From Marinitoga lauensis (GTDB taxonomy: Bacteria; Thermotogota; Thermotogae; Petrotogales; Petrotogaceae), in assembly GCF_004135675.1 (NCBI RefSeq), contig NZ_QHLX01000002.1:1-64000 (forward strand): a stretch of DNA of 64,000 nt. The letters are read 5' to 3'. Both the position numbers and the translations under genes were made by a program. Positions 1 to 64,000 of the stretch are shown here, piece by piece; position 1 is the stretch's first letter, and every line of letters begins with the position of its first letter. The notes below the pieces were generated by a model that was not told the DNA's origin, did no database searches, and saw only the letters and a program-made list of their open reading frames with translations.

Positions 1-52
1 AATAATTCTACTTTTTAGAATTTTGTTGATAATAATAGTGTCAAACTCAGGA
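1..52. mobile_element. Right terminal fragment of an IS1634-like element
   Basis: Bases 1-52 match 53174-53225, the right end of the complete element at 51294-53225, and the match stops at the terminal CAGGA. The rest of this copy lies outside the window. The element end sits directly against a membrane sensor gene whose reading frame dies about 30 bases away, so this is an insertion junction. Only one end is visible, so the orientation is inferred from the complete copy and a target duplication cannot be tested here. Confidence 0.85.
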
Positions 53-82
53 GATATATCAAAAGATATAACGAATACAATA

Positions 83-745
83 TTATCTGATAATTTCTAT
101 TTTAGATGGATATTTTATTTTTTGAGATATAACATAATTATCTTTTATATTAAAATCCGCATAAAAATTATTCTTTTGAAATATTCTATTTTGTTTTCCA
201 ATAATAGAAATAATAGAAATTGAGGATAAGTTTAATGAATCAAGAAAGTATCTATCTATTTTCATTGACGAATATACTTCAACATCATCTTTTTTAGAAC
301 CGGATATCATGTAAATTCCATTTTCATTTTCAAAATAGCCACTTTTTATTCTTTCTATATCTGGAAACTCACCTATTCTTATCTTTTTTTTATTATTAAC
401 TATAATGATAACCCCATCAATAGATGACGAGTTTATCAATTCAGTAATGTATGAATTTACTGTATTAATTAACCCATATTTTGCATAATCTATAATTCTT
501 TGATTTTCTAATATATTATTTGAAAAATTTTTTAAATAATTATTATATTCAAAAAACGTATTTAATGCCGTTGGATATATTTTATTTACTAATTCAAATC
601 CAAAATCATCTATTGTATTTTCTGTATAATCAGATAACTCTCTAAAAATATATTTAGTAATATATGTTTCATTAAATAATATCAATATCGTCGGTAAAAG
701 AACAAATATTAAAATAATAAAAATAAATCTTTTTTTTAATGTCAT
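83..745 (-). pseudogene. Membrane sensor protein, C-terminus cut by IS insertion
   Basis: The start is the ATG at 745, placed 6 bases after a strong GGGGG Shine-Dalgarno block; a longer start at 766 has no such site. The product begins with positive residues and one transmembrane helix (residues 7-27), followed by about 190 polar residues that look like the extracytoplasmic sensor part of a chemoreceptor or sensor kinase. No second membrane helix, HAMP, kinase or methyl-accepting domain is present before the stop at 83. The IS end lies at 52, so the cytoplasmic half was lost or moved. A frameshift near 90 may hide a few more codons. The function is not identifiable beyond a membrane sensor; it is divergent from the xylose transporter. 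Confidence 0.6.
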
Positions 746-754
746 AATAACCCC

Positions 755-829
755 CAATTTTTGCATACCATATGCAATTTTTGCATATTAATTATAATCT
801 TTTTTTTACAAATGCGCAATTTTTGCGCA
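755..829. promoter_or_regulatory. Cluster of palindromic operator-like sites
   Basis: Two 17-base palindromes with the same centre are visible: TATGCAATTTTTGCATA at 771-787 and TGCGCAATTTTTGCGCA at 813-829. A half-site (CAATTTTTGCATA) lies at 755-767. Palindrome centres (779 and 821) are 42 bases apart, which is four helical turns; the half-site centre (759) is 20 bases from the first. They lie in the divergent interval between the sensor gene and xylF. Binding by a dimeric repressor or activator is inferred; the regulator is not identified. Confidence 0.5.
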
Positions 830-977
830 GACCTGTAAAATTTTATTAAACAGATTTAATTTAAATAATACTTAAAAATCTTAACTTTTCTTAACTTTGA
901 TATTAAGCATTAAAAAAATGGCACACTGTTGCTGATAAATATATTGGATAAATTTTAATTAATCTGGAGGTGGAGTT

Positions 978-2039
978 ATGAAAAAGGTTTTATTGGCATT
1001 GTTAGTTTTATTCGCTATTTCTATTTATGCATTGGATGTTGGTATTGTTCTTCCTACAAAGGATGAACCAAGATGGGTTCAAGATGAAACAAGGTTTAGA
1101 GATGCATTAAAAGACACAAACGTTTCAGTTGAAGTTTTATTCAGTCAGGGAAATCCTGCAAAAGAAAGACAAAATGTAGAAGCATTACTTTCAAAAGGCA
1201 TTAAAGTATTAATTTTATGTCCTCATGACGCAGTTGCTGCAGCTGGTACAGTGGATTTAGCTAAAAAAGCTGGCGTTACAGTTATTTCTTACGATAGATT
1301 AGTTACAAATACAAAATCTGTAGATTATTATGTAACTTTTGATAGTGTAGAAGTTGGTAGGGCACAGGGACAGTTTTTAGTGGATCATGCAACTGGAAAA
1401 AATAACCCATTATATTTATATGCTGGTGCATTATCAGATAACAATGCTTTCTTATTCTTTCAGGGTGCATGGGAAGTATTACAACCAAAAATTGCTGATG
1501 GGACATTTAGAATTATTAACTCCTCAGAAGCTAAAAAATTACAAAACAAAAAAGAGTTAACAAGAGAAGAAATGGCAAAAATCATTAACCAAATTACAAC
1601 AGATTGGAGTTTTACAGTAGCCAGAAGAAAAGCAGAAGATAACTTAACAAGAGCTAGAAAAGCAGATAAGGGTACAGTATTTATTTTAGCTCCTAATGAT
1701 GGTACAGCAAGAGCTATTGCTGATGCATTCAGACAGGATAGAGATGTAAAAAAATACTATGTAACTGGCCAGGATGCAGAAAAGGCTTCAATACAATACA
1801 TAATCGACGGAAAACAATCAATGACAGTATTTAAAGACGTTAGATTATTGGTAAAAGATGCTATAAATTTAGCACAATTTGTATTAAAGGGCGTAAAACT
1901 AATTACTCCTAACTCATATGATAATGGTTCAAAGATGGTTCCTGCAATTCAATCAAATATTGCTGTTGTAACAAAAGATAATGTTAAAAAGGTATTAATA
2001 GATTCAGGATATTATAAAGAATCTGATTTTAGATGGTAA
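978..2039 (+). CDS. xylF: D-xylose-type ABC transporter substrate-binding protein
   Basis: This 353-residue secreted protein captures a sugar outside the cytoplasmic membrane and hands it to the permease. A signal peptide is visible (residues 1-18, KK then a hydrophobic stretch ending YA). The mature part follows the periplasmic-binding-protein type I fold of the XylF family, with characteristic stretches GNPAKERQNVEALLSKG, ISYDRLV and VTGQDAEKASIQYI. A GGAGG site precedes the ATG. It is first in a xylF-xylG-xylH operon. Relatives in Thermotogae bind xylose and sometimes glucose, so the exact ligand is open. Confidence 0.85.
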   Translation: MKKVLLALLVLFAISIYALDVGIVLPTKDEPRWVQDETRFRDALKDTNVSVEVLFSQGNPAKERQNVEALLSKGIKVLILCPHDAVAAAGTVDLAKKAGVTVISYDRLVTNTKSVDYYVTFDSVEVGRAQGQFLVDHATGKNNPLYLYAGALSDNNAFLFFQGAWEVLQPKIADGTFRIINSSEAKKLQNKKELTREEMAKIINQITTDWSFTVARRKAEDNLTRARKADKGTVFILAPNDGTARAIADAFRQDRDVKKYYVTGQDAEKASIQYIIDGKQSMTVFKDVRLLVKDAINLAQFVLKGVKLITPNSYDNGSKMVPAIQSNIAVVTKDNVKKVLIDSGYYKESDFRW

Positions 2040-2050
2040 TTTAAAATGTA

Positions 2051-2083
2051 ATTAAGGGTAGTGGTAAACGCTACCCTTTTTCA
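2051..2083 (+). terminator. Intergenic hairpin after xylF (partial terminator)
   Basis: AAGGGTAG and CTACCCTT form an 8-bp stem with a 9-base loop, followed by TTTC. It separates the binding-protein gene from the ATPase and permease genes. Such hairpins usually stabilise the binding-protein mRNA and let only part of the transcription continue. Similar hairpins follow the other two binding-protein genes in this window. Confidence 0.7.
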
Positions 2084-2099
2084 AGTAAGGGTGATCTTT

Positions 2100-3614
2100 T
2101 TGAGTGAATATATTCTTGAAATGAAAAACATTACAAAAGAATTTCCTGGTGTAAAGGCTCTGGATAATGTGAATTTCAAGGTAAAAAGAGGAGAGATTCA
2201 TTGTTTGATTGGTGAAAATGGTTCTGGTAAATCCACTTTAATGAAAGTACTTAGCGGATTTCATAAGCATGGAACATATGATGGTCAAATAATATTTGAA
2301 GGAAAAGAACAAAAATTCAATACCATTTATGATAGTGAAAAAGTTGGTATTGTTACCATATATCAGGAATTAGCATTAATTCCAGAATTAACAGTATATG
2401 AAAATATCTTTTTGGGTCATGAAATAAAAAACAAGGGTATTATTGATTGGAATAAAACTATAACCGAAGCCGAAAAGGTTCTAAAAAAATTGGGTTATAC
2501 ATTAGATACATCAAAAAAGGTCAAAGATTTTGGCGTAGGAGTTCAACAAATTATTGAAATTGCAAAAGCACTCAGTAAAAACGTAAAATTATTAATTCTG
2601 GATGAACCGACTTCTGCTTTAAATGAAACAGATAGTGAAAAATTATTACAAATAATAAAAGATTTAAAGAATCATGGAATTACTTCAATATTAATATCTC
2701 ATAAACTGAATGAGGTATTAGAAGTAGCAGATACCATCACTGTATTAAGAGATGGATTAACTATAACAACAATTGAGAATAATAATATATCAGAAAATGT
2801 AATTATTAAACATATGGTTGGTAGAGAAATAAATGATATTTATCCAAAAAGGGATCATGAAATCGGTGACAAATTATTTGAAGTAAAAAATTGGAAAGCT
2901 TTTGATAAAAAGAATGAAAGGTATGTAGTTAAATCTGCAAACTTTTATGTTAGACGTGGAGAAATCGTTGGTATAGCGGGTTTAATAGGTGCTGGAAGAA
3001 CAGAATTGGCTCACAGTATCTTTGGGAATCCCGATGATTATAAAGTTAGCGGAGAGCTATATTTTGAAGGTAAAAAAGTGCAATTTAAATCACCTTCTGA
3101 TGCAATAAAATCTGGCATTGCCTATGTTTCTGAAGATAGAAAAGGTAATGGTTTAATATTGGATTTTGATATTAAAACAAATATTACCATTGCTAATTTA
3201 AAAAAGATCTTAAAAGGAATATTTGTAAATGAAAATGAAGAGGTAATTATAGCAGAAGATTATAGAAAATCCTTAAAAATCAAATCACATAGCATAGAAC
3301 AGAAGGTATTAAATCTCAGCGGTGGTAATCAACAAAAGGTTTCATTAGCCAAATGGTTATTTGTTACTCCTAAATTGTTGATTTTAGATGAACCCACAAG
3401 AGGTATAGATGTTGGAGCAAAACATGAAATTTACAGCATTATGAATGAATTGGTTGCAGAAGGGATGAGCATTATCATGATCTCTTCGGAATTACCTGAA
3501 GTTCTTGGTATGAGCGATAGAATCTATGTTATGGCTGGTGGAAAAATCATTGGAGAATTAAGCAATAAAGAAGCTACTCAGGAAAAAATTATGGCAATGG
3601 CTGTAGAATATTAA
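2100..3614 (+). CDS. xylG: Xylose-type sugar ABC transporter ATP-binding protein
   Basis: This 504-residue protein has two fused ABC ATPase domains, as in XylG/RbsA/MglA. Half 1 has Walker A GENGSGKST and Walker B ILDEPTSA. Half 2 has the degenerate P-loop GLIGAGRTE usual for this family, signature LSGGNQQK and Walker B ILDEPTRG. A TTG start at 2100 is chosen because it sits after the AAGGGTGA Shine-Dalgarno site and gives the family's normal N-terminus (SEYILEMKNITKEFPG); in-frame codons further upstream lie in the hairpin. It powers import with XylH and follows xylF after an attenuator hairpin. Confidence 0.88.
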   Translation: MSEYILEMKNITKEFPGVKALDNVNFKVKRGEIHCLIGENGSGKSTLMKVLSGFHKHGTYDGQIIFEGKEQKFNTIYDSEKVGIVTIYQELALIPELTVYENIFLGHEIKNKGIIDWNKTITEAEKVLKKLGYTLDTSKKVKDFGVGVQQIIEIAKALSKNVKLLILDEPTSALNETDSEKLLQIIKDLKNHGITSILISHKLNEVLEVADTITVLRDGLTITTIENNNISENVIIKHMVGREINDIYPKRDHEIGDKLFEVKNWKAFDKKNERYVVKSANFYVRRGEIVGIAGLIGAGRTELAHSIFGNPDDYKVSGELYFEGKKVQFKSPSDAIKSGIAYVSEDRKGNGLILDFDIKTNITIANLKKILKGIFVNENEEVIIAEDYRKSLKIKSHSIEQKVLNLSGGNQQKVSLAKWLFVTPKLLILDEPTRGIDVGAKHEIYSIMNELVAEGMSIIMISSELPEVLGMSDRIYVMAGGKIIGELSNKEATQEKIMAMAVEY

Positions 3615-3626
3615 GGAGGAATTTGT

Positions 3627-4796
3627 ATGTTTGGAGAATTAAAAACTTTGCTTAAAAAGCATATAAGAGAATATGGAATGTATATAGCTCTTGTAATTAT
3701 TATGTTAATTTTCTCTTTCTTAACTGATGGATTATTTCTTTCCGCTAGGAATATAAGTAATTTATTTAACCAGATGGGTTACATCGCTGTTTTAGCAGTT
3801 GGTATGACATTGGTTATTGTTATAAGACATATAGATCTTTCTGTAGGTTTTGGTTCTGGTTTTTTAGGTGCAATTGCGGCTATTTTAATGATGCAACACA
3901 ATATGCCAGTTCTTCCTACCATATTAATAGTTTTTGCTCTGGGAATTATTTTTGGTTTAATCAATGGTTTTTTTATCTCATTTATTGGTCTCCCATCATT
4001 TGTTATGACATTGGCAGGGATGCTGATTTTTAGAGGCGGCTTACTTGTTGCAACACAAAAAACCGGTACAATAATAATATCAAACGATACATTTAATGAA
4101 ATCGGAAATGGATATATACCTGATTTTTTCCACAACGAAAATATCCACGTTACCACTCTATTAATAGGTATAATTATAATATTATTTTATATTTACTTCG
4201 AAATTAAAAGAAGAAATAATAAGATAAAATATAATTTTGAAGTATTATCTATACCCATATTCATATTAAAAATCCTATTAATATCCTCAATAGTAGGTTA
4301 TCTTTTCTGGATATTAGCAAGTTATAATGGTCTATCATGGACATTTGTAATAGTATTAATCGTTACTTTTATTTATCATATTATGACAACAAAAACGGCT
4401 TTGGGAAGACATATATATGCTGTTGGTGGAAATCCAGAAGCAGCTAAATTAAGTGGAATTAGCTTAAATAAGATAACATTATTCGTTTTTGGCTCAATGG
4501 GGTTATTAACAGCATTATCTGGTATTTTATACGCATCAAGATTCCAATCTGCAACCCCTACAGCAGGAACATTATTTGAACTTGATGCTATTGCTGCTGC
4601 ATATGTTGGTGGCGTATCTGCAGCCGGTGGTGTGGGTAAGGTTACTAACTCTATTGTCGGTGCTTTAGTTATGGCATCACTTATTAACGGAATGAACCTA
4701 ATCGGTGTAGGTATATCTTTCCAATATATTATTCGTGGAGCAGTTTTAATTGCAGCTGTTGTATTTGATATAAAAACAAGAAGCAAAGCATCTTAA
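3627..4796 (+). CDS. xylH: Xylose-type sugar ABC transporter permease
   Basis: This 389-residue, strongly hydrophobic protein belongs to the branched-chain amino-acid/ribose permease superfamily. About ten membrane helices are visible. Family landmarks include GMTLVIVIRHIDLSVG and, near the end, AIAAAYVGGVSAAGGVG, which form part of the translocation path. An AAGGAGG site lies 7 bases before the ATG and 12 bases separate it from xylG, so the two are co-transcribed. A terminator follows at 4814. XylH forms the membrane channel of the XylFGH importer. Confidence 0.87.
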   Translation: MFGELKTLLKKHIREYGMYIALVIIMLIFSFLTDGLFLSARNISNLFNQMGYIAVLAVGMTLVIVIRHIDLSVGFGSGFLGAIAAILMMQHNMPVLPTILIVFALGIIFGLINGFFISFIGLPSFVMTLAGMLIFRGGLLVATQKTGTIIISNDTFNEIGNGYIPDFFHNENIHVTTLLIGIIIILFYIYFEIKRRNNKIKYNFEVLSIPIFILKILLISSIVGYLFWILASYNGLSWTFVIVLIVTFIYHIMTTKTALGRHIYAVGGNPEAAKLSGISLNKITLFVFGSMGLLTALSGILYASRFQSATPTAGTLFELDAIAAAYVGGVSAAGGVGKVTNSIVGALVMASLINGMNLIGVGISFQYIIRGAVLIAAVVFDIKTRSKAS

Positions 4797-4813
4797 AAAC
4801 CCTTCCTTTATAG

Positions 4814-4844
4814 ATAACCCCCATTTATGGGGTTATTATTTTTT
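4814..4844 (+). terminator. Rho-independent terminator of the xylFGH operon
   Basis: ATAACCCC and GGGGTTAT form a stem around a short loop, followed by TATTTTTTA. It lies 18 bases after the xylH stop codon. Confidence 0.85.
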
Positions 4845-4892
4845 AATATTAATATGATATAATTAAAAAAGATTATAAAGGGAGTTTTTATT

Positions 4893-6260
4893 ATGAATAT
4901 CGATTTTGATAATTTTGATTTTCTTTATATATTTTTAGATAAAAATGGAAAAATAAAAGATATTAATAATTATGGATGCAAATTACTTGGCATGCAAAAA
5001 AATGAAATTATAAATTTGAATATTTTTGATAATTTTATTCCTGACGAGGAAAAAGAAAATAGAATTCTGAACTTCAAAACATTTTTTGATGACGTAAATA
5101 ATACTTTTAAAAAAAGAAATATATTAAAATTCATAACTCCTGAAAAAAAAGAAGTGTTTTTAGAAACATATAGTTGCATTGTTTTCTCAGAGAAAAAAGA
5201 AAAAATAGGATTAATTGGCTTTGGATTTAATATAACAGAAAAAATAAGATATGAGAATTTACGAAAAAAAATTGATATGGTTCATCAACTAATTATTAAT
5301 TCTTATACATTGTCTGATAATTCAAATATATATCAATTTTTCCTGGAAAAAGCTGTTAAAATCATTGACAATGCTGATGCTGGAAGTATTTTGATGAAAG
5401 AAAATGATGGATTATTTCATTTTGTCGCAGCAGTTAATTTTGATCTCGATGAATTGCAAAAAGTAAGTTTACCAAAAAAACTTCTTTTAGCAACAGATAA
5501 AGTTGTTATTAGAAAAAACATTATACCTGATTATAAAAATGAAGATGATACAAAAATAATGTTGTCTGCTGGGAAAATAACAAAAATAAAATCCACTCTA
5601 ATTATTCCTATTATTATAGATGGGATAATGGTCGGAACGATAAATCTTGATTCATTCAAAAATGAAAACTCCTTTAATGCAGAAGATATACACATTGGGG
5701 AAATAATTTCAAATGAGCTTTCACAGGTTATTAAAAGAAAAAAATTAGAAAAAAAACTTAAATATTTAGCTTTACATGATCAATTAACAACATTACCCAA
5801 CAGGGTTTATTTATACGAATATGCAGAAAATATCATTAAATTAGCAAAAAGAAAAAATATGAAATTAGCTTTTGTTTACATTGACCTGGAAAAATTCAAG
5901 TCTATCAATGATAATTACGGCCATGATGTTGGCGATCATTTTTTGTATGAATTTGCAGATGCCCTGAAAAATTCTATAAGAGAAAGTGATTTTCCTGCAA
6001 GAATTGGAGGAGATGAATTTATTGTTATCTTACCGGATAGCGATGAATCAAAAGTATTAAAGGTTATAAACCGATTAAAAGAAAATCTTGACATCCCCAT
6101 AAAATATGAAAATATAGATTTAAAAATAAATTTCAATTGTGGTGTATCCTTTTTCCCTGATCATGGAAATGAGGTAGAAGAATTAATTAATATTTCAGAC
6201 AGAACTATGTATAAAGCAAAAAAAGAGGATAAACTAATTGAATTTTATAGAGGAGAGTAA
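4893..6260 (+). CDS. PAS-GAF-GGDEF diguanylate cyclase
   Basis: This soluble 455-residue protein probably makes cyclic di-GMP from two GTP. Residues 1-120 look like a PAS sensor domain, 125-285 like a GAF domain, and 290-455 are a GGDEF domain. The active site GGDEF is intact (in ARIGGDEFIVILP). The inhibitory I-site RxxD is present as RESD exactly five residues upstream, so product feedback is expected. No membrane segment is visible, so the signal is probably cytoplasmic. A GGGAG site precedes the ATG. The HD-GYP protein at 9217 could degrade the same messenger. Confidence 0.88.
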   Translation: MNIDFDNFDFLYIFLDKNGKIKDINNYGCKLLGMQKNEIINLNIFDNFIPDEEKENRILNFKTFFDDVNNTFKKRNILKFITPEKKEVFLETYSCIVFSEKKEKIGLIGFGFNITEKIRYENLRKKIDMVHQLIINSYTLSDNSNIYQFFLEKAVKIIDNADAGSILMKENDGLFHFVAAVNFDLDELQKVSLPKKLLLATDKVVIRKNIIPDYKNEDDTKIMLSAGKITKIKSTLIIPIIIDGIMVGTINLDSFKNENSFNAEDIHIGEIISNELSQVIKRKKLEKKLKYLALHDQLTTLPNRVYLYEYAENIIKLAKRKNMKLAFVYIDLEKFKSINDNYGHDVGDHFLYEFADALKNSIRESDFPARIGGDEFIVILPDSDESKVLKVINRLKENLDIPIKYENIDLKINFNCGVSFFPDHGNEVEELINISDRTMYKAKKEDKLIEFYRGE

Positions 6261-6266
6261 CTAAAA

Positions 6267-7860
6267 ATGCTAAAAATCAATAATATAAAATTACCCATAG
6301 ATCATTCAAATGAAGATATAAAAATTGAAATAGCTAAAAATTTGGATATTTCCTCAAAAGATATTAAAAAAATTTATATTAGAAAAAAATCCATTGATGC
6401 CAGAAAAAAGAATACAATGATTTATTTCATATATAACGTTGACTTTGAAATTGAAAATGAAGATTTATTTTTAAAATTCCCCTTTATATCAAAATCTCCA
6501 GATTACAATTATAAATTACCAATTTCAGGTGATATTCCATTAAAACATAAACCAATAATAATAGGTTTTGGCCCTGCTGGTATATTCGCGGATTAATTCT
6601 TGCAGAAGCAGGGTTTGAGCCAATAATTTTAGAACGTGGAAAATCCGTTGATGAAAGAAAAAAAGACGTTAATAATTTTTGGAAAAAAGGAATATTAAAT
6701 ACAGAAAGTAATGTTCAATTTGGCGAAGGTGGAGCCGGAACATTTTCTGATGGAAAGTTGAATACCTTAATTAAAGATAAAAATAACAGAATAAGAAAAA
6801 TGCTAACTGAATTTGTTGAAGCTGGTGCTCCTGAAGAAATATTATATATAAACAAACCGCATATCGGAACGGATAAATTAGAAATAGCAGTAAAAAACAT
6901 GAGAAAAAAAATTGAAAATTTAGGCGGCAAAATTTTCTTTAATTCAAAGGTTACAGATTTTATTATCAAAGATAATAAAATAAAAGGGTTGTCATAAATA
7001 ATAATGAAAAGTTGTACTCTGATGTTGTAGTTTTGTCTATTGGTCATAGCGCAAGGGATACATTTAATATTTTATTTGAAAAGGGCGTACATATTTCACA
7101 AAAACCGTTTTCGATTGGTGTTAGAATAGAACATTTAAAAGAAACAATAAATAAAAGTCAATATGGAAGATTTTATAATCATCCAAAATTAAAAGCTGCA
7201 GATTATAAATTGTCCCATAGAGCAAAAAATGGTCGTGCAGTATATACATTTTGTATGTGTCCAGGCGGATATGTTGTAGCTTCTGCATCAGAAGAAAATA
7301 TGGTTGTTACTAATGGAATGAGTGAATTTGCCAGAAATAATATTAATTCAAATAGTGCTATTCTGGTCAGCGTGTCTCCTGAAGATTTTCCCTCAAACCA
7401 TCCATTAAGCGGTGTGGAATTCCAGAGAATATATGAAAAAAAGGCATTTGAAATATCCAATTCATATTATGCACCAGTTCAATTATTCGGTGATTTTTTA
7501 AAATCAAAAAAATCATCTAAATTCGGTAAAATTACACCAACATATAGACCAGGAACAATATTCTATGATTTAAACAAAATTTTTCCTGATTATATCTCCT
7601 CTGCACTAAAAGAAGGGATATTAGCAATGGGGAAAAAATTAAAAGGTTTTTCTGATTATAATTCCTTATTAACTGGCGTGGAAACACGTAGTTCTTCACC
7701 TATAAGAATAGAAAGAAATGAAAATTATGAAAGCATTAATGTTGAAGGATTATATCCAACAGGCGAGGGAGCAGGATATGCAGGTGGAATAACCTCATCT
7801 GCAGTAGATGGTATTAGAGTTGCTGAAAAAATTATTAGTAAATATAAAAAGGGATGGTGA
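6267..7860 (+). CDS. FAD-dependent oxidoreductase of the COG2509 type (two frameshifts)
   Basis: The reading frame breaks near 6590 and 6990. Adding one G to a G run at each place restores a protein of about 530 residues. An N-terminal alpha/beta domain (residues 1-95) is followed by a dinucleotide-binding motif GFGPAGIFAG, then FAD-binding oxidoreductase stretches (GEGGAGTFSDGKL, GHSARDTF) and a C-terminal GEGAGYAGGI motif that usually contacts FAD. Proteins of this family are widespread and annotated only as NAD(P)/FAD-dependent; the substrate is unknown. It starts 7 bases after the cyclase gene, so it is probably in the same operon. The breaks look like sequencing errors. Confidence 0.75.
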
Positions 7861-9208
7861 AATTATCAAAAGCATATTTATTTTCATGGATTATCAGAAT
7901 CAACCTGTTGATCCGGAACTAATAATTGAAAAGATTAAGGAGTTAGGAAAAATTGTTGGAGGAAAAGCTTATGCACATTGGTCAAAATATCCTGCAACAA
8001 TGTTTTCATTTTCAAGACATGGTATTGAATTAATAGAAATGCCAGAAGATGGTTTTGAAAACAAAAAAGGAAATGACATAAAATTAGCTATTGATGCCAT
8101 TGAAACCATGTTTTCATTACCTCATATTGATGGTTTTGTACTGGTAACAGGCGATGCCGATTTTGTTCCACTGGTAAAAAAATTGAGAATATATGGAAAA
8201 GAAGTTATTGTGGTAAGTAGAAGTAAAAACACTTCTAAAGAAATGGAATTATCCGCAGATATCTTCATCCCTTATGAAGAAATCGTAAAATCCGAAAAAA
8301 TTGAAGATAAAGATACTATAGAAGATATAGTAGATGAAATAATAAGGATCATAGAGGAACATCAATATGAAGATGTAAATGAAAATATCATAAAAAGAAT
8401 AGTTACTGGAATGAAAATAGATTATAGAGATTTTGGTTTTTTATCTTATAATGATTTTATCAATCATTTAATAAAAGAGATAAGAAATGAATTTTATTCC
8501 AAAAATGGAGAATACAGCGAATATGAAGAAAATTATATGCGATATATAGAAAGATTATTAGCTACAAGTGTTATTCCTTTAAAACTGGAACAATTAATTT
8601 CAAAAGCACAGGAAAAAAATCCATGGATAACCAAAAATTCAAAATATTCTCTTAAAGAATTGATTGTAAAAATGATTGAAGAAAAACGATTATGGAAGAA
8701 TTCAAAAGGATATATTCTTGTTCCTATTCCAAGACGCTGGGAGATTAAACATGAAAAAATACTTCCTTATCCGGAGTTTAGAGACAAATTTGTAGAATAT
8801 GTTTTTAAGCTTTTCAAAGAAAAAAAGGCTAATTCTATAATAGAAGCTATACATTCTGCTAAAAAAGATCTAAACCTTACAAATAAAGTCGTTGGATCAT
8901 TTGGAATTGCATTAAAATTTTCTGGTAAATTTATAGGTAAAGATGGTAGTGATTATGTAAGTATGAAAACACCTGTCTACTTAAATGCTGATTTTAATGA
9001 ATTCAAAATAGCTGTAGAAGCATTTTACATAAAAAGCATTTTAAAAGATGAAGATATACACGAAAAAAATTTACCCATTGCGTCAAAATATATCTATAAT
9101 ACAGAAAATACAAATCAATTAAAAGACGTATTGGAATACCTTATGAATCTTCAAGAAGTTTTTTATGTAAAACCTTATTATAAATATTATAAAAATCTAA
9201 ACAAATAG
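7857..9208 (+). CDS. NYN-domain protein, probable RNase
   Basis: Residues 1-150 form a NYN (PIN-like) domain with the acidic residues expected at a nuclease centre: FMDYQN, KGNDIKLAIDA and VTGDADFVPLV. The rest, about 290 residues, is predicted helical and may hold OST-HTH/LOTUS-like RNA-binding units. In the main reading frame there is no usual start codon near the ribosome site. A GTG at 7857, overlapping the stop of the previous gene as GTGA, would work if one A is missing from the run near 7870. Otherwise translation would start at ATT/ATC near 7862. The start is uncertain; the family assignment is fairly sure. Confidence 0.7.
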
Positions 9209-9216
9209 GTGATTCG

Positions 9217-11271
9217 ATGAAAAAGAGCTTTATCATTATATTTCTCATATTTTTAACAATTTTAAATGCAGAAAAATTAATAGTTGGTATATATGAAAAC
9301 AAACCGCTAACTTATAAAGAAAACGGTGAATATAAGGGGTTAGCTCTTGATTTGCTAAAAGAAATATCCCAAAAGGAAAATTGGCAAATTAAATATCAAT
9401 ACGATACTTTTCCAAACCTTATAAAAAAAATAAAAAACAATAAAATAAATGTATTAGTAGGTTTAGGAAAAACCAAGGATAGAGAATTATTTATAAAATA
9501 TCCTTCCCAATCTTTTTTTACAAATTGGGGAGTTATATACTCAAAAAACAATAATATAGATTCATTGTTGGATTTAAAAAATAAAAAAATAGCCGTTTTA
9601 AAAGATGATATATACTATACTCATGAAAATGGTATTAAAAATCTATCAAGAAAAATGAATTTAAATTTTGAATTTCATGAATATAACTCATATGACGAAG
9701 TTTTACAGGCAGTAAAAAACAATGTTTGTGATGCTGGTGTTGTAAACAGATTATATTCTAACAACTCATATAATATCCATAAGACTCCAATTGTATTTTT
9801 ACCCGTAGAAATTTATTATGGATTCTCAAAAAACACCAAAGAAATAATAATAAACAAAATTGATTATTATTTAAGCAAATGGAAAAATGATGAAAATTCC
9901 ATATATTATTCTCTTTTAAGAAAAAATATATATAAAGAAAAAATTTTCATTCCTGAATGGGTTAATAAGGTTTTAAATACAGCTATTGTAATTATTATTA
10001 CTTTATTTATTAGCTTTTTAACCTTTTATGTTTTATTCATTAAAACCTCAAAAAAATTAAAACAAAAAAACGAAGAGCTGGAAGCTTATAATAGTGAATT
10101 AGCTTCTATGAATGAAGAATTAGAAGAAAGTTATATGAATATAGAAGATATTAATTTTAAATTAATAAAACTCACAAAAATAATGTCCAAATTAAAACTC
10201 ACAAGTACATTTGATGAATTTTATAATGAATTATTAAGAACTGCAATATTTTTAATTCCAGAAGCAGATTATGGAAGTATTATATTTATAGACTCAAAGA
10301 AAAATCAGTGGAAATTTTTAAGTGCTTATGGACATAATTTTGAAATGCTAAAAAGCATTACTTACGCTGCAGGCCATACACCAACTAAAGAAAAAATAAA
10401 AATAATTAATAATATTGTTGAAAATGAAAGAATAGAAATGAATGATGAATCATATAAAATTTTAAAAGAAGCTTCAAAACCTATTAAACAGACGATGATT
10501 TATGAAATAAAACTAAAAGAAGAGCAATGGATTAATTTTTGTCTTGATATTGATATTAATAGTGAAAAAAGTTTTTCTGAAGAATCGAAGGAAATTTTTG
10601 AAATCTTTGCAAATCTTGCCAGGGCTTTCTGGATTGAAAAATTATCTTATGAATATATTAAAGATGCTTACATTAATCTGGCTAATAAATTAGCTTTTAT
10701 CGCTGAAGAATATGATGATATCACTGGAAAACATATATATAGAGTAGCAGAATTCTCTAAATTTATTGCTGAAAAATTAAGTCTGGATAAGAAGTTAATT
10801 GAAGATATTTATATTTATTCTCCTTTACATGATATAGGTAAGCTTTTAATAGATAAATCTATTCTATTAAAAGAAGGACCTTTAGATAAAAATGAATGGG
10901 AAGAAATGAAAAAACACACTATATATGGTTCAAAGATTTTAGATGATCCTTATTTTGCTGTTGCAAAAAATATAGCTTTATATCATCATGAAAAATATAA
11001 TGGCGAAGGATATCCATATGGTTTAAAAGGCGATGAAATTCCTATAGAAGCTCAAATTGTTGCATTAGCAGATGTTTATGATGCTTTAAGAAGCAACAGG
11101 CCTTATAAAAAAGGATTCTCACATGAAATAGCTGTAGAAATTATTCTAAAAGGTGACGAAAGAACAAAACCAGAATTTTTTAACCCGGAAATTTTAAATC
11201 TATTTAAAATTTTTCATAATGAATTCAAAAACATTTATAATAAACTCAATGAAGAGAAGAATTTGATTTAA
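9217..11271 (+). CDS. Membrane HD-GYP protein with a solute-binding sensor domain
   Basis: This 684-residue protein starts with a signal sequence and a periplasmic amino-acid-binding type domain (SBP_bac_3, about residues 20-240). A transmembrane helix (about 252-275), a coiled coil (280-315), a GAF-like region (320-470) and an HD-GYP phosphodiesterase domain (about 490-665) follow. The metal-binding HD signature is intact (SPLHDIGKLLIDKS) and the GYP loop reads HHEKYNGEGYPYGL. It is inferred to cleave cyclic di-GMP in response to a small extracellular ligand. It lies 8 bases after the NYN gene. Confidence 0.82.
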   Translation: MKKSFIIIFLIFLTILNAEKLIVGIYENKPLTYKENGEYKGLALDLLKEISQKENWQIKYQYDTFPNLIKKIKNNKINVLVGLGKTKDRELFIKYPSQSFFTNWGVIYSKNNNIDSLLDLKNKKIAVLKDDIYYTHENGIKNLSRKMNLNFEFHEYNSYDEVLQAVKNNVCDAGVVNRLYSNNSYNIHKTPIVFLPVEIYYGFSKNTKEIIINKIDYYLSKWKNDENSIYYSLLRKNIYKEKIFIPEWVNKVLNTAIVIIITLFISFLTFYVLFIKTSKKLKQKNEELEAYNSELASMNEELEESYMNIEDINFKLIKLTKIMSKLKLTSTFDEFYNELLRTAIFLIPEADYGSIIFIDSKKNQWKFLSAYGHNFEMLKSITYAAGHTPTKEKIKIINNIVENERIEMNDESYKILKEASKPIKQTMIYEIKLKEEQWINFCLDIDINSEKSFSEESKEIFEIFANLARAFWIEKLSYEYIKDAYINLANKLAFIAEEYDDITGKHIYRVAEFSKFIAEKLSLDKKLIEDIYIYSPLHDIGKLLIDKSILLKEGPLDKNEWEEMKKHTIYGSKILDDPYFAVAKNIALYHHEKYNGEGYPYGLKGDEIPIEAQIVALADVYDALRSNRPYKKGFSHEIAVEIILKGDERTKPEFFNPEILNLFKIFHNEFKNIYNKLNEEKNLI

Positions 11272-11289
11272 ATTTTGTTTGCTTTTTTG

Positions 11290-11318
11290 TTGATTTTTCT
11301 TTAGAAAAGTAGTATAAT
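11290..11318 (+). promoter_or_regulatory. Sigma-70-type promoter for the ugpB-like operon
   Basis: TTGATT at 11290 and TATAAT at 11313 are separated by exactly 17 bases. Transcription would start near 11325 and give a leader of about 115 bases before the ATG at 11440. Confidence 0.75.
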
Positions 11319-11398
11319 ATTTACACAATGATTTTTATATTAACGTCTTTTTCTTTATTATTTTATTATTATATATAATATTCAATAATATTTCATGT

Positions 11399-11414
11399 GA
11401 TATCCTAGGATATC
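11399..11414. promoter_or_regulatory. 16-base perfect palindrome in the ugpB leader
   Basis: GATATCCTAGGATATC is a perfect palindrome located about 75 bases after the predicted transcription start and 25 before the start codon. It could be an operator for a dimeric repressor or form a leader stem. No regulator gene is adjacent. Confidence 0.35.
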
Positions 11415-11439
11415 CTAATTCCAAAAGGGGGGAAAGTGT

Positions 11440-12752
11440 ATGAAGAAGTTTCTTGTTTTATTGGTAGTTATTATTAGTATTTCTATGTTTGCACAAGTTA
11501 CTATTGAATTCTGGCATGCTATGAGTGGCTGGAGAATTCAACTTTTACAAAGTATGGCAAATGATTTTATGAAAACTCATCCAAATATTAAGGTAAATGT
11601 TCAATACACTGGCTCTTACAGAGACACATTTAACAAAACTATAGCCGCTGTTAAAGCTGGAAATCCACCACATATTGTTCAAATTTATGACATTGGAACT
11701 CAAGCAATGATCGATGGTGGTATAGCTGTTCCTATTGGTGATTTAATTGATGAAGATCCAAGTATCGATAAAGGCGCTTTCTTGGAACAAGTTACCAATT
11801 ATTACACAGTTGATGGAAAAATGTATTCTATGCCATTTAATTCATCAACAGCAATTTTATTCTATAACAAAACAATGTTTAAAGAAGTTGGACTAGATCC
11901 AAACAAACCACCAAGAACATATGACGAATTAATAGAATATGCTAGAAAATTACAGAAAAAAGATGCAAATGGTAATGTTATCAGATATGGTTTAACATGG
12001 CCAACACATTCATGGTTCTTTGAACAATTAATGGCTGTTCAAAATGCTCCTTTAGTAAACAATGGAAATGGTAGAGTTGGTATAAGACCTACTGAAGCTG
12101 TATTCAATAGCCAGGCTGGTAAAAACATATTCAATTTATTCAAAAAGATGACAGATGAAGGTTTATTGTTAAATACAAAGAGAGAAGACTGGTCAGGAGC
12201 AAGACAAATCTTTATTTCTCAAAAAGCTGGTATGGTATTATACTCAACATCAGATGTTAAATTCTTTGTTGAAACAGCAAAAGAAAATGGATTTGAAGTT
12301 GGAACTGCTTTCTTACCAAAACCAAATTTAAGCGTACAGGGTGGATCAGTTATTGGTGGAGGATCATTATGGATTCTTAAAGGACATCCAAAAGAAGAAA
12401 CTCAAGCTGCATGGGAATTTGTAAAATGGATGACAGAACCAGAACAACAAATAAGATGGCACTTAGAAACAGGATATTTCCCTGTAAGAAAAGACGCTTT
12501 AGAAAAATTATTGTCCGAAGGATTCTATTCACAACATCCAAATTACTTAACAGCTATAATGGAATTGTTATTATCAAAACAAACTGTTAATACAAATGGA
12601 GCAGTTATGGCGTATTCCCTGAAACAAGAGAAATTATTGAAACTGAATACGAAAATGTTATAAATGGCAAAAAAACTGTAGATAGAGCTCTTAATGATGC
12701 TGCAAAACAGGTAACTAATGCTCTAAAGAGATATAACAGAGTATTTAAATAA
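11440..12752 (+). CDS. ugpB: UgpB-like sugar/glycerol-phosphate binding protein (one frameshift)
   Basis: A signal peptide ends near residue 18 (SMFA-Q). The mature part matches UgpB-type binding proteins: EFWHAMSGW near the start, PFNSSTAILFYNKTMFK, GLDPNKPPRTYDEL, IGGGSLWIL and WHLETGYFPVRKDAL. The frame breaks near 12613; adding one T restores about 35 C-terminal residues ending at 12752 and a length of about 437, normal for the family. A strong GGGGGGA site precedes the ATG. UgpB binds glycerol-3-phosphate or glycerophosphodiesters in Escherichia coli; the ligand here may differ. A terminator-like hairpin separates it from the permease genes. Confidence 0.82.
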
Positions 12753-12766
12753 TAATTCAAATAAAC

Positions 12767-12790
12767 GGGCGGAGAAATCCGCCCTTTTTT
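12767..12790 (+). terminator. Hairpin terminator/attenuator after ugpB
   Basis: GGGCGGA and TCCGCCC pair around a GAAA tetraloop, followed by six T. It lies between the binding-protein gene and the permease genes and probably lowers expression of the latter. Confidence 0.85.
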
Positions 12791-12809
12791 AAAAAAGGAG
12801 GAATTGTTC

Positions 12810-13685
12810 ATGTCCTGGAAAAGTAAGTTGACACCATATATTTTACTTATTCCAACATTTATTATAATAATTATATTCATTTATTGGCCAGCTGCATACT
12901 CATTTAAATTGAGTTTTTATCAAGAATCTTTTTTTGGAAATAGAAGTATCTTTGTTGGTTTAGATAATTTCATCGATTTATTTACTGATCCTGAATATTA
13001 CAGGGTCATTCTAACATCTTTTATATATTCATTTTCTTCTGTATTCTTAACCATATTTATAGCTTTTTTGATTTCACAATTACTGGTACAAAATATTCCT
13101 GGAACAAGGCTTTTCAGACTTTTTATTTTTGCTCCGTATGCTATTTCACCTGCAATTGCAGGTACTTTATGGTCATTTTTATTAACTCCAACTGTAGGTT
13201 ATTTAAATTATATCTTTTTAGAGCTTTTTGGTATAGATACTGACTGGCTTACAACAACCCCTTATGCTTTTATTGCTGTAATGTTAGCAACTATATGGAA
13301 AATGTTACCATTTGATTTGATTTTTTATATAGCTGGACTACAATCGATTCCAGACTCTTTACTGGAATCTTCAATGATAGATGGGGCTAATTTATGGCAA
13401 AGAATGTGGAAAATCAAATTCCCATTATTGTCACCTATAACCTTTTATTTGTTTATAATGAATTTTACAACAACTATGTTTGCTTCTTTTGGTATTATAG
13501 ATATAATGACAAAAGGTGGTCCTCTTGGAACTACAACAACAATGATTTATAAATTGTATCTTGATGCTTTTGCATTCCAGAATAATGGTTCTGCAGCAGC
13601 ACAATCTATTGTAATGTTTGCAATTATGGGAGTTATTACTTTCATTTACTTCCACAATGTAGAAAAATCTGTTCATTATCAGTGA
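12810..13685 (+). CDS. ugpA: UgpA-like ABC transporter permease
   Basis: This protein of about 291 residues has six predicted membrane helices and the EAA loop of binding-protein-dependent permeases (ESSMIDGANLWQRMWKIKFPLL). The ATG at 12810 is chosen over a TTG at 12804 because it is 8 bases after the AAAGGAGG site. With the next gene it should form the membrane channel used by the upstream binding protein. No ATPase gene is present in the cluster; a shared UgpC/MsmK-like ATPase elsewhere is likely. Confidence 0.82.
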   Translation: MSWKSKLTPYILLIPTFIIIIIFIYWPAAYSFKLSFYQESFFGNRSIFVGLDNFIDLFTDPEYYRVILTSFIYSFSSVFLTIFIAFLISQLLVQNIPGTRLFRLFIFAPYAISPAIAGTLWSFLLTPTVGYLNYIFLELFGIDTDWLTTTPYAFIAVMLATIWKMLPFDLIFYIAGLQSIPDSLLESSMIDGANLWQRMWKIKFPLLSPITFYLFIMNFTTTMFASFGIIDIMTKGGPLGTTTTMIYKLYLDAFAFQNNGSAAAQSIVMFAIMGVITFIYFHNVEKSVHYQ

Positions 13686-13696
13686 GGTGATTTACT

Positions 13697-14541
13697 ATGG
13701 CTTCAAGTATTTCAAAAAGAAAAAAAACCAATCTTATACTATCTGAAATAACCTTAATCATTATTTCTTTAATAATAATGGCACCTGTTTTATTGGCATT
13801 GAGTATGAGCTTCATGAAGCCAACTGAAGTTTATACATTTCCACCAAAGTTATTACCCAGTTCATTTCATTGGCAGAATTATGTAGAAGCTTTACAGCTG
13901 GTGGACCTGGAAGAATGCTTTTAAATTCGGCAATAGTTGCTTTTTTTATTACATTCGGAAAATTAATCACAGGTACATTAGCAGGTTATGCTTTTGCCAA
14001 CTTTCAATTTAAAGGTAAAAATATTTCCTTTATGATATTATTTATTACATTATTTTTACCAGCAGAAACAGTAATGATTCTACCTCTATTTTTAATTATG
14101 AAACAATTTGGTTGGATAAATACATATTATGCTTTGATTATACCTTTCACAGCTAGTGCAACAAATGCTTTTTTAATGAGACAACACTTTTTAACTATTC
14201 CTAAAGAATTAAGTGATGCTGCAAAAATCGATGGTGCAACTTCTATGCAATATTTCTGGAAAATATTATTACCTCTTTCAAAATCTATGCTCGGAGGTGC
14301 AGCATTAATCAACTTTGTATATGCTTGGAATCTTTATTTATGGCCTTTGATTGTAACAATGGATGATAAAATGAAAACAGTACAAATTGGTGTAAAAATG
14401 CTTATAGATGCTGAAGCTTCTAATAATTGGGGAACAATAATGGCTGGTACAATGATAGCACTTGTTCCAACCTTAATTATTTTCTTTGCAATTCAAAATC
14501 TATTCGTAAAAAGTCTGGTAAGTTCTGGATTAAAGGGATAA
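13697..14541 (+). CDS. ugpE: UgpE-like ABC transporter permease (one frameshift)
   Basis: Two overlapping reading frames (13697-13924 and 13870-14541) are parts of one permease. Adding one T to the TTT run near 13890 joins them into about 281 residues with six membrane helices. The EAA loop is visible (ELSDAAKIDGATSMQYFWKILLPL) and the C-terminus ends LVSSGLKG, typical of UgpE/MalG-type permeases. It starts 11 bases after the first permease gene. A terminator follows immediately. Confidence 0.8.
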
Positions 14542-14571
14542 AAAAATGCTGCATTTTTGCAGCATTTTTTT
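14541..14571 (+). terminator. Terminator of the ugpBAE operon
   Basis: ATGCTGC and GCAGCAT form a stem around a short loop, flanked by A and T runs. The A run on the left means it may also end the convergent gene at 14583. Confidence 0.85.
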
Positions 14572-14582
14572 AGGGATTAAAA

Positions 14583-15794
14583 TTAAAATAATATGTCTAT
14601 TCCAAATCTTACAAATGGAGCATTTATTTCTTCATAATTCCCTTCAACAGTTGTTTCGAATCTATATCCACCATTAACTGTAATTGCAAAATTATCTGTA
14701 ATCAATAATTCTATACCCACATTCGGGCTTACTCCTAACGCCATATTAGTAGCATATTCTGTATCGGAATTAAATTTAGAACTCATATATAAATCCACAC
14801 CTGCCTGAGGCATTATTCTGCCAAAATTTTTCATATAACTAAATGTAATTCCTGCTGAAAAATTTATTGCTTTATCGTTACCAAAAATAAAATCAAAATA
14901 CGTTCCAAATCCAAACCCTTTATAATTATCACCTATAAAATCAATTCTGCCCAAATAGTTTCCATCGAACACATAACCTCCACTTAATGTAATATGTCCT
15001 CTTATAGGTGATAAATCTGGGTTTTCAATCACCCTTACATTATCATCCACTTTAAATTTCGGTTCAACTAAAATTTCCAAAATTGCAGATTTCATTGACA
15101 CTTCCCTAACAATCAACTTACCATCCTTTTTTCTATAAACATCATCATTCACCTTATATATCTTAGCAAAAGAAAACATCATACCTTTATAAATTCCTAC
15201 ATTTCTCCCTGCCTCGATTAAAACCATATTATTTTCAATATTTATAATATTTGCACTTATTAAAAACAACTTATTCATTCTATATACTAACGAAGATACC
15301 AAATAATCTATTGCCTGCTCTTTTGCATTTTCCCTTGCTTCATCTTCACTAACAAACTTTGTTACATTATATGAACCAAATGCATTTATAGTCTTAATTT
15401 CCAAAATTTGACTTGTTTCCACATCTATTAATCTATATGCTCCCTCAATTTCATACTCATACCAGACATTTCCTTCATCATCCTCTTTTCTTCTTGACTC
15501 TGCATCAATCACTTCAACATATACAATATAATCTGCAGCAAGATGTTTGAATTCAAATCCTTTTTTATTTGTAACTCCACTTAATACCCTTTCTACTTCA
15601 TTTAAAACATTTAAATCCCTTTCGACTAATCTATATTTACCCATTTCCAATAATCTTTCTTTCAACCTATGTTCTACTTTATTTGAAAGAGTAGAATAAC
15701 CTTTTGAATAAATAAGTAAGGTTTTTCTACTATCTTCAGCAAAAATAGATAATGCAAAAATTAGCAGGATAAATACAAAAATCCTCTTTTTCAT
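14583..15794 (-). CDS. Outer-membrane protein with a CsgG-like domain and beta-barrel-like end
   Basis: The start at 15794 follows a GGGGGTGG site. The 403-residue product has a signal peptide (residues 1-19, cut after FAE or nearby). Residues 20-180 resemble CsgG/FlgT-like periplasmic assembly domains (TLLIYSKGY, a YRLVERDLN stretch, then ADYIVYVEV). The last 150 residues are alternating amphipathic strands rich in Gly and aromatic residues and end in Phe, the usual signature of an outer-membrane beta-barrel. The function is not known. The approximately 280 bases upstream to recJ hold only AT-rich sequence with no clear site. Confidence 0.6.
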   Translation of the reverse strand: MKKRIFVFILLIFALSIFAEDSRKTLLIYSKGYSTLSNKVEHRLKERLLEMGKYRLVERDLNVLNEVERVLSGVTNKKGFEFKHLAADYIVYVEVIDAESRRKEDDEGNVWYEYEIEGAYRLIDVETSQILEIKTINAFGSYNVTKFVSEDEARENAKEQAIDYLVSSLVYRMNKLFLISANIINIENNMVLIEAGRNVGIYKGMMFSFAKIYKVNDDVYRKKDGKLIVREVSMKSAILEILVEPKFKVDDNVRVIENPDLSPIRGHITLSGGYVFDGNYLGRIDFIGDNYKGFGFGTYFDFIFGNDKAINFSAGITFSYMKNFGRIMPQAGVDLYMSSKFNSDTEYATNMALGVSPNVGIELLITDNFAITVNGGYRFETTVEGNYEEINAPFVRFGIDILF

Positions 15795-16077
15795 AATACC
15801 ACCCCCGGAGTTTAATTCTAAAATCATTATATCATATCTTTTCAAAATTTGCACTTTCTTGTGCTTTTTGATTTTTCATTCCTTTATTTTCTTCATTAAT
15901 TTAACTTTATTAACATTTAACATTTTTTATTGACGCTTAATATTTGCATCAATAGCCGAAAATAATCAATTAACGTTAAATTAAAATTAATGGAATATAT
16001 TCCTAATATTATTTATAGCAAAAATTTTGTATAATTATAACAAAATAAAAAAAATAAATAAGAGAGGAGAGAATATT

Positions 16078-19000
16078 TTGAAAAAGAATTGGAGGGTCTT
16101 CTGGGACTCGGATAATCCTTTATTTACAGAAAATTTAAAATTAGCAAGGCGTCTTTCTTCTGAAACAGGTTTATCCGAATTTTTAATAAAACTTCTTATT
16201 GTGAGAGGAATTAAAACAAAAGACGAGATTGAAGAGTTTTTATATCCAGATGAATCATCTATTATTGATCCATTTCTTTTAAAGGATATGGATAAAACTG
16301 TTGATTTATTAATTGATATAAAAGACAAAAAGGAAAAATTAGTTGTTTATGGAGATTATGACGCAGATGGGGTAACCGCTGCCGCTGTATTATATCAGGG
16401 ATTTAAAGCACTGGGTTGGGATGTTGAAGCGTATATTCCAAACAGAATAGATGAAGGATATAGCTTAAATATTGAAGCAATCGATGAATTATATGAAAAA
16501 GGATTTAAAAATATTATTACAGTAGATTGTGGAACAACTTCGTTAAATGAAGTTCAACACGCAAAAGAAAAAAATATGAGAATCATTATTACAGATCATC
16601 ATGAAACGCAGCAAATACTTCCACAAGCAGATGCTATTGTTAATCCTAAAAGAAAAGATGATATTTATCCTTTTAAAGGATTGTCTGGTGTCGGTGTTGC
16701 TTTTAAGGTATTACTTGCCATTCATAAAACTCTTAATAATTCTTCTTTTGATCCATTTTCTTTAATAGATCTCGTGGCTCTGGGAACAATTGCAGATATT
16801 GTACCTTTAAGATCCGAAAACAGATTTTTTGTAAAGAAAGGGTTAGATAAGTTAAGATCTAACCCCAATCCTGCTTTAAAATATCTAATGAAAGAAATTG
16901 GTGTTGTTCCTGAAGATGTAAAATCATATATCGTCGCATATAAAATTGCTCCAAAAATTAATGCTGCTGGTAGAATGGCAGATGCCATGAAAGCTTTTGA
17001 ATTACTAATGACAGAAGAAAATAAAAATTTAGAAAAAAAAGTAAAACAATTACTTGATTTAAACTCAGAACGGCAAAAACACGAAAGAAGGATTTACAAA
17101 TCCGCATTAAGTTTAATGGATATAAACCCTGATTATCATGATAGTAAAGTTATCGTTTTAAGTGGAAAAGATTGGCATCTTGGCGTTCTGGGAATTGTGG
17201 CCTCTAAACTTTCGAATAAGTTTAATAAACCTGTTTTATTGGTTTCAACCACATCTGAAGATAATACCGGAAAAGGGTCTGCTCGTAGTCCTCAGGGAAT
17301 TAGTTTAATAGAACTAATGAAAAATATTTCCAAAGAACATGAAGACTTTTTCAAAGAATATGGCGGACATGAATTAGCCGCTGGATTCACTATAGATTCA
17401 GAAAAAATTGAATATTTAAGAGATGAAATAAATAAAATATACAAAAATATATATGGAAATAAAGAACCAGAATCAGAAATTGAAATTGATATGGAAATTG
17501 AAAATCTCTGGAACACTTTTTTTGATGACATAACCGCATTGGAACCATATGGATATCAAAACCCTGAACCAACATTTTTAATAAAAAATGTTTCTTTAGA
17601 GAAAGTAAAAATTTTTGGTGCAGAGGAAGAAAATCTCGCTGCTATTGCTAAAACAGAAAAAGGAATGATTTTTGAAGTTGTAGGATATGGTATATTATCC
17701 AATAAAAAAGATGGAATGGCTGGAAATCTAAAATGTAATCTTGTTGGCAACTTCAGAATAGAAAGAACATTTTACAATAATCAAAAAATATTAAAATTTT
17801 ATGTAAAAGATATTGAATTCATCGGAGATTCATTAACCGAAAAAGGCAGTGCTGGTAATCTTTTGATTTCCTTACATGCAAAAGATAATGTACATCACTT
17901 AGCTAATTACAAATATAAAATATTATTGGACATGATAGAACAAAATAGAAATTCAATATTTGGACCATTAAAAATTAAAAATACCCTTTTAATAGAAAAA
18001 ATTAAAAATGTTATATCAAAGGGAGATAAATTAATCATTATTGGTGCATCTCATTTACTACTTGAATATACATATAAAATTATTAATCAATATGTTTCCA
18101 CAGAAAATATATACTACAACAAAAAATCAAAAATAGAAAATACTGTTTTAAAAAGTAAAAAAGTTATATTGGTAACAGTCCCTGCTTACATTCAAAACAT
18201 TCAGAGATTAAATGATTTTTCAAAAAATCTATTGATAGATGAGCCTATATATTCTTTTGCACATCCAACTATAGCAAATATTCCTGAATATGTACAATTA
18301 AGAAAAGTCATAAGATCTAGAAATTATGAAATTAGCATTTTAGGAACTTTTTACGATGAAAGTATAAAAGAATTTTTAAAATTAAGTGGATACAGAGTTG
18401 CAAACGTAAATACAAATGTTCCTTCTTTTGAAGTAGTTAAGGAAATAAATTCAAATAAATTTAAATTAATAAGAGATTATCTATATAATTCTAAAAACTT
18501 AAATATAATAGTAAACGACATTACGCCTTACAAAACATTAAAATCATATATTTCTTCAACATATGAATATTCAGAAGATTATATTATTTATTATTCACAT
18601 AAACATACATTTTTTGAAAAGATAAATATACGAGAGTTAAACAAAAAAGGACCTTCCAGGATCCTTATTTCAGAATTTGCAAATGATGGATTATCTCTCG
18701 AACAAAAAGATAGAAATTCTATCATAATGCTATATGACGTTCCAAAAACACGTATTGAATTATTGGATCTTGTTTCATCTTGGCCTCACAATAAAAAAGA
18801 TAATATTATATTTGTAATGGCTTATAATACTGATTTTCCAACAAAGTTTATGTATGACTTTTCAAGAACATATCCATCAACAGAAATTATGAAAAAAGTA
18901 TACGAAATTATAAAAGAAAATGATAAGATAAATATTAATATTCTTGCAAAAGAACACTTTAATGACGATATTGACTTAGTAAAAAATATTGTAGATGAAC

Positions 19001-19206
19001 TAATAAATGCTGGTATAGTCATAAATACATCCACTGGATTAAAAACCATGGAAGATTTCAGATTAGATTTAATACATAAAAATGTTAAATCAAAAGAAAG
19101 TATCCTGGATAAATGGATACTTAAAAATTCTATTAGATTCTTTTTGAATTTCAAATCAAGAAGTTTAATTTCATTATTAAACAATCAAATTGCGGAGGTT
19201 AAATAA
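16078..19206 (+). CDS. recJ: Single-stranded-DNA exonuclease RecJ, long form
   Basis: RecJ degrades single-stranded DNA 5' to 3' in recombination and repair. The DHH phosphoesterase motifs are intact: GDYDADGVTA, VDCGTT, ITDHHE and ALGTIADIVPL. The DHHA1 part is also present (HLGVLGIVASKL, GSARSP, YGGHELAAGF), followed by an OB-like domain near residues 460-590. The TTG at 16078 is chosen because GAGAGGAGAG lies just upstream. At 1042 residues the protein is much longer than most RecJ (550-800); the last 430 residues are an unassigned extension with a helicase-like mixed alpha/beta appearance but no intact Walker motif. Confidence 0.9.
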   Translation: MKKNWRVFWDSDNPLFTENLKLARRLSSETGLSEFLIKLLIVRGIKTKDEIEEFLYPDESSIIDPFLLKDMDKTVDLLIDIKDKKEKLVVYGDYDADGVTAAAVLYQGFKALGWDVEAYIPNRIDEGYSLNIEAIDELYEKGFKNIITVDCGTTSLNEVQHAKEKNMRIIITDHHETQQILPQADAIVNPKRKDDIYPFKGLSGVGVAFKVLLAIHKTLNNSSFDPFSLIDLVALGTIADIVPLRSENRFFVKKGLDKLRSNPNPALKYLMKEIGVVPEDVKSYIVAYKIAPKINAAGRMADAMKAFELLMTEENKNLEKKVKQLLDLNSERQKHERRIYKSALSLMDINPDYHDSKVIVLSGKDWHLGVLGIVASKLSNKFNKPVLLVSTTSEDNTGKGSARSPQGISLIELMKNISKEHEDFFKEYGGHELAAGFTIDSEKIEYLRDEINKIYKNIYGNKEPESEIEIDMEIENLWNTFFDDITALEPYGYQNPEPTFLIKNVSLEKVKIFGAEEENLAAIAKTEKGMIFEVVGYGILSNKKDGMAGNLKCNLVGNFRIERTFYNNQKILKFYVKDIEFIGDSLTEKGSAGNLLISLHAKDNVHHLANYKYKILLDMIEQNRNSIFGPLKIKNTLLIEKIKNVISKGDKLIIIGASHLLLEYTYKIINQYVSTENIYYNKKSKIENTVLKSKKVILVTVPAYIQNIQRLNDFSKNLLIDEPIYSFAHPTIANIPEYVQLRKVIRSRNYEISILGTFYDESIKEFLKLSGYRVANVNTNVPSFEVVKEINSNKFKLIRDYLYNSKNLNIIVNDITPYKTLKSYISSTYEYSEDYIIYYSHKHTFFEKINIRELNKKGPSRILISEFANDGLSLEQKDRNSIIMLYDVPKTRIELLDLVSSWPHNKKDNIIFVMAYNTDFPTKFMYDFSRTYPSTEIMKKVYEIIKENDKININILAKEHFNDDIDLVKNIVDELINAGIVINTSTGLKTMEDFRLDLIHKNVKSKESILDKWILKNSIRFFLNFKSRSLISLLNNQIAEVK

Positions 19207-19207
19207 T

Positions 19208-19453
19208 ATGAAAAAAACAACAAAAGATTTAAACCTGTATATAAAATTGGAACAAAAATACCTGGTAAAGGTTCTGGACAAATTAAGAAAAAATAAAATT
19301 TTTTCAAAATTTTTCCCTCTTGGTGGATTTCCAATAATAGCAATATCTGAAGATGATGAAGAAAAAACCAAAAAAATATTAAATGATATGGAAGTTAGAT
19401 ACAAAATAGAAAAAGCAAATCCTGACATCATCGAGGAGATGTTGAAGTTTTGA
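19208..19453 (+). CDS. Conserved hypothetical 81-residue protein between recJ and ruvX
   Basis: A GGAGG site precedes the ATG at 19208, and the stop overlaps the ruvX start by four bases, so translation is coupled. The product is small, highly charged and without membrane segments (KTTKDLNLYIKLEQKYLVK, then a GGFPIIAISEDDEEK region). It resembles small DUF proteins that present a ferredoxin-like fold, but the family is not recognised. Its place between recJ and ruvX suggests a role linked to nucleic-acid metabolism; that is only context. Confidence 0.6.
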   Translation: MKKTTKDLNLYIKLEQKYLVKVLDKLRKNKIFSKFFPLGGFPIIAISEDDEEKTKKILNDMEVRYKIEKANPDIIEEMLKF

Positions 19454-20124
19454 AATACATAGGTATCGACTATGGCTTAAGCAAAACAGGTATTGCCATT
19501 AGTGATTCGATTTTAAAAATTGCCACGGTAAAAGGAACTTTTAATACAAATAAGCTATTGACAGTATTAAAAAACAACATATACAAAAAAGAAGATATCT
19601 TCATAGTAGGTTTACCAATCTCAATGTCTGGTAGATATTCCAAACAAACATTTGAAACCATTGATTTTTGTATAAAATTAATAGAAAATTTTAAAACAGA
19701 TATTTTTCTTATTGATGAACGTTTAACTACTCAACAAAGCTATACTATGACAAAAAATTTTTTAAATGCTAAAAAGGCAAAAAAAGCAAAGGATCAAAAC
19801 AGCGCTTTATTCATTTTACAACGATATCTGGATAATTCAAATCAAGGAATCAAATTAGAAAAACGCCCTATTTATAAAATTGAAAACATTGAATATAATT
19901 CAATTCTAATAAACGATATTATCATAAAAAACAGTAATATATATAACAAAGCTGATATTTTAGCAAAAGACCCTTATGTTTTTTGGTGGTATTTTAAGAG
20001 AAATAAAAAATCCACAACGCTTATTGATGACCTGAACAACGAATATGATGTTTTATTAACGGGAAGTGCTGCATTAAACAATTCTAATATAAAATTTAAA
20101 GAATTTTTAATAATGGGTGATTGA
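19450..20124 (+). CDS. ruvX: RuvX/YqgF-type putative Holliday-junction resolvase with C-terminal extension
   Basis: The RNase H-like core is visible in residues 1-138: GIDYGLSKTGIAIS with the first catalytic Asp, IVGLPISMSG, DERLTT with the second acidic residue, and KDQNSALFILQ with the last Asp. YqgF proteins process pre-16S rRNA ends or branched DNA. The usual length is about 140 residues; this one has 224, with an additional C-terminal domain of about 85 residues of unknown role. A TTG start at 19450 follows a GAGGAGA site. Confidence 0.8.
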   Translation: MKYIGIDYGLSKTGIAISDSILKIATVKGTFNTNKLLTVLKNNIYKKEDIFIVGLPISMSGRYSKQTFETIDFCIKLIENFKTDIFLIDERLTTQQSYTMTKNFLNAKKAKKAKDQNSALFILQRYLDNSNQGIKLEKRPIYKIENIEYNSILINDIIIKNSNIYNKADILAKDPYVFWWYFKRNKKSTTLIDDLNNEYDVLLTGSAALNNSNIKFKEFLIMGD

Positions 20125-21079
20125 ATGTCTAAATCCTTCTGGTTTATTATTTCATATTTAATCATATTTTTAATTTTATTAAAAATATTTCCTACTATAG
20201 TAGGAAGTTTGGTTATTGCTTTGTTTTTTACTATATTGATAGATGTAATTGCTTCATACCTTGAAAAAATAAAAATATCAAGAAAAATAACAGCACCATT
20301 GGCTGCTCTTCTTTTTTATGGCGCAATTGTTTATGCTTTTTATAGTCTAATTCCTATAACTATTGAAGAAAGTACAAAGGCTTTTGAAGTACTTAAAGGT
20401 ATAAATTTTAATTCAATCCCTGGAAAAACCGGGGAGGTTGTAAACACATTGCTTGACACAGCAGGTAAATACTTAAATGATTTAATCATACAACTGGCCA
20501 GATATCTGGCTTCAAATATTTCAAATTATATTACAGTTGCGTTATTATTAATAGTTGCATCAGGTTACATGGCCATTGCTAGCAAAAGATTGTGGCTGTC
20601 CATTGATAAATTTTTTCCAAATTCAGAAATAAAATATACAAAAAAGTTTTTATTAAAAACTTATAGCGATTTAAGAAAATTCGTTTCTGGTCAAATAATA
20701 ACAGCTTTATTTGTAGGTTTAATCACATGGTTTATGGCATTAATTCTTGGATTTCCGTATGCAATTTTTTTAGGAATACTTGCTGGAATTACCGATTTTA
20801 TTCCTTATCTTGGTGTATTCATAACTGCATTTCCACTTATTCTTCTTGGATTTACAAATTTTGAATTAATCGGAATAATAAAAGCTTTAATTATTTTAAT
20901 TACAGCCAACCAAATTGAAACGTGGATTCTATCTCCAAGAATTTCCGGGGAAAAGTTAATCTTAATTGGTTCCTTATTTTAATTTCAATGTTCATTTTCG
21001 GTCAAACATTTGGTGTAGTAGGCGTTTTAATAACAATACCCTTTTAATAATACTTAAAAATCTATGGGAATGTATATAA
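20125..21079 (+). CDS. AI-2E family (PerM-like) transporter, two frameshifts
   Basis: A polytopic membrane protein with about eight helices follows ruvX without a gap. The pattern of the AI-2E/PerM family is clear: paired N-terminal helices, an amphipathic middle, a FVSGQIITALFVGLITW stretch, and GILAGITDFIPYLGVFI plus FGQTFGVVGVLITIP near the end. The frame breaks near 20976 and 21045; adding one T at each gives about 318 residues and a normal C-terminus. Members export small molecules such as AI-2 or act as Na+/H+ antiporters; the substrate here is not known. Confidence 0.75.
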
Positions 21080-21109
21080 TTCAATATTTAAAAAATGTAT
21101 AAATAAAAA

Positions 21110-21128
21110 AGCAGCCTATAAGGCTGCT
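21110..21128. other. Short hairpin downstream of the AI-2E gene
   Basis: AGCAGCC and GGCTGCT pair around a 5-base loop. On the plus strand no T run follows; on the minus strand the stem is followed by a T run, but no minus-strand gene lies upstream. It may be a weak end signal for the AI-2E transcript. The interval 21080-21264 holds nothing else that I can recognise. Confidence 0.4.
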
Positions 21129-21264
21129 AAGGGTTAAACAGGGGAATTTCAAAAAGAGTTGTCTTCGCTTGATATTGGTAGTTATTTACTTTTAATTGCT
21201 ATTATTTGATTTTTTTGTTATTATACAACATTTTTTCTATTTTGTCAACTGAAGGGAGATTCAA

Positions 21265-22056
21265 ATGAAAACAGGTGATTGGCTAAAAAAATATAATATA
21301 TATTTAAAGAAAAGTCTCGGGCAAAATTTTCTGGCAACCCTGGATTACGCAAATAAAATTGTTCAAAAAGCGGGAATTACCAATGATGATACTGTAATTG
21401 AGATTGGACCTGGTGCAGGAACTTTAACTGAAGCTCTGGCAAAAACAGGTGCAAAAATTTTTGCTTTTGAAATAGATTTAAGATTAAAGCCTTTATTAAA
21501 GGAAAGATTTCAAAATTATGCTAATATAAACATTCAATTTATTGATTTTTTGAAAGCTGATTTATCTAAATTCAACAAACCAAAATACGTAGCAAATATT
21601 CCTTATTATATTACATCACCAATTTTAGAAAAAATTTTTTTAGAAACACCCGATTTCCAATTAGCTACATTAATGGTTCAAAAAGAATATGGAGAGAGAA
21701 TGCTTGCAAAGTCTGGAAAAAATTATAGTCCTTTAAGCATATTTGTCCAGTTTTTCTGCAATGTTGAAAAATTGATAACTGTCCCTCCACATGCGTTTAT
21801 TCCAAATCCAAAAGTAGATTCTGTGGTTATAAAATTAACTCCTAAACATAATATACCAGACATCGATAAAAATAATTTTTTTAAATTTGTACATATAGCC
21901 TTTTCTCAAAGAAGAAAAACGATAAAAAATAATTTAAAAAGCCTTTTTGGGGATAAAACAGAAGATGTATTAAAAAAATGTAATATTGACCCAAAAACTC
22001 GTCCAGAAAATATATCTATTGAAAAATTTATAGAAATCTTTGCTTATACAAAATAA
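21265..22056 (+). CDS. rsmA: 16S rRNA dimethyladenosine transferase
   Basis: RsmA (KsgA) methylates two adjacent adenines in helix 45 of 16S rRNA during 30S assembly. The SAM-binding motif EIGPGAGTLTEAL and the catalytic motif NIPYYITSP are intact, followed by the family's VQKEYGERM and VPPHAFIPNPKVDSVV stretches. The 263-residue length is normal. An AAGGGAG site precedes the ATG. It stands alone with tRNA-Arg downstream. Confidence 0.93.
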   Translation: MKTGDWLKKYNIYLKKSLGQNFLATLDYANKIVQKAGITNDDTVIEIGPGAGTLTEALAKTGAKIFAFEIDLRLKPLLKERFQNYANINIQFIDFLKADLSKFNKPKYVANIPYYITSPILEKIFLETPDFQLATLMVQKEYGERMLAKSGKNYSPLSIFVQFFCNVEKLITVPPHAFIPNPKVDSVVIKLTPKHNIPDIDKNNFFKFVHIAFSQRRKTIKNNLKSLFGDKTEDVLKKCNIDPKTRPENISIEKFIEIFAYTK

Positions 22057-22149
22057 ATATTCTGTTTTTAATTTTCTATTTATATTTTCTTTATTGATTT
22101 TACTCATTTTTTTGTTAAAATATTCATAGTCTAAAAAAAAGTCAAACTC

Positions 22150-22223
22150 GCCCTCATAGTTCAACGGATAGAACGGCGGATTCCTAATCCGCAAATGGAG
22201 GTTCGATTCCTCCTGGGGCACCA
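22150..22223 (+). tRNA. tRNA-Arg(CCU)
   Basis: A cloverleaf can be drawn with D arm GTTC/GAAC, anticodon stem GCGGA/TCCGC with loop TTCCTAA (anticodon CCU), T arm GGAGG TTCGATT CCTCC, and an encoded CCA end. The 3' acceptor strand TGGGGC has one base fewer than the 5' strand GCCCTCA needs. One missing G in the G run would restore seven pairs, so this looks like a sequence error. Confidence 0.93.
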
Positions 22224-22228
22224 TTATT

Positions 22229-22252
22229 AATCCGGAACTTCCCGGATTTTTT
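22229..22252 (+). terminator. Terminator after tRNA-Arg
   Basis: AATCCGG and CCGGATT pair around a 6-base loop, followed by a T run. It starts six bases after the tRNA. Confidence 0.85.
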
Positions 22253-22331
22253 GTTATTAAGAATTTAAAAATTTATAAACAGGATATTTGATATTTTTAA
22301 ATTAACCGTAAAAAACAATGAGGTGAGAATA

Positions 22332-23153
22332 ATGTGGTATCCAGGTCATATAAAAAAAGCCAAAGGGAAAATAAAAACATATTTAAAAACAGTCCAGGGA
22401 ATTCTGGAATTGGTAGATGCCAGAGCGCCATATGCAAGCAGAGCATATGAATATGAAGATCTATTTAAGAATAAAGAGAGAATTATACTTTTTAACAAAA
22501 TAGATATTGCTGATGAAAAAATTTAAAATTCTGGGAAAAATACTATAGAGATAAAGGATATAAGGTTTTAAAAACTTCACTAAAAAATGTAAGTATCAGG
22601 AGTTTCTTAACAAAGGTTGTTTATAAATCATTCCCAAAAAAATTCAGTGAATTAAGAGTAATGGTTGCTGGTATACCGAATGTTGGAAAATCAACCTTAA
22701 TTAATAGTATAAAAGGAAAAAAGCTTTAAGAGTCGGGAATACTCCCGGCGTTACAAGAGGGCTTCAATGGATAAGCGTAAACAACCAATTTATGCTGCTG
22801 GATACACCGGTATTCTATACAGTGAAATATATAACAAAAAGATTTTATATAAATTAATCTTAATTGGCTCTTTAAAACCAGAAGAAGATGAAAAAGAATT
22901 CGCCATAGAATATGGTTTCAACTTTTTTAAAGAAAAATATCCAGAAATAATTAAAAACGCATTAAAATCAGAAAATATCCCGGAAGATTATACTGAATTT
23001 TTAGGATTATTCGCTAAAAGAAGAAATTTTATTACTTCAGGAAATAATTATGATATAGAAAGAGCTATGAGCACCTTCTTAAAAGAATTGGCTGATGGAA
23101 AATATGGTAAAGTAGTATATGATTACCCTGAAGATTATGATGTCTTAAAGTGA
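22332..23153 (+). CDS. rbgA: Ribosome biogenesis GTPase RbgA/YlqF (two frameshifts)
   Basis: RbgA helps late assembly of the 50S subunit. The circularly permuted GTPase order is seen: NKIDIAD (G4) comes before GIPNVGKSTLIN (G1) and a NTPGVTRGLQW switch region. The N-terminus MWYPGHIKKAKGKIK is typical of the family. The frame breaks near 22525 and 22725; adding a T and an A respectively restores about 274 residues. The start at 22332 follows GAGGTGAG. It heads a cluster with FliK-like and FlhB-like genes, the order known in Bacillus subtilis for rbgA, ylqG and ylqH. Confidence 0.85.
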
Positions 23154-23162
23154 GGTTATATT

Positions 23163-24430
23163 ATTTTAAACGGTATTAATCTTTTTAATATTGGTATTTT
23201 AAAAGATTTAATAAAAACAAAAAATATAAAAACTCTAATTGCCTTAATTGAGGCAATAGATGATGATATTGTCCAATTGAAAATAGATAAACACAAAAGA
23301 ATAATTATAGAAAACCCAAAAGGCTCATTATCTAAAAATTTAAAAATCGGTGATTATATTAATATTATTGATGAAAAAAGCGAAAATCCGAATATAACTC
23401 AGGCAAAAGAATTATTAGAAATTACTGGAAATACTGAAAAGGAAAATATCATTAAATTTCAGTTGTTAAATGATAGCGTCGAATTGAAATTAAATGGAAA
23501 TATTAGAAACCCACAAATAAAAAATTTTATTTCATGGCTTGGAAAATTTATTAAGAATTTAAAATATGCAAATACTGAAAAATCAACTATATCTGTGAAT
23601 AATACTAATATTTACCCGGAAAAGAGTATAAATAATTTCATTAAAATATTTATAAGAGAAATATCAAAAAGCATTATAGAAAACAAAACCTTAAAAATAC
23701 CTGACCCTGAAAATAGTGCAAAAATCATAAATAAAATAATTAATAGTAATAACAGTAATAATAAAATTGCAGACAAAAATACAGATGAATCAAAAACAAA
23801 AAAATATTAAATAATAAGATTAAAAATAATAAAAACAATCCGATTAAAGAAAAAGTTTTATTTCATAATACAAATAAAAATATTTCAAAAAAAAACAGAT
23901 TCCATAAATCCAATAATAAGTCAGATGTTTCAAATAAAGAAAAAGAAATTACTGAAAAAAACGAAAAATCTAAAAATAAGATTGAAGATAAAACGATTAA
24001 AAATCCAGATACAGATATAGAAAAATCAGCAAAAAGTCAGTTTCTACATAAAGCAATAAATGCCTATAAAACTTTTTCTCAATTTGAAACTATCCAGGAA
24101 CCAAATTTTATTTTTTTTCAAATATTTGGAATGCCTCTTTTTTTAAATATCGAAGACGAAATAGAATATAAAGGAAATAACCAGAAAAAAATTAAAAGGA
24201 TTGCTTTTTCATTCTTATCGAAAAAATTCGGTTTAACCAACAGTGTTATTTATAAAAAGGAAAATAACGTTTCTTTAAACTTTTTTATCGAGAACAATAT
24301 TGAAATTTTCAAACGAAATATTAATGAACTAATTGACAATATACAAAAAGATGGAATAAACATTGATGGTTTACAAATAAATTCTTTAGAAAAAAAACTT
24401 GAACTAAACAAGAAGGGATTATATGGATAA
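23163..24430 (+). CDS. FliK/YlqG-like low-complexity protein (one frameshift)
   Basis: Two reading frames join if one A is added to the A run near 23808, giving about 420 residues. The N-terminal 170 residues are folded-looking (NGINLFNIGILKDL), the middle (about 180-290) is a Lys/Asn/Asp-rich low-complexity linker, and the last 100 residues (IFGMPLFLNIEDE onwards) resemble the C-terminal domain of flagellar hook-length control proteins. No ATG, GTG or TTG fits the GAGG site at 23152, so an ATT start near 23163 or a further sequence error is likely; a TTG at 23277 is the next option. It overlaps the FlhB-like gene. Confidence 0.5.
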
Positions 24431-24689
24431 AAAGGTTGTAGCAATAAAATATGAGGAATTTAAAGATGAAGTTCCAACTATAATTGCTAAAGGTGTTGGA
24501 GCAATTGCTGAAAAAATTATTGAAATTGCTAAAGAAAATAATATTCCTGTATTAAAAAACACAAAAACAGTAAACGAACTATATTCGCTTGATATACCTT
24601 CAGAAATACCTGAAGATATGTATTTTATTGTCGCTAAAATAATCGCATATGTTATGCAACTCAATGAGAAAAAGGAGGAAGAAAAATAA
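24423..24689 (+). CDS. FlhB C-terminal domain homologue (FlhX/YlqH)
   Basis: This 88-residue protein corresponds to the cytoplasmic C-terminal domain of the flagellar export gate protein FlhB, without the membrane part: VAIKYEEF, AKGVGAIAEKIIEIAKENNIPV and ELYSLDIPSEIPE. The NPTH autocleavage motif of FlhB is replaced by a shorter sequence, as is usual in the stand-alone FlhX/YlqH form. It overlaps the FliK-like gene by 8 bases and the TPR gene by one base, so the three are translated together. Confidence 0.8.
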   Translation: MDKKVVAIKYEEFKDEVPTIIAKGVGAIAEKIIEIAKENNIPVLKNTKTVNELYSLDIPSEIPEDMYFIVAKIIAYVMQLNEKKEEEK

Positions 24690-26458
24690 TGGGACTAAAA
24701 TATGCTATTGTATACCTTGATTTAAAGCCTGAATACGCAAAATTATATAATTTACCTATAAAAATGCCTGTTTTGGTTGATGATATGAAAAAAATTACCG
24801 ATAAAAACAAATTACCTCTTGATGTTATTTTAAGAGGATTAGAAGCACAATATGAAGTTTCAAAAGATGATTATTATAAAAGTTATCTTGTTTATTTCTA
24901 TTATGAAGCATTTAAAAATGCTTTGAATAAAGATGATTTTGAAAACGCAAACCTATATTTAAATAAAGCAAAAAAAATAGGTGGTGAAGATTACAGATTT
25001 AATTTTTATAGAGCTTTATTATTAAAAAAAAGCAATCAAGACGAATTGGCAGAACTTGAATTAAAAGAATCTATATTAAAAAATCCCAATTTTTACCTTG
25101 GACATTTTGAATTAGGAAATTTAATGTTTGATAGAAAGATATATGAAGAAGCAATTGAAGCATATAAAAATGCACTTGAATTAAATCCTGAATTTGTAAT
25201 TCCACACTTAAAAATAGCTGATATATATATTGAAAATGGATTATTTTCAGAAGCAATTGAAGAATTAAATGATATATTGAAAAAAGATCCTAATTTTTCT
25301 GCAGCTTATGTAAGACTTGGCATATTGTTTAACCAACTTCAAAGATTTGAAGATGCCTTGCAAATTCAAGAAAAAGGCCTTGCAAAAGACCCTGAAAATT
25401 ATGAATTATTATATAATATTGCATTTACATACGCAAAATTAGGAAGACATATTGAAGCTACAAAACGTCTGGAAAAAGCTGCTAGAATTCATGAAGAAGA
25501 TTTTATACTTCATGAGTTAGCTATATCTTATAGAAATATTGGTGAATATATAAAAGCTTTTGATACTGCCAAAAAAGCGCTGGAAATATCCTCTGACAAA
25601 AATAAAGAATTAATATTGTTATTGCTGGTAAAGCTCGCTGCAATTATTGGAGATATTAAAGAAACAGAAAAATACTACAATTTGTTAAAAAATACAGAAT
25701 TTGAAATTTCAGCAAAAACATTTTATATGTTTTCATTATTATCAAATGATGACATAGATCTGGCAAAAAAAATATCCTTTGAATTATATAATTATGGAAT
25801 ATATGGAAATATGCCACTAATCATAGAGCATATTGATAGTTACATTGATTATCTTGAAAACTGTGCAAATAAAAATTATACTGAAGCATTAATTGATTCA
25901 TTTAATGAATATGGAGATATTGATAAATTAGGATTATATCGAAATTTAAAGAAAAATAATATAGAGATACTTAATCTTGTAAAAGATGATAAAAACGAAG
26001 ATATTGATGGCATTGAATTATTATTAAATGCTTATTTATTAAGTGGTATAGATTATGGCTTATCCGAAAGAGTTTCAACATTACTGGCAAAATATATATG
26101 GAAAGATGGTAAGGGGCTCTTAATCTCAAGATTTTTATTAAGATATTATCAGGATAGGGTATTTGGAAATTTTAGTTCTCTGGATATATTTGTCAATGAC
26201 ATTATTGAAGAAATGAAGGATCTTAACTTTGAATTAGCCAGATTCATTTCAGATTATGAACTTAATTTAATTGATTTTGATGAATTATTAGAATATAATT
26301 TAACAAATCTAGAAGACATAATAATGATAATTCTTTCATATATGCATATACAACCTGCTTTAAATGAAATTTTAAACTCAAACTTTGAAGATGAAAAAAT
26401 TAAAAAAATATTACTTTGGGCAAAGCAACTGGATGAATTGATAAAAATATTAAAATAA
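24689..26458 (+). CDS. Tetratricopeptide-repeat protein
   Basis: A soluble 589-residue protein without signal peptide. Several TPR units are visible between residues 80 and 330, for example FELGNLMFDRKIYEEAIEAY followed by KNALELNPEF, and the motif spacing of 34 residues repeats at least five times. The C-terminal 250 residues are helical and not assigned. TPR proteins are scaffolds for protein contacts. The ATG overlaps the stop of the FlhB-like gene (TAATG), so it is part of the same operon. A partner cannot be named. Confidence 0.75.
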   Translation: MGLKYAIVYLDLKPEYAKLYNLPIKMPVLVDDMKKITDKNKLPLDVILRGLEAQYEVSKDDYYKSYLVYFYYEAFKNALNKDDFENANLYLNKAKKIGGEDYRFNFYRALLLKKSNQDELAELELKESILKNPNFYLGHFELGNLMFDRKIYEEAIEAYKNALELNPEFVIPHLKIADIYIENGLFSEAIEELNDILKKDPNFSAAYVRLGILFNQLQRFEDALQIQEKGLAKDPENYELLYNIAFTYAKLGRHIEATKRLEKAARIHEEDFILHELAISYRNIGEYIKAFDTAKKALEISSDKNKELILLLLVKLAAIIGDIKETEKYYNLLKNTEFEISAKTFYMFSLLSNDDIDLAKKISFELYNYGIYGNMPLIIEHIDSYIDYLENCANKNYTEALIDSFNEYGDIDKLGLYRNLKKNNIEILNLVKDDKNEDIDGIELLLNAYLLSGIDYGLSERVSTLLAKYIWKDGKGLLISRFLLRYYQDRVFGNFSSLDIFVNDIIEEMKDLNFELARFISDYELNLIDFDELLEYNLTNLEDIIMIILSYMHIQPALNEILNSNFEDEKIKKILLWAKQLDELIKILK

Positions 26459-26480
26459 TATATTCCGGGGAGGATTTCAT

Positions 26481-27563
26481 ATGAAAAAACTGGTATATTT
26501 ACTAATAAGTCTTATCATTCTTTTTTCCTTTGTTGGATGCACTTTGAAAGAAGACAAAAAACCTGTAATTCAATTAATTGAACCAACCTCTGACCTCATC
26601 AATGACAGTTTTAATTTAAAATTCAAAATTTCAGATGATGTCTACCTGAAAAACTGGGAAATTTCCATTGACAATCAGGTAATTAGTGCATTAAAATTTG
26701 ACAGAATTAGCGAAAATGAAATTGAGGTTAGTTCATTAAACCCTTATGAAATAAATAATATACCTGACGGAGAAAGATTAAATATTTTAATTACTGCAGA
26801 AGACAATATCGGTAATAAAACGTCTTTAAAAAAGGAACTAAAAATTGGAAGAAAACCTACAATAAAACTTATACCTTCAGAAAGTATATATGACACCGTA
26901 GAAGGTACTTTTTCCATTCAAGCTTACTTAAAAGATGTCGATGTTGCTGGTTATGAAGATTTAAGTGATTATAATTTAAGTCTATCAAATAATGATAATA
27001 TGATTTATTATATAACTGCTTCACAATCAATAAAAGATGGAATACACGATAAAGAAGCTACCATTACAACCGATGTATTTAATGCTTATGATTACCCAAT
27101 CGGAGATTCACTAACTTTATATATTTCTGCTACTGATAGGGCTTCAAATACAGTTACTTATGAAAAAAACATTAGAATTGGCGGAGATGCTCCAGAAATA
27201 ACTATAATCGAACCTAATAAATACTCAACCGCTTCAACTAATTTAACTGTAATTGCAAAAATAACCGATGATGTAGAAATTAAAAATATTAAATTACTCG
27301 TTAACAATGTTGATAAAACTTCAGAAAGTGGATTATACATTGATTCTTTAGAATCTACTAAATTAACCATAAATGAATTTAAAAATTATTCATACGTAAA
27401 AAAAGCTTATATTAAAAATGATAAAATTGAACTATCTTCAGATTCTATTATTGAAATACAAAGTGAAGATAGAGCAGGAAATATTGTTAGTAGAGGATTT
27501 AAAATTGTAATATCAAATCCAAATTCACCAAATAAATCATTTAAAATTGTAAAAGCGTGGTGA
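26481..27563 (+). CDS. Lipoprotein with Ig-like repeats
   Basis: The N-terminus is a lipoprotein signal: KK, a hydrophobic stretch and a lipobox FVGC with Cys at residue 20. The rest (360 residues total) has three repeated beta-rich units of about 105 residues, each opening with a P-x-I-x-(L/I)-I/L-x-P pattern and ending with a basic IG(R/G) segment, for example KKELKIGRKPTIKLI and KNIRIGGDAPEITII. This is the layout of extracellular bacterial Ig/cadherin-like modules. It overlaps the next gene by 7 bases. A binding or surface-structure role is likely; the ligand is unknown. Confidence 0.65.
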   Translation: MKKLVYLLISLIILFSFVGCTLKEDKKPVIQLIEPTSDLINDSFNLKFKISDDVYLKNWEISIDNQVISALKFDRISENEIEVSSLNPYEINNIPDGERLNILITAEDNIGNKTSLKKELKIGRKPTIKLIPSESIYDTVEGTFSIQAYLKDVDVAGYEDLSDYNLSLSNNDNMIYYITASQSIKDGIHDKEATITTDVFNAYDYPIGDSLTLYISATDRASNTVTYEKNIRIGGDAPEITIIEPNKYSTASTNLTVIAKITDDVEIKNIKLLVNNVDKTSESGLYIDSLESTKLTINEFKNYSYVKKAYIKNDKIELSSDSIIEIQSEDRAGNIVSRGFKIVISNPNSPNKSFKIVKAW

Positions 27564-30291
27564 TACATATCAAAAAACTCTGGATTTTACTATTTTTTTC
27601 ATTCTCAGTATTTGGATTTTCAAATATTGAATTTTTAAGTATATATCCACAAAACAATCAACAAAATATATCTCCAACAACCCTTATTTTAAAATGGCAG
27701 GTGGCCAATCAACAAAATAAAAAATTAACCTATGATCTATATTTAGGGAGTCTAAAACTCCCCTTTATATAGTGCTGATGTACCAACTAACATTTTTCCA
27801 ATAAAAATATTAAAACCTTCAACTACTTACTACTGGAAAATTGTTGTAAAAGATGGAAATAAAAAATATGAAAGCCCTCTATGGTCTTTTAAAACACGAA
27901 ATTTTTCTGATGGAGAATTAATATGGGTATCTTATATTAAAAACAGCGAAAAAGTCCTGTATTATAAAGATTTAATTTTTAATATATATCCTAATACCAT
28001 TGAAGCCTATAATAAAAGAAAAGATTTAATTTATACTATAACAAACAATTTCTCAAAATTTTATATAAATAAAAATTTTATATTCTTACTTCAAGAAAAT
28101 AAAATTTCATTGTATGATATAAACGCTGGCAAATTTATAAAAACAATTACCTTTGAAGAAAATTATACTAATTTAAAATTATCTAACGATAATGTTCTAT
28201 TATATTCACAAAATATCATAGATATATATAAATTTGACAATACACAATTTAATAAAGCACTAAATCTAAATTTCAATGAAAAAATTAAAAATATTTATAC
28301 CTTTAAAAATGCCTTTATAGTTAATTTAGAAAATAAAATAATTATTATCGATTACTCCGGAAAAAAACTAAAAGAATATAAAATTAAAGCTGATATAATT
28401 GATTCAAATAGCAGATTTATGATATTAAAAATAGATGATATTTTATATTTACTTTCATATAATAATCAAATGATTAAGATTGAAGATAACATAAAAAATG
28501 CTTTCTTAAATGAGAATAAAATATATATAGAAAAAAATAACGAGTTAATAATTTATGATATTCTAACTCATGATAAAAAGAAATTGGATATAAAATTTAA
28601 TTACAAAACTATCCTTTTCTTTAAAAATAAAATAATTTTAGTAGGAAAAAAAATTTATGCTATTGATAGTAAAGGGAATCTAATATGGAAACATGAATTT
28701 CAAAATGATAATATCATTTCAAACATTGCTATTACTAATTATAATACTATAATATTCTCATTATTTGATAGTAAATACTATAAAATTGTCGAAATATATG
28801 ACAGAGATATTATTCAGAAAGATAAATATAGAGATTTAAATTTATCGTTAAATTCAGATATAACACCTGAAACAGAAAACAACGCAGAAAACACATTAAC
28901 TTCTTTACCAACTCCTCTTATTATAAATCCAAAATATGGTGAAAAAATTCAAGCCTTTAATGTTTCTCTTGAATGGGTATTACCTGAATATGAAAGCACT
29001 ACTGTTACATATGAAATAGAATTAAAAGAAATAAGCAGTGGTTTAATAAAAAATAAAAAAATAAGCAATATATCAAATAATAAAATACTCTTATCTCTTG
29101 AGCCAAATACTAAATATATATGGAAAATTATAGCAAAAGACAAAGGGAAAATGACTCAAAGCAAATGGGCAACATTTTCTACTGATGATCTGAATTTTGT
29201 CTTAAAAAGAATAAAATTAAGCGGAAATCAATTGATTTTAGATTCTAAAATTAAAGATAATTTAATTTATTTTACCGGCTATACTGTAACTCAAAAAAAG
29301 AATATTTTAAAACTTCTATATAGCAATATTTCAACTAAATTTCTGAATTTAAAAGCCTGGGACTTTGGCAACCATCAGGATAAATATGGAACATCTATTA
29401 GCTTAACGGATGATGGAACAGTTATAATTGGAGGATTTTCCTCGGAAAAAGATATAAGAGGAGATATGTTATTATATTCTCTTTCTAACGATGGAAAAAT
29501 TAGCTGGGAAATAACAACTGGAAGTTCTAAAAGAGATACTATTAATGATGTTTACTTCGATAATGATGATGAATATATTTATTTAATTGGAACAATTGGA
29601 ACAGACAATAAAGGAACCAATATTCAATTTGCTAAATATAATCCAAAAGGTTATAGAATATGGTCCGGGAATTTGGTGGATATGAGCTTGAAATGGAGCC
29701 ACATTAAAAAGAATTGATAAGTATTCGTTCTTGTTACTCGGTAGTACAAAATCATTCGGTGAGGGTGGATATGACTATTATATTATAAAAACGAATGAAC
29801 TGGGTCAAAAATTGTGGGATTTGACTGCTGGAACATCGAAAGATGATTTTGCTTCTGACATAATAAAAATATCAAAAAATGAATATATAATACTTGGAAC
29901 ATCTTTTAGAGATACATTACAACCATTTCTGGCAAAAATTGATAACAACGGGTTTAAGATTTTTGAAAAAATAATTCCTTTTACCAATGATGTAAATTTA
30001 ATTAAAGCAGTTATATTCAAAAATTCTTTTTATGCTGTTGGCTGGTTTAGAAAAAAAGATAGTTTAATCAGAAAAGGTATAATAACCAAATTTGATTTTA
30101 ACGGAAATCTTCTCTGGGCAAAAACCTTTCAAATAGAAAATCAGGATACGGTGTTTACCTCTATTAATATACAAAACAATAAAATTTTCTTGTACGGTGT
30201 TTCACAATACGAAAAACCAAATTCAAGGGATATTATAATTATTCAAACTACGGAAGACTATATTAAAACCAACTTTAAAGACGCTAAATAA
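27557..30291 (+). CDS. Large exported protein with FnIII-like and beta-propeller-like repeats (frameshifts)
   Basis: The frame breaks near 27765, 29680 and 29703. Adding back homopolymer bases gives about 910 residues. A short signal sequence (LWILLFFSFSVFGFSN) is followed by a fibronectin-type module (LKWQVANQQNKKLTYDLYLG), a long beta-rich region of short repeats (residues 130-430), a second fibronectin-like module (FNVSLEWVLPEYESTTVTYE) and a C-terminal region with repeats like GYDYYIIKTNELGQKLWD and GNLLWAKTF, typical of SBBP/beta-propeller surface proteins. It overlaps the lipoprotein gene, so the two may work at the cell surface together. Confidence 0.6.
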
Positions 30292-30337
30292 ATGAAATTC
30301 TTTTGATTTCAAAATTTTTAATAGAAACAATTTAAAA

Positions 30338-30367
30338 TACCCCTGGTCAGTTAAGTTGACCAGGGTA
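30338..30367. terminator. Bidirectional terminator between convergent genes
   Basis: CCCTGGTCA at 30341 pairs perfectly with TGACCAGGG at 30357 around a 7-base loop. It sits between the repeat protein gene (plus) and ecfT (minus); T-rich sequence follows on both strands but is weak. Confidence 0.7.
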
Positions 30368-30435
30368 CTATTTAAGGTCTCTGTACTTTATCTACAATTA
30401 ACATCCACCATGCAAATTTTCTCATATTAATATCA

Positions 30436-31212
30436 TTATAATTCCCAACGAAATAAAAGATAAAAAGAATATTGTATCTCGAAATCTCCAATTAAATTGT
30501 TTATATCTTGTTCTTCCTTCCACCCGTTATAACATCTTGCTTCCATAGCGATACTCAATTCTTCTGCTCTTCTAAGCGCAGAAACTAACAAAGGTATAAT
30601 TATAGCTACTAATCCTTTTAATCTACCAGATATTTTTCTGGAATCAAAACTTGCACCTCTACTCATCTGTGCTTTAAATATTCTTTCTGCTTCACTTGCC
30701 ATAACAGGAATAAACCTGATAGCAATAGTCATAACCATAGATAATTCATGAGCAAAAGATCTTTTCACTCTAAACCATATTAATACATCTTCCATAGCAT
30801 TCGAAAGCGATGTTGGTGATGTTGTTAAAGTCAATACAGAAGACAGCATAATAGCAAAAAATAATCTAAAAGTTATTATTCCAGCATTAGATAAACCAGT
30901 GTCAGTAATCTTTATAAACCAAAATTGATAAAGAATATCACCTTCATAATTAAACAATTGAACAACAAATGCAAATAAAATAAGCATCCACATTGATTTT
31001 ATTGATTTAATGTACATTCTCAAACCAACTTGAGATAATAGCATTAAAATAAATGTATACGCAGACATTAAAGCAACATCATAAAAACTATTTATTGTAA
31101 AAGCAAAACCTGCAAGAAAAAAGAGTCCTATCAATTTTGCCCTTGGATCCAATGAATGCATTAACGATTTTTTTTCTACATATCTTCCTATGGCTATATT
31201 TTCTGCAAACAT
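30436..31212 (-). CDS. ecfT: Energy-coupling factor transporter T component
   Basis: EcfT is the membrane scaffold that links two ATPases to a vitamin-binding S component. The start at 31212 follows GGGTGG and gives the family N-terminus IAIGRYVEKKSLMHSLDPRAKL; the frame is open further upstream but without support. About five membrane helices precede the two coupling helices, whose short motifs are visible: AQMSRGASF and ALRRAEELSIAMEARCY. No EcfA genes are adjacent, so this is probably a shared module with ATPases elsewhere. BioY at 53409 could be one client. Confidence 0.88.
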   Translation of the reverse strand: MFAENIAIGRYVEKKSLMHSLDPRAKLIGLFFLAGFAFTINSFYDVALMSAYTFILMLLSQVGLRMYIKSIKSMWMLILFAFVVQLFNYEGDILYQFWFIKITDTGLSNAGIITFRLFFAIMLSSVLTLTTSPTSLSNAMEDVLIWFRVKRSFAHELSMVMTIAIRFIPVMASEAERIFKAQMSRGASFDSRKISGRLKGLVAIIIPLLVSALRRAEELSIAMEARCYNGWKEEQDINNLIGDFEIQYSFYLLFRWEL

Positions 31213-31314
31213 ATTACACCACCCAATAAATTTATATAAAAACAAATGCATTATTATTTTACTACATTTTTTTACTATATTCTTTTTATTTATATTAAAT
31301 TTTGACAACCTATA

Positions 31315-31343
31315 TAATAAAAAATGGAGCTTAACGCTCCATT
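31315..31343 (-). terminator. Terminator of the small coiled-coil gene
   Basis: AATGGAGC and GCTCCATT pair around a 5-base loop; on the minus strand a T run follows. The stem overlaps the last codons of the gene at 31342. Confidence 0.85.
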
Positions 31344-31524
31344 AATTCTCTTTGGCTTTTAATTCATCTAATTTTTTCTCAATTTCTTCGAGTTCTTTAT
31401 TTATTCTTTCCCACTCTTCATCAAGATTTTTATCATGTTCATAAGGTCCCATATATTTTTTTATTGACTCCTTCTCCCTTTCTAAAATCTTCTTTCTTTC
31501 TAATAATTCCTTTAAAACACTCAT
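31342..31524 (-). CDS. Small charged coiled-coil protein, 60 residues
   Basis: A strong GGGGG site lies before the ATG at 31524 and a terminator follows, so this is a real single-gene unit. The product is almost entirely charged heptads (LLERKKILEREKESIKK and NKELEEIEKKLDELKAKE) with a MGPYEHDKN turn in the middle, suggesting a helical hairpin. No family is recognised. Confidence 0.6.
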   Translation of the reverse strand: MSVLKELLERKKILEREKESIKKYMGPYEHDKNLDEEWERINKELEEIEKKLDELKAKEN

Positions 31525-31687
31525 AAAATTCCCCCTTTTATATTTGTGAAAAAAATAATTTTATCCCGAAAGCAACTTTTTACTTCATTTAAATTTTACC
31601 ATTTATTTTCAAAAAAGTCAATAATAATTTAAAATAAAACAATCTAAATAATATTCCTCATCTGATAAACTATATAGATTGATAATT

Positions 31688-31825
31688 GGATAAAATAAAA
31701 AAATAATGTGATGACCCCTTGAATTTTTCCGAAAAAATGTGAATGGAACCGGCCAATTTTGCATGGATGCAAAATTGAGTGAAGCCGAACACGGATGGGA
31801 GATGTATTATTTTTTAATTTTATCC
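31688..31825. repeat. 138-bp MITE-like element with terminal inverted repeats
   Basis: The ends are inverted repeats of about 20 bases (GGATAAAATAAAAAAATAAT at 31688 and its near-complement ending at 31825). Inside lies a perfect hairpin, CAATTTTGCAT with ATGCAAAATTG, at 31754-31777, inside a GC-richer core that contrasts with the flanks. No reading frame is present. It fills most of the 330-base gap between the coiled-coil gene and the nucleoside hydrolase gene. A miniature inverted-repeat element or a structured RNA are both possible. Confidence 0.45.
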
Positions 31826-31853
31826 TTATGAATCATTTTATTTTGTGTTTTAG

Positions 31854-32772
31854 TTAATATTTCTTTAAATTTTCAAATAAAAGCTCTATAAATTTTTCTC
31901 TATCCACCTTTAAAGCCCATTTTGAATTGGGTTCCTTTAAATGCCAATAATCCACAACCGTTTCACCATAAGTTAATTCACCTTTTGTTTCAACCTGAGC
32001 ATAATATTCTTCAAATTCAAAAATATCCGGTTTTATTAAATAGGCTATAGTACATGGATCATGTAGCGGAGCACCTTTTATCTTAAAAATATCATAATAT
32101 GTTTGATGAAAAAATTCTAATAATTTTCCCATTTTGGATACAATTTCTGATTTCATATTCTGCATTTCTTTTATTTCATCCATATATATTTTAGCTTGAT
32201 GTGTAACATCAAGAGGAAATACCGTTAAGTTAAATCCAGCATTAAATACTATTTGTGCTGCCTCAGGATCCGCATAAATATTAAATTCTGCTCGAGGTGT
32301 AGTATTCCCAAACTTTATACCCCACCCATAATAACCAATTCTTTTACCAAAGGTACTAAATCTGGATAATTTAATGTAAATTTTGCAATATTTGTTAACG
32401 GTCCAACAGCTACTAAAGTTATTTCATTTGGGTTACTATATACATTTTCAGCTATAAATTCCAGATAATTCTTATTTTCTAATTTTTTTGTTGGTTCTGG
32501 TAAATTTGCACCTTCCAGACCACTCTCACCATGAATATTAGGAGCCACTATTTGCTCTCTTAATAATGGCTTTTCAGAACCTGCAAAAACAGGAATATCT
32601 AATTTTGCCATTTCCGATAAAATTAATGCATTTCGTGATGTGTTTTTTAAATACGAATTCCCTGCTACTGCAATAATTCCTAATAAATCGATTTCCTCTG
32701 CTATCCCGCTAATAATATTGCTACAGCATCATCATGTCCTGGATCACAATCAAGAATCACTTTTCTTTTCAT
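31854..32772 (-). CDS. Inosine/uridine-preferring nucleoside hydrolase (two frameshifts)
   Basis: The enzyme splits ribonucleosides into base and ribose. The N-terminal calcium-binding signature DCDPGHDDAVAILLA is intact, and VGPLTNIA, NIYADPEAA and ATP-independent hydrolase features follow. The frame breaks near 32706 and 32320, both in G runs; adding one G at each gives about 306 residues, the normal size. A GAGGAG site precedes the ATG at 32772. It lies 27 bases downstream of pabC and may be co-transcribed. Purine or pyrimidine salvage is the likely role, in line with the adenine deaminase and nucleoside transporter at 53.9-60.5 kb. Confidence 0.83.
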
Positions 32773-32798
32773 CTTACCACTCCTCTATATTTAAAATT

Positions 32799-33575
32799 TT
32801 ACTTTGGTTCTATCTTTTTTTCAATCCATTTAATGTATTCATAATCAAATTCATACTTAATCTCTTCAAATCTCTTTATTGGCATAACTCTCATTAGAGA
32901 ATTGGTTAAAAAGGCATAATCAAAATCTTTTATATCTTTTCTTTTTATTATATCTTCTTTTACATTTAATTTAGAAATAAGAATTTTTCTTATAATTCCA
33001 TTTAAAAGGCCACATTCTATTTTAGGAGTATATATCTTACTGTCTTTCACAAAAAAAATATTAGATATACTTCCTTCTGTTATTTCATTTCTTTCATTTA
33101 AAAATATTGACTCATTCTTCTTTAGGTTTAATGCTCTATTTAATTCTATAATATTAATAACATAATTATTCGACTTTATATAATTCAACGGGTTTTGGCT
33201 AAATTTTGTACTTTCTGCAAATATTACTTCATATCCTGTTTTCTTCATTTTTTCTGTGTATATTTTATCGTTTGTAGTGATTATAATATCCGCTTTATTT
33301 TTATTTTTTAAAACATTTATTTTTAAACTTCCATTTGTTATTTTATTTATTTTTATCAGATATTTTGCCTCTTTAAATATTTCTTTTTTTGAAATATCAC
33401 AGATTATGTTTAAAATCCTACAACCTTCCAAAAGCCTTTCATAGTGTAAATCAAAAAATTCTACATAACCATTTATTACTTTTAATGTCTCAAACACACC
33501 CTGACCATACATCAATCCTTCATTTATTTTAAATGGAATTTCCTTTTTAAAATACTTCCCATTATAATATATCAT
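32799..33575 (-). CDS. pabC: Aminodeoxychorismate lyase (class IV aminotransferase fold)
   Basis: PabC removes pyruvate from aminodeoxychorismate to give 4-aminobenzoate for folate. The 258-residue protein has the fold-type IV PLP pattern: GLMYGQGVFETLKV near the N-terminus, KINVLK region with the PLP Lys probably near residue 140, and EITEGSISNIFFVK, the classic E-x-x-x-S-N motif. The start overlaps the pabB stop by four bases (ATGA), so translation is coupled. Context with pabA and pabB makes PabC far more likely than a branched-chain aminotransferase. Confidence 0.85.
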   Translation of the reverse strand: MIYYNGKYFKKEIPFKINEGLMYGQGVFETLKVINGYVEFFDLHYERLLEGCRILNIICDISKKEIFKEAKYLIKINKITNGSLKINVLKNKNKADIIITTNDKIYTEKMKKTGYEVIFAESTKFSQNPLNYIKSNNYVINIIELNRALNLKKNESIFLNERNEITEGSISNIFFVKDSKIYTPKIECGLLNGIIRKILISKLNVKEDIIKRKDIKDFDYAFLTNSLMRVMPIKRFEEIKYEFDYEYIKWIEKKIEPK

Positions 33576-34923
33576 TCCATTTTCAACCCTTCTATTAACG
33601 CTTTTCCTTTAACCAGCGATTCTTGATATTCCAATTCTGGATTAGAATCCCAAACTATCCCACCACCAAATTGAGCATAGGCTTTATTATTCTTACATAC
33701 AACTGTTCTAATAACAATATTTAAATCCATTGAGTTATCAAATCCTATGTATCCAATTGAACCAGTATATACATTCCTTTGTGTAGGTTCCAGTTCATCA
33801 ATAATCTCCATAGCTCTAATTTTTGGTGCTCCTGTTATTGAACCACCAGGAAATGTCGCCATTATTAAATCAATTGCATCTTTTTCTTCCTGTAATTCCC
33901 CAACTACTGTAGATACTAAATGATATACTGTTGCATATTCCTCTAAAACAAATAATTCAGGCACCTTTACACTCCCGGAACACATACTTTTGATATATCA
34001 TTTCTTTCTAAATCAACAATCATTAATAATTCCGCCTTATCTTTAGTGCTATTTATTAATTCTCTTTTATTTTTTTCATTGTTCTCAACATTATCTGTTT
34101 TTGGCCTTGTTCCTTTTATAGGTCTTGTCTCCACCATATTATCTTTTAACTTTATAAACCTTTCTGGAGAACTGGAAACAATTTGAAATTCACCAGTATC
34201 TATATATGCGGCAAAAGGAGCAGGATTTATATGTCTTAAATCATAAAATAATTCTTCTGATGATTTTATTAATTCTGTTTCTATTCTTTGGGTAAAATTT
34301 ATCTGGTAAACATCTCCTTCATATATATAATCTTTTATTCTTTTTATGGATTTTAAATAATATTCTTTTTCCATATTGAACTTTATATCTATATCAACTA
34401 TATTGTTTTTTTCTTTATATATAAAATTCTTTGAATTTTTTATAATTTTTTTCATTTCATGATGTTTATTCTCATTTAGACTGGTTAAATAGAGTTGCTT
34501 TTTAATATGATCATATATAATAATACTATCATAAAAACCAAAATACATATCATATATATCAACATCGTCAATAGAATTTAATTTAATTTCTTCAAGGTAT
34601 TTATTGCTATCATATCCTATATACCCCATTGCTCCACCAATAAAGGGTAATTCTGTATTATTTTCTATTTGATATTTTTTTAATAACTTTTTTAAATCCA
34701 CAAAAGGGTTATGAGAATGATATTCTATTTTATCTGTCCCTTTTTCTATTATTACTTTATTATTTTTTACTTTAAATATTAAAAAAGGATCTATTCCTAA
34801 AAAAGAACATTTTCCTAACCTTTCTTTATCTTTTTGACTATCTAAAAAAACTACATTTTTTTTACTTGGTAATGAGTAAAATATATCCAATAAATTTAAT
34901 TCAGTATTTATTTTTTCAACCAT
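33572..34923 (-). CDS. pabB: Aminodeoxychorismate synthase component I (one frameshift)
   Basis: PabB adds ammonia from PabA to chorismate. The chorismate-binding core is clear: YQINFTQRIETEL, SSSPERFIKL, TRPIKGTRP, then FPGGSITGAPKIRAMEIID and GSIGYIGFDNSMDLNI. The frame breaks near 33977, where adding one G to a GGG run joins DISKVCVPG to SVKVPELFV as in all relatives, giving about 450 residues. The ATG at 34923 after AAGGAAGGGA is chosen over an upstream ATG. It overlaps pabA by 8 bases. Confidence 0.88.
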
Positions 34924-35512
34924 TTTTATCCCTTCCTTTAATGCCTTTCGCATATTCAAGGAAATTTTTCAACATATCCAATCCATGTTCGGTTAAAACC
35001 GCTTCAGGATGAAATTGAACGCTTTCTATGGAATAATATTTATGTTTAATTGCCATGATTTCTCCATCCAATGTTTCTGCTGTAATTTCTAGTTCTTCTG
35101 GAAGATCTTCTTTTGATACGATTAAAGAATGATATCGGGTAACCTTTAATGGATTTTTTAATCCTTTAAATACACCTTTTGAAAAATGCCTTATAACAGA
35201 AACCTTTCCATGAATAGGTTCTTTAGCCTTTATTATTTTTGCTCCAAAACTTTGAGCAATGGTTTGATGTCCTAAACATACTCCAAAAATTGGTATTTTT
35301 TCTTTAAATTTTTTTATTATTTCTAAGGATATTCCTGCATCATCTGGAGTTTTTGGTCCAGGAGAAATTACTATCATATCTGGATTTAAAGCTTCTATTT
35401 CATTTAAAGTTATTTTATCATTTCTAAATACCTTAACCTCTTCATTTAACATATTTAAGTAATGCACCAGATTATAAGTAAAAGAGTCGTAATTATCAAT
35501 CATCAAAATCAT
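34916..35512 (-). CDS. pabA: Aminodeoxychorismate synthase glutaminase component
   Basis: A 198-residue class I glutamine amidotransferase. The catalytic triad is visible: Cys in GVCLGHQTIAQ, and His and Glu in SVQFHPEAVLTEHG. The start MILMIDNYDSFTYNLVHYL and the SPGPKTPDDAG oxyanion region are typical of PabA/TrpG. Because no trp genes are present and pabB-pabC follow, PabA is the preferred assignment. It is the first gene of the pab operon. Confidence 0.88.
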   Translation of the reverse strand: MILMIDNYDSFTYNLVHYLNMLNEEVKVFRNDKITLNEIEALNPDMIVISPGPKTPDDAGISLEIIKKFKEKIPIFGVCLGHQTIAQSFGAKIIKAKEPIHGKVSVIRHFSKGVFKGLKNPLKVTRYHSLIVSKEDLPEELEITAETLDGEIMAIKHKYYSIESVQFHPEAVLTEHGLDMLKNFLEYAKGIKGRDKNG

Positions 35513-35557
35513 TGCATCACCTCAATTATTTTTAAAAATTCCCAGCAGCTGCTGGGA

Positions 35558-37093
35558 CTATAACTTTTCTATTATATATTCTTCTATATTTCTTTTTTCT
35601 GAACTTATGTTTATTCCTATGAGATATATTTCTTTTCCTCTGTATTTTTCATAGTATTTCTTCTCTTTTATCTGTTTTATCGCCTCTTCTGCACTTTTGT
35701 CCAGTTTTGCTTCGAATATATATACCCTTTCATTGAATTCCAATACTACATCACTTCTCCCAATATTTGTCATTTCTTCTGCTCTTACATTTAATCCGGC
35801 TATTGCCAGTATTGCAAATATTAATGAGTGATAATATCTTTCTTCTTTTTCATGTAGATTATACGGTATTGAACTTATTACTTTTTTATTTCTTCTATTA
35901 ATCTTTCTATATCATTGTCATATATTTTTTCATATATTATATTTTCTGCTTCATCTAATCCTTTTAATCCATAGTTCGCTTCTAATATTAATCTTGAGAA
36001 ACTGCTTTTTACTTCTATGTTTGGATAATCAAGTATATATTTCTCTTTTAATCCTAATTTTTTTATTCCTTTGAAGGTTAAATATCCTGCCTGTGTAAAA
36101 AATATGTTTGCATTTGCATCTTCTATTTCTCTTGTTGAGAAATCCATTGCACTTACTGTTTCTTTTACTAAATCTTCATAGGTTATCTTTCTGTTTTTTA
36201 TGTATTCATATAGGAATGATGGAGATCCACTTTCAAACCAGTAATTTTGAAATTTCTTTTCTTCAAAAAATTTTAATATTGAAAATGGATTATATACATA
36301 ATGTTCTCCATCAAATGAAAATCCATTATAATACTCTTTTAATCCTTTTAATAATTCTTCTTCACTTATTCCCATTTCTTCTGATGTTTCTTTTATATGG
36401 TCTTTGAAATAAAATTCTAATTCTTCCTGTGTATATCCTAACATCTGTGAGTATTTTTTGTTTAATGATATATCGTTTAAATTATTTAATGCAGAGAATA
36501 CTCCTGTTTTTGTGAATTTCGTTATTCCGGTTATGAATACGAACTTTATGTATTCATCTTTTGTTTTTATTTTTTTATAAAACTCCCTTAGAAATCTTCT
36601 TACTTTTTCTGCTTCTTTTTGTTGTTTAGATGTTCTAATATTGGTGCTTCATATTCGTCTATTAATATTACCACTCTTTCTTTATATTTTTTATTTAATT
36701 CTTCTATTAAATTTCCAAATTGTGTAGGAAGGTTATTTTTTATAGGGTTATATCTTCACTTTTATATAATTTTTCCATTGTTTCATTTAACGATTCTATA
36801 AAATCTTCATATGTTGTTAGCATGTTATCAGACATATCGAGTTTTATTATCGGATATTCTTTAAATTCCCATTTGTCATATATATAAGTATCTTTGAATA
36901 ATTCTTTTTCTCCTTTGAATATATAATATAATGTTGATACTGTTAAGCTCTTTCTAAATCTTCTTGGACGGGATAAAAATATTGGCACTTCTGAACTTAT
37001 CAGGTCATATATATATTTCGTTTTATCCACATATACATAATTTCCTTCTATTATCTTTTTATAATCCTGTACTCCAATGGGTAATTTTTTCAT
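35558..37093 (-). CDS. AAA-ATPase-like/PD-(D/E)XK nuclease-like protein, copy A (frameshifts)
   Basis: This is a near-duplicate of the intact gene at 47215-48774. N-terminal AAA-ATPase-like domain: KLPIGVQDYKKIIEGNYVYVDKT and FLSRPRRFRKSLTVS, where the P-loop-like stretch reads RRFRKS instead of RRFGKS in copy B. The C-terminal PD-(D/E)XK part has GRSDVVLEF and YIFEAKLDKSAEEAI. The frame breaks near 36745 (C run), 36620 and 35880 (A runs), all repairable by one base. Such proteins (PF09820/PF08011 type) are common in multicopy in anaerobes; their function is unknown, and defence or mobile-element roles are only guesses. A GGAGG site lies 9 bases before the ATG at 37093. Confidence 0.7.
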
Positions 37094-37125
37094 TGTTTCC
37101 ACCTCCTACTGTCATAATTATACCA

Positions 37126-37335
37126 GAACTTTTCGCTTAGCGAAATGTTTAAGTTTTTTTATTATTAAAACAATTATTCCTAAAACCCTTCACGTTGTGA
37201 AGTGTTTCCGCTTTGCAAAAACTCTTCGCATAGCGAAATGTTTTAGCTTTAAAGAATTTTATTATTAAAATATTTTTCATAAACTCTTCGCATAGCGAAG
37301 AGTTTGGCTTCGCGAAGTGACGCATAGGCATTCGC
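37126..37335. repeat. Cluster of TTCGC..GCGAA palindromic repeats, site 1
   Basis: Several short palindromes of the form CTTCGCATAGCGAAG and TTCGCTTAGCGAAA stand in series, with variants (CTTCACGTTGTGAAG, CTTCGCGAAG) and AT-rich spacers. No gene is present. Similar clusters are at 44406, 47145 and 48870, always at the joints between duplicated modules. Confidence 0.65.
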
Positions 37336-37336
37336 C

Positions 37337-38059
37337 TTATTTTATTAATTCCAGTAACCGCTCTTCATTCTTTCTTGTTGTTTTTTCCAGTAATTCTCCT
37401 GTTTTTCTGTCTGTTATTATTTCTCCTTTTTTTAATACCACTATTCTATCCGTTTTTTCTATTTCACTAACATCATGACTCGCCAATATTATCGTTTTTC
37501 CATTTTTGGATAATTCTTCCATTATTTCATATATCTTTATCTTTGTTTCTATATCCACTCCATTTGTCGGTTCATCCAATAAATATATTTCCGCTTCTTT
37601 TATTAATGCTCTTGCTAAATTTAATCTCCTCTTCATTCCTGTTGATGCTTCCATATATTTAATCTTTCTGTTTTCGTATAGTCCCATCTCTTTTAATCCT
37701 TTTTCCACTTTCTTTTTTAATTCTTTTCCTGTTAGGTTATTTAACATTCCAAAGAAGTTTAGATTTTCTTCTAAACTCAATCTGTAGTAAAATGACCTTT
37801 CATTTGATGTTGCTATTGATATTAATTTTTTTATTTGTTTTACTTCTTTTTTTATGTCATATTCCTTTATTTTTATTTCTCCTTCATCGGGTATTATAAA
37901 CATTCCTATTGTTTTTATTAATGTTGTTTTTCCTGCTCCGTTAGGACCAAATATTGTTATTTTTTCTCCTCTGTTTATTGTAAGATTTATGTTTTTTAAT
38001 GCTTTTATTCCATTTTTGTATATTTTTGTCAGATTTTTTATTTCTATTATTGTTTCCAT
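37337..38059 (-). CDS. ABC transporter ATP-binding protein, copy A (RiPP cluster exporter)
   Basis: A 240-residue ABC ATPase with Walker [10 protein letters not shown], the signature region STGMKRRLNLARAL (LSGGQ-like, degenerate), Walker B EIYLLDEPTNGVD and switch His in ILASHDVSE. It is the partner of the ABC-2 permease at 38071 (11 bases apart). It is the last gene of the RiPP operon and is inferred to power export of, or self-protection from, the modified peptides. Its protein is about 96 percent identical by eye to the copy at 44482. Confidence 0.85.
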   Translation of the reverse strand: METIIEIKNLTKIYKNGIKALKNINLTINRGEKITIFGPNGAGKTTLIKTIGMFIIPDEGEIKIKEYDIKKEVKQIKKLISIATSNERSFYYRLSLEENLNFFGMLNNLTGKELKKKVEKGLKEMGLYENRKIKYMEASTGMKRRLNLARALIKEAEIYLLDEPTNGVDIETKIKIYEIMEELSKNGKTIILASHDVSEIEKTDRIVVLKKGEIITDRKTGELLEKTTRKNEERLLELIK

Positions 38060-38070
38060 TTTTTCACTTC

Positions 38071-38883
38071 CTAATATTGCGATATTGTGCCATATTTCCT
38101 GGCTTTATCAAAACTATTTTTAAACCAGTATATTCCTATTGGTAATATTATTATTGTCATTATTATTAATATTATTATATCTTCTTTTATCTGATATAAA
38201 CTATATCCTTTTATAAGTGTTTTTCTCAATCCATCCATTGCATATGTTGTTGGTAGTATATAGGATATTCCTCTTAACCATTTTGGTAATATTTCTACAG
38301 GATAATATATTCCCGAAAACATTCCTGTTAGAAATGAATATATCCAGCTTATTGGATCCCCTTTTTTGGTTATTACTATAAATCCGGCACTTAATAACCC
38401 TATTCCACTTAAACTTATCATTGTTATTATCAGTAATATTATTGAAGCTATTATATTCATTTTTATTTCCACATCAAATGTATATATTAAAAATATAAAG
38501 ACTATTCCTGTGTTTAATATTGTAAATACCAATTTTGAAAATATGGTGTATATAAACACTTCCCATAATGGCGTTTCAGACAGAAGCAGATATTCTATTG
38601 TTCCCATTACCTGCTCCTGTCTTATTACACTCTTGAATGTTGTTAAGGAGAGAGTAGTATAACTCATGAATACACTTCCTGATATGAAATATGCAAGTAT
38701 GTTTCCACCATATTGTTCAATCATGGGAAAGTAATTATCCTGAGCTATAAACCTTCCCATGAATCCAAATTGTAATAATCCCAGAAATCCACTGAGTATT
38801 CCCAACACTGCCTGTGTTTTATAACTTTTCCATATTAATATGTCTCTTGTTATATAATTTATAAATTTCCATAACTTTTTCAT
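38071..38883 (-). CDS. ABC-2 type permease, copy A (RiPP cluster exporter)
   Basis: A 270-residue membrane protein with six predicted helices, in the ABC-2/DrrB style: a cytoplasmic start (WKFINYITRDILIWKSYKTQ), the QEQVMGTIEYLLLS stretch after helix 2, and GMFSGIYYPVEILPKWLRG before the last helices. It begins 3 bases after the stop of the Cys-rich peptide gene at 38886 and precedes the ATPase gene, so it is within the RiPP operon. Export or immunity is inferred from position. Confidence 0.8.
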   Translation of the reverse strand: MKKLWKFINYITRDILIWKSYKTQAVLGILSGFLGLLQFGFMGRFIAQDNYFPMIEQYGGNILAYFISGSVFMSYTTLSLTTFKSVIRQEQVMGTIEYLLLSETPLWEVFIYTIFSKLVFTILNTGIVFIFLIYTFDVEIKMNIIASIILLIITMISLSGIGLLSAGFIVITKKGDPISWIYSFLTGMFSGIYYPVEILPKWLRGISYILPTTYAMDGLRKTLIKGYSLYQIKEDIIILIIMTIIILPIGIYWFKNSFDKARKYGTISQY

Positions 38884-38885
38884 TT

Positions 38886-39047
38886 TTAATCATCACACCA
38901 ATTCCAGAATCCTTTATCTTCTCCTTTACATCCAGCATTTTGTTCACATCCTTGATTGCTACATTCATCACAATTTTCTACTTTGTCTTTTCCCATATCG
39001 CAAAATGAAAATAAACTTTCTTCTCTTGGCTCATTTACGAATTCCAT
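38886..39047 (-). CDS. Cys-rich RiPP precursor peptide 1 (53 residues)
   Basis: The ATG at 39047 follows an excellent AGGAGG site that lies inside the end of the radical SAM gene. The peptide starts MEFVNEP, the leader motif shared with three other peptides in this operon, and has six Cys at positions 16, 26, 29, 34, 40 and 51. The core CDECSNQGCEQNAGC has the spacing C-x2-C-x4-C-x5-C. The tail is aromatic (GFWNWCDD). It overlaps the maturase gene by 17 bases. It is inferred to be a substrate for the two radical SAM enzymes; thioether links are expected but not shown. Confidence 0.75.
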   Translation of the reverse strand: MEFVNEPREESLFSFCDMGKDKVENCDECSNQGCEQNAGCKGEDKGFWNWCDD

Positions 39048-40376
39048 TTTTTCGCCTCCTGTATGTTTTTTCTGTTAATAATACCATTTCTTCTAAATTA
39101 TATTTTATTGGAAGACATCTTTCTCTGCCATATTCTATTACACCATATTTTTCTGCCAGCACTTTACCCAATATACATCCACCCATACAATATGGTAATA
39201 CTTTACAATTTTTACATTCTTCATCAAATGGATCTATTGCGAGCCATATATTTTTTCTGTAATTTAATTCCAGTTGTCCGTTTTCTTTTAATTCTCCTAT
39301 TTCTTTTGAAATACCACCTATTTCACCCCAGCACTTATATAATTTTCCGTCTGCATCGATTACCAGTGAATTTTTACTTGGTGCATCGCATCTTGCCTGA
39401 TTTATTTTTAAAAATGGATTGAAGTTATAATATTCTAGCTTTTCTATTATATAATTATATAATTCGCTTTCCATTTTTGCAAATTCTTTTATTGTAAATG
39501 ATTTTAGTTTATTATTATCTGCCATTTCACCCTGTCTTAAATCTATCTCTACTTTTAATTTATCCGCCGCTATTTTATCTATTAACATTTTTATACTTTT
39601 TATATTATGCGGAAATACATTTATTCTTATTTTTACAAAAAGCTCTTTTGCTGCTATTTTTATGTTTTCATATATTTTTTCAAATGTTCCTTTTCCATTT
39701 TTTAATACTCTTAATCTGTCATGTTCTTCTTTTGTTCCATCAAGCGTTATTATTAATTTATTTATTCCAGAATTTTTAAATTCTTCTATTGTTTTTTTAT
39801 CCAATAAATATCCGTTTGTTATTATAAACGGGTCATATTCAATTTTTTCTTTTTCGCATATTTTTTTTATTTCCCAACTTAAATTTTTTATTTTTTCTTT
39901 TTCCAGTAATGGCTCGCCACCCCAAAATGTTACGCTGAATATTTTTGGCTTTCTTTCTTTTATGTTTTCTTTTATCAGTTTTATTATGGAATCTATTGTA
40001 TTTTCTTTTATGCTGTTTATCTTAAATGGTTTTACGCTTATCTCTTTTGCCTGACTTTGATAGCAATATTTACAATTAAAATTACAATTGGTTGTCATTG
40101 TTATTGTTAGATGAAAGTAATCATTTGAAAATTGAAAATTTTTATATTTTGCTATTATTTCGCTTAATTCGTCTCTGTCATCTTCTATTATAAATCCGCC
40201 TTTTTTTAATATTTTTATGTCATTATCCTCTTTTTTTATAAGCTTTTCATTTAGAATTTTTTAATTTTTTCACTCTTTTCTTTTTCTATTCTCAATATTG
40301 CATTGGTCATTCCATTAAAAAGAAGAAGACTACCGTCTTCTTTTTCTATTAATGTATTATATTGCGAAGGTTTCAT
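39031..40376 (-). CDS. Radical SAM/SPASM peptide maturase 1 (one frameshift)
   Basis: The radical SAM cluster motif C-x3-C-x2-C is intact (CNFNCKYCYQS), followed by FWGGEPLLE (SAM-binding GGEP) and ITLDGTKEEHD. A SPASM-type C-terminus has the Cys set CWGE, ECKNCKVLPYCMGGC and a late Cys, able to hold two more Fe-S clusters. The N-terminal 90 residues resemble a small peptide-binding domain. The frame breaks near 40260, where one A is missing; the full protein is about 448 residues. The ATG at 40376 overlaps the stop of maturase 2 (ATGA). Such enzymes form Cys thioether bonds in sactipeptides or ranthipeptides. Confidence 0.85.
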
Positions 40377-41664
40377 TTAACCACCATCTTTTTTTCAAAA
40401 TTTTTTACTCTATACCATAATTTTATAAAACTTTCTGTTTCTCTTTTTTCTTCAGGACAACCTTTACTTCCACGAAGTGCAGCATTTCTGCATCCTCCAT
40501 GACATAACGGTAATATTTTACATTCTTTACATTTTTTATCCTCATACCCATTATAACTATGCCATTTTAAATGTTTTTTGTTTCTAATTTTATTTTCCCG
40601 TTTTCTATTTTCCCGAATTCCATCCCTTCTTCTACTGCAACTGTACATGGATATATTTCTCCTTCGGGTCCTATCACCATATTATATACGTTGTCAAATT
40701 CACAATACATATCTCCATTTAATATTGGCAGCATTACTTTAAATCCTCTATTTATTGCCATTTCATATAATTTTGAGAGTTTTGTAAATGAATTTTCTTT
40801 TCTGAAGTCCCTTACATGTATATGAAATTCTTCATTTCTTTCTGATGCCTGGAATATCCATCTAAAATATATTTTCATTCTTTCTTTTGGAAATTTTTCC
40901 AGATAATCAAATAATTCCTCAATTCTTTCATAATTTTCAGGACCTACATTTACTCTTATTGATACATTGGTTTCTTTTGTATTTTCAAATAACATTTCTA
41001 TTCCTTTTATTATTTTTTAAATGTTTTTCCTCCACCAACTAATGGTCTGTATATGTCATGTGTTTCTTCTATTCCATCAAGGGTTATCTGAACATTTTTT
41101 ATTTTTAATTCGTCAAATTTTGATACATCTATATAATTCAATAAGTATCCATTTGATGACATTGATGAAAATAGTTCTGCTTCACTTTCATCTATTATTT
41201 TTTTATTTATATATTCAATTGCCTTGAAATTCATCAATGGCTCGCCACCAAACCAACCTATTGAGATTGTTTTTTTATTTTTGCTACTGTTTATTATATA
41301 TTCTGCAATTTCTTCTGCTTTTTCTATTGTCATTATTTATTCCTTTTTGTTTCATAACAATATACACAATCAAAATTGCATTGAAAAGTTGGAATTATTG
41401 TAAACATCGCTCGAGAATTATCAAATCGTGCTCTGTAATTTCTCAATTTTATTTCTTCATATTCATTATATTCTTTTTCTATAATATATCCACCATATTT
41501 TAACTGTTCAAATAATTCCTTATCAACAATATTTCCTTTTAATATTTCTTTTATTTTTGAACATTTTCATGTTTTACTTCTGCTATCGCTCCTGTTCTTA
41601 AATTGACCAATACCGGAACTTTATCTATTTCTAAAAAGTAATTGTAATATGATTCTTTATACAT
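40373..41664 (-). CDS. Radical SAM/SPASM peptide maturase 2 (several frameshifts)
   Basis: Pieces in different frames join after adding one A at each of about four A runs (near 41570, 41337, 41012 and 40570), giving about 430 residues. Motifs: C-x3-C-x2-C as CNFDCVYCYET, GWFGGEPLMN, ITLDGIEETHD, and a SPASM end CKECKILPLCHGGC. The start (MYKESYYNYF) at 41664 overlaps the stop of peptide 2 by 8 bases. It is related to maturase 1 but clearly divergent, so the two may act on different peptides or sites. The breaks look like sequencing errors, since all key motifs survive. Confidence 0.8.
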
Positions 41665-41836
41665 TTTTTCCACCTGCCATGCAATTGGTACACATTGAAT
41701 CTGGTGGAATACACGTATCCATACATGTTCCTAAACATGAATCGCATCCTCCATCAATACATACTCCGCAGTTAGGGTTTACTTCACCACAATTATTTAT
41801 ATTATATCCCATTTTTGGATTACTAATAAATTCCAC
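41657..41836 (-). CDS. Cys-rich RiPP precursor peptide 2 (59 residues)
   Basis: A GTG start at 41836 is supported by AGGAGG 6 bases upstream and gives the shared leader MEFISNP. Nine Cys follow, at residues 16, 23, 26, 31, 34, 38, 42, 49 and 52. The core begins C-x2-C-x4-C as in the other peptides but then continues with close pairs (CDSCLGTCMDTC). It overlaps maturase 2 by 8 bases, so its translation is tied to that enzyme. It has the most Cys of the set and a Gly-Gly near the end. Confidence 0.72.
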   Translation of the reverse strand: MEFISNPKMGYNINNCGEVNPNCGVCIDGGCDSCLGTCMDTCIPPDSMCTNCMAGGKNV

Positions 41837-41889
41837 AATATTCCTCCTATCTTTCTAAAATTATTCGAATTTTATTATAATTCTAAATA

Positions 41890-41923
41890 CTTTACCTCCC
41901 TGAATTCGATACAGGAGGTAAAG
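41890..41923 (-). terminator. Hairpin between peptides 3 and 2
   Basis: CTTTACCTCC pairs with GGAGGTAAAG around a 14-base loop. No clean T run follows on the minus strand, so it is more likely an attenuator or mRNA-processing stem that sets peptide-to-enzyme ratios than a full terminator. Confidence 0.55.
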
Positions 41924-41937
41924 CTTGTCACATAAAT

Positions 41938-42060
41938 TTAATTATTACAACTCTTATTATGTTCACACATATCATTAAAACAAAATGAACAATTTATATT
42001 CTTTTCACAAAAATCTAATTCTTTATTTGATTTGTCAATAGGTTTATTAATAAATTCCAT
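41938..42060 (-). CDS. Cys-rich RiPP precursor peptide 3 (40 residues)
   Basis: The ATG at 42060 follows GGGAG. The peptide begins MEFINKP and carries Cys at 18, 24, 27, 32 and 38, with CSFCFNDMCEHNKSC giving the same C-x2-C-x4-C-x5-C core as peptides 1 and 4. It is the shortest member and ends NN directly after the core. It lies 24 bases after peptide 4 in the same direction. Confidence 0.72.
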   Translation of the reverse strand: MEFINKPIDKSNKELDFCEKNINCSFCFNDMCEHNKSCNN

Positions 42061-42084
42061 TTTATCTCCCTTTAAAATTATTAC

Positions 42085-42258
42085 TTATCCAATAGGAATA
42101 CAATAAGGATTAATTGGTGGACATGCATAATCTGGTTCACAACTTGGATTACAACTTTGATTCTGTTCGCATCCACCATTATGGCATGAACTACAGTTCT
42201 GATCTTTATCACAAAAATCTGTTTGATATTCATTATTCGGATGATTCAAAAACTCCAT
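42085..42258 (-). CDS. Cys-rich RiPP precursor peptide 4 (57 residues)
   Basis: The ATG at 42258 follows a GAGGGG site. The leader is MEFLNHP, and the core CSSCHNGGCEQNQSC is very close to that of peptide 1 (CEQN is shared). Cys are at 16, 22, 25, 30, 36, 40, 46 and 53; the tail has Pro-rich PPINPYCIPIG. It is the first of the three precursor genes upstream of the maturases. Small paired palindromes at 42284-42306 lie just upstream and may regulate it. Confidence 0.73.
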   Translation of the reverse strand: MEFLNHPNNEYQTDFCDKDQNCSSCHNGGCEQNQSCNPSCEPDYACPPINPYCIPIG

Positions 42259-42401
42259 TTTACCCCTCTTTAAATTTGTTTTTTCCAGTACTGGTTAACA
42301 GCCGGCTGAAAAATTTTAATTTTAGTTTATAAAACCACATTATATTACAAAAGTATCATATGTTATAATATTAATAAACCAGTTGAGTATAGAGTTGTTT
42401 T

Positions 42402-42533
42402 TTATTCAGAAATCTCATTTTGAATTTGAGGATTGGTTGAATCGGTTTTATATTTATCCTCATTATCGCCTGCAAAAATAATATTTGTTGAAATTAATAA
42501 AAGAGTAATAAATAAAAGCACTATTTTTTTCAT
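42402..42533 (-). CDS. Small secreted peptide (43 residues)
   Basis: GGAGGTGA lies just before the ATG at 42533. Residues 1-21 are a clear signal peptide (KKIVLLFITLLLIS, cut after FAG or nearby). The released part, about 22 residues, is polar and has no Cys (GDNEDKYKTDSTNPQIQNEI), so it differs from the RiPP precursors. It stands at the head of the RiPP operon, facing away from the large gene at 42805. A signalling peptide is one possibility; an exported spacer or a truncated lipoprotein-like peptide are others. Confidence 0.55.
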   Translation of the reverse strand: MKKIVLLFITLLLISTNIIFAGDNEDKYKTDSTNPQIQNEISE

Positions 42534-42804
42534 ACCATCACCTCCAATTGTTATTTTAGCAATTCTAACATGGTTTTCAACTATTACCCAATGTTAACAA
42601 GCCCCTATTTATCAGGGTTTTAATTTTGCAATGAAATTACATTTCTGTTATAGGGTTTATGTAACATTATTTTGTGAATTATATAATGTGTTTTAATAGT
42701 ATATTTTATATAAATAATTATTTTTATTTCACTTTCTAAAAAGTAGCGAGAATTTCAATTTTAAATTTTAGTAAATTATGTAACATTTTGGTTGGTGATA
42801 GTAC

Positions 42805-44395
42805 ATGAAGATTAATAAAATGTTTCTTAAAAGTATTATTGATATAGTCGAGTACGGAAGTTTTTCAAAACCAATTGTGAATTATATAGAAAACAATATT
42901 AACGATATTTCATTAAAATATTATATTTCTTTATTAAAATCCAAGTGGAAAAGAGATTATTATTCAGCTATCGATTATGCTAATAAAACTATTTCAACAA
43001 CAACAACAACAACAATATTAAGAGAACTTGCAAGATTCGAACTTGTTTCTTTATACACTAAAATAGGAAAATTTAATTACGCAAAAAAGAAATTAATATT
43101 TTAAAAAATAATTTTGATAAACTTCCATCATATGCAAGATGTTTAATGTTACCAGGTTTGAATTTGTTCAATAAATCGCATAATATAACTGATAATTTTA
43201 AAGTTTATTCAGTCAATTACACTGAAAATGATTTGGATAGAGCTATTTTGAGTTATTCAAAAGCAAGAGATTTGATTAAGAAAGAAGAGTATTCAGAAGC
43301 ATATAAAAATTTTATTGAAGGCTTTTTTCTTTCTAAAAAATTTCCTCATCCTACAATGATTTGCAATGGTTTAAATGGAGCAGCATGGTGGATAAGAAAA
43401 ACAGATAAAAAGAAAGCTTTGATTACAACTGATTTATTGGAATATTATATTGGTTATTATTTTGAAGATTTATCTAAAATATATAACTGGTTTGATACCG
43501 TTTTTGAAGTGAAAAAAAGCAATAATGATATCACAATATTTGATATATCTAATATTGTTATTAAATTGAATAAATTAAATAGAGTTAAAATAAAAAAACA
43601 GTTTTTCCATTTTATTCCAGATATTTCTTCATCAACTTATAATATAACTAATGAATTAAAAAATTATATTTTAAAATATGCAGATTTAAGAGTCAAAAAA
43701 GAAATTATAAATTCAAGAAGCATATTAAAAATCATAAATTCAAAAAAAATAAATTATACTTCCATAAAACCTTATGCTATTAAAAATGAATTTTATAAAC
43801 TACACCAAAAAAATTATTTAATTATTCAATAGTAAAATTTAGCAAATTAAAAAATATTATTATTATACCTTTATTTTTCTCAACATATACAGCATTAATA
43901 AAAAAACCACATTTTACAAAGAGTCGTGTTTTAAGATTGATTTTTGAAGGAGATAAAGATAAAATCATTAAATACTTCTCAGGTGATTATGAGAAGATGT
44001 ATTTTTTTAATTTGATGGTATCAGATTTTGACGTGAAAGAAGCGGAAAAAAGATTATTGAACCAAGAATATTTCAAAATACTTGAACATAATGTTTCAAC
44101 ATTTTTTATTGGAAGAAAAAAACTCATCATTGAGCTTTTTAAAAATGCGAAGAATATCAAAGATTTTATTATTCACTATTTCAAACTCAATGATGAGGAA
44201 ATGAGGATATTTGATGTGTTTTTGAGAAATTGTGTTCGATATGATATTAAATGGCCAATTATACCTTATTCTGAAGGCAAAATCAAAGATTTTGCAATTA
44301 AATATGGTCTTGGTCAAAAAAGAGTTGCTTTAGGCTATTATTCTTTTGAAGATAATGAAAGAATTTTTCTTGATTCTATTATTGAAAAATTTTAG
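42805..44395 (+). CDS. Large helical protein divergent from the RiPP operon (two frameshifts)
   Basis: Three pieces join if one A near 43085 and one T near 43830 are added, giving about 530 residues. It is Lys/Ile/Tyr-rich and helical, with TPR-like stretches (YYISLLKSKWKRDYYSAIDYANKT and SYSKARDLIKKEEYSEAYKNF, each shorter than 25 residues). The C-terminal KDFAIKYGLGQKRVALGYYSF could be a DNA-binding helix pair but is not a known HTH. I do not recognise the family. Position and divergent direction suggest a regulator, perhaps sensing the secreted peptide at 42402. A partial copy of its 3' end stands at 46915. Confidence 0.5.
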
Positions 44396-44405
44396 AGACC
44401 ATAAA

Positions 44406-44480
44406 AACTATAAACACTTCGCATAGCGAAGAGTTTTGCTTCACGAAGTGAAGAATATTTGCAAAGCAAAAAGCTTTCGC
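44406..44480. repeat. TTCGC..GCGAA palindromic repeats, site 2
   Basis: CACTTCGCATAGCGAAGAG, CTTCACGAAGTGAAG and a shorter unit form a series between the gene at 42805 and the ABC ATPase copy B. The sequence before it (AGAGACCATAAAAACTA) is the left half of the terminator still complete at 47084, so the repeat block replaced its right half. Confidence 0.65.
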
Positions 44481-44481
44481 T

Positions 44482-45204
44482 TCATTTTATTAATTCCAAC
44501 AATCTTTCTTCATTTTTCCTTGTTGTTTTTTCCAGTAATTCTTCTGTTTTCCTGTCTGCTGTTATTTCTCCTTTTTTTAATACCACTATTCTATCTGTTT
44601 TTTCTATTTCACTAACATCATGACTCGCCAATATTATCGTTTTTCCATTTTTGGATAATTCTTCCATTATTTCATATATCTTTATCTTTGTTTCTATATC
44701 CACTCCATTTGTCGGTTCATCCAATAAATATATTTCCGCTTCTTTTATTAATGCTCTTGCTAAATTCAATCTCCTTTTCATTCCTGTTGATGCTTCCATA
44801 TATTTAATCTTTCTGTTTTTGTATAATCCCATCTCTTTTAATCCTTTTTCCACTTTCTTTTTTAATTCTTTTCCTGTTAGGTTATTTAACATTCCAAAGA
44901 AGTTTAGATTTTCTTCTAAACTCAATCTGTAGTAAAACGACCTTTCATTTGATGTTGCTATTGATATTAATTTTTTTATTTGCTTTGATTCTTTTTTTAT
45001 GTCATCTCCTTTTATTTTTATTTCTCCATCATCGGGTATTATAAACATTCCTATTGTTTTTATTAATGTTGTTTTTCCTGCTCCGTTAGGTCCAAATATT
45101 GTTATTTTTTCTCCTCTGTTTATTGTAAGATTTATGTTTTTTAATGCTTTTATTCCATTTTTGTATATTTTTGTCAGATTTTTTATTTCTATTATTGTTT
45201 CCAT
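44482..45204 (-). CDS. ABC transporter ATP-binding protein, copy B
   Basis: A 240-residue ABC ATPase with intact Walker A (GPNGAGKTT), Walker B (EIYLLDEPTNGVD) and switch His. It differs from copy A (37337-38059) at only about nine residues by eye, so the duplication is recent or under conversion. Its direct partner permease at 45216 is a deletion remnant, so it may now serve copy A's permease or the permease at 45491, or be dispensable. Confidence 0.85.
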   Translation of the reverse strand: METIIEIKNLTKIYKNGIKALKNINLTINRGEKITIFGPNGAGKTTLIKTIGMFIIPDDGEIKIKGDDIKKESKQIKKLISIATSNERSFYYRLSLEENLNFFGMLNNLTGKELKKKVEKGLKEMGLYKNRKIKYMEASTGMKRRLNLARALIKEAEIYLLDEPTNGVDIETKIKIYEIMEELSKNGKTIILASHDVSEIEKTDRIVVLKKGEITADRKTEELLEKTTRKNEERLLELIK

Positions 45205-45215
45205 TTTTTCACTTC

Positions 45216-45458
45216 CTAATATTGCGATATTGTACCGTATTTCCTGGCTTTATCAAAACTTTTTTTAAACCAGTATATTCCGTCATATAGTTCAATCATG
45301 GGAAAGTAATTGCCCTGAGCTATAAACCTGCCCATGAATCCAAATTGTAATAATCCCAGAAATCCACTCAGTATTCCCAACACTGCCTGTGTTTTATAGC
45401 TTTTCCATATTAATATGTCTCTTGTTAAAAAATACAAAAACTTTTTTATTATTTTCAT
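45216..45458 (-). pseudogene. ABC-2 permease copy B, internally deleted
   Basis: The 80-residue product joins the first 57 or so residues of the copy A permease (WKSYKTQAVLGILSGFLGLL) directly to its last 22 (GIYWFKKSFDKARKYGTISQ). About 190 residues with most membrane helices are missing, in frame. Both ends and flanking sequence match 38071-38883, so this is a deletion derivative. It is unlikely to work as a transporter. Confidence 0.8.
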
Positions 45459-45490
45459 AGTTTCACCTGTTATTTTTGCTTTTAATTACA

Positions 45491-46231
45491 TCAAATTCCC
45501 TGATTGGTTATAATTATTTTATTTATACGCTTTATGGATAAATATGTAAATAATGCAATCCATATTATTCCATAAATAAATGCTATTTTTGATTCTGTTA
45601 GCCATATCATATCTACTATGATTTTTAATATTTTATTTTCCTGAAATAGTGTCATCAAGATATTTGTTATCTTCATTGTAACAAAGATTATTCCAACTGA
45701 TATAATACTTCCTAACATTAGTTTTCCTGGCAAAAATGTGGTCATCAATATTGCAAAGGACATATATGTCAGTGTTTTTAAGATATTTATAATTATTGGA
45801 GAAATAATTTCCATTAATCCAGGAGTTTCATTAATCTCCACTGTTCCAAATGTAAATGAACCTGTTATTATTCCTGCACCAAAGGTTATTAAAACAAACG
45901 CTATAAAAAATTGCAAAATTATAAAAAGATAGAAATTACATAGTCTATTTAACATCCATTTTGTTCTGCTTTTACCACATAACAAATGCGTTATAAATGT
46001 TCCTTCTACATATTCTATATTAAACGCTATATCTGCTAACATTAACATTAATATTGGAATTAATAATTCCTGTGTATTGGATATAAAATGCATACTTATT
46101 GCTAATCCACCAGCTACCTGATCTCCTACTATTTTACCACTTGCTTTTAAAACAAAAACTGTTAATACGCCTACAATTAAAAATATCGATTGAATAATTA
46201 TCCAGTGTTTGTATTTGAATAAAATTTTCAT
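45491..46231 (-). CDS. ABC-2 type permease C
   Basis: A 246-residue membrane protein with six predicted helices (MKILFKYKHWIIIQSIFLIV as the first, then LLIPILMLMLADIAFNIEY). The EYVEGTFITHLLCGKSR stretch after helix 2 is typical of ABC-2/YydJ/lantibiotic-immunity type permeases. It overlaps the upstream ATPase gene (46228) by four bases, so the pair is a complete two-component exporter. The neighbourhood suggests peptide export or immunity. Confidence 0.75.
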   Translation of the reverse strand: MKILFKYKHWIIIQSIFLIVGVLTVFVLKASGKIVGDQVAGGLAISMHFISNTQELLIPILMLMLADIAFNIEYVEGTFITHLLCGKSRTKWMLNRLCNFYLFIILQFFIAFVLITFGAGIITGSFTFGTVEINETPGLMEIISPIIINILKTLTYMSFAILMTTFLPGKLMLGSIISVGIIFVTMKITNILMTLFQENKILKIIVDMIWLTESKIAFIYGIIWIALFTYLSIKRINKIIITNQGI

Positions 46232-46856
46232 AAAATCACCTCTTTTTCTATTATTACATCAACGAGGTTTTTATAAATTTCAGGATTCGTTCCGGCAATT
46301 ATACATGTTTTTCCTTTTTCTTTATAATTTTTAAGGATTTCTAACAATATATCGATTCTTTTCTGGTCAAGAGCAAGTTCTGGTTCATCCCATATCAATA
46401 CTTCCGGCTCACTTATCAATGAAAATGTTAATTTTGCTATTTTTCTCATACCATGAGAAGATTTTTTGTATTTTCTATCAAAATCTATATCCCAGAATTT
46501 TTCGTATTTTTCTATTTCTTTTTTTGTATGTTTATATGTAAGACCTTTTTCTTTTGCAAAATACATTATGTTTTCTTTCAAACTCAATTCTTTATATAGC
46601 CCCATACCATCAACTACCATCCCTACACTTTTTAACACTTCTGGCTCATTATACGGTTCTTTCCCTAAAATTTTTATTTTTCCCCTTTTTGGTTTAATTA
46701 TTCCTCCAACCATTTTCAATATTGTACTTTTCCAGAACCATTTGAACCTTTTATATATACAAATTCTCCTTTACTTATATTCATCGAGAAATTCTCAACA
46801 ATCTTTGGTCCATCATTAAAATAAAAATAAATGCCTTCCATAACAACTGCATCCAT
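46228..46856 (-). CDS. ABC transporter ATP-binding protein C (one frameshift)
   Basis: The P-loop is split by a missing A near 46730; repair gives KGSNGSGKSTILKMVGG. The signature is weak (SSHGMRKIAKL), Walker B is VLIWDEPELALD, and the usual switch His is replaced in IAGTNPEI. The total is about 210 residues, short for the family. It overlaps permease C. The degenerate motifs suggest a specialised immunity-type ATPase or one under decay. Confidence 0.7.
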
Positions 46857-46914
46857 ATTGTCACCTCTTCAAAGAATATTTTTAATTAGCCTCCACAGTA
46901 ATCTGAACCGTTTC

Positions 46915-47085
46915 TTCATGAAAAAAACTCATAATTGAGCTTTTTAAGAAAGTGAAGAATTTTAAGGCAAAATCAAAAATTTTGCAATTAAATATGGTCT
47001 TGGTCAAAAAAGAGTTGCTTTAGGCTATTATTCTTTTGAAGATAATGAAAGAATTTTTCTTGATTCTATTATTGAAAAATTTTAG
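46915..47085 (+). pseudogene. Partial copy of the 3' end of the gene at 42805
   Basis: 46970-47100 matches 44275-44405 nearly base for base, including KYGLGQKRVALGYYSFEDNE codons and the stop. 46915-46969 matches a stretch near 44110 after an internal deletion of about 110 bases. It is a fragment without start. Its complete terminator shows that this was once the true end of the gene. Confidence 0.8.
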
Positions 47086-47115
47086 AGACCATAAAAACTA
47101 TTTATGGTCTCTTTT
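47084..47115 (+). terminator. Terminator with 12-bp stem after the fragment
   Basis: AGAGACCATAAA and TTTATGGTCTCT form a perfect 12-bp stem with a 5-base loop, followed by TTT. At 44394 only the left half of the same stem remains. Confidence 0.85.
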
Positions 47116-47144
47116 GCAAAGTAAAAATTATTTTTTTCATATAA

Positions 47145-47240
47145 TAATTATTCCTAAAACACTTCGCATGGCGAAGTGTTTTTAGTTTTTTTATTTATAA
47201 TAAAAATATTTTTACTAAAACCCTTCGCGAAGCGAAGTGC
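47145..47240. repeat. TTCGC..GCGAA palindromic repeats, site 3
   Basis: ACACTTCGCATGGCGAAGTGT and CTTCGCGAAGCGAAG units lie at the 3' end of AAA gene copy B. The last unit runs into the coding sequence, so the final codons of that gene (STSLREGF) come from the repeat. Confidence 0.65.
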
Positions 47241-48774
47241 TTTTTTCAATAATATAATCCTCAATATTTCTTTTTTCTGAATTTATGTTTATTCCTATAA
47301 GATATATTTCTTTTCCTTTGTATTTTTCATAGTATTTCTTCTCTTTTATCTGTTTTATCGCCTCTTCTGCACTTTTGTCCAGTTTTGCTTCGAATATATA
47401 TACTCTTTCATTGAATTCTAATACTACATCGCTTCTTCCAAGATTTGTCATTTCTTCTGCTCTTACGTTTAATCCTGCTATTGCCAGTATTGCAAATATT
47501 AATGAGTGATAATACCTTTCTTCTTTTTGATGTAAGTTATACGGTATTGCACTTATTACTTTTTTTATTTCTTCTATTAATCCGTCTATATCATTGTTGT
47601 ATATTTTTTCATATATTATGTTTTCTGCTTCATCTAATCCTTTTAATCCATAGTTTGCTTCTAATATTAATCTTGAGAAACTGCTTTTTACTTCTATGTT
47701 TGGATAATCAAGTATATATTTCTCTTTTAATCCTAATTTTTTTATTCCTTTGAAGGTTAAATATCCTGCCTGTGTAAAAAATATGTTTGCATTTGCATCT
47801 TCTATTTCTCTTGTTGAGAAATCCATTGCACTTACTGTTTCTTTTACTAAATCTTCATAGGTTATCTTTCTGTTTTTTATGTATTCATATAGGAATGATG
47901 GAGATCCACTTTCAAACCAATAATTTTTAAACTTCTTTTTTTGAAAGAAGTTTAATATTGAAAATGGATTATATACATAATGTTCTCCATCAAATGAAAA
48001 TCCATTATAATATTCTTTTAATCCTTTTAATAATTCTTCTTCACTTATTCCCATTTTTTTTGATGTTTGTTCTATATGGTCGCTAAAATACGTTTCCAAT
48101 TCTTCCTGCGTATATCCTAACATTTGTGAATAATCACTATCTAATGATATATCGTTTAAATTATTTAATGCAGAGAATACTCCTGTTTTTGTGAATTTCG
48201 TTATTCCAGTTAAGAATACAAACTTTATATATTCGTCTTTTGTTTTTATTTTTTTATAAAACTCCCTTAGAAATCTTCTTACTTTCTCTGCTTCTTCTTT
48301 ATTGTTTAGATGTTCTAATATTGGCGCTTCATATTCATCTATTAATATTACCACTCTTTCTTTATGTTTTTTGCTTAATCCAGTTATTAAGTTTCCAAAC
48401 ATCGTTGGTAAATCATCTGTTGTTGGTTCTATTTCCTGTTCTTTATATAATTCATTAATTTTATCATATAATGATTTAATAAATTCTTCATATGAGCTCA
48501 AATTATTATCAGACATATCCAGTTTTATTATTGGATATTCTTTAAATTCCCATTTGTCATATATATAAATATCTTTGAATAACTCTTTTTCACCTTTGAA
48601 TATATAATATAATGTTGATACTGTTAAGCTCTTTCCAAATCTTCTTGGTCGAGATAGAAAATAAAATTTTCCACTTGTCATTAAATCATATAGATATTTT
48701 GTTTTATCCACATATATATAATTTTCGGTTATTAATTCTTTATAATCCTGTACCCCTATTGGCAATTTTTTCAT
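47215..48774 (-). CDS. AAA-ATPase-like/PD-(D/E)XK nuclease-like protein, copy B (intact)
   Basis: An unbroken gene of 519 codons starting at the ATG 48774, 8 bases after a GGAGG site. Residues 1-230 are AAA-ATPase-like: LPIGVQDYKELITENYIYVDKT, P-loop-like FLSRPRRFGKSLTVS, Walker B VVILIDEYEAPI and FLTGITKFTKTGVF. Residues 430-510 look like a PD-(D/E)XK nuclease: GRSDVVLEFNERVYIFEAKL. The function of this family is unknown. The C-terminus differs from copy A because a palindromic repeat has replaced the end. The gene stands between repeat sites 3 and 4, as a movable unit would. Confidence 0.8.
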   Translation of the reverse strand: MKKLPIGVQDYKELITENYIYVDKTKYLYDLMTSGKFYFLSRPRRFGKSLTVSTLYYIFKGEKELFKDIYIYDKWEFKEYPIIKLDMSDNNLSSYEEFIKSLYDKINELYKEQEIEPTTDDLPTMFGNLITGLSKKHKERVVILIDEYEAPILEHLNNKEEAEKVRRFLREFYKKIKTKDEYIKFVFLTGITKFTKTGVFSALNNLNDISLDSDYSQMLGYTQEELETYFSDHIEQTSKKMGISEEELLKGLKEYYNGFSFDGEHYVYNPFSILNFFQKKKFKNYWFESGSPSFLYEYIKNRKITYEDLVKETVSAMDFSTREIEDANANIFFTQAGYLTFKGIKKLGLKEKYILDYPNIEVKSSFSRLILEANYGLKGLDEAENIIYEKIYNNDIDGLIEEIKKVISAIPYNLHQKEERYYHSLIFAILAIAGLNVRAEEMTNLGRSDVVLEFNERVYIFEAKLDKSAEEAIKQIKEKKYYEKYKGKEIYLIGININSEKRNIEDYIIEKSTSLREGF

Positions 48775-48805
48775 CGACTCCACCTCCTGTTTTAATTATA
48801 TCATA

Positions 48806-48830
48806 TAAAAAATGGAGTTCAATGAACTCC
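48806..48830 (-). terminator. Minus-strand terminator upstream of AAA copy B
   Basis: GGAGTTCA and TGAACTCC pair; on the minus strand the stem is followed by ATTTTTTATA. It probably ends transcripts from the exporter remnant and the ABC genes at 49-51 kb. Confidence 0.75.
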
Positions 48831-48869
48831 GTTAGACTGTTGACACAATAAAATAAGAAAAAATAATAT

Positions 48870-48945
48870 GAGCGAATCCTAAACCTTTCGCATAGCGAAG
48901 AGTTTAGCTTCGCGAAGTGAAGCGTTGCCTTTCGCCCCATTTATT
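48870..48945. repeat. TTCGC..GCGAA palindromic repeats, site 4
   Basis: CTTTCGCATAGCGAAGAG and CTTCGCGAAGTGAAG, in the same order as at 37290 and 44406, followed by GCCTTTCGCC. It lies between AAA copy B and the exporter remnant. Confidence 0.65.
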
Positions 48946-49219
48946 CAGAGATTGAAACCTCTTCAATGTTTTTTAACTTTAATATTTTATCCCCTGCTTC
49001 ATCAAAATCATCCTCATGAGTTATTATAAAACATATTTTGTCTTTTAATTCCTCTTTTATTATCCTCTTTATTGTTTCTTTTATTTCTTTATCTATATGT
49101 GCCGTTGCTTCATCGAATATGAATACATCTGCTACTTTTGTCAGTGCAATTAATGTCAACTTCGTATTATATTTCATCAATATATATAACACTATTATAA
49201 ATTCTATTATGTTTTCCAT
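48941..49219 (-). pseudogene. Remnant of an ABC exporter (ATPase end fused to a membrane stub)
   Basis: The 92-residue product starts with one hydrophobic segment (IIEFIIVLYILMKY NTKLT region) and then jumps to the end of an ABC ATPase: Walker B VFIFDEATAHID, and IITHEDDFDEAGDKIL with the switch His. The Walker A and signature parts are absent. This fits an internal deletion of an exporter of the membrane-ATPase-fusion type, as used for peptide export. A strong site precedes the ATG, so it may still be translated. Confidence 0.6.
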
Positions 49220-49244
49220 TTCACTACCTCCGGATTAATAGGTC

Positions 49245-49883
49245 TCAATCATATATTTTTTCCTTATTAAGAAGAAATGGTGTCAGGTATATTATCCCTA
49301 TTGTCAGTAATATTCCAAATAATATGTAGTACCATTCTGATATTATAAATATATTCTTTATTTTTTCACCCTTAAATGCAAAAAAATAAATTAATAAAAA
49401 TATCGCTATTTTTATTATAAACGGATTATCTATGATCATAATACTAACTCCTAATATTGCACTTATTACTGTCATTCCTACAGGTATTGTAAGAATCAAT
49501 GTGATTAAATCCGAAACTGTTGGATATATTCCTGCACTAAATGGATTTATTATCATCCCTATTGCTATAAGTAAAATTTCTATACCTACTGTAAATATAA
49601 ATAAAGCTATGATTTTTCCTGCAAATATCTCTTTTATATCAAGTGGAGAAGATAATAAATATAAAAGATTCTTATTCTTTTTTTCCTCGTAAAAAGCTAT
49701 CCAGCCATATATATATGGAATAAAAAAAGAAACTAATACACCTACAGTAAAATATGGATTATATAAATGTTTTTTACCTATGTGTAGTGTTACTGCCCAT
49801 ATTATCATTACTATAAAAAATATATTTCTTTCTTTCTTTTTACGAAAGAAAGTCTTTAATTCTTTTTCAATTATAGCCCACAT
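49245..49883 (-). CDS. ABC-2 type permease D
   Basis: About 212 residues with six predicted helices; the start [20 protein letters not shown] is chosen because its ATG is 9 bases after GGGAGG. Later stretches (NLLYLLSSPLDIKEIFAGKI) are typical of ABC-2 permeases. It overlaps the end of the ATPase gene, so both form one exporter. The cargo is unknown; the neighbourhood suggests peptides. Confidence 0.75.
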   Translation of the reverse strand: MWAIIEKELKTFFRKKKERNIFFIVMIIWAVTLHIGKKHLYNPYFTVGVLVSFFIPYIYGWIAFYEEKKNKNLLYLLSSPLDIKEIFAGKIIALFIFTVGIEILLIAIGMIINPFSAGIYPTVSDLITLILTIPVGMTVISAILGVSIMIIDNPFIIKIAIFLLIYFFAFKGEKIKNIFIISEWYYILFGILLTIGIIYLTPFLLNKEKIYD

Positions 49884-50775
49884 TTTCTTCATCCTCCCTG
49901 ACAATTGATATATACATGTCTTCAAGTGTTGTTTTTTCGTCTTCTATTCTTTTTACCTCAATTCCTTCTTTTCTAAATATTTCCAATATTTTATCAACCT
50001 TTTCTTCCGGTATAATGGTTGTTTTTTCATCAGATATATTTATGTTGTTTTCTCTTATTATTTTTTCAGGTATTTTTTGACTAACTATAATTTTTACTTT
50101 ATCTTCTATTTTTAGTGCTTTTTTCATTTCTTTTAATGTTCCATCAACTACAATTTTTCCTTTCCTGAGAAATATTATTCTTGTACATATCCTTTCTATA
50201 TCAAATAAATCATGTGATGTTATTATCAATGATTTGTCAGTTCCTTTAAAATCTTTTAAAAAATCCACTATGTCTCTTCGGGCTTCAGGATCGAGGTTTG
50301 ATGTGGGTTCATCCATTATTACTAATTCAGGATCATGCGATAATGAATTTAATATTGCAACCTTTTGCCTCATTCCTGCTGAAAGCTTTTTTACCAATGT
50401 TTTTTTCTTTTCTGTTAATTTCCATCTATCAATTAAATCCCAGATTTCATTATTGCTCTTCTTATACACTTTCTGCCAGAATCTTATATTCTCTTCTATT
50501 GTTAAATCATCATATAATCCCGGGTGTCAAGCACCATACCTATTTTATTCTTTTCTAATTTTTTATGTTTTTTATGTCTTTTCCAAATATTTCTATTTCT
50601 CCTTCTGTTGGTTTTAATAAACCAAGTATTAATTTTATTAATGTGGTTTTTCCTGCACCATTTGGACCTATTATTCCTATTATTTCTCCTCTTCTTACTG
50701 AAAAATCCACTCCTTTTATTGCTTCTGCCCGCTATAATATCGCTTTTTTACTCCTTTGAATTTTATTATTTCCAT
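49867..50775 (-). CDS. ABC transporter ATP-binding protein D (two frameshifts)
   Basis: Repair with one A near 50735 and one G near 50526 gives about 302 residues. Walker A is [13 protein letters not shown], the signature is [13 protein letters not shown], Walker [13 protein letters not shown] and the switch His is in IITSHDLFD. The C-terminal 90 residues are the extra domain usual in CcmA/YhaQ-like drug or peptide exporters. A GAGGGA site lies before the ATG at 50775. The interval 50776-51006 to the left of the direct repeat shows nothing that I can recognise. Confidence 0.78.
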
Positions 50776-51006
50776 ATATATCCCTCCTCGGTAAATCAAA
50801 AATGAAATAATATATAATTTGCAACTCAATTATAATTCTTTCTATGACATTGCCATTCAAAATAATATTTCCGATGCAAAATGTGAATTTTATAACTTTA
50901 ATATTCAAAAAAATCTCAATAGACTAAATTTCATCTATTCTACAATAAAATTTATTTTAATTTTCAGTTCGCAATAATTTTATCAAAATAAAAAAAAAAA
51001 CAATAA

Positions 51007-51293
51007 CATTAATATGAATTCAATGTAATTTTTTGTTTTCCTAAATTTAATAAATTTACATATTTATTATATCAATTGATATATTTTTATTGTTAATTTT
51101 TTATTGTATATTTGATAATTGTTAATTATGCACTCAAACCACCAAAGCCAGTTTATTTTACATGGTAAGAAATGTATAAAAAACGAGGCTTACACCTCGC
51201 TTTTTATACCATATTTCTTTGTCAATTGATATGTATAATAACCCAATACTACTTTTAACAAATCAAATAATATAAAAGGCAAAAATCCTATTT
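51007..51293. repeat. Left 287-bp direct repeat flanking the IS, with a bioY 3' fragment
   Basis: This stretch matches 53226-53512 over its full length with no gaps and about five differences by eye. It carries the bioY terminator (51180-51207) and the last 34 or so codons of bioY (minus strand, 51190-51293) cut off at the IS. It is read as a long target-site duplication made by the IS. Confidence 0.88.
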
Positions 51294-53225
51294 TCCTGCC
51301 TTTGACAGCAATTTGGCGATTTTAAGGGAAATGGAACGGTAGAATGCGGGTTTGAGGCGTGTATTTTTCAGGAAGTCGAAAAATTGTGTGGCTAACTTTT
51401 GTTACAGAGAATTAACTATAATTAGTAATATATTAGTCCTTTTGGTGGTATAATATATATGACAACCACTGAAAGGAGATGTTTTAAAATGTATCCTAAA
51501 ATATCAAAAGTGAAAGGAAAAAGATATTTAAGGATAATGGAAAGCAAAAGAGAAAATGGAAAAGTGAAACAGCATACAGTAATAAATTTTGGAAATATAG
51601 ATAAGTATAGTAAAAAAGATATAACAAAACTTGTAGATAGTCTTTTTAAAATATTTGAAATAGATGAATATGAAAAAATAGAAGATGATTTAATGGAAGA
51701 AATAGCAAGAAGAAATTACGGAGCCAAAGTAATAGTAAATAAGATATTTGAAAGATATGAGATGAAAAGATATTTTGAAAGACTGGATAAAGAAATAAAA
51801 TACAATGCAGAAGAAATGTTAAAAATAATGGTGATGAATAGAATAGTAGAACCGAAGAGTAAATTGGGAATATTTAATAATTTAGAGTATTTTGGATATA
51901 ACAAAGTGGAAGTTAAAAAAGAAAAAGACCTGGAAGAAAAAGATGTAATGTTGCACTGGTTATACAGAACATTGGATATATTAGCAGATAATAAAGAGTC
52001 GATAGAAAAACATATGTATAATCAAAGGATAAGTTTGTTTAATACAACGGTAGATTTAGTATTTTACGATGTAACAACATTAGCGTTTGAAACACAACAA
52101 ACAAATGAAATATTACAAATGGGATATTCAAAAGATAAGAAATTCAATGAGTCGCAAGTAGTATTAGGAATGTCAATAGATCAAGATAGAATGCCAGTTA
52201 GTTTTGATATATATGCAGGAAATACATTCGAAGGGCATACATTCAAAGATTCAATAGAAAAAATGAAAAAAGAATATCAATTAGGAAAAGTAATAGTAGT
52301 AGCAGATAGAGGAATGATGAGTAAAAAAAATATAGAAGTAGTAGAAAATTCTAATTATGAATTCATAGTAGGAAAATCAATAAAACAAATAAAAAAAGTA
52401 AATATATTTGAAGGAGAATTCATAGAACTAGCAAAAGGAATAAAATATAGAGAAGTAGAATATGAAAATAAAAGATTACTCATAATATATTCAGAAGAAA
52501 GAGCCAAAAAAGACAGAGCAGATAGACTACGATTAATAGAAAAAGCGAAAAAAATGTTAGAAGAAGGAAATATAGATTCCAAAAGTAAAAGAGGAGCGAA
52601 AAAATATTTAAAAGAACAGAACAAACAAAATTATATACTGGACATAGAAAAAATAGAAAATGATGAAAAATACGATGGATACTATGGAATAATAACAAAC
52701 ACAAAACTATCGCCAAAAGAAATATTAGAACAATATCATACATTATGGAAAGTAGAAGAAACATTTAGAACATTAAAAAATTATCTTGAAACAAGACCGG
52801 TATTTCATTGGACACCGAAAAGAATAAAAGGACATATTGTAATGAGTTTCATATCTTACATAATTCAAAGAACATTAGAATTAGAACTGGAAAAAAATAA
52901 TATTGAATACTCTCATGAAAAAATAAGAGAAGCTATAAAAAAATGGAATACTCTGAAATAAGATTAAAAGACAAATTATTTGCATTAAGAGCCAATTTAA
53001 ACGATTTTCAAAAAGCCATATTAAAAACATTAAAAATAGAAAAACCGAAAAAAATGATGGAATTAGATGAATTTAAAAAAATAATCTCCTAAAACACGCA
53101 TGAAAAGCCAAAAAGGAGGAGGTGTGTGGCTAATTTCTCTTTTTATAAAAAGTTAACAATAGCTATTTTTTTGAATAATTCTACTTTTTAGAATTTTGTT
53201 GATAATAATAGTGTCAAACTCAGGA
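51294..53225 (+). mobile_element. IS1634-like insertion sequence, 1932 bp
   Basis: The ends are inverted repeats: left TCCTGCCTTTGACAGCAAT, right (complement) TCCTGAGTTTGACACTATT. One transposase gene fills the element. It is flanked by 287-bp direct repeats. Members of the IS1634 family are known to make unusually long and variable direct repeats, up to several hundred bases, which fits. A second copy's end is at 1-52. Confidence 0.88.
51489..53092 (+). CDS. IS1634 family DDE transposase (one frameshift)
   Basis: The ATG at 51489 follows AAAGGAGA and gives the family start MYPKISKVKGKRYLRIMES. The acidic triad is visible: first Asp in VFYDVTTLAFE, second in VVADRGMMSKKN, and Glu in YHTLWKVEETFRTLK (Y-x3-W-x2-E-x6-K, the IS4-superfamily YREK-like signature). 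The frame breaks near 52943; adding one A extends the protein by about 46 residues to 53092, for about 534 in total. If the A is really missing, only the tail is altered. Confidence 0.88.
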
Positions 53226-53512
53226 CATTAATATGAATTCAATGTAATTTTTTGTTTTCCTAAATTTAATAAATTTACATCTTTATTATATCAATTGATA
53301 TATTTTTATTGTTAATTTTTTATTGTATATTTGATAATTGTTAATTATACACTCAAACCACCAAAGCCAATTTATTTTACATGGTAAGAAATGTATAAAA
53401 AACGAGGCTTACGCCTCGCTTTTTATACCATATTTCTTTGTCAATTGATATGTATAATAACCCAATACTACTTTTAACAAATCAAATAATATAAAAGGTA
53501 AAAATCCTATTT
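53226..53512. repeat. Right 287-bp direct repeat flanking the IS
   Basis: Partner of 51007-51293. Here the copy continues without break into the rest of bioY, which shows that this side carries the original gene. Differences from the left copy are single substitutions (for example ACGCC versus ACACC in the terminator loop). Confidence 0.88.
53395..53420 (-). terminator. Terminator of bioY
   Basis: CGAGGC and GCCTCG pair around a 4-base loop; on the minus strand a T run follows. A second copy lies in the left direct repeat at 51180-51207. Confidence 0.85.
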
Positions 53513-53908
53513 TCAATGCTTTTATAACATTAATATCCAATTTAATCATAAGTCCAGAAACGCCAAAAATATAAATAACAATAATTGCTAAAAAACCTTT
53601 TATTATATTTTCAAAAGGCAAAAACGCTACTAATGTTGAGAGTAAAAATCCTATTATATATCCTCCAGTTGGGCCTAAAATAACTGAAATCCCTCCAGCA
53701 AATCCAGCAAAAACAGGCAGTCCTATTGCTCCAGCAATATATATATTAAAACTGCTTTCCATGCTTCTTTTTTTAAAAAGTATACAGTCAATATAATACC
53801 AAAAACCTGTAATGTAAAAGGAACCCCAAAAGGTGTTGGTATTTTAATCCAAGATGTAACAATTAAAAAGGCTGTAAATAAACCCAATAAAGATATTTTG
53901 CTTTTCAT
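53409..53908 (-). CDS. bioY: Biotin transporter BioY-like S component (one frameshift)
   Basis: Two frames join when one G is added near 53737, giving LLGAIGLPVFAGFAGGISVILGPTGG, the BioY signature across its membrane helices. About 166 residues and six helices; the start MKSKISLLGLFTAFLIV follows AGGTGAAAC at 53908. As an ECF S component it binds biotin or a related compound and needs EcfT (see 30436) and EcfA. It is 8 bases after nupQ and probably belongs to that operon. The IS inserted into or next to it, but the duplication preserved a full copy. Confidence 0.8.
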
Positions 53909-53916
53909 GTTTCACC

Positions 53917-54840
53917 TCATATATCCCTATTTCTTTTATTTCTTGATTTATTCCATGCATAAAATGCCAATGCACCGACGGTTATTATAAAAGGCATTGA
54001 TTGTGTTACTTCATATGGTATATTTAAGAATTGTAAAGAAAAAGACAGGGCTTCTGAAAACCCGAATAATAACGAACCAAGAGCTACACCATATGCCGAT
54101 GTACCTCCTAATGCCTGTGCTGCTAAAGCGATAAATCCTCTACCTGATGTCATATCCCTTGCAAACCATGAAACATATCCCATTGAAAGAAAAATTCCTC
54201 CTAAACTAGCAAGCATTCCACTAATAATCAATGCTGTATATTGTGTTTTAAATACAGAAATACCAACAGAACGTGCTGCATCAGGTGATTCTCCTACAGA
54301 TCTAATTCTCAATCCTAAAGGTGTTTTATACAACATGTATTGTATTAAAAATACAAGAATTATTGCCACATAAGTTAAAATGTGATGCCCGCTTAATATA
54401 TTTCCCAAAATAGGTATATTTTTTATTATTGGTATATCTATATTCGGTAATACCAGAGATTTTAATGAGGCTGAAGATCCTTTATCTCCTGTTAATAAAT
54501 AAAGTGCATATATTGTTCCACCACTGGCAAATATATTTAAGGCAATAGCAGCCATAATTATATCTGTCTTCAGTTTAAGTGAAAAATATGCTAATATCGA
54601 AGACATAACTATTCCTGTTAATAACGCACCTATTACCGCTAACCATAAACTTTGAGTAAAACCACTTATAATAACTCCCACAAAAGCGGAAAAAAGCATT
54701 GTCCCTTCAAGTGCAATATTAGGCGTTCCAGCCAATTCTGCAACTAATGCTCCTAATGCTGCTAAAAGTATAGGCGTGGTAACCCTGATTCCTGATGCAA
54801 CAAAATCCCATGATAAAATAGAACTTAATACACTATTCAT
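53917..54840 (-). CDS. nupQ: BMP-type nucleoside ABC transporter permease 2
   Basis: About 307 residues and eight or more helices. The family sequence TTPILLAALGALVAELAGTPNIALEGTML is recognisable (split over helices 1 and 2), and GRGFIALAAQALGG is the conserved loop near the end. The ATG at 54840 follows GGTGGTGAG and overlaps nupP by 8 bases. With NupP it forms the channel of a purine nucleoside importer of the BmpA-NupOPQ type. Confidence 0.83.
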   Translation of the reverse strand: MNSVLSSILSWDFVASGIRVTTPILLAALGALVAELAGTPNIALEGTMLFSAFVGVIISGFTQSLWLAVIGALLTGIVMSSILAYFSLKLKTDIIMAAIALNIFASGGTIYALYLLTGDKGSSASLKSLVLPNIDIPIIKNIPILGNILSGHHILTYVAIILVFLIQYMLYKTPLGLRIRSVGESPDAARSVGISVFKTQYTALIISGMLASLGGIFLSMGYVSWFARDMTSGRGFIALAAQALGGTSAYGVALGSLLFGFSEALSFSLQFLNIPYEVTQSMPFIITVGALAFYAWNKSRNKRNRDI

Positions 54841-55987
54841 TTGTCTCACCACCAACAATAGCTTCTTCTGTATGTTTTGCTTCTTTTTCTATAGCTCTTT
54901 GTTTCATTTGTGAAAGGAATGCTTCTGCAGTTACCAATAATATAATAGTGGCCTGTAAAATTGCTACCATTTCCGGTGGAATATTTGTATATCTTCCCAT
55001 TGTTTTTGCTCCAACCCTGATATATGAAAGAAATAATGCAGCAACTGGAACATAAATTGGATTATTTCTCGCAAGAGTCGCAATAATAATACCATCCCAT
55101 CCATATCCAGGCGAGTATAACCATACAAACCTTCCATAATATCCTAATAGTTCAATAATTCCTGCTGTACCGGCTATCGCACCACTGAGTAAATGTACCT
55201 GAAAAAATGTTTTTTGTGTATTAATTCCAGAATAATAAGCAAAATGTTTATTATTACCAATTAATCTAACCTTATAGCCCCATGTTGTTTTTTTCATAAC
55301 AAACCATAAGGCAAAACTCAAAGCAAGTGCTATCAATATACCGCTATGCCATCTATATCTATCATTTAATAAAAATAATGTAGCAGAATCTGAAAATTTT
55401 AAAGATACTAATTGCCCGGCATTAGGATCCCTTAAAAAGGTCTTAATGATAAATAATCCCATATATAATGCGACATAATTAAGCATTAATGAAGTAACAA
55501 CTTCTGATGCATTCCATTTTGATTTTAAATAACCCGGAATTGCTGACCATGCAGCACCAACCATGGAAGCTATTAAAATTACAATAATTGGAGTTATTAT
55601 TGGTATTGATGGAAAATAAATAGCTGCTCCAGTTGCAATAGCTGCACCTAAAAATAATTGCCCTTCAGCACCTATATTAAAATGTCTGGCTGTAAAAATT
55701 AAAGATACAGCAAGACCTGTAATCATAATAGGAACACTTTCATTTATCCATTGAATAAATCCTCTTAAATTAAAAACCCAATGTCCTCTTCGATGCTTTA
55801 AAACTGGAGAAATTAAAAATGTCCTAAAAGCATCGTTTGCATCTTTTATAGCTGATTTTAGTTTATCAAAAAATGCCATATCTCCTTTTGGAAATGCGGA
55901 TAATAAAATAAGAATATATCCTAGTGCTAAAGCAATTGCAATTGCAATAGCTGTTCTATATACCTCATATCTTTTTGTCGACTTCAT
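54833..55987 (-). CDS. nupP: BMP-type nucleoside ABC transporter permease 1
   Basis: 384 residues with about nine helices. Landmarks are FTARHFNIGAEGQLFLGA, SEVVTSLMLNYVALY and the late GYGWDGIIIATLARNNP loop, all typical of YufP/NupP permeases. The ATG overlaps the stop of the ATPase gene by four bases. The cytoplasmic start (KSTKRYEVYR) is long, as is common. Confidence 0.83.
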   Translation of the reverse strand: MKSTKRYEVYRTAIAIAIALALGYILILLSAFPKGDMAFFDKLKSAIKDANDAFRTFLISPVLKHRRGHWVFNLRGFIQWINESVPIMITGLAVSLIFTARHFNIGAEGQLFLGAAIATGAAIYFPSIPIITPIIVILIASMVGAAWSAIPGYLKSKWNASEVVTSLMLNYVALYMGLFIIKTFLRDPNAGQLVSLKFSDSATLFLLNDRYRWHSGILIALALSFALWFVMKKTTWGYKVRLIGNNKHFAYYSGINTQKTFFQVHLLSGAIAGTAGIIELLGYYGRFVWLYSPGYGWDGIIIATLARNNPIYVPVAALFLSYIRVGAKTMGRYTNIPPEMVAILQATIILLVTAEAFLSQMKQRAIEKEAKHTEEAIVGGETNE

Positions 55988-57534
55988 ATCAAATCACCCA
56001 TTTCTTCTTTAGACATTTTCTTTATTCCAAGCATATATTCACCTAAAATTTGCTCATCTATTTCTTTGATATTTTCAAAATGCGCTACAAATTCTCCGTG
56101 ATAAATAACAAGTATTCTATCAGAAACTTCTAATAATTCTGTTAAATCAGAAGATATCAATAAAACAGCCACATTATTATCTCTTTCTTTTACCAATCTT
56201 CTTCTAATAAAATCTGCTGCTGCAATATCAATACCTCTTGTAGGTTGATCCGCTACGATAATTTTTGAATTAGATGTAAATTCCCTGGCGACAACAACTT
56301 TTTGAATATTTCCACCAGATAACATTTTTACTGCTGTTTTTGGTCCATCTGTCCTAATATCAAATTCCTTTATCATCCTTTTTGCAAATTCAGTAATCTT
56401 ATTATATTTCAAAACACCTTTTTTAGAAAATGGAGCTCTGTTAAATCGATCGCTAATCAAATTTTCTTCTATTGTATCTTCTTTTGACACACCATGAAGC
56501 ATCCTATCTGCAGGAATAAAACTCATTCCTATTTTTCTAAATTCATAAGGATTATCTGCTTCTTTCATGTTCTTACCAAAAATAAATATTTCTCCATTTT
56601 CTGGTTTATCCATACCTGTGATAATATCAACTAATTCTGTCTGTCCATTTCCTTCAACACCTGCAATTCCAAGAATTTCTCCTTCTCTTAATTTTAAATT
56701 TACTCCTTTTAACATTTTCACGCCATCAAAACGTGTATATTCTAAATTTTTTGCCTCTAAAACAATCTTTCCTGGTTTAGCTGGTGTTTTATCGATTTCA
56801 ATATCAACATCTCTACCAACCATCATTCTTGACATATCTTTTTCGGTAATATTTTTAACTTCTGCTTCACCTATTGTTTTACCTCGTCTTAAAACAGTTA
56901 TTCTATCTGCTATTTCCTTTACTTCATTTAATTTATGTGTAATAAAAATCACTGTTTTTCCTGCTTTTGTTAGATTTTTTAAAGCTTTAAATAACTCCAC
57001 TGTTTCCTGTGGAGTTAAAACAGCCGTTGGCTCATCCAATATAATTAAATCCGCTCCTCTAACAAGAGTCTTTATAATCTCAACTCTTTGTTTCATACCT
57101 ACACTAATATCCTTTACCTTTTCTTTCAAAGGAACAGGTAATCCATATTTATTCATTTCATTCTCAACAAATTCAATAGATTTTTTTAAATCTATTGAAA
57201 GTCCCTTTCGTGGTTCCATACCAAGAACCACATTTTCAACAACAGTTAAAGATGGAACCAACATAAAATGTTGATGAACCATACCTATACCTAATTCAAT
57301 AGCTTTATATGGCGAATTAATATTCACTAACTCACCATTATAATAAATTTCACCTTCTGTCGGCCTTTCAAACCCAAATAATATCTTCATCAAAGTACTT
57401 TTGCCTGCACCATTTTCACCAAGAAGGGCATGAATTTCTCCTTTTTTTACCTTTAAATTTACTCCTTTGTTTGCGGTAACACCATTAGGATATACTTTCC
57501 ATATATTTCTCATCTCAAGAACATATTCACTCAT
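55984..57534 (-). CDS. nupO: BMP-type nucleoside ABC transporter ATP-binding protein
   Basis: Two ABC domains in 516 residues. Half 1: Walker A GENGAGKST, signature SVGMKQRVEI, Walker B ILDEPTAVL. Half 2: P-loop GVEGNGQTE, signature LSGGNIQKV, Walker B VADQPTRGID. The start MSEYVLEMRNIWKVYPNG at 57534 follows GGTGAGAGGT. Sequence style (VYPNGVTANKGVNL) is that of YufO/NupO. It powers the NupPQ channel. Confidence 0.85.
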   Translation of the reverse strand: MSEYVLEMRNIWKVYPNGVTANKGVNLKVKKGEIHALLGENGAGKSTLMKILFGFERPTEGEIYYNGELVNINSPYKAIELGIGMVHQHFMLVPSLTVVENVVLGMEPRKGLSIDLKKSIEFVENEMNKYGLPVPLKEKVKDISVGMKQRVEIIKTLVRGADLIILDEPTAVLTPQETVELFKALKNLTKAGKTVIFITHKLNEVKEIADRITVLRRGKTIGEAEVKNITEKDMSRMMVGRDVDIEIDKTPAKPGKIVLEAKNLEYTRFDGVKMLKGVNLKLREGEILGIAGVEGNGQTELVDIITGMDKPENGEIFIFGKNMKEADNPYEFRKIGMSFIPADRMLHGVSKEDTIEENLISDRFNRAPFSKKGVLKYNKITEFAKRMIKEFDIRTDGPKTAVKMLSGGNIQKVVVAREFTSNSKIIVADQPTRGIDIAAADFIRRRLVKERDNNVAVLLISSDLTELLEVSDRILVIYHGEFVAHFENIKEIDEQILGEYMLGIKKMSKEEMGDLI

Positions 57535-57589
57535 ACCTCTCACCTTTCTTAATAATAAATTAATTACAGCAAAAATAAATTTTTGTTTT

Positions 57590-57620
57590 TTAATAAAACA
57601 GGGGCTATTAATAGCCCCTT
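57590..57620 (-). terminator. Hairpin between bmpA and nupO
   Basis: GGGGCTATTAATAGCCCC is a perfect 18-base palindrome at 57601, followed on the minus strand by TGTTTTATT. It lies after the binding-protein gene, as in the xyl and ugp operons, and should act as a partial terminator. Confidence 0.78.
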
Positions 57621-57650
57621 TTCCAAAAAGATTATATGTCTTTTATATTA

Positions 57651-58730
57651 TTATGGTCTTACAGAATTTCTAATTTTATTTAACTCTTCGTTACTCATTC
57701 CATATGCAGTTGGAACTTTAATTTCTCCTCTGATAATACCTAATTCTATATCTTTTAATTTTATCAATACCCATGGATCTGATTTCATAATTTCTCTAAA
57801 GTACTTATTATCTGCTAAACCTATACCTTTTTCTTTCAATCCCAATGCTTCTGCTTTACCTAAAGGCATTTTACCTTCTAAATACAATTTTATTGCTCTA
57901 TACAATGAATAATCTACATTCTTCATCATTGATGTCAAAGTGTGTTTTACTATATCCATATCTTTTTCTTCATATAATAATTGCATATCGGAATCAACAC
58001 CTATTGCCCATCTATCCATTTCTTTTGCTGCTGCTAAAACACCATTTCCTGTTTCTCCAGCAACTGCAAAAACAACATCTGCTCCCTGCCTATACATGGA
58101 TAATGTAAATTCTTTTCCTTTTGCAGGGTCATTCCATGCTCCAACATAAGAAATTAATACCTTTATTTCTGGATCAATATATTTTGCACCTTCTATATAA
58201 CCCACTAAGAAATCATTTATAACAGGTATATCCATACCGCCCAAAAATCCTATAATTTTCTTATCAGGAACAGAATATTTGAATTTTTTTGATTCGGAAA
58301 CTAATGCTGCCATTGCACCTGCTAAAAATGAACCTTCGTTCTGTTTATATGTAATTGAGTAAACATTTTGAAGATTACCCTTTGAATAATCCACAGCATC
58401 ATCAAAAATTACATATTTTTGATCTGGATATAATGGAGCTATTCTTTCTAATAGCTCTACCATTTGCCAGGTTCCAACAATTATAATATCATATTCTTCA
58501 CTATCAGAAATATCTTCCAACGTTGGTTCCCATTCAGATGGATTATAACCCATTTCAATAACTTTTGTTTCTACACCCAATTTTTCTTCTGCCCATTTCA
58601 TACCCCTGGCAGCAGAATCAAAGAATGATTTATCACCCAGTGTTCCATTAATTAACAACGCTACTTTTACTTTGCCGAATAATGTCAATGATAATACTGC
58701 AATTAATAACACTACCAAAATCTTTTTCAT
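57651..58730 (-). CDS. bmpA: BMP family nucleoside-binding protein
   Basis: 359 residues with a signal peptide (KKILVVLLIAVLSLTLFG). No lipobox Cys is present, unlike many BmpA proteins, so it may be soluble or held by the signal helix. Family stretches: LINGTLGDKSFFDSAARG, SITYKQNEGSFLAGAMAAL, IIGFLGGMDIPVINDFLVG and AVAGETGNGVLAAAKE. It captures nucleosides for NupOPQ. GGAGGGG precedes the ATG. It lies 62 bases after adenine deaminase in the same direction. Confidence 0.86.
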   Translation of the reverse strand: MKKILVVLLIAVLSLTLFGKVKVALLINGTLGDKSFFDSAARGMKWAEEKLGVETKVIEMGYNPSEWEPTLEDISDSEEYDIIIVGTWQMVELLERIAPLYPDQKYVIFDDAVDYSKGNLQNVYSITYKQNEGSFLAGAMAALVSESKKFKYSVPDKKIIGFLGGMDIPVINDFLVGYIEGAKYIDPEIKVLISYVGAWNDPAKGKEFTLSMYRQGADVVFAVAGETGNGVLAAAKEMDRWAIGVDSDMQLLYEEKDMDIVKHTLTSMMKNVDYSLYRAIKLYLEGKMPLGKAEALGLKEKGIGLADNKYFREIMKSDPWVLIKLKDIELGIIRGEIKVPTAYGMSNEELNKIRNSVRP

Positions 58731-58792
58731 ATAAACCCCTCCTTTTTCTAATGGTTTAATTTTACTACAATTTTATATTTTTTCCAATTTGC

Positions 58793-60516
58793 TTAATCGA
58801 CAAATAAATCCACATATTCCTGTTTATTAACGTTAACAAGACCATTATTTGTTATTTTTAAATGTGGTATAACTGCAAGTTGAACAAATGATAATGTCAT
58901 AAATGTTGCATCTATTCCTCCTAATTCCCTCATTTTCTTTTCCAGATATTCAAGTTCTTCTACAACTTCTTCCAATTCCTTATCAGCCATTAATCCCGCA
59001 ATTGGTAATGGAAGTTTTGCTAATATTTTTCCATTATCTACTACAACCATTCCACCATTCATTTTTTCTATTTCTTTTGCAGCTAAATATATGTCTTCAT
59101 CACTTGTTCCTATTATTCCTATATTGTGAGCATCGTGTCCAACACTTGTTCCTACAGCTCCTCTTTTTATCTTAAAACCATTTATAAATCCCACAGAAAA
59201 ATTAGTTCCTGTATGCCTTTCAAATATTACTATTTTTAGGATATCCCTTTCTACATCTGGAATGACATAGCCATTTTCTATCTTTGGTTCAACGATTAAT
59301 TCATCAGTTAATAACGAACCTTCAAAAATTTTAATAACTCGTATTTTTTTACCTTTATCTTTTATTTTCAAATCATTTACTGAAAGTTCTGGTAATACAA
59401 CCTTACCAAACTTTTTAGGCATATCGTTATATACACCTTCCATCTTATCAACAAACTTTCCATCTTTGACAACCAATTTTGAATCTTTAAATACCATTCT
59501 AATGTTCATCTTTTTTAAGTCATCAACAACTATCATATCAGCTTTATATCCTGGAGCTACTGCTCCCATACTTCTTAAATTATAATATCTTGCTGTATTA
59601 ATCGTCGCCATTCTAACAGCAATAATAGGGTCTATACCTTTTTCTATACTTCTTCTTACTAAATAATCTATATCACCATCCTTCAGAATGTCTAGGGGCT
59701 CCCTATCATCCGTACAGAAAGAAAAACTATGGTGGTTCATCATATTAACTGCACCTATTAATTCATCTAAATTTTTTGCGGCCGTTCCTTCTCTAATAAA
59801 TACCTGCATACCTTTTCCTATTTTTTCCAATGCTTCTTCTTTTGTAGTACACTCATGATCAGATCTAATAAAAGCATCTATATAAGCGTTTAATTCTTTG
59901 CCTGTAACACCTGGTGCATGGCCATCTATTTTTTTATACATATGCCTTAATATCTCTATTTTTGTCAATAATTCTGGATCTCTATTAATAACCCAGGAAA
60001 ATTCATAACCTCACCAAGAGCAATTATTCTATTTGGATAAGAATCAACAAATCCGACCATATCTTCAGGACCTAATCTTGCTCCAGAAGTTTCCATATTT
60101 GTTGCTGGAACAGCTGAAGGAATCGCTATATATACATTTAAAGGAATTCCTTCTGTGGATTTTATCATATATTCTAACCCATCAAGCCCCAAAACATTCG
60201 AAATTTCATGAGGATCTGCTATTACTGTCGTTGTCCCTCTTAACAATACTGCTTTAGCGAATTGTCTTGGTGACAACATAGAACTTTCTATATGTAAATG
60301 AGCATTTATAAATCCAGGTAAAAGATACATACCTTTTAAATCTATTATTTTCTTACCTTCGTTATAATCACCAATTCCTGCAATTCTTTTTCTAAACAAA
60401 GCAACATTTGTCTCTTCTATTTCACCGGTAAAAACATTCACGAGTTTTGCGTTTTTTAACAAAACATCTGGTTTTTCATTTCCCAATGCCACAGGAATAA
60501 TGTCTTTTATTTTCAT
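58793..60516 (-). CDS. ade: Adenine deaminase (one frameshift)
   Basis: The enzyme turns adenine into hypoxanthine and ammonia in purine salvage. Metal-ligand motifs of the amidohydrolase superfamily are intact: LLPGFINAHLHIESSM, then TVIADPHEISNV, HAPGVTGKELNAYI, SDHECTTKEEA and FCTDDREP. The C-terminal part has SVGHDAHNIGIIGTS. The frame breaks near 59995 in a GGG run; adding G gives NFPGVINRDPELL and about 575 residues, normal for Ade. The start at 60516 follows GGGGGA. It fits with the nucleoside importer downstream and the nucleoside hydrolase at 31854. Confidence 0.9.
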
Positions 60517-60560
60517 TCTATCCCCCAATCAAAATTAAAAAAATTTTTCATTTTATTTCA

Positions 60561-60589
60561 TTGAATTTTATAAAAAAATATGTTATACT
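60561..60589 (+). promoter_or_regulatory. Plus-strand sigma-70-type promoter
   Basis: TTGAAT at 60561 and TATACT at 60584 are exactly 17 bases apart. It points away from ade into the structured segment 60596-60692, where no protein gene lies on this strand. Confidence 0.6.
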
Positions 60590-60595
60590 TTAAAT

Positions 60596-60692
60596 AGATA
60601 AACTTTTAACTAATCAGGCGCTCCTGCTTTAAAACGGCAGTATCGTTAGGTGCTAACCGTTCTAAGGTGTTAGTGGGCGCCTTATTTTTTTT
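60596..60692 (+). ncRNA. Candidate structured small RNA, unknown family
   Basis: Behind a good promoter lies a GC-richer 97-base segment ending in a T run. AGGCGCTC at 60616 pairs with GGGCGCCT at 60675 to close a multi-branch structure; inside, CTGC/GCAG forms one arm. CTAAC in the middle can pair either with GTTAG on its left or with GTTAG on its right, so two folds compete. It does not match the purine, preQ1, fluoride, SRP or 6S patterns that I know. It overlaps the last bases of the SIR2 gene on the other strand, so an antisense or simple terminator role is also possible. Confidence 0.45.
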
Positions 60693-62295
60693 TATATTTT
60701 AAATAATCATAAATTTTAATTATTTTTCTAAATGGACTGCTTTCAGGATAATTTTTATTTTCTATTGCTTTCAAGCTTCTCTTTTTTTTATTTTTTAAAA
60801 TTTCTGGATATTTTATCATTAGACTTTTTATATATTCTAATAATTCTTCTAAGTTTATATTATCAGGATTTAAATATGATATTTCCTTTACTATCCTTTT
60901 ATCATTATCTTTATATTTTTCTTTTAATTTTTCCAAAGTAATATTTTCATAATCTTTTCTTCTAGATTTTTCATCTTTTGTCCAAATATCGCTAACTTCT
61001 TTTATTTTTTCTGGTAAAATGCCATTATATTTAGAAATATACTTATATATAGGAACTGAATTACTATGCCTAGACAATAATAAAGGCAAAGTTAAAGTTA
61101 CAATACTATTAATATCAAAATTTCGGTCATCATATATAATATCTTTATAAATATCTTCCAATGTTATTGAATTATAGCCCTTTTCAGCTAGTTTTGTAAC
61201 TCCAATACCTATTACATATTCTATATTTTCTGTAGTGTTAATTTCATTAATGTTTACTACTCTAATTTTTTCTTTTGGGTCACTATTTAAAACTAATTCA
61301 TATAATTGTTCTTTTATCTGTCTTAAAACTCTTATACTAAATTTTCTTTTATTCGATAAAATCGCATTATAAATAGGAATAAAACTATTTGTTTTTATTT
61401 TTGTCATTTCTATATTCTCATTTTCAAAATTTATATAAAAAGAACTTATATCATTATTTTCTGATTCCACCCATTCAATAAAAAACAAGTTTTCTTTTAA
61501 TCTTTTTCTTTTATTTTCATCAACTAAACAATTTGATATTGACTTTAAAATTTTTCTAATGTTTGGGTCATTTACGGAATACCCCATAAATATTACTGGA
61601 TATTCTATAAAAATAGTTAATAATTTTGCTGCCAAATATGCATTTTTTTCATTAAATTTTTCATAATCTCTTGCAGTTATTATTATGCTCTCAGGATTTT
61701 TACAACTTCCGTGAATTTTATAAATTTCACCAATCTCCTGAATATGAGAAAACAGCAAGTCTTCTTGTCCAATATAAACTTTAAAATCTGAAAATATATT
61801 TTCCAATAATAAATCATAATTGGTTGTAATTATTCCACTGATATTTTTTTCAGAAGATGCTTTTAATAAATTTAATTCAACTTTTAAATCTTCCGTTAAA
61901 TTCTTACTTTCATATTCTAATGACTTAAAATATTCTGCTACCTGTATTTTAAAAGGCGAAATCCCTTTTTTTAATAAGTTTTTATTTTCTTGAAAAGCTT
62001 TGTCAACTTTTATTTTTGCAAAATTTTTTCTAAAATCTTTTTCTATATTTTCAGCAATGAGGGGATAGATGTTTTCTTCTTTTATATCTTCATTAGCTGC
62101 TTTTACTTTATTATAATAAATTGTAAAAGCCATTTCATCTCTAAGAATTTTTTTAGAAAATATTTCCAACAATTCTTTAAAACTTGGTGCTCCTAAATAT
62201 CTTCTTGTTATCCCTGAACCAATAAATAAAAATGGAGCTGCCGGAATTTTCTTTAATTTATTTTCTAAATAATTTTTTATATCCTCGTTATTCAT
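60682..62295 (-). CDS. SIR2-domain protein, probable NAD-consuming defence factor
   Basis: 537 residues. Residues 15-280 show the SIR2-like NAD-binding fold: FLFIGSGITRRYLGAPSF, GIITTNYDLLLENIF and IYKIHGSCKNPESIIITARDY with the catalytic-type His, then VIFMGYSVNDPNI. The C-terminal 250 residues are helical, Lys-rich and unassigned. In defence systems such as ThsA or DSR this fold destroys NAD after phage sensing; that role is inferred from domain type only. It is a single gene between the ade operon and the fused permease gene, without a visible partner. Confidence 0.7.
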   Translation of the reverse strand: MNNEDIKNYLENKLKKIPAAPFLFIGSGITRRYLGAPSFKELLEIFSKKILRDEMAFTIYYNKVKAANEDIKEENIYPLIAENIEKDFRKNFAKIKVDKAFQENKNLLKKGISPFKIQVAEYFKSLEYESKNLTEDLKVELNLLKASSEKNISGIITTNYDLLLENIFSDFKVYIGQEDLLFSHIQEIGEIYKIHGSCKNPESIIITARDYEKFNEKNAYLAAKLLTIFIEYPVIFMGYSVNDPNIRKILKSISNCLVDENKRKRLKENLFFIEWVESENNDISSFYINFENENIEMTKIKTNSFIPIYNAILSNKRKFSIRVLRQIKEQLYELVLNSDPKEKIRVVNINEINTTENIEYVIGIGVTKLAEKGYNSITLEDIYKDIIYDDRNFDINSIVTLTLPLLLSRHSNSVPIYKYISKYNGILPEKIKEVSDIWTKDEKSRRKDYENITLEKLKEKYKDNDKRIVKEISYLNPDNINLEELLEYIKSLMIKYPEILKNKKKRSLKAIENKNYPESSPFRKIIKIYDYLKYKKK

Positions 62296-62322
62296 AATTC
62301 ACCTCGTAATTATACTTACTCT

Positions 62323-64000
62323 TTAAAATCTGTCTTTTAAAACTCCATTCATTAATGGTCTTCTTATCATTATAAAAATAAGTCCAAGAAAAATAATATT
62401 TAATATTGAAGATGCTGAAAATAAGTCCCATCTTGGGTAAGATGTTCCTGGTTCTCCTATAAGAGAATATAATTTCACCGAAAGTGGATATAATGAATCT
62501 TTATTTAAAAGCATCAAGGAAGGAATAAATCCATTCCATCCTTTCATAAATCCTATTAGCATAGAAACTAATAACGCTGGTATAGATAATGGAAAAAGAA
62601 TATAAAAATACGATTTAAATTTTGTCGTATCTAACAAAGCTGTTTCTTCTATTTCTTTTGGTATCTTATCTAAATAACCTTTTATTAAAAACGTTGCCAT
62701 AGGCAATGTGTGTGTAGCATATACAAGGGAAACTCCAAATAGTGAATTTAGCAAATGAAGTTTTCTAAATACTATAAACAACGCAATAATGGAATGTACC
62801 CCTCCTAAAAAATCTATAAATATCAATAAAGGCAATACCCAACCAAGATTATTTTTAGAAACAAATAAAGCAAGTGGATAGGATATTAGAGGAACAATAA
62901 TAGCTGTTAAAAAAGATATTATAATTGTATTCTTTAAATTTTTATCTATATGTATTTCTGAAAATATTCTGCTATAATTTTCTAACGTGAAATGCTCAGG
63001 CAAAAACATTGTAGCTATATTATTTGTTCCAGATAAAGAGATATTGATTATATTATATAGCGGAAGAAAAATCACCAATATTAAAATAGATAACAATATA
63101 TATTTTATTCCAATTTTTAACACCTTAAACTCTTTTCCAAAAAAATCTTTCTGGGGAATCACAGGTGTTTTTTCCTTAAATATTAACCAAATTAATGATA
63201 TTATAGGAATAAAATCAAAACCATTCCAGAATCCTTTTATGTTTATATTTAAAATCATCATTGAAAAATCAGCGAAAACAACTAGACCAAATAATTCCCT
63301 TTTTTTCAATAAAATAAAATAAAGAAATGTTGATAAAAGTAGTACAATACCAGAATTAAATACATAAGATAATATTTTTATAGCTATGACAAATATTATG
63401 AATTTTTTTAAAGATATTGTCCTTCGCGTTAGGAAAATAAAGGCTATTAACATGACGAATATAGCAGATATTACACTATATGCAGAAATAATCCCAAAAT
63501 CATATTGTGTATTAGAAATAAAATAATTAAAAACTCCCATTGTTGTCGTAATTCCAACAATACTATGCGAAGTAAACCCATCAAAAATCGGTGGTCCTCC
63601 TGCAGTCAAAAGGAAAGGAACGGTAAAATCCTTAAAATGATTAGCAAATGTAATTAAAAACCATGTTATAATAGTAGGTTTTATATATGGGATTGTGATA
63701 TTTATAAGCGTGTTGAGAGAATTTGCCCCATCTATCTTTGCAGCAAAATATAATTCTGTTGGAACTTCCTGATATGCTGATATTAATACCATCACAACTA
63801 TAGGTAATTCAAGCCATATACTAACAAAAACACCCCAACCAAACCCTGCAAAAATATCTGTAAATATGCTTGTATTTAAATGAAAAAATGTTTTTATTAT
63901 TGAATCTGTTCCATAACCATATATTAAGGACCTCCAGATTAATACACCCATATATGATGGAATTATCCACGGAAGCATTATAATAAAAAATAATAGTTTT
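62323..64000 (-). CDS. Fused sugar ABC transporter permease (MalF-MalG-like), N-terminus outside the window
   Basis: The reading frame is open to the window edge, so the start is missing. About 558 residues are seen. The first half has a permease EAA loop (ELYFAAKIDGANSLNTLINI), the second half another (EIEETALLDTTKFKSYFYIL), each among five or six membrane helices. Between them lie several extra helices and a stretch of about 100 residues. Two permease subunits thus seem to be joined in one chain. It starts 27 bases before the SIR2 gene in the same direction. The substrate is probably a maltose-type sugar; this is uncertain. Confidence 0.7.
   Translation of the reverse strand, partial: KLLFFIIMLPWIIPSYMGVLIWRSLIYGYGTDSIIKTFFHLNTSIFTDIFAGFGWGVFVSIWLELPIVVMVLISAYQEVPTELYFAAKIDGANSLNTLINITIPYIKPTIITWFLITFANHFKDFTVPFLLTAGGPPIFDGFTSHSIVGITTTMGVFNYFISNTQYDFGIISAYSVISAIFVMLIAFIFLTRRTISLKKFIIFVIAIKILSYVFNSGIVLLLSTFLYFILLKKRELFGLVVFADFSMMILNINIKGFWNGFDFIPIISLIWLIFKEKTPVIPQKDFFGKEFKVLKIGIKYILLSILILVIFLPLYNIINISLSGTNNIATMFLPEHFTLENYSRIFSEIHIDKNLKNTIIISFLTAIIVPLISYPLALFVSKNNLGWVLPLLIFIDFLGGVHSIIALFIVFRKLHLLNSLFGVSLVYATHTLPMATFLIKGYLDKIPKEIEETALLDTTKFKSYFYILFPLSIPALLVSMLIGFMKGWNGFIPSLMLLNKDSLYPLSVKLYSLIGEPGTSYPRWDLFSASSILNIIFLGLIFIMIRRPLMNGVLKDRF

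Follow-up and report, generated by a model that had tools for sequence, protein, structure and literature searches.

A secreted-peptide ORF and a divergent TPR-like protein border a radical SAM/SPASM RiPP operon of Marinitoga lauensis and recur beside SPASM genes across Thermotogota

Across Thermotogota, a TPR-like regulator and an open reading frame (ORF) for a small secreted peptide are associated with SPASM genes and share a promoter-like element. We describe this pair at and beyond the edge of a RiPP operon in the heat-loving bacterium Marinitoga lauensis, within a window of 64,000 nucleotides (positions 1 to 64,000 of contig NZ_QHLX01000002.1, assembly GCF_004135675.1). The operon itself has counterparts elsewhere; its new part is the 43-aa signal-peptide ORF together with the divergent TPR-like protein. 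We lean towards reading the locus as a probably thioether-forming RiPP operon that would be induced by a peptide signal of its own, through an RRNPP-like switch with a changed domain order.

Results

Gene content of the operon

A sequence-only reading of this DNA had described three Cys-rich peptides, two tandem maturases, a fourth peptide, and an ABC-2 permease with its ATPase, and we located all of these on the minus strand (Table 1). The overlaps of 4 to 17 bases that it reported occur at three junctions only (8 bases at peptide A3/maturase 1, 4 at maturase 1/maturase 2, and 17 at maturase 2/peptide B), the other four being gaps of 24, 101, 2, and 11 bases. The common leader and Cys core were borne out: the peptides start with M-E-F-x-x-x-P, and their cysteines follow a variable pattern centred on NCxxCxNxxC. 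The account of eight genes ending at 42533 was incomplete, as the stretch includes a ninth ORF, the 43-aa signal-peptide-like gene (42533-42402), and the divergent regulator and several broken frames had also been missed. Near the operon there is a second, truncated transporter copy.

Table 1 Features of the operon and its flanks in the window
Feature	Position	Strand	Remarks
TPR-like regulator candidate, divergent	42805..44395	+	in three frames here; intact homologue of 532 aa at L074:13120-14718
28-bp promoter-like element	42553..42580	-	TTGAAA, 16 bases, TAAAAT, spacer conserved; lies 19 bases upstream of the signal-peptide start codon; exact match
43-aa ORF, candidate secreted-signal propeptide	42402..42533	-	signal-peptide-like N-terminus; homologues adjoin other regulators
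TTTCAGCCGGCTGTT leader element	42297..42311	-	between signal-peptide gene and peptide A1
Cys-rich peptide A1	42085..42258	-	57 aa
Cys-rich peptide A2	41938..42060	-	40 aa
Cys-rich peptide A3	41657..41836	-	59 aa, GTG start
Radical SAM/SPASM maturase 1	about 40373..41664	-	frame broken four times in the assembly; orthologues intact at 431 aa
Radical SAM maturase 2	39031..40376	-	one frame break near 40245-40260; orthologues intact
Cys-rich peptide B (fourth peptide)	38886..39047	-	53 aa; kept in all lineages examined
ABC-2 permease	38071..38883	-	PF01061, 60.8 bits
ABC ATPase	37337..38059	-	PF00005, 111.3 bits
Terminator-like hairpin, 3' of operon	37224..37238	-	consensus match only

Family membership of the maturases

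Domain searches agree with an operon of the radical SAM/SPASM RiPP type that includes an exporter. Beside the ABC matches, Radical_SAM (PF04055) was found in maturase 2 (E=3.8e-24) and SPASM (TIGR04085) in the C-terminal piece of maturase 1 (35.1 bits, cut-off 27). The orthologues of both maturases in genomes G002 and G003 contain the SPASM domain as well. Together with the adjacent Cys-rich precursors, these domains place the enzymes in the broad class of radical SAM/SPASM RiPP maturases. The best-scoring models were TIGR04463, Clo7bot (TIGR04334), and the CefB maturase. The intact maturases 2 and 1 of G003 reached 246.1 and 199.2 bits against TIGR04334 (cut-off 600), and the G003 maturases scored 244.5 and 203.9 bits against TIGR04463 (cut-off 525). 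With the PapB ranthipeptide maturases the SPASM architecture is shared and NF047865 was matched over most of its length (E=3e-34), but the scores of 118.7 and 122.7 bits stay below its cut-off of 340. Among the precursors, A1 scored 10.7 bits (E=0.37) against the Clo7bot peptide model TIGR04333 (cut-off 31), the other three peptides had no match to it, and 0 of 101 relatives passed. The Clo7bot likeness noted earlier thus does not extend to membership, which the curated cut-offs rule out for maturase and peptide alike. The Clo7bot system resembles the operon in its short Cys peptides and related SPASM maturase, and differs in that the operon has two maturases and two peptide types. An anaerobic-sulfatase-type maturase with no peptide partner, raised earlier as a reading that would undo the RiPP assignment, was rejected: the corresponding model scores just 81 bits, far lower, and conserved peptides adjoin. 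The products of the operon are probably thioether-bridged; in ranthipeptide or sactipeptide products, a Cys thioether runs to a non-alpha or alpha carbon.

The layout recurs in genome G093 and in Caldisericales

The sequence-only reading could not match this layout to a known one. The eight-gene layout is not new: genome G093 has the same order, in full regulator, divergent signal-peptide ORF, three A peptides, two maturases, B, permease, and ATPase, with a HicB-like gene adjoining the regulator. A Caldisericales metagenome-assembled genome (MAG) holds the same cassette with ATPase and permease swapped, and no regulator match was found in that genome. The earlier pointer to a Cys-rich peptide locus of T. 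maritima proved right: G093 shares gene order and homologous parts, peptide B included, and its locus is probably the published "TM1316" locus. The window operon would then have the gene order of TM1316, by way of G093, which we take to be strain MSB8. Transcription of T. maritima TM1316 is reportedly triggered by stationary phase and nutrient levels, going by the title of the 2013 paper of Frock et al. That paper appears among the references of PMC13157175 and PMC11594946, and a passage in the latter cites it for a hicAB locus of T. maritima MSB8.

Conservation points to peptide B as the core substrate

The peptide genes are conserved in relatives, and the other condition under which the sequence-only reading would have fallen thus did not arise. 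An orthologue of maturase 2 is present in five of six same-genus genomes (82-87% identity, frame of 446-450 aa), each time with a 431-aa maturase 1 beside it. Peptides and maturases are under purifying selection, with dN/dS of 0.02-0.35 for the four peptides (computable pairs; two pairs were not computable) and 0.09 for maturase 1 between G002 and G003, both of which lack A peptides. Tandem maturases with peptide B occur in genus 1, in further relatives, in G093, and on a Caldisericales contig. The A peptides vary, from three in the window operon and five in G047 to none found by the A-peptide profile in G002, G003, G014, G015, G017, and G019. Beside the maturases, G015 has an A-peptide remnant only and the others no intact A peptide, while both maturases and B are open in every one of them. 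Because these genomes keep both maturases together with B, peptide B looks like the core substrate. Assigning one maturase to each peptide type (A to maturase 1, B to maturase 2) is rejected as their sole role, since maturase 1 is retained under purifying selection where A peptides are gone. Both SPASM enzymes would act on peptide B, their invariant substrate, and most likely introduce Cys thioethers; in some lineages the same two enzymes may also modify accessory A peptides, and the products would be secreted by the dedicated ABC-2 exporter.

Broken frames in the assembly

Neither maturase is a single intact ORF here. Compared with orthologues 93% identical in DNA, maturase 1 has lost a single base at four places, all in A-runs, and is thereby spread over several frames; maturase 2 is open for only 409 codons. 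Further long genes of the window appear by eye to be split between frames (6261-7857, 31857-32728, and 33575-34968), and the completeness of the assembly is rated at 87.92%. These two observations make assembly error likelier than decay, and the maturase breaks probably, though not provably, reflect such error. That the locus is instead decaying in this organism, with broken maturases and regulator as real pseudogenes, we consider improbable: it would account for breaks in both maturases and the regulator and for the truncated transporter copy nearby, but the peptide and transporter genes are intact, further long genes show the same kind of split, and all four breaks in maturase 1 are one-base A-run losses in otherwise 93% identical DNA. 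Given these losses, the pseudogene reading of the maturases was judged less likely.

A TPR-like regulator family near SPASM genes

The divergent regulator belongs to a family found in 59 of 103 class genomes. Of its 64 merged loci in 14 genomes, 43 have a SPASM match no more than 10 kb away, against a circular-shift mean of 2.73 and a maximum of 18 in 2000 shifts, and 38 have one within 5 kb, where 1.63 are expected on average. Regulator and signal-peptide ORF recur as a pair beside many different SPASM clusters, divergent and at a regular distance. TPR domains were recognised in only part of the family, with TPR_12 matched by 6 of 34 members (best 9.8e-10); HTH_26 was detected in 6 of 34 (7.6e-7) and HTH_3 in 4 of 34 (7.3e-6). 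The central segment of a G093 regulator, once excised, matched HTH_26 at 34.0 bits (cut-off 22). In genus 1, homologues scanned singly gave no recognised HTH, and in alignment A2 the segment is degenerate or missing from most rows. The regulator pieces of the window and their nearest intact homologue had no Pfam match at all. A search of solved structures returned nothing from three sequences, and the best matches from 34 sequences (RPN6, E=0.012; SRP72, 0.13) were not significant.

The signal-peptide ORF accompanies the regulator

A divergent signal-peptide ORF stands at 32 of 51 regulators but at just 1 of 298 control ORFs drawn from these loci, under a rule altered once after a first count of 28/51 versus 10/298; nine of the 51 regulators come from three near-identical Thermotoga genomes. 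Of the 19 regulators that fail the rule, six show a plausible ORF by eye. The operon of G005 has no intact signal-peptide gene directly upstream. Co-variation of peptide and regulator within genomes gave N-terminal Spearman coefficients of 0.31, 0.26, and 0.79 (p 0.19, 0.20, and 0.04) from just 7, 5, and 5 pairs.

A shared promoter-like element

The exact 28-bp element has 22 copies in seven genomes, 21 of them within 5 kb of a regulator where 1.0 is expected, a count to be read with the fact that the element was partly derived from the very regions where it was counted. A first version of the pattern, with wrong spacing, found little. G002 carries one copy 191 bases before maturase 1; none of the regulators counted in G007 (3) and G009 (4) has the element, and five of eight in G023 lack it. 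The window by itself yields two matches when up to three mismatches are allowed, which does not exceed chance (as many occur in 21 of 100 shuffles), so the case for the element rests on the genome counts. RNA structure was considered for the TTTCAGCCGGCTGTT leader element and rejected, with no compensatory pair and one-sequence z-scores of -0.71, -0.51, and 0.16.

Discussion

Streptococci offer a precedent. Their Rgg/SHP pairs control radical-SAM RiPPs (PMC13361665), and these RRNPP systems combine a TPR regulator, an adjacent small secreted peptide, and a radical SAM RiPP operon alongside, as described in passages of PMC13361665 and PMC12445099. The window locus has the adjacent gene for a short secreted propeptide (42402-42533) and, next to the RiPP operon, a TPR-like regulator candidate. 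RRNPP transcription factors are described in PMC12445099 as having an N-terminal HTH and C-terminal TPRs, whereas the Thermotogota regulators have the TPR-like part N-terminal, a Cro/C1 HTH that is central in some members and not recognised in the genus of the window, and an extra C-terminal region. In the model we lean towards, the 43-aa peptide would be exported, cut after its signal sequence, and re-imported, whereupon the regulator would bind it through its N-terminal TPR-like domain. Either the regulator or, in this genus, a DNA-binding partner might act at the TTGAAA-RYCATRT-TAWRAT promoter, which from its place before the signal-peptide gene would drive this gene and the RiPP genes together. 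The circuit would then reinforce itself when cell density is high or growth is stationary.

The locus might instead be an ordinary Clo7bot-like RiPP operon, in which the signal-peptide ORF encodes a small secreted accessory, either for immunity or co-secreted, and the TPR-like protein does something else, e.g., serves as chaperone or anti-activator. The nearest maturase models are Clo7bot-like, the genus of the window shows no HTH, and the Caldisericales operon does without the pair, all as this reading would have it. We nevertheless regard it as unlikely, though not negligible, since the pair keeps its divergent arrangement and regular distance beside so many different SPASM clusters, HTH domains occur in distant regulator homologues, and the promoter-like element is held in common. 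The mature RiPP could also be the signal itself, sensed by the TPR-like protein, much as SCIFF-derived ranthipeptides have been proposed as signals in clostridia (cited in PMC8326336). A dedicated exporter, the conserved B peptide, and a regulator gene adjoining the operon are compatible with this idea, to which we give a small chance: it is the signal-peptide ORF that accompanies the regulator, while the downstream RiPP genes vary between cassettes.

Returning to the peptide-switch model, we put at close to an even chance a broader proposal, namely that Thermotogota hold a large undescribed pheromone family. Its members would pair a secreted propeptide of about 35-80 aa with a divergent receptor made of N-terminal TPRs, a central Cro/C1 HTH (lost in some lineages), and a new C-terminal domain; with the signature promoter TTGAAARYCATRT-NNRRANNNN-TAWRAT and as many as about a dozen copies in one genome, they would control swappable RiPP cassettes. 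"Undescribed" applies within the open-licence literature, where we found no paper joining Thermotoga with RRNPP or Clo7bot with radical SAM, and one review, on phage-plasmids, that has RRNPP together with a Thermotog- name, and the TM1316 paper lies outside that scope.

Peptide-based quorum sensing is an unsettled subject in thermophiles. A survey published in 2018, which covered 106 thermophilic bacteria and 21 archaea, found no complete peptide system and named T. maritima as the only case in which peptide signalling had been reported (PMC6022435). If the proposal is true, the Thermotogota family supplies the candidate receptors for Thermotoga peptide signalling that are missing from that survey. 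Candidate signals, receptors, and promoters that can be tested number in the dozens among these pairs. The pairs may also offer a reason for the stationary-phase switching-on of a Cys-peptide locus, and in a distant phylum with two membranes they would mirror the logic of streptococcal Rgg/RaS-RiPP systems.

Conservation and integrity of the cassette

All eight genes of the cassette (the Cys-rich A peptides A1-A3, two radical SAM/SPASM maturases, the fourth peptide B, permease and ATPase) lie on the minus strand where the sequence-only reading had placed them; the packing by overlaps that it described holds at three of the seven junctions (8, 4 and 17 bases), the other four having gaps of 24, 101, 2 and 11 bases. 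Both maturases are spread over more than one frame in the window assembly. Compared with the G003 and G001 orthologues (93% DNA identity), maturase 1 shows four one-base losses, all of them within A-runs. The frame of maturase 2 breaks once, near 40245-40260, and two bases are missing from the divergent regulator gene, one near 43083 and one near 43806. Further long genes of the window are also divided over frames, which suggests that small indel errors are numerous in the assembly. Because the bases missing from maturase 1 fall in A-runs and other long genes are affected too, the breaks in the maturases and regulator are probably assembly errors.

Relatives carry intact versions. A maturase 2 orthologue (82-87% identity, frame of 446-450 aa) was found in five of six same-genus genomes (G001-G005), adjoined in each by a 431-aa maturase 1, and G006 has only weaker relatives. 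The proposed search for the locus across the genus recovered the tandem maturases in five of six genomes, with all three A peptides in G001, G004 and G005. dN/dS was 0.09 for maturase 1, 0.11 for maturase 2 and 0.02-0.35 for the peptide pairs that could be computed. Genome G093 keeps the gene order of the window; its A peptides are 55, 38 and 56 aa long, and a B peptide of 61 aa is encoded between maturase 2 and the permease. Contig L008, from a Caldisericales MAG, codes for three A-like peptides, a pair of maturases, one B-like peptide, an ATPase and a permease, and G047 has five A-like peptides ahead of two maturases, the second of which is truncated where the contig ends, with a regulator gene upstream. 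The Thermotoga maritima locus mentioned in the sequence-only reading is probably that of Frock et al. 2013, judging by its title.

The intact maturases scored best against TIGR04334 (maturase 2, 246.1 bits; maturase 1, 199.2 bits) and TIGR04463 (244.5 and 203.9 bits, respectively), far under the respective cut-offs of 600 and 525 bits, and the precursor peptides gave no good match to any model searched.

Peptide B as candidate substrate

Inspection of the DNA ahead of maturase 1 in G002, G003, G014, G017 and G019 revealed no Cys-rich A peptide preceded by a ribosome-binding site, and G015 retains a truncated remnant there. When 13 genomes were searched with a profile built from 15 A peptides, it found A peptides solely in G000, G001, G004, G005 and G047; it matched B alone in G002, G003 and G015, and nothing in G014, G017 and G019. 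Since some divergent B peptides escape this profile, an A peptide that has diverged strongly may exist elsewhere. B and both maturases stay open in all six genomes without an intact A peptide, and B is invariant across 11 sequences at M1, E2, F3, N5, P7, C16, C26, C29, N31, C34 and W50. On these sequence grounds, both enzymes probably act on B, and the role of the A peptides would be accessory.

A divergent candidate regulator family paired with signal-peptide ORFs

With a three-row alignment as query, the regulator family was matched in 59 of 103 class genomes. Its association with SPASM proteins was counted in 15 genomes chosen non-blindly (regulator matches present, few contigs), from which multi-contig G085 was dropped. 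In the remaining 14 genomes, with matches merged by place and fragments included, 43 of 64 regulator loci had a TIGR04085 match no more than 10 kb away versus a circular-shift mean of 2.73 (maximum 18 in 2000), and 38 had one within 5 kb (mean 1.63, maximum 12); some genome lengths in this calculation were rounded, and the set includes three near-identical Thermotoga genomes. Conversely, 58 of 82 SPASM matches, including sub-cut-off ones and one from G085, fell within 10 kb of a regulator.

With 13 loci of under 700 bases set aside, a divergent signal-peptide ORF accompanied 28 of 51 regulators against 10 of 298 control ORFs under a first rule, and 32 of 51 against 1 of 298 under a rule revised after viewing the misses; by eye, six of the 19 misses under the revised rule have a plausible divergent ORF. 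A scan found no terminator-like site between the window's signal-peptide ORF and A1. Mature parts of these peptides are similar among same-genus paralogues (e.g., NPQIQ in the window's genus), so cross-talk between paralogous signals is possible. At L074, L098, L022, L170, L171 and L081-L082, islands combine several regulator/signal-peptide modules that differ in the radical SAM or ABC cassette each of them carries; one example is the four regulator loci in 1324-1352 kb of G093. Another RiPP cassette, with M-x-W-I-E-K leaders and several Cys-rich peptides, shares the exporter type and signal-peptide head of the window operon.

Pfam and NCBIfam gave no match of note for regulators of the window's genus. 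Among 34 aligned regulators, TPR_12 was found in six (best 9.8e-10), HTH_26 in six (7.6e-7) and HTH_3 in four (7.3e-6). Three of four excised central segments scored 34.0, 20.6 and 28.1 bits for HTH_26 (cut-off 22), and the Petrotoga-type segment matched HTH_3 alone (E=0.076). As this segment is degenerate or absent in most rows of the window's genus, direct DNA binding by the window's regulator is putative.

Features of the window and of compared loci
Feature	Position	Strand	Remark
RiPP cassette	37337..42533	-	
Signal-peptide-like ORF, 43 aa	42533-42402	-	operon head
Regulator candidate, ~530 aa	42805-44395	+	divergent from operon
TTCAGCCGGCTGTT, window copy	42297-42311	-	
TTCAGCCGGCTGTT, other copies	L076:3512, L157:11613, L057:8951, L151:5108, L090:3947, L078:6077 and 13764		
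Second ATPase copy and deleted permease	44482-45458	-	beyond regulator
Further long genes divided over frames	6261-7857, 31857-32728, 33575-34968		
Repeated MKKLPIGVQDYK-type genes and transposase-like ORF	35558-37105, 47218-48795, 51429-52958		by eye
M-x-W-I-E-K-leader cassette	L022 844-2673, L024 6054-7882, L086 5719-10074		

Upstream and leader elements

Alignment of the 130 bases before signal-peptide genes revealed a common CTTGAAAAYCATRT...TAWRAT stretch, a promoter-like element, in three genera. With up to two mismatches allowed, TTGAAARYCATRTNNRRANNNNTAWRAT gave 111 matches in 13 genomes and its reversed control 21; of the 25 matches in G000, 15 belong to copies of a single repeat, not to regulator sites. 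Among 22 exact matches counted in seven of the 13 genomes, 21 had a regulator within 5 kb (1.0 expected) and 15 lay divergently within 600 bases of its start, the figures at up to two mismatches being 41 and 30 of 51; counts in the genomes that supplied the alignment (G000, G002, G003, G009, G017, G093 and G095) are partly circular. Outside the alignment, the element stands 240-340 bases upstream of regulator matches in G001 (three), G004, G005, G006 (two) and G014 (C53). None of the counted regulators of G007 and G009 has the element, nor do five of the eight in G023.

The 14-base palindrome TTCAGCCGGCTGTT occurs in nine copies in five of seven same-genus genomes (reversed control, 0). All eight copies read precede the first cassette gene, and four of them have an intact signal-peptide gene 62-91 bases upstream; a second, variable palindrome follows, and the cassettes behind differ. 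The element may be a cassette-exchange site, an attenuator or a binding site, and RNA folding gave no support for structure in the leader. The second ATPase copy, 96% identical and accompanied by an internally deleted permease, is a remnant of another cassette, and by eye the surroundings appear rich in mobile elements.

Place among known systems

The closest functional parallel is the streptococcal Rgg/SHP pairs, which control radical SAM RiPPs (PMC13361665 and PMC12445099). The system described here would likewise join RRNPP-like control to a RiPP operon, but with a changed domain order and in a different phylum. We read the window locus as a RiPP operon under RRNPP-like control, in which a putative peptide-signalling mechanism would operate.
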